Shown in pieces: positions 1 to 64,000 of a stretch of DNA of 64,000 nt. This stretch comes from Costus lasius (taxonomy: Eukaryota > Streptophyta > Magnoliopsida > Zingiberales > Costaceae): contig CM050451.1 of assembly GCA_027563935.2 (NCBI GenBank), positions 27,109,565-27,173,564 on the forward strand. The letters run 5' to 3'. The translations under genes and the position numbers were made by a program. The notes below the pieces were generated by a model. The model had not been told where the DNA came from. It made no database searches and saw nothing but the letters and a program-made list of their open reading frames with translations. Position 1 is the first letter of the stretch. Each line of letters begins with the position of its first letter.

Positions 1-399
1 TGAGTACAAGGAGCGTGGAAATTTAAGTCAGGGCCACAAATTTAGATGCCATTTTTATGTACTCGTTATAGAGCCGAAAAACTACTTGATGTACACTCAG
101 TGTAATGCAATAACAATGCAATATTTTTTTCATTATATATATTTTTCTCCCTTGTCATTGGCAAAAAAGAACAGATAATTATCTCAGTCTAATTAGAAGC
201 AAAAGAATTCATAAAGACAATAATCTTGATACTATTACCTCGAGTAGATTCACAGTATAAAGTTCTTGTATAATTAATATTAAAATAACTAAATATTTTA
301 TGAGCTTAGATTCTTGCTACCGCAGTCATTAGATCTCAATAAACTTCAAGACAATGCATGGAACAAGATTGACACATTGGAAGCTTAGATCTCAAACTA
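1..399. other. Region downstream of the thioredoxin-fold gene, AT-rich
   Basis: This stretch lies 3' of the minus-strand gene that ends at 400 and should hold its 3' UTR and polyadenylation signals. It is AT-rich and contains only short chance open frames. I see no second gene, structural RNA or transposon end in it. Confidence 0.4.
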
Positions 400-3300
400 C
401 TAACTAGCATATGTTGCTTTAAGATAATCTATGATCTCTGCACTTTCGAACATCTTCACTCCAGTATTAGGATCTTCCAGATAAGGTACCTGCCAAAGAA
501 ATTGCTAGTGGAATAAGCCACGCTGAACCTGCTGCGTAGAGTTCTGTATAAGTGAGACTTGGCCCCCTAAGGGAGAAAAAGGACAATGCCACAAGAACCA
601 TAACTAGAAAGATGGACAGATAGGTTCTCAACTCACCTAATTTTAACACTGCACAGTAAAGGTATTGAAATATCCTTGGATACGTGTGTGTATATATATA
701 TATAAATCCAAGGATATTTTTTCTATAACCCTTTAATGAGATCATATCGAGATTTCATGACTTTGTTGTATCCACTAAAAAAATTGGCCCTAATGAGAAC
801 TAGAATCATGACACATCTTAAAGCTGAAATTTTCTGATAAACAATGTGACGCATCGAACCTTAGTTTCCACAAAACCACAAAATTAAGCAAAAACCTGAA
901 ACATGGCAATATCAACGGAATAATTGAAACCAGGTACATGAAACAAGAGAGAACCTGAAAAAGTCCAACTTTCTCATACAACTGCTGCCTCTTTGGGCTG
1001 CCTCGAGCAGCGCTGCAAAAGACAAAACAACCTTTTTCAAATCAAGAACAAATTATGTGGAAGTTTTCTAATGAAATATTTGCACTCCTGCAAACAATAT
1101 ATCATAGAAGCTGCTGTAATGATGAATCCCAAAATGGAGCACCAATGCACCATACTATGTTAAAAGTGTATTTCTCACCTTAAACACTATATAATGGAAA
1201 TTGGTGATGATGATGGATCCCAAAAAAGAAGCACCACAATACATCATGGTGTATTTCGTACCTTTTGACTGCCTTTTAACTCCACTACATATATGATAAA
1301 TATATAGCATCGAATTTTCTCGCCAGGTCACACGGAAAATGCTTGTTTTACGGAAAGTATAGACATACCGAGGTAGAAGCTCTATGCTGATGCATGCTAT
1401 ACAGGGGATGCTGATGTCCTACAATCGATCTCGATGTTTTTCTGGAACTATTGCTTCTGCTCAGTTTTATATGCAACAAACTGGATATGGGTGATATTTA
1501 TGCAAGGCGAGTGTTAGTGTATATCTTATTAAGTAATCTCACAATTGGTTTGTCATTGTTAGTGAATTATCCAACTTTCATTTTTATGGTATATATATTA
1601 TGACTATCTGATGAATGGTTAAGCTTTTTTTTTTCCTTTAATTATATCGAGGCAAAGAATGCTGAAAGCGGAACTTGTGATATCTGTGAATTTTGAACCT
1701 GTGTTGTATGTGTGGCAATTCCAACTCAACAACAACCTCCCGAACAATTTTACAGAAGGGAGAAGCCTGCAAATTAACAATCAGTATTGGTTAAACATTG
1801 GCATCAAATAAAATAGCAACGAAATACTAACGATTGTGATATTTATAAATTCGAGTAATCAATGGAGTGAAGATAAAATAAGTAGTGTTGTGATACTTGG
1901 CTGACCTCATATGCCCATAATTCGAGGGGTAAAGGCGGGAGTTTTGAAGGAGAATAATAAGAACCCTGTCCAAAGAAATAGGCATAAATTTTAAAAGCGG
2001 TTTGGCTTCACAAACCGAAGGCATTGAAAAGCATTAATCGCAGGTTCTCACTTCTCTTTAAGAAAGGTTCTAGAAAATTTGACAGTCTATTTGATCAAGT
2101 AAACAGCGTAAGAGACTAAGCTGAAACGTTTACCTTCCCCATCCGACCAATCATCGCAAAACCTTCTGTTAGAGTCTAAAAAGGAATGGCAGTCAGAGCT
2201 TACAGCAGTTATTTTTAAAAAATTATTATAATTGGATTTGTTCTAAGAAGCTTACAGTTAACAAGCCAAGTGACAACATCAAGGGAGTGGTTCCATCACC
2301 TAAAAGACAACAGTAGCATTAGGTTAAACAACAAATATAATGAGAAGAGATGCAATAAGTTAAATTTTGTAAGTGCAAAAGGAAAGATAACAGGTAATAA
2401 AAAAAGGTTGAAGATTAATCTCATCACAACCAGACAATTTTCGAGTTACAATGATAGAAAAAAGTGTCAAATGTGTTCTATACAAAGTACCAGCTAAATA
2501 TATGAGGCCCAAAATAGGAAGACACATTCAACCCATCCTATAGCTTAATCCATATGGTTGACCCTACATTTTTAACACCAGTTTATACCAAGCAATATGC
2601 CCGGTACTTGATTAAGTATCAGTATATAGATACACACTAGTACCAATGTGTTAGTATGAATCTGATTGCACCAGTTTGGTTCAATACCAGAACTCTAGTA
2701 AAAATCAATATTTAAAATTTTGGTTGACCTATCTGACCTATTCTATGGCCGACCACATTGGCCAACCTATTTGACCTACCAAGCGGAGGTATAATAGGTG
2801 TGCGGTTGACCTATCTGATCTATCTAATTAACCTACTTGAACGGAGCAATACAATCAACCTATCCACAAATCTTTAAGATGATTATCCCATCTCATAAAG
2901 GCCCATCTAGTATGCCACCATGCTGTCCTCTTTGACCCAACACATGAATACTGAAGGTCAGACGATTCTACTATTAGGGTGGGTCAGTAAGTTTATCAAT
3001 GTTACAGTGGCAGTAACTGCAAAACTAATTATACAATATAATAATAAATTGAACAAAAAGACATTATGACTAGATAAGGAGCTCAGAAACATAGTGGGGA
3101 AAATGTCTTCAAAGCCGATATCTAGAAGAAAATATAGTATGCACATTATGACCATGTAAGACTGATGATGTAAGGCTCAATATTCTAATTTTACAAAATG
3201 ATATACAAGTGAACATTTTAGAGCAGGGATAGATCCTCCAATATGATTGTGCTAACGATGAAGATTACAGAAGACAACAAATTTTCTCAGTTAAGCTGGA

Positions 3301-6300
3301 AACAGAATCACCCTATTATGTTGTAATCAAACCTTAATTAGGCCAACTTAACTTGGATTTAGTTCAAACATAACCAAGAAGGCTAGCATCGCTCTTAGTC
3401 TAATCCTGTTAAACTAGAATTTAATGTGAGTCAGGGTTCAAAGGAATTGAACCCGCTTTGAACACGCTAAACCTGATTAGTTGATTCAGTTTGCATAAAG
3501 CAGGTTGAATGAACAAGGTCAAGCTACATTGATATAATGTTAATGTTGATTGGAAATTTTTGGAACGTTAATAGAGTTTGATCTTCTCCAAGATTTCTCA
3601 TGACACCAAAAATTGATTTTAGTGAAAGAGGGTACGCTAGCTTGAGGGACTTCAAAAAGTGTATTTAAATAAACTTCCCTCATCAAAGATCTGACAAGTT
3701 TCGTCAAATGCATGCCTAAACGACAAGAAAATACAATACTTGACACCCTTTCTCAAACTTTCAACGCTACTATATAAACTTTGGGTCTATAGCCCAGACC
3801 CGGTTTATTACTACTAGAGCTAGGCCCAAACTCCCTTCGAGAACTACTTGACAACTCAAAAAAGTATTTCCACAATGCCAAGCTCACATGTCACTCCTTT
3901 GGTCCTTTCTACGTCTTCATATTCTATGAGCAAAAGCAGATGGAGGCTCTTGTTCCCACGTTGATGCATCTGATGATAAGGTTGGTAATGGCAGAAACAC
4001 AAACCTTTGTCTCTAATGTTGATATAATCTTGGCAAGACAAGGTTCGCCCTCCCCCCCTCCCTCCCCCTCCCCCTCCCCCATGCATTTGCTACTACCTCT
4101 CCCCCATGCATTTACTACTACCGTGCTAGTCACACACATCTTTGGAACCTGTACGTGATGGGCAACCTTCTCTTCCCTTTGTATGTCTCATGGTACTAGA
4201 GTTAGCTCTTTGGTTGGAGAAGATTATGGGTAGAAGTAGCCCACAATGCTAATACGAAGGAGGACTTTTAGTTTCCAGTACCCGACTAGCTGTTGCCCAT
4301 CGTTTATTTAGCCCATATTCGCCCCTTCAGTGTAACTCCACTAGTCAGCTCCCTCTCAATGATGTGAGTAAGTGTCATAGCTTGAATGATGTTGATATGA
4401 AAAAGGACTCGCACTCTCTCTAATGTTTAAGTTGAATCCTTTCAAAAAGAAATCCATATATTGTTGTTCAGAAAGATGAGGCATTTGTGAGACTCTCTCC
4501 TTATAAGTCATCCATGCTAGGGGTAGCAATTCCACACCCAAACCCGACTCGACCCATTTATCACGGGTTTAGGTACCCAATTAGCTAAACGAGGCGGGTT
4601 CGGGTTTAAAGACATGGGTATCCGGTACCCGATACCCAATTTCAAAAAATAATATAAATATATATATTTTATATTATTAGAATATAAATAATAATAAAAT
4701 AATTATTATATAAATATTTGTTATTATTAAAAATATAATAATAATAATAATAAATAGATATTATATAAATATTTATAAAATAAAATAATAAATAATTAAA
4801 TTTTTATTTAATCGGATACCCGTTTAAATACCCGACCCAGGTTTTGGTGAGGTTCAGGTTTAGGGTGAAAACACGGGTACCCAACCCATTGGCACCTCTA
4901 GCCAGCAGAAGTAATAAGTGGCATAAGGTATCGCTAGCAGAAGTAGTAGATGGCGTAAGACATTGCCAGGAGTAGAGGATGGTGTAAGGTTTCATCCATA
5001 AGATATGATGGCAATGAATAGTACTGCATAAACAGTGTTGCTCATGCACAGTACCACAATGGAGAAGAGAAAAAGAGAGATTAGGGTTTCTTACTCTGAT
5101 ATTAGTTGAAAAGCGGCTAGAGTTTAGAAAACCTGCTCTGATACCATATTAGAATAGAGGAAAACAGATAGATGGAGAAGAGAAAAAATAGAAAACCTTG
5201 AAGGGCTATATTGTATTAATCTACTTGTTCAATTACAGAATACATGCAACCTCTATATATAGCAGTATTAAGTACATAAAATAATATTATTTTAATTATT
5301 ATTTACTATAAATACTATTTCAAATATTACTAATTATAACTCTAACTATTATCAATTCTAACATAAACCAACAGTCTGCCTGACCTTGCATACTCACAAA
5401 TACCATTCGGACCTTGGACTCTTTGGTTATACCCTAGATATCAAAGTATTGTTTTACTCGTACTGTCAGCTCGCTACACTAGTGGTAGTCTGTGGCTATT
5501 GGAAGCTCTTGTGGGTCTACCCTCTTCGCTTTTACCAACTCTACTAGCAAACCCTTCATGATCTATCTCCTAAGTGTCAAGTAATCTCTACCAACTCCTC
5601 CCAATTCTAACGCTGTCCTTCTATAGTCGCCAAGATCTCCATCCTTCTTTCCTATCCTAAAGACTAAAGTTTTGCTTGTACTACTGCAATGAAAATTTGT
5701 AATTCTTCTATTGAGAAGAAATATGTACCTCCTCTCGTCATCTCTCTCTCTCTCTCTTTTTTATAGCTTTCAACTCCTGTCTTTCTCTCTTTAAGTAGTT
5801 TTCTTTTTTTGCTCTCTCTCTCTCCTCTATAGCAGCCACAAGGGTTTAGGACTATCGTTACTCATGCAAATCCGCGTCACTGCTCCACCACGATTCCTCA
5901 CTTGTGCAAATCTGCGTCGCCACTCCACCATGCTTCCTCTGCTCGTGCAGATCCGCACCTTTAAGCAATATTTGTGGGAAAATGCTGCCGCCACCCTGCT
6001 CACTCGTGATCACCAAATCCTTGTTGCTACCGAATCAAATATGTGTTGCATTGAACCAGAGCCACGCTTCCTCCGCTCACAAACTTGCCTTCGGGTAGGA
6101 GATCGCGGAAAGAAGTTGTCGCTGCCTTACTTGATCGCGATCTCGTGTCCAAGCTGCCGCCAAATCAGATCTGCCTGACATGTTACCACTAATCGCTGAA
6201 TGTCATTCACCTCCTTCGCCAAACATATGTAGGGAAAGATCCCAAGCGCCACTCAAAATAACTTCATCGAATGAAAACATGCTACTAGACACATTTCCAC

Positions 6301-8587
6301 CGATTGAAAACTCTCCCGTCGTTGCCTTCACTGCTTTGTCGTGTCGTATAGCCAATGAATCTACACGGTGAGCCCACCTTCGACAGGTTCATTGTGTCAG
6401 CCAATCCTTCCCGTCATGTCAATAAGTCGGACCAATTGATATGTTTATTTGGATAAACTTCTCTCGGTTAGAGATCTAGCAAGTTTCAGAGGCACACCCA
6501 AACGATAAGGAAATACAATACTCCTCACCCCTCTCTCATGTCGTAAAAGCTAATAAATACTACTTTATACCCTCATGAATTAGGCCTAACCCTTACCCCG
6601 GAACCAATTTATTAATAATAGAGTTGATCCCATAACAGACTTCATAGGGAGGAAGCTATTAGCAAGATGAGGCTGGAGGAGGAAGAAAATGTGCTAGGGA
6701 GAGTCAAAGAGGGCTCAAAGTCAACATCCAACGATGAGATGATAGGGTGCATCAATCCAATCAATAGTGGCAAAATGCACTTCAATGTACTTATTAATAC
6801 AGCCCTGGGTATGCAACACATTAGCTATTACCGAGATGTCCATCCTAGCCTTTGTCATTTCAATAACTTTAGCATGCCACCTGATGGTAGGTAGTTCTGT
6901 TAATGATAGTAACCGTACTTAATTGAGTGGTCCCAATAACATGACATCTATTGTTGATTGTTTTCTAGAGTTAGAAAAACTAAAAACCAAGATATGGAGC
7001 ACATTTAAAAAGAGAAGACTTGAGAACTAACATAAATTTAGAGAAAAATCTTACACAGCATATGAATAAATGTTGGCATTTCGGAGTTGGTAGTATTATT
7101 GTTGCATGTGCTAAATATTTTTGGGTAGACGGTGAAAGCTGCCCTAATCCCCTAGACCTATTGTAGGAGTTAGTCCAACATTATATAGCCACTCCTCTTC
7201 AACTTCAAATAGAGCAATACTTGGTGGAAGGAACCAATGATTGACAAAGCAGTCCATATCAGGTGTACTAGTCCGAGCATGTATAGGTACACGAAGCAAG
7301 TTTAAACTAAGGGCAACCCTCGCCACCCTCCCTTTGCTACTTTGTGTATGCACAAACACAGACTCCCTCCTCCTTCCTTGTTCTGCCAAGTGAAGGTCTT
7401 GTGTCCTTGCCTCTTCCTCTCCCCTATTCACCTTATTTCGCCGAGTTGTTTATCTCTTTCTCTCCACACTTAGTACCGATAGGTCTATAGTGTGAGCTTG
7501 GACCGGTTTTGTAAACCTTAGAAGAAACTAAAAGCCACTACCAAATAAGACTAAAAGTGGTTGTAAAACCAAAATCTAGGCACTTCATGATGAACTAGAC
7601 AAGTACGCATCAAAGTATTTGCCACTACCTAAGCCATGACTAGCTTAAAGAAATAGAGCTAATCAAACATAGTAAGACAAAAGGAAAAAAAACGTGTGCT
7701 TATCCTACTAATGTCTCAAAAATGAACACATACAAAGACATTTCATGATAGATGGTTATAGTTTGAATTGGATTGGTATATATTGTAGATACGGTGAAGT
7801 TTAGTTAGGGAAGCCTTAGATAGGCACAAGAGAGGTGAAGATCTTACTAATTATGTTTGCAACCCTACTAGACAAAAACATTTTAGTCGTTTTCACCATT
7901 GGAATCTGATGAGCTCTCCAAAGTGATCAACTCATGATCACTGGACATCTCTTCAAAGGTGTTTTGGAAGACCTCATCCTTATTCATGAAATAGAAGGCA
8001 ACATGAGCATGGAAAGACATCAAGGATGAAGGGTATCCTATCAAGATTGTAGGCCTCAATAAAGTAGGCAACATGGGAAACTCCAAAAATGGTGGCATAA
8101 AAATACTCTAATTAGAGCACAAACCTTGAAGGTATACTCGACTAACAAAGAGGATGGACTTTATCAGAAACAACACCAAAGACAATTCTCTTCAAGGCTT
8201 GGCAATCAACTAAGATAGGAAAGACTTTTGAAGAGTCTCAAAGAGTAAAGATGATGAAACATGGCATGAAATTATGAAATGTAAAATGTGTCCTTTGCAA
8301 AGCATTAACCAGGTATGCAACTCTTGAAATGCAAAGAGAAAGGTTAGCCTACCTATTTTTATAGATGTCCCGCATATGGTTGATCTATCCTATGGGTCGA
8401 CTTATTCATGTGGGCATCAAGACCAACCTATCTATGAATATATGAGATAGTTACTCTACCTCATTTGAACCCATAGAGTCACATCATCCAAGGAATCAAA
8501 TAATAGTCCATACTAGTACTGCCGGTATGTACTAGTCTGACCATGGACCGGTTCTGGTACATAGTCCATACCAATATAAATATGTAT

Positions 8588-8635
<48 letters not shown>

Positions 8636-11522
8636 GTATATATATATATTGTTTGGTACCGACCGATACCATTGGTATGGTACGGTACCGTACCAGTCTG
8701 AGCATGGACCAGTACCATGTTTTGGACTGGTTTTCTAAACCTTAACACCATCCTCTGTGGGATGAAATAACCCATAAGGTAAGTCACACCATTTATGTCA
8801 TCTTAGTAATGCCTTCCAAAAAATTATACATGATGCAAATGTCCCATCATACCATCCTAACCTATAAATAAGGTTCAAATGCATCATTACAAGATAAACT
8901 TTTTCTCCTCTTTAAGTTTCATCTTTAAAACTAAGTAATCTAACTCAAGCATCAAATTTGCAATCCTTGAGATGCTGAGGAACCCTTTGCAAGGAAACAA
9001 GATCAAACTAAGGCAAGAAAGAAGTTAAGGCAACTAGGATAGACAAGCTGAAGTTGATTGGGCTATCATATCAGCATGTATTCATCTTAGTAAAATAACT
9101 CATTTTAGCTTCATCACATTATCCGTGGAGAGTAATAGTAAACTAGCATTATCAAATCTAATTTGATAACACATGAATATTTCACAAAAGGATAGGGGTA
9201 CAATGATGATTACTACGATTGGAATAATAATGTCATAGAGAGAACTGAGGTAACATAACTTAGAATCAACTAAAACAATGACACTGTGGTCATATAATGA
9301 CAAAATATTCATATGAACATATTGATTACTCATATTTTTTTCAATGAATAGAACTATAGATATTGATAAAAAATAAAAACATAGAAAACAAAGTCAAAAT
9401 GATTTATACCATATGTGTTAACCAAATATTTTATGATGTCATCTGATTCATACATAGCGGCGCCTCTGTTTGGATCCACCTACAAGCAATTCACATCGTT
9501 CAATAACATACGAAATACAAAAAACACTCATTGGGATGTAATGGTATTATGAAGGCATAAATTTGTGATTTCACATAAAGATTTAAAAAACACATTGAGA
9601 TAAGAAACATAAATTTGTTAATTGTGATGAAGATGATTGCAGAAATGGTAAGAGATATTAATATGCTATATGTTTCTCATTGTCTAATTACTTTCACGAA
9701 GACTATAACTCGAGGCAAAACATAATCCAATAAGAATTTGCATATAAGTTATAAAAAATAATTACAAAGGAGTTGACATGTAATACTTCATAGCATTTAA
9801 AGTAAGTAATTGCTATCCAAATTATTAATCTAGAAGGAAACAGTATTTGAGAAATATTATCAGACCATATATGGAAATTGCTGCTTGCCACCCATCTGCT
9901 TAACTCTGGGACGGAAGTTTGGACCATTCCTTGGACAAGGATAGTACAGAACATCTAGATCCAGTATACTGACAATTTCTCTTACCTGCAATTGTCTAGA
10001 TTTAAATAAATATCAGATAATTTAGAGAAAACTGCATTAACTGAAAGAGACGATAATAGTTATGGAGTGTAAAAAATAAAAGATTAAGTTCCAGTTGATT
10101 ATTCTTCCCCATGCTAAAACTCAAATTGCATAGATAGGAGTGCAGAAGCCACACAAACATGAGAATGCTTATGATGAAATATTGCCAACAGCTGAGGCAG
10201 GAAAAATGGTATTACCTTGCGGCAGAATGGACAGCTGTAGTTTATTCATGAACCATCACAGTCCATCCATGAAAAGAAAAAAGCATAATTGATCATTATT
10301 ATGCTCCAAGGAAAACGATTGCTACATTACGGTATGGTAGTAGGTAAACTGTGAAGCTAAAGCACCTTTCAAACTCATAAATCTCAATAGGTTTATCTGG
10401 ACGGGGGCCCAATTTTGAAGTTTCTTTCAACTTAAGACCTGTTAAAATTCAGCAAAAGATTTTTTTCACAACATATTTTCAACTCACAAAATTAGGAACT
10501 ACATGCCCATCCAAAATCTACTCATTCACCAATTTATTGTCAAAAGAAAATAGGTTTAGACATTAGTTGAATAATCTCAAGCACTTGCGAGTTATAGCAT
10601 TTCTTGTAGTGTTCCAGATATGAAATAGAAGTTATTGATACTTGGTCCTTTAATATTGATAATGGAAATGGTAAGCCTAAACACCATAAAGTAGTTAGTT
10701 TACCTGCAACACTCATGGCATACTGGTCTGACGGGATTTTGTCTGCTGAAACCAAGGATACAGAGTACCTGAAAAAATTTATTAAACAAAAGTAAGAGGA
10801 TCAAGATCATGGCAGATCATTCTATCATGAATGAACATAAGAATATTCATATAAAACATATACTATGTTCATTTAAAATCATATGAATCTACACAAACCA
10901 ATCTTCAAGAAAATAAAAAAAAACATTTTCCACTATAAATAAATAGATAAGTTTACAGCAGAGAACTCTTCAAATATTTGCAAGCATAGCTTTGTAAGTA
11001 ATCTCGGCCGAACATGATCATCCGAATAATGAGGAGTCCTTAACTCCCCAAGGTTAAGGAGAGTATGTCACACTTTTGCTAACCACAAGAAACAGATAAA
11101 ATACAAGATAGCCAGAGCCAACTATCTTATCTGCTCCAATCAGAGGGATTTGAACCATAATTACAACTTGGAGATAACCAAAGTAATGAAACCTAATTAA
11201 GAGATGAAGTGATGAAGATTCCATACCCCAGAACAAAAGCTCCGGTGCCGAGGCGAAAGGGAAAGGCAAGAGAAGCAGAGAGGATGTCGAGAAACTTGTC
11301 AGACCGGACGGAGAACCTCTTAGGCTCTGGAGGCTTGAAATTAGGCGGAGGAGAAAGCTTCTGGGACGGAGAGGGCTCACCCTCGACCTCCACGGCGCTC
11401 GTGGCCGAGGGGGTTTCTCGGAGGTCTGCAGAGACCCTGATCCGTCGCCGGACAGATTCACCCCGAGAAGACGTAGGAATCCGGAAGGCCATCGGCGGAA
11501 CTGAGTGGAGAATTCCGGCCAT
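400..11522 (-). CDS. Plastid-type thioredoxin-fold (tandem GST-N domain) protein, 12 exons
   Basis: Spliced gene read on the minus strand. Exons in coding order: 11522-11227, 10768-10704, 10438-10366, 10234-10216, 9985-9866, 9479-9410, 2299-2256, 2175-2134, 1965-1906, 1766-1699, 1012-955 and 489-400. All junctions are GT-AG and the phases join into one 1005-nt frame (334 aa plus stop). Residues 1 to about 75 are rich in Ser, Arg and Pro and look like a chloroplast transit peptide. Two thioredoxin/GST-N-like domains follow. The first has CPFC at 146-149, QFPYM (cis-Pro type) at 187-191 and DPNRGAAMYESDDIIKYL. The second has SPFC at 265-268, VPYLEDPNTG near 306 and MFESAEIIDYL. This double layout matches the family annotated in Arabidopsis as 'thioredoxin family protein' (AT5G03880-like). 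The role is probably redox or glutathione-related in the plastid, but the substrate is unknown. The second site has Ser for the first Cys, so it is monothiol-like. No lesion was seen and the gene is probably functional. The ATG at 11522 is the first in frame; a second Met is at residue 11. Confidence 0.88.
4047..4080. repeat. C-rich (CCCTCC)n-type simple repeat
   Basis: A short polypyrimidine run of CCCTCC and CCCCTC words lies within intron 6. It produces Gly- or Pro-rich spurious open frames on both strands, which I do not treat as genes. Confidence 0.7.
4517..4900. mobile_element. hAT-like MITE remnant in intron 6
   Basis: The left edge CTAGGGGTAGCAATT and the right edge, whose reverse complement is CTAGAGGTGCCAATG, form imperfect terminal inverted repeats. 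Subterminal 'acccaaacccg/gggtacccaaccca' motifs and an AT-rich centre are typical of the plant MITEs that also appear at 58974-59467. No 8 bp target duplication survives. There is no coding capacity. The class call is by resemblance only. Confidence 0.45.
5135..5146 (-). other. Primer-binding site, tRNA-iMet type
   Basis: On the minus strand this reads TGGTATCAGAGC, the standard initiator-methionine tRNA primer-binding site of plant Ty1/copia elements. It directly abuts the LTR-like sequence at 5147-5363. Confidence 0.6.
5147..5363 (-). repeat. Copia-type 5' LTR remnant
   Basis: Read on the minus strand the segment starts TGTTAGAATTG and ends ATTCTAATA. These ends are inverted copies except for a C to T change in the final CA. 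The adjoining primer-binding site makes an LTR the best reading. No gag or pol is seen downstream (toward lower coordinates) and no second LTR was found, so only LTR plus leader remain. It sits inside intron 6 of the thioredoxin-fold gene, in the same orientation as that gene. Confidence 0.5.
8495..8745. repeat. GGTACC/TACCGG-rich repeat with (TA)n/(ATAC)n core
   Basis: Flanks rich in 'ggtacc', 'accggt' and 'gaccatggacc' words, partly in inverted orientation, surround a microsatellite of TA and TACATA units at about 8575-8650. This may be a small MITE. Terminal repeats and a target duplication could not be fixed by eye. Confidence 0.4.
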
Positions 11523-12998
11523 CCTCCAGGCAATCGGATGGGGAACAGGGCAAAGTGAGCGGTTTGTAGTGGCGCGGAAGAGATTAGGAGCGGGAGGGAG
11601 GGAGAGAAGCGTTAAGCGCGTCCGACTGCGGTCAATTCACGTCAAAATCGGTGCTCACATTATGCATTCATTATATGTAAAGATATAGAATTTACCCAAA
11701 TTTAATTTAATAGTATAAGTTGGCGATTTTATGAGTTATAAACATATCAACCTCTTGGGACTCAACATAACCTATTTTAAGTATCCTTGTTTGACTTAAT
11801 GAATACTCTAATGGGAACACAACTATCTTGTGGTTGTAGAACTACGATGTTTCAACATTTTCCACGAAAATTACCATTATCCCTATACATAGTTTGGAAT
11901 GGTTTTGTAAACAAATAAAGAATGGTTTTGTAAACAAATAAAGGTTTTTATTAACATGATTCTAATGTTAATTATTGTTTCTAATAGCTCAACGATCATC
12001 CATAGGACAATTGCACAGCCTAAAGAAGTTGTAAATCTATTTCACATATTTCAAACATTATGCATCTTATAGGTAGAGAGTAACTTCTTGAAACTCTAAT
12101 AGTCTATGAGCAACAAAAAGTTCTAAAATATGAAGTGATCGTGAACAAAATAAATTGCCAATTATTAGTCATGCTTTTTAGCAAGGTGATCCTTAGCCCT
12201 TGGTATAGAGACATGATAATTAGATAACATGCACTCTTTTCTAATATCTACACTTTCATCAACGTGTAGCTCTCTAGAAGACTAAGAATGGTTTGGTTTT
12301 TAGCAAAAGAATAATACCTAACTATTTAGTGTTATGTCTTGTAATTTAACTTTTTTGTTTTCATTTGGACATAATACTTACATGTGAATTCCTTCGTATT
12401 AATATTTATATGTATTTTATGTATATAATATAGTATATATACATATAATAAAATATAATGGGTTACATACGTCAACGTACTTATAGGCGTTCATCAAACA
12501 CCTAAAAAAATTTTAAAATTATTAAAACGTTATGCATTAGTGTGTGATGGCTTGTAATTGTCGTCATAGTTTGTAATACCCACTACGAGTTAACAAATGG
12601 GTTTATTAATAAAAATATTAATGAAAGAAGTCCTTAAATTTTTTGTCATAGCAGTATAAAACTAATAGCTATTAGGCAGAGGAAACTATAGGAAATATCT
12701 CAAGTCTTGAAGCTGCCATTAAAATAATATTTAAAAAAATTCTGATAATACTTACGAATAAAGAAACATATTGCTAGGTTTCGTAGTTTGATTTGGGAAA
12801 AAATATTTTTAAATTTTTTTTTTAATTTAAAATCATTTTCACTCGTCATCTCTCGAATTACTCATTTTCTTTAGAATATTCTAATATCGAAGCATGTGGG
12901 TTTTGGCGTTAGATCCATTAACAATAATTTTGGCCCACAACCCACTTCCTACTGATCTTCTGATAAATTTAATCCTCGCAATGGTCTAACTCTCCCAA
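11523..12998. other. Upstream region of the thioredoxin-fold gene, no gene seen
   Basis: The first 120 bp are GC-richer and probably hold the promoter-proximal region and 5' UTR of the minus-strand gene. A TATAT-containing stretch near 11679-11688 is a weak TATA candidate. Farther out the sequence is AT-rich. A 23 bp direct duplication (aatggttttgtaaacaaataaag) lies near 11898-11943. No other gene is supported. Confidence 0.35.
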
Positions 12999-15374
12999 TG
13001 GTCATGGACGCACTTTCCTTGGTGCCTAATGTCCGTGCGGCAGACTACTTGGAGTAGTCTCAGCCTTAAACCCGTGTGCATGTTGAAAGTCCCCTTTCAA
13101 TAAGGGGGGCCGAAACCCTAAAGTGGCGCATACAAAACATGGGCAGCGGATACTAGGGTTTCATGGGATCGATGCATGTATTATGATCAACATTAAAACT
13201 TTTTGAATACAAGAAAGAATGCGATTCATACCATGGCCATTTCTAGATGGCGCCTTGGAAGCAAGAGAACAAAAGAGGTCTCCTCCAAATCGTCACACAC
13301 AAGATGATCAACGGCTTACTCCTTCTTGTCGTCCCTTGTGCTAGCAAGGATCGTCCAAGGTGTCTTTGATCGTTTGAAGGGAAGAGAGAGCTTTCCTTGC
13401 TTGGCGATTTTTTCTTCTTTTCGTCTACCACCTTTTTCTCACACGAATGTGTGAAGAGCCAAAGGCAAAACGGCGACCAGAGGGCGAGAGAGGGGCGACG
13501 TGAGAGAGATGTGGTCACGTTGTGACATGCTATCTAAAAATAGCAAAACCATCTCAACGTTCAAGTGACCCCAATCGCAAATGCCAACTTGAACCATACG
13601 CTCATCCAATGAGCTGGTTCAAATCGATTTGGTTCAATAACCAAATAAACCAAGCAATTAGTCCAGATTATAATAAACCCCTAAGGCTTAAGATCTGACC
13701 ATTGATCTCTTGATGCTCCTGATCTCACTGATCTAGCATCTATTCTCTCAATCGAAGCTTACCGATCTCAAGCCCTAATCAATCAAACATGATCAGACTA
13801 GATCTCACTTACAATCAGAGACTAAATCCCTTTAAACTGAACCCAAACAATTCAGTCCACACGATCTGACTTAAGTAAGCCATATCATTAAATTGTGCGA
13901 CCCTAAGGGTTTCCTTTAAATGTCGGTAACGATAACTTACGTTATCACGATCAGTGAGGGGTATCTAGCAACACATCACTGTCTCCCGATATAAAGGAAA
14001 GAGTCTTCCAAGACTACACCCAAACCACAGCACAAGTGTGAATCCAATTCACAAGGCATGCAAATTTCCTTTGCCACTGGATGTTCTTATTGGACAAGCG
14101 TGTCAAGCTTGTAGCTCCAATATGATGAGCATGATTAGATCAGATGAACACTGTCACCTGGGTATGGCCATACACTTTCTCAATCATCTCATACAGAGGG
14201 GGGCCCCTTTAGAACATCACACTCCAATTAAGGAGACGGCAATCCTTTATCTATCACTAGTGCCCTAACCTGACTCAAGCTCACCATCCAAGATAGTCTA
14301 TAACCATTATGTTTCAAATGATATTGAACTACCTCAAAACAATGACAATCATCATTTAGAAACACAAGTGATCTCAAGTCAGAGGAAATGTGCCACTTGT
14401 TGCAATCAAGGATTATTCACATTGTGACAAGCAATTGAATATCCTAGTAGGGTCTGTCCAGTACATCCAATGTACCCATGAGTCTACATCTTATTTCATG
14501 CTCGAAGCATCCTATAAGATTAGAACACATATTAGTCTCAATCATATCAAGGCTGTCTCATGTTCGCCAAGATATATCGACTAAGGACTTTACTGCATGT
14601 CAGCCCAGCTGAACAGCATTGAGACATTATTCAGAAGTATATGTATTGCAGCAGATAATATAACAAACTGAATAACAACCATTGCCTTTATAAACATAAG
14701 AGTTTATACATGACACTGTTACAATCCCAAGGCCTCAAACATTAGCCTTAAGGGCATACCCCAACACATGTACACATTAAATTCGGAAGCGTCACTATAA
14801 ACCAAGCCAACAATAATTCGAGAGCAACACCAGAAATCGAAAGGCACAAGAGATTTGCACAAGGCGGCGAGTAAAATGCTCACCCTGCCATTATATATTG
14901 ATAAAAGGCAACAATACAAGACAAAAATATAAGACACTAAGCAAATATTGAGTAGACCCTAGACCTATGACTTGGTGGAGAGGGCAAGTGTGTGGAACCT
15001 TGCAATTTTATACTTGCATGGGATCACAAGACTGCATTTAACCAAGGCACTACTACCCCTCTCAATACTAACCTAAGTACACAATCTAAGGGGTGTGAGT
15101 AGAAGGCTTCACAAGGGTTAGGTAGGCTAATTTTACATATTTGAGCCCCCCATCCTGGAGTACTTGTGAAAACATAGTCCCCCACTCACATGTACATGCT
15201 CCGGGACAGTCCCCCGAGTGCATCACAACCCTCAATGACCAAAACACATGGCACACATATGCCAAACCCTGCTTTTACATGGATCTACCCAAATACCCAT
15301 GGTTAAGACAAAAACACACATTGTCATGGTCGGGTAACAATGTAATTACACCTGAACTCCTCCGAACCCTGACA
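12999..15374 (-). repeat. 3' LTR of the gag-only element, split by a solo LTR
   Basis: The LTR parts are 12999-13083 and 14772-15374, about 688 bp once the insert and one target copy are removed. They match 17027-17674 closely along their length. On the minus strand the LTR begins TGTCAGGG beside the polypurine tract. The other copy ends TGACA, giving inverted TGTCA/TGACA ends. Confidence 0.75.
13084..14766. mobile_element. Solo LTR A (1683 bp), target duplication CATGT
   Basis: The insert begins TGAAAGTCCCC and ends ACCCCAACA. It is flanked by the 5 bp direct repeat CATGT (13079-13083 and 14767-14771). Removing it restores the LTR of the host retrotransposon, as the intact copy near 17100 shows. 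There is no internal retrotransposon region, so this is one LTR left by recombination. It shares word order ('gtgcgaccct', 'gccatacactttc', 'ggtc.gtccagta') with the 2.1 kb solo LTR at 47962-50070, so the two are related families. Confidence 0.75.
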
Positions 15375-15389
15375 TTCTCCCCCATTTTA
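15375..15389 (-). other. Polypurine tract of the gag-only element
   Basis: On the minus strand this reads TAAAATGGGGGAGAA, immediately before the LTR start TGTCAGGG. The position and purine content fit the plus-strand primer of an LTR retrotransposon. Confidence 0.65.
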
Positions 15390-15666
15390 ACGACCGATGC
15401 CCTCATCGACACAAAACATCCTTGTAGCTGGCCTTCGAGGTTGAAGCTTCATGATCATTGGGCTGCACTGAAGGAAAACTTCTGCCTTCGTTAATGTCGC
15501 AGTTGGAACTCAGAGAGAATGTGACCTTCTTCTCTTCCTTTGGCTTCATGGTTGCGGCCTCCTTGGCTACCAAGGCGTTCAATATCTGCTTCTGGGGGCA
15601 AGACCAGGGTTGGTGTTTTCCTCCTCATATAAAGCAATCCCAAGTCTGTTTGGGATGCCAATGCTG

Positions 15667-16983
15667 TCAGCTTGGTCGTCTCTTCGATTGTTGCTCCCCC
15701 ACTTGAGAATTACTTGGGTCGATCACCCGAAGTGCGCCTATCCTCGGTGTCTTGGAAGAATAAGTGATTGCGCATATACTTGGCGTCTTTGAAGAGGAAG
15801 GCTTGCCCGAAATAACAATGGTGCCATCTGAGTCACTTGAGCTGGATGATGGCATTGGGGCTTTCCCTTTCCGCTTGTCGTTGGTTGAAGTCTTCTCAAC
15901 CAACATTGCGTTCAACATCTTCCTCTGTTGGCAATCATGTATGTGGTGACTACCGCCACATAAATAACATACATATGGCCGGTTGTACGGTGGGTTTCTT
16001 TGGTCGCCACCATTGTGGGGTCGCTGGGGTCTGTTATGATGTTGAGTCCAGTTATTCTGCGGACTGTGTGGTGGACTCCTCCTATATTGGTTCCCATTAT
16101 GGTGCGGAGGACTCCTGTGATTGTCCCCTTGTCTATTCCCATTCACTTGAGGGGGTCGCTACGATGGTGAAGGTCGGTGCCTTTCCACGAGCTTGAAGTC
16201 AGTCAATTGCTCCGCTGCAGCTTGAGCGGATGCAAAATTCTAGACATTCCTCCTTTGCAACTCTTGCTGTGCCCAAGGTTGCAAGCCATTCATGAAGAAG
16301 AATAACTTTTCTTCATCTTCCATCTTGATGTCTAGGGAGATAGATGCGAACTTCCTAACATAATCACGGATGTCATCTGCGTGACAGAGGTTCGACAGCT
16401 TTTTCCTAACCATCAGTCCCATGTTCTCTGGACGGAACTAGGTCTTTAATGCCTGTTTTAGTTCCTCCCAACTCTTCATGGTGTCAGTGCCATCTTGCAC
16501 TCTGGTGCGCCACCATAGCTTTGCGTCACCAGTTAGATACCATGTTGCTATGGCAATCTTGATTCCCTTTGAATCAGGTTGGGTGACAAGGAAATACTGA
16601 TCCATGTCAAACAAGAAGTTCTCGAGTTCCTTGGCGTCTCGAGTGCCATTAAAACTTTGGGGTTCAGGAACCCTCATTTGTGCACGCTGGGGTTGCACAG
16701 TTCCCCCTCCTGCGTGCATTGCCATGGTGAAGACGGCTATCTGAGCCTTTAATTCCTCAATTTGAGCCCTCAGAAACTTGACGGACTCACGAGTATTGTC
16801 TTTATGTCCCTCCATTTCTATTGACAAGCCAACATGTTTCGCATTGACCAAATCTAGTTGGCCTTCAATATCAGTGAAACGCACTTCCTGGCGTTCACGG
16901 TGCCTTCTTCGCCTTTCCTCCCTATCCAGCTCGGGAGGGTTGCCCACTAGTGTTTCCACATCGGTTCCCTCGTAAATAGACAT
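15667..16983 (-). pseudogene. gag: Retrotransposon gag with zinc knuckle, three in-frame stops
   Basis: One reading frame runs from a Met at 16983 to a stop at 15667-15669, broken by stops at 16438-16440, 16240-16242 and 16159-16161. All segments keep the same frame, so it is a single gag decayed by point mutation. The order is: an acidic start (MSIYEGTD), a charged helical or coiled-coil stretch (REERRRRHRERQEVRF to about residue 80), then the gag core with TWYLTGDAKLWWRTRVQDG and FRPENMGLMVRKKL. A basic, Asn/His/Pro-rich linker follows, then a zinc knuckle C-x2-C-x3-H-x4-C (CYLCGGSHHIHDC, about 15931-15969). This knuckle spacing is common in plant Ty3 gag. At the first stop TAG directly follows the core and could come from CAG by one C to T change. 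Gag would form the particle that packages element RNA, and polymerase must come from another element. Confidence 0.82.
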
Positions 16984-17012
16984 TCTTGAGAGCCTGATCT
17001 ATAGATCGTTGG

Positions 17013-17024
17013 CCTCTGATACCA
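17013..17024 (-). other. Primer-binding site of the gag-only element, tRNA-Met type
   Basis: The minus-strand reading TGGTATCAGAGG lies two bases after the LTR terminus TGACA. It matches the initiator-Met primer-binding site except at the last base. Confidence 0.65.
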
Positions 17025-17026
17025 CT

Positions 17027-17674
17027 TGTCACTGACGCACTTTCCTTGGTGCCTAATGTCCGTGCGGCAGACTACTTGGAGTAGTCTCAGCCTTAAACCC
17101 ATGTGCATGTACGCACTAAATTCGGAAGCATCACTATAAACCGAGGCTACAATAATTCGAGGGCAACACTAGAAATCGAAAGGCACAAGAGATTTGCACA
17201 AAGCGGCGAGTAAAATGCTCACCCTGCCGTTATATATTGATAAAAGGAAACAATACAAGATAAAAATACAGGACACTAAGCAAATATTGAGTAGACCCTA
17301 GACCTATGATTTGGTGGAGAGGGCAGGTGTGTGGAACCTTGCAATTTTATACTTGCATGGGATCACAAGACTGCATTTAACCAAGGCACTACTACCCCTC
17401 TCAATACTAACCCAAGTACACAATCTAAGGGGTGTGAGTAGAAGGCTTCACAAGGGTTAGGTAGGCTAATTTTACACATTTGAGCCCCCCATCCTGAAGT
17501 ACTTGTGAAAACATAGTCCCTTACTCACATGTACATGCCCTGGGACAGTCCCCGAGAGCATCACAACCCCCAATGACCAAAACACATGACATATATGTGC
17601 CAAACCCTGCTTTTACATGGATCTACCCAAATACCCATGGTCAAGACAAAAACACACATTATCAGGGTAGGGTA
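17027..17674 (-). repeat. 5' LTR of the gag-only element, outer end truncated
   Basis: It is collinear with the split LTR at 12999-15374 from 'gacgcactttccttgg' to 'acacacatt.tca', then loses similarity near 17674. About 45 bp of the expected outer end are missing. Truncation of the 5' end removes the start of the U3 region. Confidence 0.7.
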
Positions 17675-18400
17675 GCCATAATTTGCTGACTTGCTCCGTT
17701 TTGCGTAAAATTTCTTGGGCGATCTCCTCTTGATGATGGTAATCCTTCTATGTATTTGATTTTGCTTGAAAATGCCTAAAAATAGTGCCTTTTTACCTGA
17801 AAACCATGAAAAACCAAAATAGAAGTAGACTTTGCAATATTCAATGAATTTATCATGAAGACAAGTAAAAGATCTTCAATTTAGCATGAAAAGATATCGA
17901 AAATGATACAAAATATACTATATATTTTGGTGACATCATGAAGAAGCAGAGGTTGCAGAGGATTTGATGAAGAAGTAGAAAAAGGTTCTGATCTTGATTC
18001 GTTCAACTCAATGGTCTTGGTCTCCTGGCCGAAGCTTGTTCGATTAGGGTTGGGGAGATGAACTTTAAATGTGTGCTTTTTCTTTCTTTGCAGAGGAGTC
18101 GGTGAAGAAGCAGAAGAAGGTTTTGATCTTCTGCAGAGGATTCGTTCAACTCAATGGTCTTGGTCTCCGGGCCGAAGCTTGTTCGATTAGGGTTGGGGAT
18201 ATGAACTTTAAAGGTGTGCTTTTTCTTTCTATGTGTTCTAACTGTAAGAAGATTTAGGTTTCCTCATCTTTCTTTGATAAATTTTGAGGGAAAAGGAGAC
18301 AGGGATCTTGCCGTATGAAAACTAATTTACCCCTTAGGGTTATTTTTTTAAAGGTTTAGGATTTGAATTTGTCTTTATACAGAATGATAGACCATTTTTT
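17675..18400. other. Unassigned segment with a ~135 bp tandem duplication
   Basis: Two similar units begin near 17968 and 18103. Both carry 'gattcgttcaactcaatggtc', 'ccgaagcttgttcg' and 'gtgtgctttttctttct', and the second has a 9 bp insertion. The piece resembles an exon plus intron start duplicated in tandem, but I do not recognise the protein. Confidence 0.5.
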
Positions 18401-19145
18401 GTGTTCGAATTGCAGATACTGTCTGAGCTTGATATATATGCAATTTTTGGAGCTAATAAGCCTTTGCAACTAGTTGACCGCAGAAGAGTATCTATGGTGG
18501 ATAATGGTGTTATCTTGATGAGATTTGAAGGGTTATATGAGACCCTTAACAGTCTTCGGAATTTGCATTGGAAAGGCTCCAGTCATATCAGGTACAGTAA
18601 GTTAGTTATATGTTTGAATATATTTTCTTTACTTCTCGTGTCTGTTAACTTATTTGGAATTTAAGAGTGTACCAAATATGTTAATGAGATAGACGTTTCT
18701 CTAGTTTGGGTAAGGAATGTAAGAGTGTATTTGTAGTTTTAAATTTCAAAACGAAGTTAGTTTTTTATTTATTTTGCAATTGTTGAACAAATTTGAAAGC
18801 AGAAACATTGCCCAATATGAGAAGAGAATAAAGGAGCTAACTAGTGAATGTAAAATGAAATCTGATGAATGTTATGAAACTTGGATGTCACTAACATATG
18901 CAAATCAGAGGATACATAAGTTAATTGTGGAACTTGACAATAAGATCATTCAGAATAAAAAACTTGATAAATAAATTCACTACTCTTGGGAGTTTTTCAA
19001 TTAAATAATTGATCTAATGTTTTCTTTCTCCTAAAACATTATGTTGAAAGGGAAATGGACAAATTTAGAAAAATTTCTGAAAAATACAATAATGATAAGA
19101 AGATGTGGACTGCTTCAATAAACGCGAATTTGATCTAGAGTTTTT
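18401..19145 (+). pseudogene. Kinesin-14-like gene fragments (stalk/neck region)
   Basis: Three collinear coding-like blocks lie on the plus strand. Block A (about 18415-18592) encodes SELDIYAIFGANKPLQL and VSMVDNGVILMRFEGLYETL. Block B (about 18774-18971) encodes YEKRIKELTSECKMKSDECY and WMSLTYANQRIHKLIVELDN. Block C (about 19051-19135) encodes EMDKFRKISEKYNNDKKMW. Blocks B and C match what I know of the coiled-coil region before the motor of plant KIN-14 kinesins (ELTSEC..K.DECYEAWMSL). No motor domain (GQTGSGKT) follows, the expected splice acceptor before block B is not evident, and stops lie between blocks, so this is a dead or captured fragment. Block A is not firmly tied to the same gene. 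Confidence 0.55.
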
Positions 19146-21035
19146 TATCTAATAAATATAGAGTAAATGATATAGTGTCTTTGAATCTAAGTACAACTCC
19201 ACTTCTTCCTTAATTTTATATCACATGCCTACATCAAAATTTCATTATTAGTGTAAAAAATAAGATTATGTGCTAACATGAGTAACAACATTAACTACTA
19301 ATGGACCAATGTTAATATAGGAATCTATAGATATGTTTAAGAAGGTAATCTAATAATAGGTGGGGAGTGTGGTGACAAGTTGGATATATAGGGGTCAAAG
19401 TTATGAAACATATATGACAATATATTATAATTTGAAAATGGTATTAATCACATGTCGGTTCATTTTCTTTGATTATCAACTTTTTTTTAATCTTAAAGCA
19501 TGGAACATAACTATTAGACATCAAAAAATTATAAGAGGTTGTATTCAAATATCATATGAACTTTAGTGGATGTGATCTAGAAGCAATTTATCTATTAACA
19601 TTATCAATGCTTTGGTTGTCTCCTTTCTTATTTTTTCGAGGAAGCAATTTATCTATGGATAGATTAATTCTAAATTATTTGCTTGGTCCTATCCACTTGC
19701 CTTAAATATGTCAACTTTCCAATTCATGCACTTGTCAATTAAATAAAAGCTCTATACTTAGCTCTATTTAATTCTCTGTCACACTAGATTTCTTTATGTC
19801 TTGTTCATCCTATCATGATTATGCAACTTCAAGCATTTATTTAATTTTGTGAATTGCCTCTCGGTTCTTGCTTTACTAAGAATAGTTTGGTACCATTTGA
19901 GAACACCTTGTCAACTTATTGTAACACATATCATATTCCTAATTTATAACTAGTTTTGATATTTTTTGTGTGATTAGAGCTTATGAATTGTAAACATTTG
20001 TTATATATCATGAATGTACAAACAGGCATGTTAGGATCTAGGAACCTAGTTGAACTTTAGTAATTCACATATTAGACTTATAGGCCTAAGTTGGCTGCAA
20101 CTTAACTGTTGTCTACCATAGTTATTTAAGCTTTTAGCTCTAGTTTTAGGTGTCTACCTTTCGGACGGCTCCACCAAACGAGGCATATCAATTTCTGTTA
20201 GTATTAAAAATTATGAATAATAAATAATATCCATATATTAAGTAAATTATAAAGGGAACTAGAAATCCCGAATGCAAGCATACTAGATAGGTATTAAATT
20301 AACTAAATCGTTGTATTTTTATGATTAAGAAGTATGACATCAAGGAATAGTACATTACTTTATCTAAAATTCATTAAGTTCATACTTTTTTTCCTTAAAA
20401 TTTTATATGATCTATGAGTAGGTGAATTCAAAATGAAATTAAATAACCGTTGACATGGTCTTGCTCAGTAAAATAAAATAGTGTATTACTTATTTTGTTA
20501 GTCATTTGTTTTTTGCGTATCATTTGAGCTCATTATTTGTTGCAATATAACATCAATTCTTGGGAATACCATATATTACATTGTTTTTCTTATTGGGTTG
20601 AATGCCAGTCATGTGGTTTATATATATATTTTTATGCTTACACAGTTAATGGATTAACGATGCACCGCCAACCAATAACTAGCAGAGAAGCATACCAACT
20701 GCAGCAACCGTAAAAGTGGTACAAATCTTGAAAGTTGTATATTTGAAACTCATTTCTTGGTTCAATGGAAAAATATTCATTGGACACATTGCTTTTATGT
20801 CTAAATTGATTTTGCAATTATCCTACACTGCAACTGAAACGTAACGATGACAACAATTCACTCATGGATATGCTTAATGCTCTAACTATTTTTTTTTAAA
20901 AGGAAGTACTTGATTTTTCTTACTGCATTGCCTTAATGATAGTTTTGTTGAAAGAGCATTGTTTAGTAGATAGATGAGATGATTAACATTGTCCCATTGA
21001 AAATTGTCCCTTGTTTCAATGTGATGATAAGCTTA
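19146..21035. other. AT-rich stretch without a supported gene
   Basis: No exon, RNA gene or complete transposon is evident. A short end of a MITE-like sequence (cggctccaccaaacgaggc, about 20163-20181) resembles the right end of the MITE near 57386-57545. Confidence 0.35.
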
Positions 21036-21214
21036 GAATTGTTGCAGCATAAGACTATTGATAGTGTGCTTGCACAAGGAGAGAAATTGGATAGCTTAGT
21101 TGAGAAGAGTTCAGATTGATAGTGTGCTTGCACAAGGAGAGAAATTGGATAGCTTAGTTGAGAAGAGTTCAGATTGATAGTGTGCTTGCACAAGGAGAGA
21201 AATTGGATAGCTTA
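21036..21214 (+). pseudogene. YKT6-like R-SNARE fragment with 58 bp unit repeated three times
   Basis: The plus strand reads LLQHKTIDSVLAQGEKLDSL followed by VEKSSD, which matches the start of the SNARE motif of YKT6 (HKTIDSVL..GEKLD.LVEKSSD). YKT6 is a membrane-fusion SNARE of the ER-Golgi-vacuole pathway. A 58 bp piece starting ATTGATAGTGTGC (units 21057-21114, 21115-21172 and a partial 21173-21214) is duplicated in tandem. Because 58 is not a multiple of three, each junction shifts the frame and a stop follows at once. The longin domain and the C-terminal CC(A)IL lipidation signal are not seen nearby. It is a broken fragment. Confidence 0.65.
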
Positions 21215-22043
21215 CTTGTTGCTTTGGATGCATCTATGGTTTCGTAATCATTGATATATAGTTAATTAAAAAAATGCTTATGAAGGATGACAACATGAAG
21301 ATATTCTATGTGCATAATTTTCAAGTATTTGTTTACTAAGGCTAGACATGCAAAGTAGGCCGACAATTTCTCATTTCCATGCACTTGTATCAATACAGTA
21401 ACAACTTTCGAGAAGTGTTTCTGGTGATTATTTTTTTGCCATTCTTTTTTTTTATGTTCTACAAGCAAGCCAAGAAAACCAACCAATGCTGTATTATATT
21501 GTGCTACTAGATATTTCACTCCTTAAGCATGTTATAAACTTGTATTGTAATACTTGCAGAGATTTGTTTTTTTTTTCATTGTCATTGTCACCCCTGCAGT
21601 TTTTGTTGAATATTCATATTATATTCTTTCCTCTTTAAGTATCAACATGGGAAATGTAATTCATGTTTTTAATCCATAGTGACGGTCTATTCATTATATA
21701 TATAAATTGGTGTTTTATATGCATTAGATAGAACTCAAGTGTTTGTTATTTGTTCAAGCTGAAATGGAACCAACATTCATGTGGTTATTACAGGGAAATG
21801 TAATTCATGTTTTTAATCCATTGTGGCGGTCTATTTATTATATATATGAATTGGTGTTTTACATGCATTAGATATAACTCAAGTGTTTGTCATTTGAATG
21901 AGAGAAGAATCTCAGATATTAATGTTTCCATGTAGTGAACGAACTCGGGACCAAATTGAGAAAATAAATACATGCCAAATTAAGAAAATTCTTAAACTTA
22001 AGGACCAAACTGAATTGAACACCTACAAAAATTTATACAACAC
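21215..22043. other. AT-rich spacer with a diverged direct repeat
   Basis: A block 'gggaaatgtaattcatg.ttttaatcca.....cggtctatt' occurs near 21650-21745 and again near 21793-21890, so there is a local duplication with a period of about 143 bp. No gene is supported. Confidence 0.4.
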
Positions 22044-22046
22044 TAA

Positions 22047-24738
22047 GGCTGTGTTTAATGGAGGGGATGGAAAGTGGGAGGAAAGGGAATCGAAGAAGGA
22101 AAGAAAGAGAAAATAAAAAGGAAAAGGAAAATAAAATGAAAAGAAAAGTAAAAAGATTTTTTGAATAGTGTTTAAGTAGAAGAAAAGAAAGTTGGAAAGA
22201 TTAATATAGTCACTCCCTTTTTTTTCTTTTTATACCCGCATTATATAAATATAATAAATATTATTAAAAATGATGATTTAATATTAATAAATAACTACAA
22301 AAATAATTAAATATTATTAAATACTCTCAAATTAATTAAGTATCATTAAATACTATAAATTTAATTAAATACTATTAAATACTATAAACTAATTAAATAT
22401 TATAAAATATTATATACTATAAAACTAATAAAATATTATTAAATACTATAGAAGAAAATTGAATATTAGTAAATATTATGAAGCTAATTAAATGTTATTA
22501 GATAAGATAATATTAATTAAATACTAGTATATACTATAAAACTAATGAAGTATTATTAAATACAATAAAATTGATTAAATATTATAAGCCTAATTAAATA
22601 TTATTAAATACTATAAATCTAATTAGATATTATTAATTAGGTGAGTGCTGGTTGAATTTGCTTGCTTGTCACAATGAATATAACATTGCGAAGACTTGAG
22701 AAGGCACATAAACTTAACAGCAGAAAGGAGTCTCAAGCATTTTAGACAATATTGTTCCAAAAAAACCAAATAATAACAAAATCAAGCCATTACAGGTACC
22801 CAAATAAGCATGTAACCAGCTCAACAGCATTTCCAAGCATGTAACCATCCAATATTGTTGTGACATGATACACAATTCAGTAAACATATAAAAGCAGGAC
22901 GTCAGACAACATGTCACTTTTGAGCAAGTCCTCCAATTCTGGTGGTTCAGACATCAAATGAGTAAGAATTCTTTGGCTGGCATCAACAACCACTTGCTTC
23001 AAATGCTTATGCGCACTCTGTTTGGAGACAATCAATGTAAGATCATCAAATATGTAGAAACCAATTTAAAATTTAATCTCATTGACCAATGATAATTTGA
23101 ATATTCTGCAGAAAGGTTCATATTACGAATTCATCAAAATGGGTAGATTACTGCACATCAAAAAATCAAAGGATCAATTGCCAAGAACATCTTCAGTTAA
23201 ACAATTTACAGTCATTGAATGAGTTGCTTTTGTGAATCTGATCATTTGAAGGCGTATATAAGAAACTGAAAGACTATTCTTGAGCTGAAATAAACAGTTA
23301 TGTGATAACATGAAAAAAAACAGACAAATCTCTGAGGTAAACAAGAAATAGATAACAAATCTCTCGAGGTAAACAAGAAACAAATAACAAACTGTAATTG
23401 AGAAGCTATAACTAAGTCGAGTATTGCCTACGAATTAATATTGGTCATTATGTAAGATATGGACAATCTTTCAAAACGGTGCTGTATTTGCTAGTACCAA
23501 TATTTGTAGATCTCAGTAAAACAGGCTCACTGAAATACAAAAAGTTTGTATATCACATTAATAGAACTAATAGGCGTCCTTTCTAGCATACTCAGACTCT
23601 AGATCTTGTACTCTCAGGAAAATATAATAGAAACTGCAATCTCCTGTTCGATGCGCAGGAAATACCTAGGAAAAGCTTTTTTGCCAAGATCCAATCAATT
23701 ACATGTTTATTGTTCTTGAAAACTAGCACACTCCATACAAAACACTATCAACCACAATTTTTATCACTTACTACTCTAAAACACAACAGTTAACATCAGA
23801 GGAACAAAAAAAAAGAGCAAGAAATACAGTACAAAGCGCTTAAATTTCACCGTAATGCTGCAACCTCAAAGCCGATTAGTCAAGGGGATAAAACATCAAA
23901 GGAGAAACACCGAATATGCAAGCTCATCTACCACTATAGATCGAAGAACCTAATTTCTGAACTAAAAAAAATTTAGAAGCACCGACTGACAGACATCAAG
24001 CTCGGCCAGTTCTTGGGAGTTGAAAAGACACATAAATGTAGTCTTCAGCGGCTCCTTCACTGTAAGAATTTCAACAAAAAAGTAAGAAAAAGATTCCTAT
24101 ATGGGCGTTACCACCCTTTATAGGGTTCCAAGAGGAACCCCGCGCCACTCAGCTACGTGAAGACACGTTGGCTGCTGAGCACCTCACCAACACTCAAGAA
24201 GAGATGGAGAGGAAGACTTGCAAGAGGGAACAACCATAGTTAGGTCAAAGACCTAACTCTCGGCAGCTATGTAGAGAATGAGGAGAGCAGCGTGTCCAGA
24301 TGTCCAGGTGCGTCACACCTTCCCTTCGCTTGTCGTCGCCTTAATCCGAAGAAGAGTAGCGACGACGAGCAAAAGCAAAGATCATCGTAACATACGGCAA
24401 GGAAGGAGAAGAAGAGAGCGACTAGAGAAAGGAGAAGAAGAACTGACACATACCTTCTCGAAGGGAAAGAAGGCAGCCGAAGGATGGATCTCCTGAACAG
24501 CAACGCACAAATGAGCAGTTGTGAGAGTCGGCTGGAGTGGGGTGAGATTAGGGCGACAAACGCACTCAGCCAACTTTCCCTGATATTTGGAGGGATCGAG
24601 ATATGAGAGAAAGTTCATTAATTTTTTCTTTTGTTTTTTCCTCTTTATTTTTCTATCCGTTGCATTAAACACATACAAATAGTAATCTTTCCTTCGTTTC
24701 TTCCCTTCCCTCCCCTTTCCTCTCAATTAAACACAACC
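22047..24738. mobile_element. Harbinger/Tourist-like TIR element, 2.7 kb, TSD TAA
   Basis: The left end GGCTGTGTTTAATGGAGGGG and the right end (reverse complement GGTTGTGTTTAATTGAGAGG) are inverted repeats. Similarity in purine-rich AGGAAAGGGA sequence extends some tens of bases farther. TAA directly flanks both ends (22044-22046 and 24739-24741). TAA/TTA duplications and a GG.TGTGTTT end are typical of PIF/Harbinger and Tourist elements. No DDE transposase is visible, so the element is non-autonomous. It contains an exon-like segment at 22877-23017, strongly AT-rich DNA at 22230-22650, and a purine-rich right subterminal region. Confidence 0.55.
22877..23017 (-). pseudogene. Exon-like segment inside the Harbinger-like element
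   Basis: On the minus strand an acceptor-like CTCCAAACAG is followed by 46 codons and a stop. The peptide starts SAHKHLKQVVVDASQRILTH and continues LMSEPPELEDLLKSD. Its composition is that of an ordinary soluble helical protein, unlike the AT-rich surroundings. I do not recognise the family. It could be the last exon of a captured host gene or of an unidentified gene reading leftward; no confident upstream exon was found. Confidence 0.35.
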
Positions 24739-24741
24739 TAA

Positions 24742-25260
24742 ATAAAGAGGAGTTGAGGTAGATGGCGTCTTGGGAACCATATATTACTGAAAATTTGTTC
24801 ACCCCTGCCCAATCAAAATTTGTGTAAGTTTATAAAAACTAGTCATCTAAAAATTGATCTTAAATTAGAAGGAAAAGTTGTGCTCATTTAACTGGCTTGT
24901 AGAATGTAGAACACCTCATCATCAGTTGTATGACCCTAAATCAAGTGTCGACTATATTAAAATTATTATGCTGTAGTCATATTTGAGGTTTAGACAAATA
25001 TGTTCCTCAATTAGGATCTAAGTTGTATGACCCTAAATCAAGTGCCAACTATATTAAAATTATTATGTTGTAGTCATATTCGAGGTTTAGACAAATATGT
25101 TCCTCAATTAGGATCTATCTAAGTTTCACATAGGAGCTTAAATAGAGGATACCTATGGTATTTAGGGTATGTAAAATATTTGATTTACTTTCAGAGTATA
25201 TGAGACACTATGACTTTTAGATACTTTATTGAGAATAAAATTACAATATTAATAGCTTAC
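24742..25260. repeat. 98 bp tandem duplication and flanking spacer
   Basis: Units at 24923-25020 and 25021-25118 start 'agttgtatgaccctaaatca' and differ at only a few sites, such as 'gtcgac/ccaac' and 'ctgtag/ttgtag'. The rest of the stretch holds no gene. Confidence 0.7.
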
Positions 25261-27849
25261 CCTCTTGGTATGGAAGGGATGGGATAGGATATGCATTAAG
25301 CATATAACATAACATAATGCATGATATGGATGGGATTGCATAGGATGAAATGAATGATATGGATGATATAGGCTATGCCATTATATGAGAGGTTTAAAAT
25401 ACCAGTCCGAATCGGTGTACCGGTTATCAGAACGGTTTGCTATAATGAAATTGACTCTGTGACATGACTATGCCATATACTATGCCATATCCTATGCTAT
25501 GTCATAACCATGCCTTATGCCTCATACTATGTGCTATGCAATAGTCATGCCTATATGAAATAGGATTTGACCATGTCACAAGGCATGAGACATGATATGA
25601 CATAGTGCATAGGACATAGTATGATTAGGGTATGATATAAGGTATGCATGACCTTGACAAGGCATGGGGTATTCGGCATGATGATATGATATTTAGGACA
25701 ACCATGACATAACAAAGTATGACATTAGGCATAGGGCATAACATGACTTAGAGCATGATATGATCATAGCCTATAAGAAGCATGAGGCATAATATAAGGC
25801 ATGTCATGCTATAACTTACATGGGGTATGGAGTATAAGGCATGACATGGTTATGGCATGGCGGCATGGCAGCATGGCCATATCACATGTCATGCCCCGTG
25901 CCATGACTATGCCTTATGCCATGCCTCATTGCATACCTAACACTATAGGGGATGACTATGGTGTACACTAGGGGATGACTATGGCATGCGGACATACAAC
26001 ATGGCTATGACATAGGGCATGAGGCATGATATGACATGATATGAGTCATGAGGGATAGCATGGGGTATGGTATGACATAGCCTAGATAGAGCATGAGCAT
26101 AACATAAGGTATGACATAGCAAAGTATGACATTAGGCATGGGGCATAACATGACTTAGAGCATGATATGATCATAGCCTACAAGAAGCATCAGACATAAT
26201 ATAAGACATGTAATGCTATGGCTTACATGGGGCATGGGGTATAACGCATGACATGGTTATGACATGGTAGCATGATAGCATGGCCATATCACATGTCATG
26301 CCCTGTGCCATGACTATGCCTTATGCCATGCCTAACACCATAGGGGATGACTATAGTGTACCCTAGGGGATGACTATGGCACGAGGACATACAACATGGC
26401 TATGACATAGGGCATGGGGCATGACATGACATGCAACATGGCATGATATGGGTCATGAGGGATAACATAGGGTATAGTATGACATAGCCTTGATAGGGTA
26501 TGAGCATGACATAAGGTATGACATGTCATGACCTATATACATAGGGCATAAGAGACAATGGAGTATTCTATACTATGACCATATATGATAGAAATTGTAT
26601 GGGGGATGGACATTACATGACCTATATATGGAATGAGATGGGCCATGGGATGAGATGTGATGGGGGGTATGTATTGCCATGACATCATGGAGGGCATGAC
26701 ATGTGCATAGGGCATTATGTGACATTGTATGGGAGCATGGAGCATGACATAATATTTAGATATCATGCCCTATGACATACTATTCCATGCCATGATATGA
26801 TGCAGCATATTATGCCCCATGCCTTAGCTAGGCATGGTCTTGGTCTTGGTATGATGTGGCCATGCCCCCTACGACATTGTATGAGGATATATGAGGCATG
26901 GGTCATGACATGGTATTGCATTGCATGGGCATAAGCATGACAGGATACAATGCCATGCCCCATGGCTATGCCCTATATTATGCCATGATTGTGCCCTATG
27001 GAATAACCATGCCTATGCCTTGTCCATGCGCCATAAGGGAACAACATGACTTAATATGCGACATTATATGGTATGACATGATGGGGTATGAGGCATAGTA
27101 TAACATAGCTTGACAAGTCACATATAGAGCATGACATGATGGCCATGGATGGCAAGGCATGACATACTATAGCCTACATAGTAATAGATCATAGTGCATT
27201 GCATGGGGATGTCATGCTATGGGCCTTATGCTATGCCATGACTATGCCCCTTGTCATGACCATGCTTCATGTCTTGCCCGCTATATCCATGCACCATGGG
27301 GCATGACCATGGATGAAGCATGAGACAGCATGAGACATAGTATGACATACGATCTGGCTTTGCATTCAGTATTGCATGGGATGGCTTGGCGTTGCAGGAT
27401 CATAGCATAGGACATGACTATACACATAGACATGACATGGTATGGGCATAGGGCATTGTATGACCATGGCATAACATGGTATGCGGTATGACCATGGGAC
27501 AAGGGACATAGGGCATGTCATGTAGTATGGCTATAGCAATGTCCTATGTCATGCCATGGAAGGCATGCCCCATACCATGCCTATGCTCTGTAGGGCATGA
27601 TCATGACATGAGGTATGAGACAGACATGGCATGAGCAGGTTATGACATGAGGCATGACATGACCCTGACAAGACATAGGGTGTGGGGCATGATATGGTGT
27701 TAGGATAACCATGGCATGATAAGGTATGACATCAGGTATGGACATGACATAGAGCATGGTACATAGTCTCCAAGGAGCATAGGGCATGACCAATTATGGT
27801 TTACATGGGGCATGGGCATAAGACATTGCATGGTCATGGCATGGCATGC
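25261..27849. repeat. CATG-word degenerate satellite, left block with 407 bp higher-order unit
   Basis: About 2.6 kb consists almost wholly of 6-10 bp words such as catgacat, ggcatgac, gcataagg and tatgccatg, with CATG every few bases. Two long units are collinear: one starts at 25714 and the next at 26121 with 'aaagtatgacattaggcat', a 407 bp period. Diverged further copies are visible near 27655-27840 and again after the Athila insertions near 52770-53000. G-rich and C-rich (tatgccttatgcc) stretches alternate, so the words occur in both orientations. Around 25392-25450 it is interrupted by unrelated DNA. The open frames here are spurious. Confidence 0.8.
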
Positions 27850-29281
27850 TGATAGCCGGTAAATTAGCCGTTCCGCAAGTATACGGACTATCGAAGTAAT
27901 ATATATGTATCGATCCCACAGGGACCAAATACCAAGTACCGACTGATTAGATTACCACAAGCTAGACGATCTTTAAGTGGTTGTGAAATGGTCGCTAAGA
28001 TCTAAAATTAAGCTAAACAAGAGATAAGCAAGGCAAATAGAATTGAAAGCTAGGTAATCGCACGATGCAAGGTCTAAGGATGGGTAGGATCAAGGCTAGG
28101 GTCCACCGCCTTGATGCGCTATGCGTGGATTGATAACAATATGAAAGTCCCCTTTTAAATCTTAGGGCGATCCAAAGGTGTGCAAGTCGTCCTCTCTCGA
28201 GTGATGCAACTTGCGACTAGGAGCTTTACCCGATTTAGCGTCTACCGTCGTAGGACGCAAGATCGCATAAACTCATTGAGTGCCGGATCGTACATACCAT
28301 CCCATCATTTGTATATGTTATCCCCTCTTGGGTGATGCAACAAGGTATTTGTACGGTTCGACGCCTACCCTCGTAGTATGCCTACCCGAACAAACCCAAT
28401 GAGCACAAAACGGCATACACTACCCGTACCTAATCAACCACTCTCGTGCGATGATTGAGGTACCCTCGCCTAGGCTATCAAATATCTAGATGTGCCTCTC
28501 GGCAATACCAGATATCTAAGACATGAAGAAAGAAACAAAGTAATCTTCATTCAAGGGGTGCAACTAAGCAAGGTAAGACAATCTAGGGTTTGCAAAATAT
28601 CATCATAATCCACACATAGAACAGTCAAGGGGTTTTCCTAAGCCCTGAAACAAGGTTTAAGCTACACAAACCATAATGCAAAGCCAAGCATACAAGTCTC
28701 CCAATACATCATCCATGAATAAGCAAGTAGAGAAAGGTAAATGAGAAGAGGAGGATAGGACTCCTCAAGGAGGAAGGATCCGCTCGAAGCTTCTAGGTCT
28801 CTCACCGCAAAAGCTCTCCTCCCCGTTCCGATTAAGCGCCGGTTCCGATTCCTTGCTCAGCCGCCGCTCCTCCCTTACGTATCCGCTTTTACGAATCAAT
28901 CCCCCCTATTCCTTACGTGAATAGGGTTTTTGTCCTCTTCCTCTGTTCTCTTTGTCGAATTCCACTTCTGCCCCTCTTTAGCCTTCCATCTGACGTGGAT
29001 AAGTCGAGGGTTGAAACCTGGAAAAATCGGCGTTTGGCGACTCAGAAGTCATGGGGCATGATTCCGGTCGCTGGGTGGGCCGTGGTTTTAGCTGTGAATA
29101 CAGGTTTGGCTGAAAATAGTGGCATTCCCTCACTTTTCCCCTGAAATGAAGCAAAAACACCAAAGAGTGTAGATTCCATAGATATTGCAATAATTCCATA
29201 TAAAGCAGGTGTAAATGCCAAAATAGTGATGAAATAACAATGGAAATAGCGTATAAATTCCTATATAAAAACCACTTAACA
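27850..29281 (-). repeat. 3' LTR of Athila element 1
   Basis: On the minus strand it starts TGTTAAGTGG next to the polypurine tract and ends GGCTATCA at the CATGC target duplication. A TTTTTATATAGG motif near its start is a TATA-box candidate. It matches 36492-37924 nearly base for base. Confidence 0.92.
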
Positions 29282-29300
29282 AATTTCCCCAGACTTAAAC
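29282..29300 (-). other. Polypurine tract of Athila element 1
   Basis: On the minus strand AAGTCTGGGGAAATT directly precedes the LTR start TGTTAAG. Slightly upstream lies CTTGGGGACAAGCAAGAG, a motif typical of the Athila/Tat lineage. The equivalent region is deleted from element 2. Confidence 0.7.
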
Positions 29301-30313
29301 TCTTGCTTGTCCCCAAGCAAAGATAAAATGAAGCTAAGCTGTAATGAGGATCCTTATGGCCTGAGTTCAACCCCTCCAAGATAGTGCTAACACTGATCCA
29401 TGTAATGAACAAACACCCTACAAGTGGTAGACTCCTATCGGATATCAAAGTGGTAAGCATTGCAATCCAAAGAAAATGCGTTCCACACATAGCTACTACA
29501 CCTCATAATCAACCTCCTAGTTTCTCCTCTTAGAATTTTTGAAGCCTCCAAGTGGAAGTGGAAAGGAAATATCAAAATCTTTCTACAAGTGGAATGAAGA
29601 CATACATATGTTTGGAGAATTTGGAGAGGATCTTTGTCTTCTTTTTTTTTAGAGGATCTTTGTCCTCTTTTTTTTTTTTTTGCAAAATGTCTCTAGACTT
29701 TGCTAGAGAATCTTTTCTTGTTTTGACCTTTGTTTGTTTTTTTTTTGTGGTAACCAAAATGAAGGGTATGATAGATGAGGAGGAACTATTCAGTATCAAA
29801 CTCAGTGTAGAAAACTAGCGGCATCCCACAATTTTAAATGGAAGCTCAACTTACCAAGAATCAACCGTTAGTTATCTACCATGAGGGGAATACTCGCATG
29901 TACTGAATCTATGCTAGCAGAATCGGTAAGGGGAAGAATCATGCATAAGGGTCACACTAACAGTAAAGAACATCTTAGGAACATGCTCAAAGACAAGCGA
30001 GTTATATTATCTAGAACTAGGGGAGACAGTTTAGCAATTGATAAAAACAACATTAATGTACACCAATTAGAGAGAGTTGAATATGCATATGGAGCTTAAC
30101 TTACCAAGGTCAACAAGATGGTAAATGGTAAAACCGAAGTCAACAAAAATGAGCACCAAATGGTAAAAGTGCATGAAGCTAGTAATATCGAAAATGCACA
30201 AGTATAATGCACAAATACCCCCCACCCACATGGGAAAAGAGGCATCGTCCCCGATGCCAAAATAGAAAGGCAGTAAAGGGTACAAAAATGGGGGGTGCAG
30301 AGGGCTCTCAGAA
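29301..30313 (-). other. 3' non-coding region of Athila element 1
   Basis: This stretch between the env-like stop and the polypurine tract contains T-rich runs (about 29640-29745) and no conserved coding frame. The matching region of element 2 is partly deleted. Confidence 0.5.
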
Positions 30314-31851
30314 CTAATCGCGGGGATCATCCCCCGCGGCATTGAGCTCGTCCGAGGAGTCATCAGAGGAAGATGTATCAGATGTAGCCGAGGGGTCATC
30401 ATGAGCTGGATGGTGCTGGTAAGGGGCATTGCTCCGGAAACCAGGTAAGCGAGACCGAAGGAAAGCATAAATATTGTCAATCTGGGTGCCTTGGGTCCGG
30501 AGTTGTTGCAAGATTGACTGCAGGAGTTCATGAGCTGAGGGCTCATGGGGAGCTCTTGGTGCTGGTCCAGCCATGAAGGGAGCAGGGGCATTCCTGGAGT
30601 GAGCCGGATCATCAGCAGCTGCAGCGGTGAGGTTCCAGTTCTCCCGATGACGAACAGAGGTACGCGCTGTGTTGGGCAGTGGTATAGTCTGAAGACTCCC
30701 TCGAGGAGTGAAATGATAGATGTCGCCGCGCCTGGAGATCATCTTCATGGCAATGCAGGCCTCCATATCGAGCCGTCGGCTCCCGCTGGCTTCCGCAGTC
30801 CCATAAGGGTTATGCCCTAAGTGCAGCGCGAGTGGAGTAAGCAGACCACCGATTGCAATGGTTCCCTTGGTGACTCGCCCGACCTGTGTCAAGTGTTTGG
30901 CAAGGTAGTAGCCAGAGTTGAGAGGAAATTGGTGAAGCATACTCCATAAGAACATCAGCTCCACATGCTGCAGCATGCAATCACTATCGGCGCGCGCGAA
31001 AATAGTGTGGGCTAGCAGGCGGTGCGCGTAGCGGAGGCAGGGATTGGAGATTGCACTCGCGCGTGTATTCTTGGAGGAGTAGTGATCGTCGGAGCAGATG
31101 GATTTCCAGAAAGCATCCTCCCAGTGCCTCGTTGGTTGGTGAAGCTCGACGTCAGCGGGGAAGCCATAGACGGCATTGAATTCTTCAAGAGGTAGACGGC
31201 ATTCAGTGTTGTTCATCCGGAAGCAGATCGAGAATGTCTTGTTGTCGTGGCCCGAGCGGCAGGTTGAGAAAGAACTTAGTACTTCCAAGGTGAGGCCGAG
31301 ATGTGTGGGAGAGGCCTGATTCAAAAATTTCTCCCACCCGAGGTTCCGGAATAACCATAGCACATCATCGAGAAGTCCTAGATGCAATAGGGTGGGGGAA
31401 TCCATGTAATGAGTGTTAATCATGCGCCGATTGGAGAGGGCGAAATACCTGGCTTCTTGAGTGGCGTCACGAAAATGAAGAACGTGCCCTTCGGTTGAAG
31501 GGAAAAGGTGGGGTGATGTGGCGGAGGTGGAGTCGAAGATCGAGCAGGCTGCTTCCCCTTGCGACGCCGGCGATATGTGGAAGTGGAGGGTGCGGGGGCG
31601 CTAGGAGCAGTCAGCTCGGGTGCAGGTGGAGCTGGAGTAGGAGAAGGAGGGATCGGAGCTGGAGCTGGAGATTTCCCTGCTCCGTGCAGACGAGAGGATG
31701 TGGAGGCGGGTGTAGAGGCATCAGAAGGGGCTTGCGTGGAAGCGGAGGCTCGCGCCGGGTCAGGGGAGACTGGGCCAGGGGTTGAAGTTGATGCTCGGCG
31801 CGGGCGTTTAGGGAGGTAGGAGGGGCGCACGCACGCCTTACGGGGTCCCAT
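30314..31851 (-). pseudogene. Athila env-like (ORF3) gene with one frameshift
   Basis: The start MGPRKACVRPSYLPKRPRRA opens a Ser/Pro/Ala-rich N-terminal half. A single-base indel near 31495-31512 shifts to the frame holding MDSPTLLHLGLLDDVLWLF, EEFNAVYGFPADVELHQPT, KGTIAIGGLLTPLALHLGHN and an acidic tail ending DDPRD. Element 2 reads through the same junction in one frame, which confirms the frameshift. This ORF occupies the env-like position of Athila elements (after pol, before the 3' LTR). I see no clear signal peptide or fusion region, so an envelope function is not supported. Its role is unknown. Confidence 0.7.
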
Positions 31852-33439
31852 GGAGACAGGGGAAGAATGAGAGCTCCGGCGGGGAGGTCTGGTGAAAGGA
31901 ACGGGGAGGCAACGAGAAAAGAGGCGAGAGTCAGGTTAGGGTTTCTCGGGGCGAGGGATAGGGCGAAGCGGTGAAATGAAAGGCGCGGGCATATGAAGGG
32001 TTTTAAGAAGCCAGGACATTTGAAGTTAAGTTAACTGAGAGGGGCCCCACCGAAAGTCTCGGGACGAGGTTGTGGTCATTGGGCGCCCCAAGGAACTCTC
32101 TGTTCAAAACTGGGACAAATACGCTTTGCGCGGCAGAAACTGTCTTCGGAACTCTCGGGCGAGGTCTTGGTCACCGGGTGCCCTGAGGAACATTCTGTGA
32201 AAATCGCTACTTTAAACTTAGAGAGTCGCCTGCAATGGTCTGAAATTCCGCGGACCAAGGTTTTAATCATTGGGCGGCCCGAGGAACTTTCTGTGGAGAA
32301 CAGAACTCTTAACTTGGAATGCAGCTTGTGCGAACCACGGGTGTGGCAGTAATTGCTGGGTCGATCGTGGAATTCTGAAAAGAATGCAAATAGCTTCCAA
32401 CTGCACCCAGATCATCCCTGAACAATCACAAACACGTAATTAGGTTTCATAAAGCCATCGAAATAGAGTAAAACCTAATACTACCACAAAGCTATCTCAA
32501 TGTCACTTGTGTGCAACACTAAATGTAAGAATCATGGAATATATCACCCAAAACTTCAGCAAAGGGAATCCAGAGCTCAACAAACTACATGAAAAGAATA
32601 GAAGCAGGCAATTGGCAACAACTCGATGACGTAGAAAAGGCGAGCATGGGACCGAGGTACGAGAAGAAAAATGAGGAGAAAAAACGCAAAGCCAACAAAC
32701 CACTTAGAGGGGGCAAGGGCTGGACGAGTGATCAAAAGTTCATCAAAGAATCAGCAATTCACCATCTCAACTCAGCAAATGAAATCAGCAAGCGAAAATA
32801 CCACGGTGTTTGCTACAGGGAAGGCTAGCTAAATAGAAATACCGCTAAGCAAAACATCAAAATGGAGGAAAACGAAGCGAGCGGTCAATAAATCAAAATA
32901 CAATCACAACACCATCTCAGCAATACCATCAAGCGTAAGCCCCCACAAACTTTATCAAAGTAAAATCATAGCTCACTAGGTTACATAGAAAGAACAACAA
33001 CTGGTAAGGGACAAATATCAACAGGATACCAACCCACACCTCCTAAGTACCACAGAAGTAAATAGTGAGCAGCAACACTACTAAGTAGATTACCAAAGAG
33101 ATGAATAAGGTAAGCACACAGCTGGTAGCCTACATAGAGAGAGTGAAACTAAGCAAATGGTTTATAAAGCCAAATATCTGCTCAATACCAATTCAGCGTA
33201 GCAAATGAAAGTAGCAAGCATAAATACCATGGTATTTTCTAAAGGGAGGATTAGCAAAGTTACAGCAAGCAAACTTACATAAAAAGGAATACAAGCAAGC
33301 AAACCGTTAACAAAATCGTGGTAGAGTGGAATCAAGCAGGTGATCGGTAGATCAAAACTCATTGCAGCAAAGCGAATCAAATTACCATTACCCTAACTAC
33401 CAAAAACTGAAAATACCATGAAGCAAATTACTAAAAGAA
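31852..33439 (-). other. Spacer between pol remnant and env-like ORF, with tandem repeats
   Basis: About 1.6 kb without a conserved frame. At 32040-32340 imperfect ~100 bp repeats carry 'gggcg.ccc.gaggaact.tctgt' words, also found at 41860-42260 in element 2. The remainder is rich in 'cagcaa' and 'taccaa' words with weak internal repetition. Confidence 0.55.
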
Positions 33440-33584
33440 CTAGCAAGAAAAGGGAAAAAGAGCTTGGGTTGCCTCCCAAGAAGCGCCATTTTAAGGTCTT
33501 TGGCTTGACCATGACGTCATGTCACGGTGGATCCGGGGGATTGGAAAGATGAACAGTGTTCGGCTCCTCAAGTGGTTCATATGC
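33440..33584 (-). pseudogene. Integrase C-terminal tail remnant
   Basis: EPLEEPNTVHLSNPPDPP, then a stop, then LKMALLGRQPK match the C-terminus of the element 2 integrase frame (EPLEAPSTVHLSNPPPP, DLKMALLGRQPK). This is all that remains of pol downstream of protease. It marks the right-hand breakpoint of the pol replacement. Confidence 0.75.
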
Positions 33585-34343
33585 CCATGGGGCACATGAT
33601 GATCTGCCTATAGTCTTCTCGGACCCGGTACAAGGTAAACCTCTCGTACCAACGGTAAACAGCGAATCGAGTATATTTGAATCGATCTTAAAACCCATCG
33701 GGAGCTTAATATAGTGCTGTGAGAGCATCAAAAGGAATTCTTTGGAGTATTTCCTTTGATTAGCAGTTCTTGAACAACTATCATCATGATGCATAGCTGC
33801 TCCAATGTCATGCTATCCATTATGTGATATCTTTAATATCGGAGTTGAGACACCTGTCGCATCTCCCCAATCATCTGGAATGATATCCTTAACCTTGATT
33901 GGACTGTTCACATCAAAATTTTCATGGCTGACCTCTGAAAAGTTAGCAGCATCGGCTGTGGAGAATAGTTTCTTAACATTCTCCTCTTGAGATGTACTCA
34001 TAAGCTTATTCCAAATTTCCATTGAGGGCTCCTCTTTCTTTCCTAAGTCGGTTGCGGTAACCAATCCATCCATAAAAGCAATCGATCTAATACCCTGACT
34101 GGGTGCTAATTCACACCTGACAATTACACTTGAGGAAGGAGGATCATTGAGAGCATTATGTCTAGGATCGGCCAAGCCTAAAGATACATTGTTCTGCCCA
34201 TTTACAACGGCATTATCTTCTTGCGCTTCATGAGTGGCAATATAGTTGGATTCACTAAGAACTTTGTTGTTATCTTTATGGCATTGGCTAGATTTCGCTT
34301 CTCCACATATCTCTATTCTCTTATCTTGCTCCAAAACAACTGA
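33585..34343 (-). pseudogene. eIF4G-like host gene fragment captured in Athila element 1
   Basis: About 253 codons, in frame with the upstream protease and interrupted by one stop (33813-33815), have no counterpart in element 2. Landmarks in order are MEIWNKLMSTSQEENVKKLF, STADAANFSEV, IIPDDWGDATGVSTPILK, MHHDDSCSRTANQRKYSKEF and LLMLSQHYIKLPMGFKID. This resembles the part of plant translation initiation factor eIF4G just before the MIF4G domain: a '..SKADAA..' segment, the 'DDWEDAADVSTP' motif, then the eIF4E-binding motif Y-x4-L-hydrophobic (here YSKEFLL) and 'LP.GF.I'. The cap-binding contact residues Tyr and Leu-Leu are kept. The MIF4G domain is absent. Identification is from family knowledge, not a search. 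Confidence 0.72.
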
Positions 34344-36339
34344 GTTGGCCCACTCATCCTCCACAACGCCCATGCTACAGTAAGTCCTTGCAACGTAGGA
34401 GCACTTTGGACTTCTAGAGATTTCAAAATAGATAGCATCTCCACTGATATTCAGTTTGAGCCTCCCATTCCTAACATCAATTATGGCACCAGCGGTTGCC
34501 AAGAAGGGTCGGCCAAGGATTATGGGACATTGGGCATCTTCTTCCATGTCCAAAATAATAAAGTTTTCCAGAATAGAGAATTCACCAACTCTGACCGGTA
34601 TATCTTTCAGTACGCCTACCGGGCGCCGTATCGAGCGGTCAGCAAGTCACAACGCAATGTTTGTCTCTTTTAGTTCCCCCATATCTATCTTTTTGCAGAT
34701 TGACAACGATATAAGACTCACGCTGGCTCCGAGGTCACACAGGGCGCGATCAAAGCTAACGTTCCCAATCTGGCATGGTATTGAGAAACTTCCAGGGTCA
34801 TTCTCCTTGTCCAAACACATGTCTGACTCATCTAGTGGACCTTCTACACACGTATTGATAGCGTTGCATTGTTCTCTAGGGTTGGCCTCAGATTGTCCCG
34901 GAAGTCTCCCGGGAGGTCTAGGTGATGTCAAGGCCTGCTGTGCAACTTGGTTTTCCAGCGTCTTCCCATGCATGGTTAAGGCTTCAACTTGGGAAGCTAG
35001 CTGCTGAGTAGTTTCATTCATGTGCTCACTCCGTTTAGCTTGCCTCTGGATGGTCTCATTCATGTGTTCGCTCTATTTAGCTTGGCTAGCCATAAAATTT
35101 TCAAGCAAGGATTCCAAACTTGACCTTGCAGGTTGGTGTGGTGATGGAGGTTGTTGCTGGAAGCCTACTTGTTGTCTATACTCGGGTTGTTGTGCCGCAT
35201 TGTTGTTGCGGTATGAGAAATTCGGGTGGCTCTTCCACCCAGGATTATACGTATTGGAGTACGGGTCATGTTGTGGTCTTGGTTGGAAACTATTAAGAGC
35301 ATTAACTTGATCCGGTGTAGAGTCCCCAAAAGAGGGAGGTCCCATTTGGTACTCGGCCACAGGTTGGTTCGGCGTACCACCATTCTCCCAACATACACTA
35401 TTAACTGATGTAGTGGTGGAGTTCAGCCCCCATGTATCAAACTTGTGAGCCAACGAATCAACCTTGGCTGCTATTGAAGTCAAGGTACCCAATTCAAATT
35501 TACCACTGGTTTTAGGTGTCCCTCCCCTTTCAGTTGACCACTGTTGGTGGTTCATCGCCATACTTACTATTAGATTGAAGGCTTCACCAATTTCTTTGCC
35601 CATCAATGCACCATCGGCTGTTGCATCAATGGTAAGTCTGGTATTGTAGTTGAGACGATTGTAGAAAGTGTGGATGAGAAACCATTTCTCCATACCATGG
35701 TGAGGGCACAGCATTTGATATTCCTTGAAGGGATCCCACTCTTCACATAGTGACTCGTTGTCTCTTTGAGCAAAGTTAATGATTTGAGTTCTCAATTGGG
35801 CCGTCTTGCTTGACGAAAAATACTTAGATAGGAAAGCAGCAGAAAGCTGCCCCCCATGTCGAGATAAATCCAGAGGACAATGAATGCAGCCAGGCACGGG
35901 CACGGTCCCGCAATGAGAATGGAAATAACCTCAACCGTATCGCGTCATCTGATACTCCATTCATCTTCAGCGTATCACAAACTTCAAGAAAGATTGATAG
36001 ATGTAGATTCGGATCCTCAAGTGGCGAACCTCCGAATTGATGTTGGGTCACCATGTTCACAAGAGTTGGCTTGATTTCAAAATTATTTGCCTCAATCGGA
36101 GGTCGAGTGATGCTGGTATGTAGCCCTTGTGCACTAGATGAAGCAAAGTTTCTAAGTGTTCGGCGGTCATCCATCTCGAGCTGTTCTAGAGATTCCTTGG
36201 ACTGAGTTGCCTTGGACTTAGCTTTTCTACGGCGTCGGAATGTCTTCTCAATTTCAGGATCTGCTGGTATTAATTCTCCAGACCGTATAGTCCTACGCAT
36301 AAACCAAGTAAGTTCAAAAGCAACTTTTCCAAGTAACAA
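34344..36339 (-). pseudogene. gag: Athila element 1 gag-protease, frameshifted
   Basis: Gag starts MLLGKVAFELTWFMRRT and carries the Athila-type core RPPIEANNFEIKPTLVNMV, QFGGSPLEDPNLHLSIFLE and DAIRLRLFPFSLRDRARAWL. An extra base in a C6 run (35850-35855) shifts the frame. Gag resumes with FLSKYFSSSKTAQLR and continues through a Gln/Asn/Pro-rich tail. Stops interrupt at 35070-35072 and 34644-34646. The protease follows, with CDLGASVSLISLSICKK (active-site DLGAS) and PIILGRPFLATAGAIIDV. Compared with element 2, about 130 codons between gag and protease are deleted. After the protease the frame runs into the eIF4G-like insert. Confidence 0.82.
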
Positions 36340-36468
36340 AAAGATATGCAGTGATTATCAAATATATAGAAAAGCTTAACACTAAATAACTAAAAGTAAG
36401 TAAACTAAAAGAAAGAAAAAGGTCTAGTCTAGCAATAACTTAACCGTGTCGATATTAATAAATTTGGT

Positions 36469-36485
36469 CCCTGGCAACGGCGCCA
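36469..36485 (-). other. Primer-binding site of Athila element 1, tRNA-Asp type
   Basis: On the minus strand TGGCGCCGTTGCCAGGG lies a few bases after the LTR end. It is complementary to the 3' end of plant tRNA-Asp(GTC) with one mismatch. This primer choice is typical of the Athila/Tat branch of Ty3 elements. Confidence 0.8.
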
Positions 36486-36491
36486 AAAACT

Positions 36492-37924
36492 TGATAGCCG
36501 GTAAATTAGCCATTCCGCAAGTATACGGACTATCGAAGTAATATATATGTATCGATCCCACAGGGACCAAATACCAAGTACCGACTGATTAGATTACCAC
36601 AAGCTAGACGATCTTTAAGTGGTTGTGAAATGGTCGCTAAGATCTAAAATTAAGCTAAACAAGAGATAAGCAAGGCAAATAGAATTGAAAGCTAGGTAAT
36701 CGCACGATGCAAGGTCTAAGGATGGTTAGGATCAAGGCTAGGGTCCACCGCCTTGATGCGCTATGCGTGGATTGATAACAATATGAAAGTCCCCTTTTAA
36801 ATCTTAGGGCGATCCAAAGGTGTGCAAGTCGTCCTCTCTCGAGTGATGCAACTTGCGACTAGGAGCTTTACCCGATTTAGCGTCTACCGTCATAGGACGC
36901 AAGATCGCATAAACTCATTGAGTGCCGGATCGTACATACCATCCCATCATTTGTACATGTTGTCCCCTCTCGGGCGATACAACAAGGTATTTGTACGGTT
37001 GGACGCCTACCCTCGTAGTATGCCTACCTGAACAAACCCAATGAGCACAAAATGGCATACACTACCCGTACCTAATCAACCACTCTCGTGCGATGATTGA
37101 GGTACCCTCGCCTAGGCTATCAAATATCTAGATGTGCCTCTCGGCAATACCGGATATCTAAGACATGAAGAAAGCAACAAAGTAATCTTCATTCAAGGGG
37201 TGCAACTAAGCAAGGTAAGACAATCTAGGGTTTACAAAATATCATCATAATCCACACATAGAACAGTCAAGGGGTTTTCCCAAGCCCTGAAATAAGGCTT
37301 AAGCTACACAAACCATAATGCAAAGCCAAGCATACAAGTCTCCCAATACATCATCCATGAATAAGCAAGTAGAGCAAGGTAAATGAGAAGAGGAGGATAG
37401 GACTCCCTCAAGGCGGAAGGATCCGCTCGAAGCTTCTAGGGCTCTCGCCGCAAAAGCTCTCCTCCCCGTTCCGATTAAGCGTCGGTTCCGGTTCCTTGCT
37501 CAGTCGCCGCTCCTCCCTTACGTATCCGCTTTTAAGAATCAATCCCCCCTATTCCTTACGTGAATAGGGTTTTTTTCCTCTTCCTCTATTCTCTTTGTCG
37601 AATTCCACTTTTGCCCCTCTTTAGCCTTCCATTTGACGTGGATAAGTCGAGGGTTGAAACCTGGAAAAATCGGCGTCTGGCGACTCAGAAGTCACGGGGC
37701 GTGATTCCGGTCGCTGGGTGGGCCGTGGTTTAAGCTGTGAATACAGGTTTGGCTGAAAATAGTGGCATTCCTTCGTTTTTCCCCTAAAATGAAGCAAAAA
37801 CACCAAAGAGTGTAGATTCCATAGATATTGCAATAATTCCATATAAAGCAGGTGTAAATGCCAAAATAGTGATGAAATAACAATGGAAATAGCGTATAAA
37901 TTCCTATATAAAAACCACTTAACA
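36492..37924 (-). repeat. 5' LTR of Athila element 1
   Basis: 1433 bp, collinear with the 3' LTR. Differences seen by eye are mostly transitions, with a few single-base indels. That indicates a moderately recent insertion, older than the zero-divergence class. Confidence 0.92.
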
Positions 37925-38241
37925 CATGCCCTATGCTATGACTTTACCTTATGCCATGACTATGACTTTACCTTATGCCGTAACTATATCTTATGCCATG
38001 ACTTTGACTTTACCTTATGCTGTAACTATACCTTATGCCATGCCCTTTGTCATGTTTATGCCTTATACCTTATGCTATGACTATATCTTACGCCTTATGG
38101 CATGTCCTATGACATTACATGAGAGCATGGGGCATGACTATGCCTTATTCCTATGTTGTTGCATACTATGCCCCTTGGCTAGGCTCATGCCTGTTGCATA
38201 ATGTGTTATGTTTTATGCCCTAGTATATGCCCCATGTTATA
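37925..38241. repeat. CATG-word satellite, 317 bp block between the two Athila elements
   Basis: The same vocabulary as the flanking blocks, but mostly in the C-rich orientation (tatgccttatgccatgac). It starts with the CATGC target copy of element 1 and ends with the TTATA copy of element 2, so both elements lie in one original array. Confidence 0.8.
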
Positions 38242-39628
38242 TGATAGGTGAATTCCGCAAGTATACGGACTATCGAAGTAATAAATATGTATCGATCCCA
38301 CAGGGACCAAATACCAAGTACCGACTAATTAGATTACCTCAAGCTAGATGATCCTTAATTGGGTGTGAAATGGTTGCTAAGATCTAAAATTAAACTAAAC
38401 AAGAAATAAGCTAAGCAAATAGAATTGAAAGCTAGGTAATTGCACGATGCAAGGTCTCAGGATGGGTAGGATCAAGGCTAGGGTCCACCGCCTTGATGCG
38501 CTATGCGTGGATTGATAACAATATGAAAGTCCCTTTTTAAACTTAGGGTGATCCAAAGGTGCGCAAAGTCGTCCTCTCTCGAGTGATGCGACTTGCGACT
38601 AGGAGTTTACCAGATTTAGCGTCTACCGTCGTAGGACGCGAAACCGAATGAGCTCATTGAGGGCCGGATCGTGCATACCATTCCATCATTTGTACATGTT
38701 GTCCTCTCTCGAGTGATGCAACAAGGTGCTTATACGATCAAACGTCTACCGTCGTAGTACGCTTAACCTGTATAAACCCAAAGAGTGCCAAATGGTGTAC
38801 ACTACCTGTACTCAATCGACCACTCTCGTGCGACGATTGAGATACTCCTGCCTAGGGTTTACAACATCTGGACGTACCTCTCGACCCTACCAGATATCTA
38901 AGAGCATGAAATTAACACAATGTAAAACTTCATTCAATAGGTGCAACTAGGCATGATAAGACAATCTAGGGTTCACAATATAAAGCTATAATCCACACAT
39001 AGAACATTCAAGGGGCTTTCCCTACCCCTGAAACAAATTTAAGTTACAATATCCATGTTCCAAAGCAAAGCATCATTCAATCCAGTCAATACATCCATGG
39101 TTAACAATGAGGCGATCAAATAGATGGGAGATAGGAAAACAAGACTCCCTCAAGAAGGAAGAAGCCGCCTAAGAAGCCTTCTTTTGCCTCCGATTGGTCG
39201 TCCGCCTCCTTCACGCTCCCACATTGAAGGATTTTCCTCTTTCCTTCGCTGCTCAGCCGTCGCCCTCCTCCTTACGTGCGTGCGTGAACCTTTTTTCAAT
39301 CCCCCCGTTCTCTTTACGTGAATAGGGTTTTGTCCCTTTCCTCTCCTCTCCTTGTCGAATTCCACTTTTTCCCTCCTGGAGCCCTCTGTCTGATGTGGAT
39401 AAGTTGAGGGGTGAAGATCTGGAAAATCGGTATAAGGCGACACCAAAGCCATGGGGTATGGTTTTGGTCACTGGGTGGACCGTGGTTTTCACCGAGAATA
39501 CAGATTTCGCTGAAAATGGTGGCATTCCCTCGCTTTTTCACTGAAATGATGCAAAAACACCAAAGAGTGTAGATTCCGAAGATAAAGCAATAATTCCATG
39601 CAAATAAGGTGTAAATGCTAGAAAGTAA
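38242..39628 (-). repeat. 3' LTR of Athila element 2, truncated at its inner end
   Basis: It matches 51140-52577 up to 'gctagaaa.gtaaag' near 39628, then jumps to sequence equivalent to about 29776 of element 1 ('aggaac.attcagtatc'). The deletion therefore removed about 60 bp of LTR plus the polypurine tract and nearby non-coding DNA. Confidence 0.82.
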
Positions 39629-40180
39629 AGGGGGAGGAAGAACCATTCAGTATCGAATTGGGTGTAGACAACTAGCGGCATCCCACCATTTAAGTAGGAG
39701 CTCAACTTACCAACTCAATCTTTTAGTTATCTACCATGAGGGAATAAATCACATGTACTAGATCTATGCAGACAAAATCCATAAAGGGGCAGAATAGTGC
39801 AAATGGATCATACCAAATAGCAAAGGACACATAAAAGCATGCTTAAAGGCAAGCAAGAACGTACTTTAAAGTTCTAGAGTCAGGGGGGAGACAGTCATCT
39901 AACTATTAAGGCAATAATAAATAACAAGGCCACAGTCAGGAGTATCAAAAGTTAAAACTTTCAATAATAAGGACTCAATGCAAACCAAAACAAACCAAAT
40001 TCAAAAGTTAAAATTGAAACTTTCGACGACAAATGGATCATATCAAAATAAATACAGACTAAACTATGCAAACCAAACCACCAAACCCCCACCCGCATGG
40101 TAAAATAGGCATTGTCTCTGATGCCAAAATAGAAGAATAGTGAGGCATACAAAAAATGGGTGAGTGCAAGTACTCACAAA

Positions 40181-41689
40181 CTAGTCTTCGGGGTCATCCC
40201 CTGCGTCGCTAAGATCATCATCAGAAGAAGCATCAGAAGGAGAGGAAGAGGTGTCATCATGAGCGGGATGGCGCTGGTAGGGGGCAGTACTCCTGAAGCC
40301 AGGGAAACGAGAATGGAGAAATACATATATGCCCTTCATGTTCGCTGTCAGTGTGTCAAGTTGGGTCCCCTGAGTCTGGAGTTGCTCAAGTATCGAATTG
40401 AGAAGGTCGTGTGTGGTTGGCTGAGTAGGAGCTCTGGGTGCTGGGCCGGCGACGAAGGGAGCAGGAACTGCTGAGGAGGTGCTAGGAGCATCTGCGGCAT
40501 CAGGTCTGATATTCCAGTTCTCGCGGGATCTAATGGTTGTCCGCACGGTGTTGGGGAGCGGGATCGTGTGAAGGCCGTCCCAGAGTAGTAGATGGTACAC
40601 GTCGCAGCGCCTTGAGATCAATTTCATGGCGATACAGGCTTCCATATCTATCCGTCGGCTCCCTTTGGCTTCTGGGGTCCCGTAGGGGTTGTGCCCTAAG
40701 TGCAGCGCCAGCGGAGTCAGCAGACCTCCGATCGCAATGGTTCCCTTGGTGACCCGCCCGACGTGCTCCAGGTGCTTAGCCAAGTAATATCCAGAATTGA
40801 GGGGAAACTAGTGGAGCATACTCCACAAGAAGATCAGCTCCACATGTCGCAGCATACAGTCGCTGTCTTCGTGCGCGAAAAGGGTATGAGCGAGCAGACG
40901 ATGCGCGTAGCACAGGCAGGGATTTGAAATGGTGCTGGCGCGTGTATTCTTGGAGGAGTAATGATCTTCGGAGGAGAGGGATTTCCAGAAAGCATCCTCC
41001 TAGTGACCCGTTGGTTTGTGAAGCTCGACGTCAGTGGGGAAACCATAGACGGCATTGAATTCTTCAAGGGGAAGATGATACTCAGTGTTGTTCATCCGGA
41101 AGCAGATCAAGAATATCTCGTTGTCGCGTCCTGAGCGGCATGTTGAGAAAGAACTTAGTACTTCTAGGGTGAGGCTGAGATGTGTGGGAGAGGGCTGATT
41201 CAAAAATTTCTCCCACCCGAGGTTCCGGAATAACCACAACACATGGTCAAGAAGCCCTAGATGAAGCAGAGTTGGCGAGTCCATACAACAGGTATTAACG
41301 ATGCATCGCTGCGAGAGGGAAAAATACCTGGCTTCTTGGGTGGCGTCACGAAAATGAAGCACATGCCCTTCGGTGGAGGGGTGAAAGTCAGGGTGATGCG
41401 GAGGAGGTGGGGACGGGGAATGGGCGGGTTCTTTCCCCGCTTGACGCCGGCGTTGAGTGGATGAGGGTTCAGGAGCGGGAGGAGGTGCCGGCGTGGGAGC
41501 AGGAGGAGTCGGAGATGGAGTGGGCGCTCTCCTGAGTCTGCTCGGGCGAGTTGATGTGGCGGTGGGCGTAGGCACACCTGAAGGGGTTCGTGCCGGATCA
41601 AGGGAAGCTGGGCCAGGGGATGTTGGTGATGCTTGGTGCGAGCGCTTAGGTAGGTAGGAGGGGCACACGCATACTTTGCGAGGTCCCAT
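40181..41689 (-). pseudogene. Athila env-like (ORF3) gene with two stops
   Basis: It starts MGPRKVCVCPSYLPKRSHQA and, after a Pro/Ser-rich region, carries MDSPTLLHLGLLDHVLWLF, EEFNAVYGFPTDVELHKPT, KGTIAIGGLLTPLALHLGHN and the acidic tail DDLSDAGDDPED. In-frame stops follow '..KPTGH' (at 41000) and '..WSMLH' (near 40808). The same positions in element 1 encode Trp and Gln, so both stops are single transitions. It is homologous over its length to 30314-31851. The function is unknown; it is env-like by position only. Confidence 0.72.
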
Positions 41690-43409
41690 TGAGCTCAGGC
41701 GAGGTCTCGAAGAAGAGTGGGGTGGCAGAACCGAGGGGTCAGCGAAAGAGGCGAAGGCGAACTAGGGTTTTCACGAGGTGAGGAAATGGGGCGAAGCGGT
41801 GAAGCGAAGGGCGCGGGCGTATGAAGGGTTTAAGCAGCTAGGACTTTTGAAGTTAAGTGAGAGGCCCCACCAAAAGTCTTAGGGCGAGGTTGTGGTCGCT
41901 GGGCGCCCCGAGGAACTCTCTGTTCAAAACTGGGACAAATACACTTTGCGCGGCAGAAACTGTCTCCGGAACTCTCGGGCGAGGTCTTGGTTACTGGGTG
42001 CCCCGAGGAACTTTCTGTGAAAAACTTGGACTTCATATATCCCACTGTGAAATCTGTCCTCAGAAACCACGGCCGAGGTTGCGATCACTGGGTGCCCCGA
42101 GGAACATTCTGTGGAGAACTGAACTTGAACTGAAAAGTTGCCTCCAAGGGTCTAAAATTCCACGGCCGAGGTTTTAATCATTGGGCGGCCCGAGGAACTT
42201 TCTGTGGAGAACGGAACTCTTAACTTGGAATGCAGCTTGTGCGAACCACGGGTGTGGCAGTAATCGCTAGGTCGATCATGGAATTCTGAAAATAATGCAA
42301 ATAGCTTCCAATTGCACCCAGATCGTCCCTGGAAAATGACAAACGTATAATTAGGCCCCACAAGGTTATCAAAATAGAGTAGAACCTAATGCTATCACAA
42401 AACTATCTCAACATCATTTGTGGACAACGCAAAGTGTAAAATTCAAAGAACGAATCACCCAAAACTTCAGCAAACTACATGAAGAGAATAGAAATTAGCA
42501 ATCGGCAACAGCTCATCATGGAGAAAAGGATGGACATGAGATCTAGAAATTAAAACGCCAAACAATTTAACTCAATCAAAAGAGAGGTGAAGCAATAAGT
42601 GACTAATAGCATGAGAATTCCACCACACATTACCTTAGATAGCAGGATAAATGTAAGCAGTAAGTGGTAATATCGCTACGTGAGTTACTAGAAAGATGAG
42701 CAGAATGAACACAAAGCCGGTAAACCACTTAGAGAGATCAAAAACTGGGCAAGTGATCAAAAGTTCCGCAGGAAAACAGCAAACCACCGTTGCAACACAG
42801 AGAATGAAATCAGTAAGCGAAAATACCATGGCATTTGCTACAGGGAAGACTAGCGAGGTAGGCACATACTCAAGTAACAACCAAAATAACAGCGCAATAC
42901 CATCCTGATACTATCAAGCCATACTACCAAGTGCAAGCTACTACAAACATCGGAAAAATAAAAGGATAGCTCACTAAGCTACTTGGAGAGAACAAAAGCT
43001 AGTAAGTGACAAATATCATCAAGATGTCGTCCGACACCTCCTAAACACCACAGACGTAAACAGTGCACAGCAACTCCACTAAATAGGCTACCAAATAGAT
43101 GAGAAAGGTAAGTACACAGCTGGTAGACTACAATGAGAAAATGGAAGTGGAGCAAATGATAAACAACATCAAAATACCAGCTCAATACCAACCTAGCACA
43201 ACAATTGAAAACAAAAAGTGGTGGAACCATGGAGTAAACTACCAAAGTGATTATCAAGTTAGGTACTCATCTGAGTGAAGTACTTAAAAAGAGTGAAAGT
43301 GTGCAGGCAAGTGGTTGATAGATCAAAACACATCATGGCAAAGCAAACTAGATCACCATTAAGCTAACTACCAAAAGTGAAAATACCATTAACTAAACAG
43401 CTGAATGAA
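41690..43409 (-). other. Spacer of element 2 with tandem repeats at 41860-42260
   Basis: Four imperfect units carry 'ggcgaggt.t.g.tca.tgggtgccccgaggaac..tctgtg' at intervals of about 85-130 bp. Similar units occur in element 1 at 32040-32340. The rest is A-rich, with short 'ctaccaa' and 'agcaaac' repeats and no conserved frame. Confidence 0.6.
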
Positions 43410-44879
43410 TTAGCAAGAAAAGGGAAAAAGGGGCTTGGGTTGCCTCCCAAGAAGCGCCATTTTAAGGTCTTTGGCTTGACCATGACGCCATGTCAAGGTG
43501 GATCGGGGGGGGGGGGGGGGGGGGGGGGGGTTGGAAAGATGAACAGTGCTCGGCGCCTCAAGCGGCTCATGTGCGAAATAGTGCTTTAAGCGCTGACCAT
43601 TCACAGTAAAAGTCCTAGATTCCCTATCATTGATCTCAATTGCTCCAAAAGGGTGAACTTTCTTGACGGTAAAAGGGCCAGACCATCGTGTTTTGAGCTT
43701 GCCCGGGAATAGCCTAAGCCTAGAGTTGAATAGGAGTACTCGGTCCCCTTCTTTGAAGTCTCTTCTCAAGATTTTCTGATCATGCCATTTCTTCGTGCAC
43801 TCCTTATAAATGCGGGCGTTGTCATAGGCACTCAATCGTATTTCATCGAGCTCATCAAGTTGTAATGGACGTTTCTCACCAGCAGATTTGAAGTTAAAGT
43901 TAAGCGCCCAGATAGCCCAAAATGCCTTATGTTCTAATTCAACCGGTAGATGCCACGATTTACCGTATATCAGCTAGTATGGGGACATCCCAATAGGCAT
44001 TTTGAATGCGGTACGGTACGCCCAAAGAGCATCCTCCAATTTTATTGACCAATCTGTTCATGCTCTAGATACTGTTTTCTCCAGGATTTTCTTTAGCTCA
44101 CAGTTTGATATCTCGACTTGACCACTGGTTTGCAGGTGGTACGGCGTGGCAACCTTGTGGGCAACTCCATATTTCCTTAGAAGTGTTGCAAATTGTTGCT
44201 CAATAAAATGCGAGCCCCCATCACTAATGACCACTCGCGGCACTCCAAACCGCGGGAATATTATCTTCTTGAATAAACGCATGACAACTTGAGAGTCGTT
44301 AGTGGGGGATGCCATCGCCTCTACCCACTTCGATCCATAATCCACTGCCACTAAGATATATTTGTGCCCAGATGAGGAGGGGAATGGTCCCATAAAGTCA
44401 ACTCCCCAAACATCAAAAATTTCCACTTCCAAAATGTTGTTCAAAGGCATCTCGTTTCTCCTTGATATGTTATCGGAACGTTGGCACTGGTCGCAAGCCT
44501 GAACAAATCTTCTGGCATCCCGAAATAGTGTTGGCCAATAGAACCCACTTTGGAGAACCTTGAAAGCAGTCTTGGATGTGCTACAATGCTCCCCATATGC
44601 AGATCCATGGCAGTGAAATAGGACATCCCGGTATTCATCTTCAGGTAAGCACCGCCAGAAGACTCCATTAGCACATCTCTTGAAAAGAAAAGGTTCATCC
44701 CAATAGTAATGTCGAACATCAGAAAGGAACTTCTTCCTTTGCTGATAAGTGAGTTCAGGAGGCAAAACGTTAGCGGCTAAGAAGTTCACGAAGTCTGCAT
44801 ACCAAGGCATTTCAATACTGGAGAGCGCCATAAGTTTCTCATCGGGGAAAAAGTCATTGATACTTGATTCTTGTTCCAA
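43410..44879 (-). pseudogene. Athila element 2 integrase, decayed
   Basis: The HHCC-type zinc-binding region includes [12 protein letters not shown] and [10 protein letters not shown]. The catalytic D-D-E is seen as [16 protein letters not shown] and [17 protein letters not shown]. After stops at 44058-44060 and near 43974 comes the C-terminal part with KEGDRVLLFNSRLRLFPGKL, KTRWSGPFTVKKV and FTVNGQRLKHYF. No chromodomain follows. A 26-base G run (43505-43530) encodes extra prolines near the end. Integrase would insert element cDNA into chromosomes, but this copy cannot be made intact. Confidence 0.85.
43505..43530. repeat. 26-base poly-G tract in the integrase C-terminus
   Basis: An uninterrupted G run (C run on the coding strand) follows GATC. 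The equivalent site in element 1 (near 33536) has only five G. It expands a proline codon run in the frame. Confidence 0.85.
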
Positions 44880-45452
44880 TTCGTTTTCTTGCTCATGGGT
44901 GATACGTGAGAGATGATCGGCAACTGAGTTCTCGGCCCCCTTCTTATCTCGAACTTCTATGTCGAATTCTTGGAGTAGTAAAATCCATCTTATCAGTCAC
45001 GGTTTGGCATCTTTCTTTGTCATCAAGTACCTAATAGCTGCATGATCGGTAAAAACAATAACTTTAGAATAAACAATGTAAGACTGAAACTTGTCAAATA
45101 CAAAAACCACAGCCAATAGCTCTTTCTCGGTGGTCGCGTAATTGATCTGCGCGTCATCCAGCGTGCGGCTCGCGTAGTAAATTGCATGCAACTGGTTCTC
45201 CTTTCGTTGTCCTAGTACCGCACCCACGGCGTAGTCACTCGCGTCACACATGATCTCAAATGGGAGGGACCAATCTAGCGGTTGCATTATCGGTGCTGAA
45301 ATCAAGGCTTCCTTCAACGTGGTAAAAGCTTGCAAGCAGTCCCTATCAAAAATAAAAGGCACATCCTTAGCAAGAAGACATGTCAATGGTCTAGCTATTT
45401 TTGAAAAATCTTTTATAAAGCACCGGTAAAAATCGGCATGACCCAAAAAGCT
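44880..45452 (-). pseudogene. Athila element 2 RNase H region
   Basis: GHADFYRCFIKDFSKIARPL, the connection region, leads into the RNase H domain with FEIMCDASDYAVGAVLGQR (first catalytic Asp), YASRTLDDAQINYATTEKEL (Glu) and VIVFTDHAAIRYL (Asp). Stops occur at 45450-45452 and 44994-44996, both TGA where CGA (Arg) is expected, followed by the usual [12 protein letters not shown]. It would degrade the RNA template after cDNA synthesis. Confidence 0.83.
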
Positions 45453-46790
45453 TCAAATTGCTTTCACAGAAGTTGGAGGTGGTAGCTTCTCAATTGCATC
45501 CACTTTTGCCTTGTCCACTTCTATTCCTCTCTTTGATATCAAGTGTACCAGCACGATGCCCTCTTGTACCATAAAATGACATTTTTCCCAGTTGAGCACG
45601 AGGTCAGCTTCTTGGCACCGCTGCAAGATACGAGATAAATTAGTAAGGCAAACATCAAAAGAGCTACCGTATACGGAGAAGTCGTCCATGAATATATCCA
45701 TCACATCTTCCACAAGATCTGAGAATATTGCAGTCATACAATGTTGGAAAGTTGCTGGAGCGTTGCACAACCTGAATGGCATTCGCCTGTAAGCGAATGT
45801 GCCATAGGGGCAAGTGAACGTCATTTTTTCTTAATCCTCCGGGTGGATAGGAATCTGTAGAAACCCGGAATATCCGTCTAGAAAGCAAAAATCAGAGTTG
45901 TTAGCAAGACGTTCTAACATTTGATCGATAAAAGGTAAAGGGTAGTGGTCTTTGCGGGAGGCTTTATTTAGTTTACGGAAGTCGATACACATTCGCCAAC
46001 CTGTTACCGTCTGTGTCGGTATTAGTTCATCTTTATCGTTCTTAACCACCGTTGTGCCTCCTTTCTTCGGCACGACATGTACCGGACTCACCCACTCACT
46101 ATCGGAGATGGGGTAAATTACCCCCGCATCAAGAAGCTTCAAAATCTCCTTTTTCACTACTTCTTTCAGGTTCGGGTTGAGTTGTCTTTGTCCTTCGATG
46201 GTGGGTTTGCATCCTTCCTCCAGAAATGTCCTATGCATGCAAATGGAGGGGTTAATACCTTTGATGTCCTCCAATGTATATCCAATAACATTCTTATACC
46301 TTCTAAGTGTATCTAAGAGCAATTGAGTTTGCACCTTACCAAGATCCGCATTTACTATCACCGGTAAAGTGGAATTTGAGCCCAAGAATTCATACCTCAA
46401 ATTGTCCGGTAATGGTTTAAGTTCAATCTCCTTAACATCCTTTACCGTGGTACATGGTGCTTCAGGATTAGCTTCGTTTTCTATTTCATTCTTGGAGAGG
46501 CACTCCTCCAAAGGGTTGGGATTGTCAATAATAGTGCCCGAGCTACTCGACTCATCCTCCACAAGATCCACGCTGTAGCAAGTCCCTGCAAAAGTAGGAC
46601 GCTTTAAACATTCAGAAATATCAAAATCGATAGTGTCCTCGCCTACATTCAACTTGAGCTTCCCGTTTTTAACGTCAATAATTGCCCCAGCCATGGCCAA
46701 GAAAGGTCGGCCAAGGATTATGGGAAGTCGGACGTCCTCTTGCATGTCCAGCACAACGAAGTCAGCTGGGATGAAGAATTTACCGACTTT
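45453..46790 (-). pseudogene. Athila element 2 protease end and reverse transcriptase
   Basis: The frame opens with LDMQEDVRLPIILGRPFLAM (end of protease) and a linker, then reverse transcriptase motifs: SEWVSPVHVVPKKGG, WRMCIDFRKLNKASRKDHYP, FLDGYSGFLQIPIHPED (first catalytic Asp) and FMDDFSVYG (45681-45692, the catalytic Asp pair). A TAA at 45828-45830 interrupts after HPED. MPFRLCNAPATFQ carries Arg where Gly is usual. A one-base indel near 46790 separates this frame from gag-protease upstream. Confidence 0.86.
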
Positions 46791-47961
46791 ATCAGTATGT
46801 CTTCCAATATGCCCACAGGGTGTCGTACCGAGTGGTCGGCGAGTTGCAAAGAGATATTTGTCCGCTTGAGTTCCCCCATATCCAACTTCTTGCAGATAGA
46901 GAGCGGTATAAGACTGACACTGGCCCCAAGATCACATAAAGCGTGATCAAAACTCATGTCCCCAATCTGGCATGGGATCGAAAAACTGCCGGGGTCTTTT
47001 AGCTTAGGTGGCAGTTTGTTTTGAATTATGGCGGTACACTCTTCCGTCAGCGCCACTGTTCCTTGGTCTTCCAATTTTCGCTTGTTGGACAATATTTCCT
47101 TGAGAAACTTGGCATAAGATGGCATCTGCGCAAGGGCATCAGTGAAGGGGATATTGATATATAATTTCTTGAGTACTTCTAAGAATTTACCAAATTGGCG
47201 ATCGAGCTTCGGCTTTGCCAATCTTTGCGAAAAAGGAATAGCTGGCACATAAGGGGGCGGGGGTATGTATGCCGGTTCCTTATTCTTTTCTCGTTCAGCA
47301 TCAGACCCTTCCACACCATCCCCTTCCTTTCTCACAATTTTTGGTTCGGCACCCTTTTCTATGTCTAACTGTACCCTAGGCTCGTCTAGTTGCTTCCCAC
47401 TATGGGTGATGATAGCGTTACATTGTTCTCTAGGATTAGCCTCAGGTTGTCCTGGAAGTCTACTAGAAGGTCTAGGTGACGTCAAGGCTTGCTGCGCGAT
47501 CTGATTTTCAAGCATCCTTCCATGTGTGGTCAAAGCTTCAACTTGAGAAGCTAATTGTTGGATGGTCTCGTTCATGCGCTCATTTTGTTTGGATACTTGT
47601 TCAATTTGCTTGGTTTGGTTAGCCATAAAACCTTCAAGCATAGACTCCAAATTTGATTTCGGTGGTTGAGGTGGTGGTTGTTGTCTTTGTTGCTGGAACC
47701 CCACTTGTTGTCTATACTCGGGTTGTTGTGCCGCATTGTTGTTGCGGTATAAGAAATTCGGGTGGCTCTTCCACCCAGGATTATACGTATTGGAGTACGG
47801 GTTATGTTGTGGTCTTGGTTGGAAACTATTGAGAGCATTAACTTGATCCGGTGTAGAGTCCCCAAAAGAGGGAGGTCCCATTTGGTACTCGGCCACAGGT
47901 TGGCTCGGCGTACCACCATTCTCCCAACATACACTATTAACTGATGCAGTGGTGGAGTTCA
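46791..47961 (-). pseudogene. gag: Athila element 2 gag C-terminus and protease
   Basis: Continues gag after the nested solo LTR. It holds a Gln/Asn/Pro-rich linker (YNPGWKSHPNF, QQPEYRQQVGFQQQ), NETIQQLASQVEALTTHGRM, IPPPPYVPAIPFSQRLAKPK, KLYINIPFTDALAQMPSYAK and FLKEILSNKRKLED, then the protease CDLGASVSLIPLSICKKLDM with active site DLGAS. The frame shifts after VGILEDI near 46790. Element 1 lacks the PSYAKFLKEIL block. Confidence 0.83.
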
Positions 47962-50070
47962 TGTTGGGAAACCCCGGGGATATTTTACAATTTTTCAGAG
48001 TTTTATCAACACAAATACATAGCACAGCGGAAGAATATCCCCGAAACAGGCCAGTCCCAAAAACCCAGTGAAGATCATCAAGCGAGAGAGTCGACACGAT
48101 GAGATAGAAAATACCTTAAAGCAAGATGAGGCCGATGTCAAGGTAGGCGCCCAAGCGTGCGCCCTCTGCAGTCTCACACACACGGATGCCTCGAGCTCTC
48201 TTCTTCTATGCCCGGTGCTAGCCTCAGGAAGAAGATCCAAGCCTTGGGAGAGCCCTCCAAGAGACTTGCGCCACCACCAAAGGGAGATGCGCCAAGAACA
48301 AGGAGGAAGAAGGAGATGCCGCCAAGAACAAGTTCACCTTTCGCCAAGGAGAAGGAAAGATGAACACTTGCGGTTTGATGGAAAGGATGGAGCCACTCGC
48401 CCTCACTTGATCACCCTCTCAATTGATCACGCCTTCAAGAGAAATTTGTATCAAGGGGGGCGGCCAAGGTCTCTATTTATAGAGATCATAGGCGGTTTAC
48501 TTGTGGCCTCAATTTAAAACTAATTGGGCGGCTAGGAGAAGAAGTAGGGATTTAAATCCTAATCTAATTAGAACTCATGTGGGTGCCTTGATCATGTCCT
48601 AATCCAATTAGGATTTACATGGACGGTTTGATCAAGACAAGTCCTAATCCAATTAGGACTTAAGTGGGCGACTTGATCAAGTCCTAATCCAATTAGGACT
48701 CAAGGGGCGGTTTGATCAAGATTCAAATTAAGCTTTGAATCAAGTCCTAATCCAATTAGGACTCTAATTATTTATTTATTTAATTAAATCCTAATCCAAT
48801 TAGGACTCTAATTAATTCAAATAAATCAGCCCATTTAATCCCACAAAAATAGGACTCTAATTAATTAATTAATTAGCCCTTATTTTATCATGATTAATTA
48901 AACTCACATGAGGTATAGGCGCTAACCCTAGTCTAACTAGGGTTAAGCATGCGCCATCCCTTTTCTTCTCCTTAAGCCCATTAAGCCCAACCTTTTCAAT
49001 GGGCCCAGCCCAAGGTCCATTTTTCATGTTAACCAAGCCCTTGGATCCAATCCAATTTAACCCATGGTCAAATTAGGCTAACCATGGTTAAAATGCCGTA
49101 AATGGAAGTTGGCTCCAATAAGTCTCTTCCATCTCATCAGGCCCATTGGCACTGATGAAATCTCCAAAACAGATCCGAGTTATCCAATAACTTGATCATA
49201 AGGCTTCCCGATCAATACGAGAACTCAAGTATCAAGGTGTGCGACCCTGTAGGTTCCTCTGACGTTGGCAGTGCTGACCTAAGGTCACCACAAGTAGTGA
49301 GTGGCACCTAGCAGTGCATCGCTGCTACCCAAGTCATTGGAATGGAATCGACATCGACATCCCCATCATCGCAACCAGGTACAGATGCATTACAGTCTCT
49401 TTGCCGAACTGATATCCGATTGGCTAAGTGTGTCACCACTTGTTTCTATCCAATCTCATGGCTATGACTAAATCAGGTCTAACCTGGGTATAGCCATACA
49501 CTTTCAGTCATAGAACCATAGAGGAGCTCCATGGATATCATGATTCCCTTAGGAAGGGGCAAATCCTATGTCTGTGCATTGACCTTCTCATATGGGTCGT
49601 GACATGCCCAATGACAACCGTTATTACCTCCCAACTACGGCAAGACGTTAGGTTGTATCAAAGCATATCCCTAACCATATAGAATGGCCAATGACCTCAA
49701 GTCAAGGGATCAATGCATCTCCTATCACTTGTGAGGATAACTCATGACACCAAGTCATTGCCTCACAGCGGGTCGGTCCAGTATATCTACCACTGATATA
49801 CCCATATGCCTGCGTTAGCACCTCGTGCCTAACCAGCCCATATACTAGTCTTATAAGTACCATAGCTGTCCCATATCCACTAAGGTACATTGATTAGGGA
49901 TAATAGTTTGAGCACAGATCCAATCTGTCTCCAGGGACATTATCATATAAGTACATGTTCGCAGATGTAAACAAATAATGATAACGACAATGCCAGTATG
50001 ATATAAATATCAATGTCAAGTAGTACATGTAACGGACCAGAATTAGGTCCTTAGGGCATATACACCAACA
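47962..50070. mobile_element. Solo LTR B (2109 bp) inside gag, TSD GTTCA/GTTTA
   Basis: It starts TGTTGGGAAACCCC and ends TACACCAACA, with short inverted TGTTGG/CCAACA ends. The flanks are GTTCA (47957-47961) and GTTTA (50071-50075), a 5 bp target duplication with one later change. Removing it and one target copy rejoins the gag frame of element 2. It contains no retrotransposon genes. Six copies of a 9+3+9 palindrome occur at 48555-48807. It is related in order of motifs to solo LTR A. Confidence 0.8.
48555..48807. repeat. Six copies of a palindrome AGTCCTAAT-CCA-ATTAGGACT arms in solo LTR B
   Basis: Near 48555, 48595, 48640, 48680, 48743 and 48787 a 21 bp inverted repeat recurs: 9 bp arms AGTCCTAAT and ATTAGGACT around CCA. 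Spacing is irregular (about 40-63 bp). Several copies are embedded in a longer repeated phrase with 'ggcg.cttgatcaag'. Copies 3 to 5 are perfect; the outer ones differ by one or a few bases. Confidence 0.78.
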
Positions 50071-50075
50071 GTTTA

Positions 50076-50988
50076 GCCCCTAAGTATCAAACTTGTGAGA
50101 TAGGGAATCAACCTTGGCCGCTATGGAGGTCAAGGTGTCCAATTCAAATTTTCCACTTGTTCTAGATGGCCCCGCTCTTTCAGTTGACCACTGGTGGTGG
50201 TTCATTGCCATATTCTCTATTAAGTTGAAGGCTTCATCAATCTCCTTGCTCATCAATGCCCCGCCGGCTGCCGCATCAATGGTAAGTCTAGTATTGTAGT
50301 TGAGACCATTGTAGAAAGTGTGGATAAGAAACCACTTCTCCATACTGTGATGAGGGCACATCATTTGGTATTCCTTGAAGCGATCCCACGCTTCACATAA
50401 CGACTCATTGTCTCTTTGAGCAAAATTAATTATTTGAGCTCTCAACTGGGCCGTCTTACTTGGCGGAAAATACTTTGAAAGGAATGCCGTGGAGAGTTGA
50501 CTCCATGTTGAGATAGATCCGGATGATAGAGAGTGCAACCAAGCACGAGCACGGTCCCGTAGTGAGAACGGAAATAACCTCAATCGTATCGCGTCATCCG
50601 ATACTCCATTCATCTTCAGCGTATCACATACTTCAAGAAAGATTGATAGATGTAGATTCGGGTCCTCAAGTGGCGAACCTCCGAATTGATGTTGGGTCAC
50701 CATGTTCACAAGTGCCGACTTGATTTCAAAATTATTTGCCTCGATCGGAGGCCGAGTAATACTAGTATGTAGCCCTTGTGCACTTGGTGAAGCAAAGTCT
50801 CTAAGTGTTCGGCGGTTATCCATCTTGAGCTGTTCAAGAGATTCTTCAGAAATAGTTGCCTTGAACATAGCTTTTCTACGGCGCCGGAAGGTCTTTTCAA
50901 TTTCAGGATCTGAACGTACTAGTTCTCCCGTCCGTAGAGTCCTACGCATAAACCAAGTGAGTTCAAAGGCAACCTTTCCAATTAACAA
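50076..50988 (-). pseudogene. gag: Athila element 2 gag N-terminal part
   Basis: It starts MLIGKVAFELTWFMRRTLRT. The Athila gag core RPPIEANNFEIKSALVNMV, QFGGSPLEDPNLHLSIFLE, DAIRLRLFPFSLRDRARAWL and FLSKYFPPSKTAQLRAQI is intact. A TAG at 50080-50082 follows 'LSHKFDT'. Element 1 has Trp there, so it is a TGG to TAG transition. The solo LTR insertion begins a few codons on. Gag would form the particle shell. Confidence 0.85.
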
Positions 50989-51116
50989 AAAGATAAGCAG
51001 TGATTATCAAATATCTAAAAGAGCTTAACACTAAATAATTAAAAACAAATAAGCTAAAAGAAAGAAAAATGTCTAGTCTAGCAATAACGCAACCGTGTCG
51101 ATATTGATAAATTTGA

Positions 51117-51133
51117 TCCCGGCAATGGCGCCA
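51117..51133 (-). other. Primer-binding site of Athila element 2, tRNA-Asp type
   Basis: The minus-strand sequence TGGCGCCATTGCCGGGA just inside the LTR complements the plant tRNA-Asp 3' end with two mismatches. Confidence 0.78.
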
Positions 51134-51139
51134 AAAACT

Positions 51140-52577
51140 TGATAGGTGAATTCCGCAATTATACGGACTATCGAAGTAATAAATATGTATCGATTCCACA
51201 GGGACCAAATACCAAGTACCAACTGATTAGATTACCTCAAGCTAGACAATCCTTAATTGGGTGTGAAATGGTTGCTAAGATCTAAAATTAAACTAAACAA
51301 GAAATAAGCTAAGTAAATAGAATTGAAAGCTAGGTAATTGCACGATGCAAGGTCTAAGGATGGGTAGGATCAAGGCTAGGGTCCACCGCCTTGATGCGCT
51401 ATGCGTGGATTGATAACAATATGAAAGTCCCTTTTTAAACTTAGGGCGATCCAAAGGTGCGTAAGTCGTCCTCTCTCGAGTGATGCGACTTGCGACTAGG
51501 AGTTTACCAGATTTAGCGTCTACTGTCGTAGGACGCGAAATCGAATAAGCTCATTGAGGGCCGGATCGTGCATACCATTCCATCATTTGTACATGTTGTC
51601 TTCTCTCGAGTGATGCAACAAGGTGCTTATACGATCAAACGTCTACCGTCGTAGTACGCTTAACCCGTATAAACCCAAAGAGTGCCAAATGGTGTACACT
51701 ACCCATACTCAATCGACCACTCTCGTGCGACGATTGAGATACTCCTGCCTAGGGTTTACAACATCTGGACGTGCCTCTCGACCCTACCAGATATCTAAGA
51801 GCATGAAATTAACACAATGTAAAACTTCATTCAATAGGTGCAACTGGCATGATAAGACAATCTAGGGTTCATAATATAAAGCTATAATCCACACATAGAA
51901 CATTCAAGGGGCTTTCCCTACCCCTGAAACAAATTTAAGCTACAATATCCATGTTCCAAAGCAAAGCATCAATCAATCCAGTCAATACATCCATGGTTAA
52001 CAATGAGGCGATCAAATAGATGGGAGATAGGAAAACAAGACTCCCTCAAAAGGAAGAAGCCGCCTGAGAAGCCTTCTTCTGCCTCCAATTGCTCGTCCGC
52101 CTCCTTCACGCTCCCACGTTGAAGGGTTTTCCTCTTTCCTTCGTTGCTCAGCCGTCGCCCTCCTCCTTACGTGAGTGCATGAACCTTTTTTCAATCCCCC
52201 CGTTCTCTTTACGTGAATAGGGTTTTTGTCCCTTTCCTCTCCTCTCCTTGTCGAATTCCACTTTTGCCCTCCTGGAGCCCTCTGTCTGACGTGGATAAGT
52301 TGAGGGGTGAAGATCTGGAAAATCGGTATAAGGCGACACCAAAGCCATGGGGTGTGGTTTTGGTCACTAGGTGGACCGTGGTTTTTGCTGAGAATACAGA
52401 TTTCGCTGAAAATTGTGGCATTCACTCGCTTTTTCCCTGAAATGATGCAAAAACACCAAAGAGTGTAGATTCCGAAGATAAAGCAATAATTCCATGCAAA
52501 TAAGGTGTAAATGCTAGAAAAGTAAAGATATAACAAGGAAAATAGCATATAAATCTCTATATAAAAATGACTCAACA
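51140..52577 (-). repeat. 5' LTR of Athila element 2
   Basis: 1438 bp. On the minus strand it begins TGTTGAGTCA at the TTATA target copy and ends TCACCTATCA beside the primer-binding site. It is collinear with 38242-39628. Confidence 0.9.
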
Positions 52578-53610
52578 TTATACCATAGCATGAGGTATGA
52601 CATGGTAATAGCCATATTAGTACAGAGTATGCATGGCATGACATGGCTTGGGGTATGACCATGACATGGTCCCATCTATAGGATAGAATAAGCCATGATA
52701 TAGTATAACATAGGATGGGATGAGATGTGGTATGTAACATGGAATAATATGTGGTTTGACAAGGGGTGAGGTATGGTGCATAGCCATGGCATAACATAGG
52801 GCATGAGGTATGACATGACATAGAGCATGGTATGACTATAGCAAATAAGGAGCATAGAGCATGACATCAGACATAACATGCTATGACCTACATGGGGCAT
52901 CAGGCATAAGACATGACATGGTCATGGCATGACAGTACCACATGTCATGCCCATGCCCATGCCACATGCATGGCGGTATCACATGCCATGCCTATGTGCG
53001 ATAGGGAATGACTATGGCATAAGACATGATATACAATATTGCCGGGGAATGGGATATGACATGACATGTGCTATGACATGATTTAGGGCCTGAGGGATGA
53101 TATCGGGCGAGGTATGGCATGCATGGGGTTTGGCCTACCTAGGGCATGAGACATGCGTGCCATCCCATCCCATCTAATCCCTGACAAATGTCTTGCCATT
53201 GCCATATCATGTCATGGCAAATCTCTATACAATGCCATGCGATGCTCCATGGCCTATGCATTGGATGATGTGGGCCATGCCATAGCTTGTAATGGGATAG
53301 GATAAGGATAGTATGAGTAAGACAAGGCATAAGGTGGGCCATGTATGGGATAGGGTAGATGAGATGGGATTGGATGGGTTATGTCATGATGTAACATAGC
53401 CTTGAATGACATAACATGTCATGGAGGCCCATGCCTTGGCATGGAATGGGAGGGCATAACATGGAATAGCCATGACATATTCCATGACATAGGATGGCAT
53501 GGCCATGGAATGGGATGAGGATAGGATAGGATGACATAGGACGGAATGACATGACATAGGGCATAGTAGAGAGCATGCAATTGCATGACATGGGTACAAG
53601 GTAGGGCTAC
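52578..53610. repeat. CATG-word satellite, right block
   Basis: About 1 kb of the same words. Near 52770-53000 it is collinear with the 407 bp unit of the left block ('agagcatggtatgactatag', 'tgacctacatggggca'). From about 53160 to 53550 the words shift to 'gggatagga' and 'ggatgacat' forms. The vocabulary fades out near 53610. Confidence 0.78.
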
Positions 53611-54577
53611 TCAGTAGAGGAATATAATAACTACATCCAACATTGTCATTCACATCGTGGGTAATACGTGATATACTCAAACAAATTATGAATATAGAAT
53701 ATCATAGTAATAAGGTCTCTATCATAACATAAGCATAAAACATAAATCTGAATGACAATACTATTGATAGCACAATTCTTTTGCCTTGCATTATTCCAGG
53801 GAACATTAGGGTCTACTATAGGTGTCGCATTTTGAATTAAGAGATTTCATTTGGTTACATTGCCCTTGTAGATTTTGAAGCAGCTAAGGATTGTGAATTG
53901 GAATCAATAATGTTGGAGGAACAAAGAAAAACTTTAAGATTGATCGAGTTTATACTCCAAAAGATAATCAAGGTATCACTATAAAATAATAATTTACTAT
54001 TGAAAAAATTTAAAAAGAAATTTTACTCATTATGATTAGAATAACTTTATGAAACAAACACCCATGATAGGTAGCAGATGCAAGGTTTGAAAAGCTGGTC
54101 CGATTGTACCTATTTAGGCTTGGACCGATTTACTACAGTGCTATGCTTTAAGTTTGCTTGAGTTTATACTACAAAAGATAATCAAGGTATCATTATAAAA
54201 TAATGATTTACTATTGAAAAAATTGAAAAATAAATTTCACTCGTTATTATGATAAAACACCTATGATAGATAGTTGATGCAAGGTTTAAAAAATCGGTTT
54301 GAACTGGTGTAGCGGTTTAGTCTTATGCTGGTTTGCTATAGTGAAGCAGATAATGTGCTATAGTTACCAACACATTGTTACTGGAAAATCGGTCTGAGAA
54401 CAAATTGAAAATTTTAGTCGGTTCGGACCAAAATTTTAAACCTTGAGTTGATGTATATGAGGATTCTTCACCTTTGGTTACATCAGTCTTTGATAATTAC
54501 AATACCATATTTGCATATGGGCAGATAAGGAAAACATTCAGAGTGGAAGGTACCAAGTAAAACAGATAAGGCCAGTC
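53611..54577. repeat. 214 bp tandem duplication, otherwise unassigned
   Basis: 'gagtttatact.caaaagataatcaaggtatc' starts at 53946 and again at 54160, followed by a matching AT-rich stretch and 'gatgcaaggttt.aaaa'. The second copy runs into 'cggtttgaactggtgtagcgg', which resembles DNA inside the left satellite block (about 25392-25450). No gene is supported. Confidence 0.55.
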
Positions 54578-54905
54578 TTTGATCACAGCCTGGCCGTGAT
54601 GCTGTTCACGGCCGTGATCGAATGCACCAGAATTTGCCGAGGTGTTCACGGCCTAGCCGTGATGGTGGTCACAACCGTGATCGCATTCGCGTCTAGGATC
54701 ACCGGTTTTTTCATTTTTCGCTGAGGTGATCACAGCCTGCTCGTGATCATGTTCACAGCCATGATCAAGGTTGCAGAATTCCACCGAGATGTTCACGGCC
54801 TGCCCGTGACGGCACACACGACCGTGCTTGTGTCCTGCATTCTTTGCCGAGGCTGTCACACCCGTGATGGGCTTCACAGCTTGCCCGTGTTCAGCTCGCT
54901 GGGAA
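54578..54905. repeat. Cluster of five ~63-84 bp units with CACGGCC...CCGTGA palindromes
   Basis: Units begin near 54578, 54643, 54727, 54790 and 54853. Each carries a 'tCACgGCCtgcCCGTGA' half-palindrome, a second 'tCAC.gCCgTGATc' element about 15 bp later, and a 'tt.gccgaggt' spacer. The arms are inverted repeats, so each unit can fold back. It may be the GC-rich part of an LTR, but no LTR ends were identified. Confidence 0.65.
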
Positions 54906-55750
54906 AATTTTGGGGGTGCTTTTGAGTCCAAATTTTCCCCCTCTTCAGTGTTATCTTCTCCTGCATCAACAGGAGACGGAGCGAAACAGTAGATGGCGCA
55001 GAACAGAAGTCGATGGCGACACCATAATTTCCTTTTCTAACGAAGCATGGAGTGCTTTGGGATTCATGTGTGGCAGATCAGCTTTGCGATTCGTTGAACG
55101 GTGGATACGTTGCCGTGTTTAAGCTCATGCCTAGGACATTTTTCCCTCTTGACGCCACCCCATGGCTCCTGAGGTATATTTAAAACCTAGGGAGCTGCCC
55201 ACACACATGTCATGTGTTTCCACCTAAGGCACCATGTGTGCACCATCGGAGCCCGCTCTTAAGTCAAACCTTAGGCTTACCAATGGTTCGATTAAAACCT
55301 TGGGTCTAGACCCGATTTGACACCACCTGACCTACGTCGACTGCAAGTCAGGCTGCCCTCATTTCATTGGGTACAGGTGGACTCACCAGCATAATTATGT
55401 GTACACCCTTCACACGTGTTAGAGCAAGCATTTCACATGTTCCTTGCGTGTCCATCGCTCAACCCTTAAATTAGTGTGACTCGTTGGGTCAACCCTTGGT
55501 GGATTTAATTTCAAAATTCACCCTGAGCTCAGGCGATCTCTGTGCCTCTCCACCTTGATGGATGATTAGGGATCAACGTTATCTGTTGTGCTTGATGTGC
55601 TTCGGGATTTGTGCTAAATCATGGGGGCATCACACTTAGAATCATGGATCAAATAGTTGTTTGTTGCCATTAGGCTATTTCAATGCCAAGAAGTTTCATG
55701 CATAACCCTATTTTTATAGGATTTTATTCCTAAGATCAACTATCATTCAC
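54906..55750. other. Unassigned, possible LTR-derived DNA
   Basis: Follows the palindromic cluster with 'aaaattttgggggtgcttttgagtcc' and purine-rich DNA, then low-complexity 'cctt.ggtttgac' phrases. No open frame with recognisable content and no clear terminal repeat. Confidence 0.3.
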
Positions 55751-56224
55751 CTTACACCTAGAGGTGGCGAACGGGTCATGCCGGGCCAGCCCGATCACGG
55801 GCCCGCTTCGACTCGGTTTCCAGTAGGCTGTGCCCGGTATGACACAATTATTAAAGTGGGGGTTGACTTTAAGGGTTCGATCTTGATGCAAGACGGGATT
55901 CCTAGCGCAAGGATCAACCCTAGGTATGTAGCTCTAATATAACAGGAAAGTAAGGGTTTCACTATCAATGCAGAGAACAGGCAATTTGAATGACATGAGT
56001 TGGAAGGAAGGCACCTGAGGCCCCCTTTAGGGAGGGGGCCGAATCCCCCTTTGGTTCTTGTCTCCAATGAGCTGCAGCTGGACTGAAGACGTCAGTGATT
56101 CATCTTGTTTCCAAGGATTCTTCAGCTCCTACCCGATGACAATCTTGCATGGGTTTCAATAAGCGGCAACGGAATAGTGCTTCGGTAATCGGCAACAAGA
56201 GGAAGAAGAGAAGAGAATAGGAGA

Positions 56225-56365
56225 TGGTAAGAAGAGAAGAGAGGGTAACTAGAGGGGCCAACAGCTCACCCTCAAGGATCCAAGCAAGAGGGGCCAAAGG
56301 CTCACCCTCAAGGGATGCAAGGAGAGGGGCCAAAGGCTCACCCTCAAGGTAACGCAAGGGGCCAA
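56225..56365. repeat. Short tandem repeat, 'aggggccaaaggctcaccctcaag' units
   Basis: Three to four units of about 40 bp, each containing 'ggggccaa.ggctcaccctcaag', lie inside the hAT element. The minus-strand reading gives a repeated 'LEGEPLAPL' peptide, which I consider incidental. Confidence 0.65.
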
Positions 56366-56610
56366 CGACACGCCCTCAGGGAACTCAGCACAAGGCTAAC
56401 ACAAAGTTTGCATTCAAATGTCATCAAGTTGTGCAAGTGAGAAATTACATGGGCTTTTAACCAAGCCCCCTCCAACGGTCACATTGCAAGCTTGGCTCTC
56501 TCTTACTTCACCCTCAACGGTAACAAAATGGTCTTAACGGTAACAAGTGGTTTTATAAGTTGGTTACTTGATTAGACTTGAATGTTAGCTGACCGGGTAA
56601 TGTAAAGCTG

Positions 56611-56870
56611 GACTTGCTTGAACTGAGGTGTGGACGGCTGCTTGTAGCTGAACATGAGCAGGATTTGAAGTTGGCTGAATGTTGACCTTGCTAAGTGTTG
56701 ACTTGATTTGATGATATGGTAATAGGTCCGGCTGATCCTTTGATGATATGGTAAAAGCTGGACTTGCTTGGATTGAGGTGTGGACGGCTGCTGGTAGCTG
56801 AACATGAGCAGGATTTGAAGTTGGCTGAAGGTTGGCCTCACTTGGTGTTGATCTTGATCTTTTGATGTAA
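56611..56870. repeat. 147 bp direct duplication
   Basis: The phrase 'ggacttgcttg.a.tgaggtgtggacggctgct' through 'gcaggatttgaagttggctga' occurs near 56611 and again near 56758, with few differences. Confidence 0.65.
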
Positions 56871-57385
56871 ATCCGATTCTTGCTTGATGTTGACTTATTG
56901 TACCATGTTGACTCTTGTTTGATGTTGACTTGTACCATTGGTATGAGAGAAAGCCTTGATGTTGGGGAGCCTTGGTGCCATGTAAGTGCAAGTACATGTG
57001 TGATTCACCTAGGCTATAGCATCCTACTACATCAACTACCAAATACAACAAAGGCTTGAAAAGTAAACCTAGGCTACAACCTAACTAAAGCACATAAGCA
57101 TCAAGTATTTAAGTTACAAAATTTTCCAATAACTGGTCTTACAACCATCAAGACTAGCTTGGACCACAAATCAAGAGTTTATCAAGCTAAGCAATTAAAG
57201 ATAAACAACAATAGAAACAAGTTTCCAACATGAAGTCAAAATGTGATTAAATTCGGGAAGATGCTCCTGCATCAAATCTTCCTAGGGTAAGTAGCTCTGA
57301 GGTGAATTAAAGGTGAACAATAACTATAGATTTCAAAAACTAAACTAAAAAACAAATAGCACAAGAGAAAAAAGGGTTAGAACAT

Positions 57386-57545
57386 AAGCCACGTTTGGCA
57401 CCGCTTTCCGCGCCGCTTTTTGCGTTGACCACATTCTGACCGGTGTCTGCCTTCATTAAAATTAGCTGATCTTTAAAGCTGGATTTTCGAACTTCCTTCG
57501 GCAGTGGGAGCTGTCCCCTTTTCGACAGCTCCACCAAACGAAGCC
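57386..57545. mobile_element. Small MITE with CGTTTGG ends
   Basis: The left end GCCACGTTTGGCACCGC and the right end (reverse complement GGCTTCGTTTGGTGGAGC) are imperfect inverted repeats about 160 bp apart. The right-end sequence recurs at 20163-20181. No target duplication could be fixed. There is no coding capacity. Confidence 0.5.
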
Positions 57546-57851
57546 ATAGTCACCTATGGATCCTTTAGGGAAGGGGCCAAATCCTTTCTTTGACCTCGCT
57601 CCTGGATCTTAGTGTTGACGTTTTACAAATAGGTATTTAAATAGTCTACAATTAGATGAAATAACAATAAGTCGCTGGGAAGAAACTACAAGCCCAAGCA
57701 ACTTGAAACTAACAAAGGTCCTTAGAAGGGGATCTTGTTCAAGTCTTCAAGGGTGCCGGCCTTCCTATTGTTGTGAGCCACTTCTCTCACGACTCCTAGC
57801 ACTTCAGTAGCCTCCAATGGCTCCAAGGGACGAGCACTTAAGCTGGGGATG

Positions 57852-58190
57852 CACCAAGAAGGAAGAGGCATGGGTGAATAAGAAAAGAAGGCTGGTTGGG
57901 AGGAAGAAGAAGGAAACAACTCTCGGTTGAAGGAATTCTCAAACACCAAATCAATTTTCAAAAATATCATGAAAATTGCACTATGATGAATGTCAAAATA
58001 CAAGCACTTTAAACTCTCACCAAGAAGGAAGAGGCATGGGTGAAAAAGAAAGGAAGGCCAGTTGGGAGGAAGAAGGAACAAACTCTCCCTTGAAGGAATT
58101 CTCAAACACCAAATCAATTTTCAAAAATATCATGAAAATTGCACTATGATTAATGTCAAAATACAAGCACTTTAAACCCTCAACATTTAC
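57852..58190. repeat. 166 bp tandem duplication
   Basis: Two units start 'caccaagaaggaagaggcat' at 57852 and 58018. They stay nearly identical through 'atcatgaaaattgcactatg' and 'gtcaaaatacaagcacttt'. Differences are a few substitutions and a 3 bp indel. Confidence 0.8.
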
Positions 58191-58678
58191 ATGTAGGAAT
58201 TTTCCCTTTTACCCATACATTGGATGACTATAATTTCTTCATTTTGAAATGGATGGTTGAGATATTCTTGAGTAGGCGCCCCTAGCTGAACTCCTTCATG
58301 TTTTCTCCTATTGGTTGGTTTGGGCGGCTGATTCTTCTTGTTTCTAATTGGTGGATTTTTTTTTTTTTGGCCAGCATGCTTCTCTTAATGGCCCATTTGA
58401 CATATGGATACATATGCAAAACATCATGAGAAAAAAAGTATAAGAATTTTTACTACTCCGTTGATTCAACCACTATACGGAAAAAATTAACTCCTCTAAA
58501 ATTTGAACTTATACCATCCCAACTCTAACAAGCTTAGTTAACCAAAAAATCACAAATTCATTTTATTTTTATGTTAAAAATACTATTATAAATATAAGGC
58601 TTCCAGAAAAAAATATATAAAATACCCAAAAAAATAAAAAGAAAATTAAAAAATTTAATTTATTAAAATATTATTCAG

Positions 58679-58679
<1 letters not shown>

Positions 58680-58722
<43 letters not shown>
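58680..58722. repeat. (AAT)n microsatellite
   Basis: About 14 uninterrupted AAT units in AT-rich DNA inside the hAT element, which read as a poly-Tyr stretch on the minus strand and are not coding. Confidence 0.9.
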
Positions 58723-58724
<2 letters not shown>

Positions 58725-58973
58725 AAAAACTTTAGAAAAAATATAAAAAAAATAATTGGAAAGTGGGTCGTGCCTGGCTTGGCCCGGCCCGTGTGCCTAA
58801 ATGCCTCAGCCCAACTGGGCCACGAACGATGTTCACCTGCAGCCCGTTGATTGGCCTTGTTGTGCCTGGCCCAAGTTGGGTCGTGTCGTTGCAAGCTGCG
58901 GGCCGACCCAGCCCGTTAGCCACCTCTGCTTACACCGTCTTGGCATTAACTATTTCTCAACCCTAATCTCTTT

Positions 58974-59467
58974 TAGGGATGGCAGTGGATAAGATACCCA
59001 CATTAATACTATTCGTACCCTAACCCGAATAATTATCACTTTATATTTTAGAACCTCTACCTCAAACCCTATCATATTAAAAATTTAGCTACCCATTTAA
59101 TTCCCGACTAAAAAATCTATCATATCAAATTTCAACCTATATATACATTATTCAAAAAAAATTCAAGTACCATACCCTATCCTAATAATAGTTAAATTTT
59201 GGGTTGGGTAAAATAGGTAACTACTAACACTAATATATTTAAAAAAAAGCATAATTTTTAATATAGAAATAAAATAACATATACACAAATATATCTATAT
59301 GGCTGGTTTCGGATATTGGGTATCCGCCCTATACTATCCGAACCCGACTTAGGTAGCATAAACACTATCCACACCCTACCCAAACTCAAATAATAGGTAT
59401 CCAATTACCTATATACGGGTTCGGATAAGAGCTGAGTACCCACTAAAATATTACCCTGCCATCCCTA
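58974..59467. mobile_element. hAT MITE, 494 bp, TSD ATCTCTTT
   Basis: The perfect 8 bp duplication ATCTCTTT (58966-58973 and 59468-59475) flanks ends TAGGGATGGCAGTGG and, reverse complemented, TAGGGATGGCAGGG. The interior is AT-rich with 'acccta', 'acccgaa' and 'gggtatcc' words. It has no coding capacity. Confidence 0.88.
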
Positions 59468-59475
59468 ATCTCTTT

Positions 59476-60176
59476 CTTGACATAAACTACTTCCTAACTC
59501 GATCTACATTTCTAACATCAACGGCCTCGGAACCCTAACTCAACTATAGATTTTTAACCGGTGACACAAAGTACTATAAATATCTTTGTGGCACTCAACT
59601 TCAATCCTAGGTTGGCGGTTGCTTAATTTGATCAATATTGAATCAGGAATAGCTTTTTCCTGATCGTTAATAAAAAGCCAGACAGTCAAGATCATTAATT
59701 TTTTTAATCCAATTTATGTATCTTCTAGTATACTCGTTTTGTTACTTGGATGCAGTTAAGACGGTAGATTGGATCAGCCAAGATGACAACGCGGGAAAAA
59801 AATGGCGGCAGGCACAGGCAGCTTGACCGCGAAGCTAACGCCCGCCCGCGTCGACGAGGACAAGTTGGTCACGCCGCCGCCGGAAGCCGACGGACGGGTT
59901 GTTCGGGCGGAATCTCCTTCAACCGTTGGCCCTTGGATCCAAATTTTAAGCTGTGATTGACGCCACGTCATGATGGTAAAGGCTAAAAATCTCAATGTGC
60001 GAATTCGGACGGCTTCGGTCTCCGCGTTTGCTTGGACGAGATCTGATTGATTCTATAAGGGAAGAACGCGACAACCCTAATTGCCATTGAACCACTTCGA
60101 TTCATCTGTGTTCTCAAACCTTCTGTTTTAAGTCTCATCTCAAACTGCTCCAAGCTGCCTCAGGGAAGCTCAACAT
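59476..60176 (+). promoter_or_regulatory. Upstream region of the EF-hand gene
   Basis: This stretch should contain the promoter and 5' UTR. Candidate sites are a GCCACGTCA (ACGT core, bZIP-type) at about 59962-59970 and TATAAGG at 60054-60060, about 120 bp before the ATG. The region turns GC-rich from about 59790. The site calls are by motif only. Confidence 0.35.
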
Positions 60177-62892
60177 ATGGCGGAATACGGAAGACACCCG
60201 CCGCACGGCTACGCACCTGCGCCCTCGGCGCCCCCGGTGCCGGATTCCTACTCCGCCTCTCGCCCTCCGACGGATGGGTACACGTCGTACCCACCTCCGC
60301 CGGCTTCCTACTCCGCTTCTCGCCCTCCTACGGATGGGTACTCGTCGTACCCACCTCCGCCGGCTTCCCATGGCTACCCTTACCCTGCCCCGTGGGGAGG
60401 CAGCCCTGGTGGTAGTTATTTCCCTCCCGGCACGCCTCCTGAGGTTATCCGTAGCTTCCAGGCTGTCGATCGAGACCATAGTGGCTTCATCGAGGAGTCT
60501 GAGCTCCAAGCTGCGCTTTCCACGGCATACCATAAATTCAGCATCCGGACCGTTCGGCTGCTGATGTTCCTCTTTAAGAACGCCAGAAACCCGTCCAAGA
60601 TGGGTGAGATCCTTGTTGCTTTTATCCTGAATCAACTCAAAATTCTCCTTTTTGAGACCGGAAAGTTTTAGATTATTTTCACACGCTTGTTATGAGACGC
60701 AGCTAACTATTTATGCTCATGAATATCTCCAGGGTTATGGAATCTTTGTTCTGTTTTTTAGATATTTAATTCCTTCCTTTTATTTTATTTTATTTTTATT
60801 TTCTAATGTGCCATATCTATGTGCAGGGCCTGTGGAGTTTGCTGCACTTTGGGGTTGTCTCGGGCAATGGCAGGTAAGCAGCGTCTTTTTCATTTTTCCT
60901 CTATTTTGCGATGGTGGCATGAACAAAGAGATTCTCAGAGCAGATTTTTATTTTTGAGATTTTGTTTTTCACACGGTATCAGGATGCAGAGATTCTCAGA
61001 ACAGATTCATGAGTAATTATGAAACTAATGACTCTATGAGCTGTATGTGTGTAGATTATGGTATTTCCCCTTGCTCATTTCATATAGTTGTGTGCTGAAA
61101 TGGTGATGACAAGTGCTTGATATCGCATGATCTGAAAGAGCTGCACATGTATTAAGTTGGCTATTTGATTAGACCAGTTAGGATTTAGGTAGCTGGAACA
61201 AGAATCACAAACTTTTAAATTCATTCTATGTTAATTGTGAACTCAAACGCTATTGCATACTTTGCTTCTGCGATTGATAGATTGCTGCTGTAGGTTTCTT
61301 GGTATGTAAAAGCATGCAAGAAATGAACTGTGTTCTTCAATTAATACAAAAGCATTCATGTAGCGTCATTTTGTATGTGTTTAATATCGCAGATAAAGAA
61401 CCTTAATACTAACTATAATAGTAGTTGCTTAGGAAAAAATCAGATTGGGAAGAAGTGGTTCTTAAGGTTGTCAACAATTATTAGGCAAATAAGTTTTCCT
61501 ATAAACCAACGTGGCTAATGAGGAAATACTGAAAGAGGCAACCTACATATTGTGGAGCACTTTATATATTACGAAAACATGTCTTCTTTGAAGCATCTCC
61601 ATTGTGGCATCTCTTTTCAGTAGACTAAAAGAAGACTAAAGCAAATTTCCTATAGAAATCGGTTACTCGCTTGACTGTTTTCCAAAACATGTAATTAGAA
61701 AGGCATTTTTAGCTTCATTGCCAGTTCTCGGTTTGCTTGGTCAAAAGGAAGGCTTTTTATGATCTGTTAGTCTTCACTTCACACATCTTACCTCCGATGA
61801 AAAGTGCGACCTGACTTTTGTATCTTTCTAATTACTTAGCTGACTGGTTGTAAAACAAGTAATTGGAAAAGGCCTTTCACCCTCATTGTCATTTTCTTTG
61901 TTTGCTTGGTCCAGAGACAGGCAGGACCTGTTAGTTTTGACATTGCTGATACGACATTGGTTTGTTAGATGAAAAGACCAAACAATTTTTATCTCTTTTA
62001 TCAATGCTTAGCTAACTGGTTTCTGATACATGCCATTGGAGAAGGTGTTTGTCTCTCATTGTCATTTTTTTATTTGTGCGGTCGAAAGGTTGGCCTATTA
62101 GAGCTAAGAGTGTTATGTGAACAGAGTTAATCCTGGACAAATATAACGCCGAGAAGTTCAGAATACCTTAGTGGTCGCTGTAATATTAAAGCCCAAACTA
62201 GCTTGCCTGAGCTTGTCTTTTCCTTGCCTTTAATTGTTTGATGCCTTTAACTTGATTTAAAACTTGATGCAATAGAAGGTTATTTCCTATAAGTTCCGTG
62301 ATAACTTTGGCTTGTATATATGTCATACAATCACTTGCCTTAGAAGTATGCAATATTGAGTTGAACTTTTTCTTTTTATCCACAAGAACTGATACATTAA
62401 TTTTTTTTTTCCTTTCAAATTTTTGAATGGCTGCTGTATTCAACTGTCACATTACTTGGATGTATGAATACTATGTTAAAAGCTGAATTTGTCTTTTAGC
62501 ATATAGCTACTCTTATTTTTTTTCATATATTAATAGCCCTAGACTTATTTATACAATTTACAATATACAAGCTCCATGGAGTTGCAGTAAGAGTTTGGAA
62601 TCTTTTGCTTTGCTTGTAGGCTATCTTCTATAGATTTGACAGAGATCGTAGTGGGAAAATTGACTCAGTTGAATTAAAAGATGCGCTCATTAGCCTTGGA
62701 TATGCAGTTCCACCTTCAGTCATTCAAGTTCTGGTGTCCAATTACACTGATACATTTGGGAGAGGTGCACTTAACTTTGACAACTTTGTAGAGTGAGTAT
62801 TTTTCTATGATGCTTTCTCAATATTTATGCGTATGGCAACTTCTCTTATTCAGTGAAGTTATTTGCTTTGCAGGTGTGGGATGATTGTAAAG
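60177..62892 (+). CDS. Penta-EF-hand calcium-binding protein, CML48/49/50 type, 5' four exons
   Basis: Exons 60177-60603, 60827-60873, 62620-62792 and 62874-62892 join at GT-AG borders into 222 codons and stay open, so the gene continues past the right edge (the final EF-hand and stop are missing). It starts MAEYGRHPPHGYAPAPSAPP. The N-terminal ~90 residues are Pro/Tyr/Gly/Ser-rich and contain a perfect-length 20-residue repeat (residues 24-43 and 44-63, SYSASRPPTDGY.SYPPPPA). EF-hand loop 1 is DRDHSGFIEESE (98-109). A degenerate second hand ends at PVEFAALWGCLGQWQ. Loop 3 is DRDRSGKIDSVE (165-176), followed by a degenerate fourth hand (RGALNFDNFVECGMI). This order and the Pro/Gly-rich head are those of ALG-2/PDCD6-like penta-EF-hand proteins. 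It probably acts as a Ca2+ sensor that binds membrane or other partners. Intron 2 is 1.75 kb. Confidence 0.9.
60246..60365 (+). repeat. 60 bp in-frame tandem repeat in exon 1 of the EF-hand gene
   Basis: Two 60 bp units encode 20 residues each and differ at only a few bases. Being a multiple of three, they keep the frame and lengthen the Pro/Tyr-rich head of the protein. Confidence 0.85.
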
Positions 62893-64000
62893 GTGTGTAT
62901 TTCTTATTAAATTTATGCTTTTTTACTTTTGTGAAGAACTGCACAAAATAAATTTTCACCCTTTTTTTTATGCGTTTGCTTCTAAGCTGCCGTGGATCTC
63001 TAAATCTTGACATGATTTAAGAAAAACTTGGCAGAAAGTACTAATGGCTTTGTTTATATTTTCATCCATAATCCTTCTAGTTCTATCTCTCACCATCCTT
63101 GCTGACAAGTGCCTCACATTAACTTTTTAGCTATTTCGACAAGATTCTAAGTTAGAATGTTAGTTTGACTATTGTAAATTTACCATGGTGGTTGAGGCTT
63201 ATTAAGGTTAAAATTTGCACAAAAATTATGCACAACTTTTTTAAGATAAAAAAGAATAACATTATCCCTACAAATTTAATGTGACTCTCCATTTGAGTGT
63301 TACGATTCACTTTAGGTTGTGTAGAATATAGACCTTTAACCCCTAATTAACTGAAAGCATAAAAAATGTTGTTTATTTTCGACCTTTTGTTACATATCTT
63401 CTTTGCTACTCTTGAAGACAAGTGGATGGTCTTTGCTTTTGTAATAAGGAAGATATAGTTTCATGTTGAGTTTGAAATGGACTGATGCGCTAGTAACGAA
63501 AATATTAAGTCTGGTTAGCATTCATTTTTTTGAAATCATTAGTTAATTAAGGATTAAAGGGACGCAACACAGTGGAACTCACTCAATCCGTCGAGATCAA
63601 GTTGAAATTTTTATAATCCGAAGGCGACATTCAGATTAGAGCTAACTTTCGAAGCTGAAATGTATTCCAATTTTTGAAAAAAAATGATTTTGGTAATCTT
63701 GGTGTGTTGAATGGTTTTCACTTAAATAATTCAATGTTTGATATCTACTTCAAGCGTTAAGTAAATAGATCCTTCTGTGCTTGAATCATGCAAGAACTTC
63801 GAAAAAAGCTGCCACGAACGTGCCCTGTTTATATTTGGTTCAAGAATGTTATTCCTAGCTACTTTTCTTCACTGCCCAACTCAAAGATGTGCTATGATTT
63901 GATGTCTGTGCATCTTATACTTGCTTATATGTGCTACCGTGATAGCATTGTTACATGTATTATGGTGATGCTAAATGTTTATTATGTCATGTAAACCTTT
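62893..64000 (+). other. Intron 4 of the EF-hand gene, runs off the window
   Basis: It follows the donor after '..ECGMIVK'. The expected next exon (a 'GLTEKF'-type start with the last EF-hand) is not found, so this AT-rich DNA is read as intron continuing beyond the edge. No transposon end was recognised. Confidence 0.55.

What the first reader, a model, noticed from the sequence alone, without database searches (positions are those of the whole stretch)
33585..34343. Pol of an Athila retrotransposon replaced by an eIF4G-like fragment with an eIF4E-binding motif
Element 1 aligns with element 2 through protease (..VVEDE) and again at the integrase tail (..EPLE.P.TVHLSN), but the DNA between is unrelated to pol. 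It encodes landmarks I associate with plant eIF4G: DDWGDATGVSTP, then YSKEFLL (Y-x4-L-L) and LPMGFKID. The segment is on the sense strand and in frame with gag-protease, so the original element would have made a Gag-Pro-eIF4G-fragment fusion. A packaged protein that binds cap-binding eIF4E could favour translation of the element's own RNA or tie up a host factor. The function is speculation; the replacement itself is visible.
Basis: partly seen in the sequence, partly recalled or inferred. Interest (0 to 1): 0.88.

Follow-up and report, generated by a model that had tools for sequence, protein, structure and literature searches.

The report
Athila element carrying captured eIF4G piece
A plant Athila retrotransposon lacks its polymerase genes and carries in their place, in frame with its protease, a piece resembling the cap-complex protein eIF4G, likely captured from a host messenger RNA; the fused protein is predicted to bind eIF4E, which could bear on how the element uses the host's translation machinery.

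Summary
Element 1 (minus strand, LTRs 27850-29281 and 36492-37924, GCATG target-site duplication) is an Athila-type LTR retrotransposon whose homology to the pol-bearing neighbour stops at 34352 and resumes at 33584. The neighbour has 2,975 nt of RT-RNaseH-integrase there; element 1 has 767 nt with no detectable relation to pol. That segment is in frame with protease and with the integrase tail, with one stop in 256 codons. Its later part (residues 158-233) matches plant eIF4G (melon, E 5.2e-9) and 9 of 12 residues of the published plant 4E-binding consensus. Residues 1-157 have no identified relative. No second copy and no parent gene were obtained; the own-genome search did not complete. Best reading: a non-autonomous, trans-mobilised element that likely captured eIF4G mRNA by template switching and would have made a Gag-Pro-eIF4G fusion. 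eIF4E binding is predicted, untested. Evidence for selection on the piece is weak. New variant of the known gene-transducing retrotransposon kind (maize Bs1).

The parts
27850..37924 (-). Element 1: Athila-type LTR retrotransposon, pol replaced
   Evidence: LTR pair, TSD, PBS-like and PPT-like sites, gag Pfam hit, ATHILA ORF Pfam hit
36492..37924 (-). 5' LTR of element 1, TG...CA ends
   Evidence: K2P 0.0264 to 3' LTR over 1432 sites, 28 transitions and 9 transversions
27850..29281 (-). 3' LTR of element 1
37925..37929 (.). Target-site duplication GCATG, 5' side
   Evidence: flank is CATG-rich, which weakens it
27845..27849 (.). Target-site duplication GCATG, 3' side
36468..36485 (-). Putative primer binding site (TGGCGCC...), 6 nt after the LTR end
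   Evidence: sequence; a tRNA-Asp primer site 5 bp after the LTR is reported for the related Diaspora and Calypso (PMC1142308); match to tRNA-Asp here recalled, not tested
29282..29294 (-). Polypurine-tract-like site before 3' LTR
   Evidence: by eye
35827..36339 (-). gag, first frame
   Evidence: PF03732 profile 1-29, E 0.0042, below curated cut-off
35076..35903 (-). gag, second frame, after a frameshift inside the gag domain
   Evidence: PF03732 profile 31-96, E 1.9e-11
34353..34814 (-). Protease region (DLGAS...ILGRPFLATAGAIIDV...VVEDE), one stop inside
   Evidence: 119 of the 120 listed hits align here with score >=150; 62 of 75 conserved columns kept
33585..34351 (-). Replacement segment, 767 nt, in frame with protease and integrase tail; one TAG at 33815-33813
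33654..33881 (-). eIF4G-like part: DDW motif, Yx4LL 4E-binding motif, LPxxF
   Evidence: 5me5_B E 5.2e-9, query residues 158-233; consensus in PMC3352336
33522..33584 (-). Integrase C-terminal tail and stop, same frame as the eIF4G-like part
30317..31423 (-). ATHILA ORF downstream of the pol position
   Evidence: PF03078 E 4.3e-21
38242..52577 (-). Element 2: pol-bearing Athila-type comparator, TSD TATAA
   Evidence: LTR pair, RVT_1, RNase H and rve Pfam hits
43575..46549 (-). Element 2 interval (RT, RNase H, integrase) missing from element 1

Best explanation
Element 1 is a pol-less Athila-type LTR retrotransposon in which a 767-nt segment, whose later part encodes a plant eIF4G-like eIF4E-binding region, sits in frame between protease and the integrase tail; the segment was likely captured from eIF4G mRNA by template switching during reverse transcription, and the element would have made a Gag-Pro-eIF4G fusion predicted to bind eIF4E. 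Shown: the swap, both in-frame junctions, the LTRs with a target-site duplication, and the eIF4G match of residues 158-233. Inferred: the template was mRNA; reverse transcriptase and integrase came in trans from an Athila relative such as element 2, which is 93% identical over the last ~420 nt of the LTR and the start of the primer-site region; the frame was open when this copy inserted (LTR divergence 2.6%, about 1 million years at a recalled rate of 1.3e-8). Most likely way of working, if it worked at all (about 0.15): Gag would bring the fusion to the element RNA, the eIF4G piece would bind cap-bound eIF4E, and because it has no detected MIF4G domain it would block eIF4G, so the RNA would leave translation and be packaged.
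For: eIF4G identity: 5me5_B E 5.2e-9, 9 of 12 residues of the published consensus with exact spacing. Replacement and frames. Integration as one unit: LTR pair, TG..CA ends, 5-bp TSD. Athila identity: PF03078 E 4.3e-21 and gag. Frame possibly open at insertion: 3 internal stops in the gag-pro-eIF4G-tail frame against 1.21 expected from LTR-measured decay, P(>=3)=0.12 (the one frameshift was not modelled). Capture probably older than this copy: 3 changes in 12 consensus codons against 0.36 expected after insertion, P=0.006, if the parent had the consensus. gag and pro between elements 1 and 2: omega 0.09-0.23 in the five in-frame, partly overlapping comparisons. Trans mobilisation is plausible: shared LTR end and primer-site region; a TR-GAG element transposes in Arabidopsis and a full relative may supply the proteins (PMC8704663, passages). 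Abnormal template switching is a described capture route in plants (PMC13317346, passages). [quoted passage not shown]
Against: One copy only; parent gene not in hand, so introns and mRNA origin untested. Residues 1-157 match nothing. The number of stops in the piece does not show selection: 3.03 expected at the rate implied by the motif changes, 1 seen, P(<=1)=0.195. The three motif changes being conservative is also unremarkable (product 0.09). Omega for gag and pro covers both lineages and may mostly reflect time before any capture; the short integrase tail gave 0.45 over 13 codons. [quoted passage not shown] for this I put the role at 0.15, not the 0.2 I had first. The AlphaFold model of the piece is low confidence (mean pLDDT 49; the helix at residues 16-34 over the motif lies in blocks of mean pLDDT 42 to 57).
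Confidence: 0.55

Rival explanations
1. Passenger: the eIF4G piece was captured by reverse transcription as above but never did anything for the element; the frame is open because it came from a coding sequence. (Shares the origin of the best explanation; rival to its functional step.)
For: No significant sign of selection on the piece. A high percentage of genes captured by rice LTR elements might have become pseudogenes (PMC3726574, passages). No second copy found.
Against: Frame kept at both junctions, 1 in 9 by chance; sense orientation adds little because transduced pieces usually lie in sense (PMC7264820, passages). 4E motif kept with its spacing although three consensus residues changed. 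In sorghum a higher share of captured genes is under purifying selection (PMC3726574).
Confidence: 0.55
2. Later patch: an ordinary Athila copy inserted here, then lost pol by a deletion that was repaired with eIF4G-derived filler DNA.
For: A single known copy cannot exclude it. Element 1 also lacks about 357 nt between gag and pro relative to element 2.
Against: Both junctions keep the frame. Motif changes exceed what 2.6% LTR divergence allows (P 0.006) if the parent had the consensus.
Confidence: 0.12
3. The piece came from genomic DNA, or from another mobile element carrying an eIF4G fragment (Helitron or Pack-MULE type), by recombination rather than from mRNA.
For: mRNA origin is untested; PMC13317346 names Pack-MULEs and Helitrons as carriers of gene pieces (passages).
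Against: The frame stays open over 767 nt but for one stop; a transposon insertion would be expected to add to pol, not replace it (inference). Transposon ends at the junctions were not searched for.
Confidence: 0.15
4. Not eIF4G: chance resemblance in diverged pol or unrelated sequence.
For: Residues 1-157 have no relative; two protein searches of 5.8 billion sequences with the segment gave no hit at E<=1.
Against: E 5.2e-9 and collinear motifs; 0 of 20,000 shuffles. The failed searches need exact shared 5-residue words, and by eye even melon eIF4G shares none with the motif region (alignment).
Confidence: 0.02

Closest known systems
Bs1 of maize (LTR retrotransposon with transduced plasma-membrane ATPase and other gene pieces)
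   Same: Host coding pieces carried inside an LTR element (PMC13317346, passages).
   Different: Different genes; here pol is replaced between protease and integrase tail, in frame at both ends, by one translation-factor piece. Details of Bs1 beyond one search are recalled; two of its papers were not held.
TR-GAG non-autonomous retrotransposons
   Same: Gag-coding, pol-less, LTR-bounded; a full relative may supply the missing proteins (PMC8704663, passages).
   Different: Element 1 also has a protease region and a host gene piece; no mobility shown.
Tpb1-1, a Diaspora-clade element of the Athila/Calypso group with an apparent retrogene
   Same: cDNA-like segment inside an element of the same lineage (PMC1142308, passages).
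   Different: There it lies between the pol stop codon and the LTR; the inserted gene was not identified.
gag-host-gene fusions of acutely transforming retroviruses (recalled)
   Same: Host coding piece replaces pol sequence and is fused to Gag.
   Different: Plant element; no effect on the host known.

Membership tests
Athila lineage of Ty3/gypsy | ATHILA ORF downstream of the pol position | tested here: met
   PF03078 E 4.3e-21
Athila lineage of Ty3/gypsy | gag and aspartic protease | tested here: met
   PF03732 E 1.9e-11; protease region aligned by 119 of 120 listed plant and metagenome proteins; none of them is named Athila in the listing
Athila lineage of Ty3/gypsy | tRNA-Asp primer binding site just after the LTR | tested here: inconclusive
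   TGGCGCC site 6 nt after LTR end; complementarity to tRNA-Asp recalled
Athila lineage of Ty3/gypsy | RT, RNase H and integrase core | tested here: not met
   absent from element 1, present in element 2; so element 1 is filed as a non-autonomous derivative, not as an autonomous Athila
LTR retrotransposon insertion | LTR pair, TG..CA ends, 5-bp target-site duplication | tested here: met
Gene-transducing LTR retrotransposon (Bs1 type) | host gene piece inside the element | tested here: met
Gene-transducing LTR retrotransposon (Bs1 type) | piece spliced relative to the parent gene | not testable with these tools
   no parent gene sequence available
Gene-transducing LTR retrotransposon (Bs1 type) | chimera propagated to more than one locus | tested here: inconclusive
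   none found; own-genome search unanswered
Plant eIF4G 4E-binding site | KKYSRDFLLx8LPxxF | tested here: met
   9 of 12 residues, spacing exact; three conservative differences
Plant eIFiso4G 4E-binding site | ERVRYTR(D/E)QLLZLRE | tested here: not met
   5 of 15 by eye against the consensus
Whole eIF4G | MIF4G and MA3 domains | tested here: not met
   no Pfam eIF4G domain in the segment at E<=1

The most novel reading that the evidence does not exclude
A family of plant retrotransposons traded its polymerase for eIF4G's cap-complex hook: Gag-Pro-eIF4G fusion proteins seize eIF4E on capped RNA and switch it from translation to packaging, while the enzymes are borrowed from full Athila elements.
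Probability: 0.12. Interest if true: 0.88.

Novelty: new variant of a known kind. Interest (0 to 1): 0.55.

Why it matters
How retroelement RNA is moved from translation to packaging is poorly understood in plants. An element that carries eIF4G's eIF4E-binding module fused to Gag-Pro would make that choice testable with a short peptide and a binding assay. Even as a passenger, it is a clear case of a host translation-factor piece replacing pol in frame in the Athila lineage. Seven paper searches aimed at such captures listed no paper whose title or abstract opening describes eIF4G capture by a retrotransposon; their lists were capped (for example 15 of 136 papers) and the library holds only open-licence papers.

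Tried and rejected
Protein search with the pro-eIF4G reading frame: 259 hits, the best 120 listed; those cover 14-47% of the query and 119 of 120 align to the protease region; the other 139 were not seen. Protein search with the segment alone: 279 candidates, none at E<=1. Padded search for full-length eIF4G: 102 candidates, none at E<=1; the tool needs exact shared words, so this says little. Viral and genome collections: 5, 1 and 38 stretches matched a pattern but none encodes a relative. Pfam on the segment: only a sub-threshold DUF4899 match (13.1 bits, cut-off 25), dismissed. The part after the stop, alone, also matched TRPA1 at E 0.67, dismissed as chance. Relaxed protease in element 1 as a sign of decay: not found, 62 of 75 against 65 of 75 conserved columns, p 0.51 (119 of the 120 listed proteins used, one dropped for score below 150; these were found with element 1 as query, which favours it). 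Conservative nature of the motif changes as evidence of selection: rejected, probability 0.09. Structure model: too weak to use. Printed grass eIF4G sequences in papers: one paper, consensus only, none.

In one search the integrase-tail comparison printed two rows and then stopped with an error; out-of-frame comparisons were also printed and are not used.

Full report
What was checked. The finding names 33585-34343 on the minus strand. Two LTR retrotransposons lie side by side on that strand. Element 1 has LTRs at 36492-37924 and 27850-29281 with TG..CA ends, K2P 0.0264 between them over 1432 sites, and GCATG on both sides; element 2 spans 38242-52577 with TATAA on both sides. The GCATG flank lies in CATG-rich sequence, which weakens that duplication as evidence. 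Element 1's downstream ORF matches Pfam ATHILA (PF03078, E 4.3e-21) and its gag matches PF03732. Element 2 carries RT, RNase H and integrase.

The replacement. Homology between the elements runs through protease to 34352, stops, and resumes at 33584 in the integrase tail. Element 2 has 2,975 nt between these points, element 1 has 767. Both lengths are 2 mod 3, so one reading frame runs from protease through the segment into the integrase tail and its stop at 33524-33522. The segment has one internal stop in this frame and 7 to 28 in the other five. It has no blastn match elsewhere in the window better than E 0.49, no tblastn match but itself, and tblastx against element 2's pol gives nothing below E 0.9.

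What the segment encodes. Read with X at its stop, it finds one Protein Data Bank sequence at E<=1: melon eIF4G, chain 5me5_B, E 5.2e-9, over residues 158-233 of 256, 31 of 71 aligned columns identical. A review of plant eIF4F gives the eIF4G 4E-binding consensus as KKYSRDFLLx8LPxxF (PMC3352336, passages). The segment keeps 9 of these 12 residues and the exact spacing; the three differences are K to R, R to K and D to E. It fits the eIFiso4G consensus in the same paper poorly (5 of 15 by eye). None of 20,000 shuffles of the segment has the motif with LPxxF at that spacing. Residues 1-157 have no match; I recall that plant eIF4G is poorly conserved there, but this was not tested. No MIF4G domain was detected.

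State of this copy. The gag-pro-eIF4G-tail frame has three internal stops (35075, 34649, 33815) and a frameshift inside the gag domain, whose profile match splits at positions 29 and 31. From LTR-measured decay 1.21 stops are expected, P(3 or more)=0.12; the frameshift was not modelled. So the data are compatible with a frame that was open when this copy inserted. Three changes in 12 consensus codons are more than insertion age allows (0.36 expected, P 0.006), provided the parent had the consensus; that suggests the capture is older than this insertion. The same logic does not prove selection: at the implied divergence a neutral segment would show 3.03 stops and has 1, P(<=1)=0.195.

Constraint on the rest. 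Between elements 1 and 2 five in-frame, partly overlapping gag and protease comparisons give omega 0.09 to 0.23; the integrase tail, 13 codons, gives 0.45. At 75 columns conserved in 119 other proteases, element 1 keeps 62 and element 2 keeps 65; 3 columns are kept only by element 1, 6 only by element 2, p 0.51. The protease of the pol-less element is thus not visibly more relaxed. Both measures cover time before any capture.

How it likely came about and moved. A pol-less element needs enzymes in trans. Elements 1 and 2 are 93% identical over 36463-36912, the last ~420 nt of the LTR and the start of the primer-site region, against 72-83% over the rest of the 5' LTR and 73-77% in protease, so an Athila relative could plausibly serve it. 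A TR-GAG element transposes in Arabidopsis (PMC8704663, passages). Abnormal template switching between co-packaged RNAs is a described capture route (PMC13317346, passages), and an element of the same lineage, Tpb1-1, carries an apparent retrogene (PMC1142308, passages). Capture from mRNA is inferred; without the parent gene, loss of introns cannot be shown. Frame kept at both junctions has a chance of 1 in 9; sense orientation is usual for transduced pieces (PMC7264820, passages) and adds little.

What it might do. The piece keeps the part of eIF4G that contacts eIF4E and lacks the part that recruits eIF4A. By analogy with 4E-binding proteins (recalled) it would compete with eIF4G. In a Gag-Pro fusion this would act on RNA held by Gag. 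[quoted passage not shown] The same passages say that capped transcripts serve translation and uncapped or decapped ones replication, which speaks against packaging through the cap unless decapping follows. I therefore keep a translation-to-packaging switch as the first functional reading but at about 0.15, well below the passenger reading at about 0.55.

Limits. One copy, species unknown, no parent gene, no second locus. Two protein searches with the segment found nothing at E<=1; of the 259 hits of the first search 120 were shown, and 119 of these align to the protease region. These searches need exact shared five-residue words. The own-genome search was sent nine times and never answered. 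Ten paper searches were made, seven of them aimed at captured genes; I judged by titles and abstract openings in capped lists and opened seven papers for passages only.

Verdict. It is a new variant of a known kind, gene-transducing pol-less LTR retrotransposons, made unusual by the host protein concerned and by the frame kept on both sides.

Noticed in passing
window 50345-50448 (+): Rfam snoR71 (RF00097, 45.6 bits) lies antisense inside element 2's gag; the snoRNA family may include retrotransposon sequence.
   Followed up: no
window 34802-34856 against element 2 at about 46999-47410: Element 1 lacks about 357 nt (119 codons) between gag and protease relative to element 2, also a multiple of three.
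   Followed up: partly
window 47962-50069: About 2.1 kb interrupts gag of element 2 relative to element 1; identity not determined.
   Followed up: no
window 27850-37924: Identity to element 2 is patchy: 92-98% over the LTR end and part of gag (35129-35425), 66-78% in protease and parts of the 3' region, suggesting mosaic ancestry.
   Followed up: partly
window 15667-16983 (-): ORFs with a CCHC-like zinc knuckle and gag-like sequence, probably another gypsy-type element (by eye).
   Followed up: no
window 60177-60671 (+): ORF rich in Pro/Tyr followed by an EF-hand-like stretch; looks like the first exon of a plant calcium-binding protein gene (by eye).
   Followed up: no
window 22243-22675: Tandem array with 29-bp and 10/19-bp spacing.
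   Followed up: no
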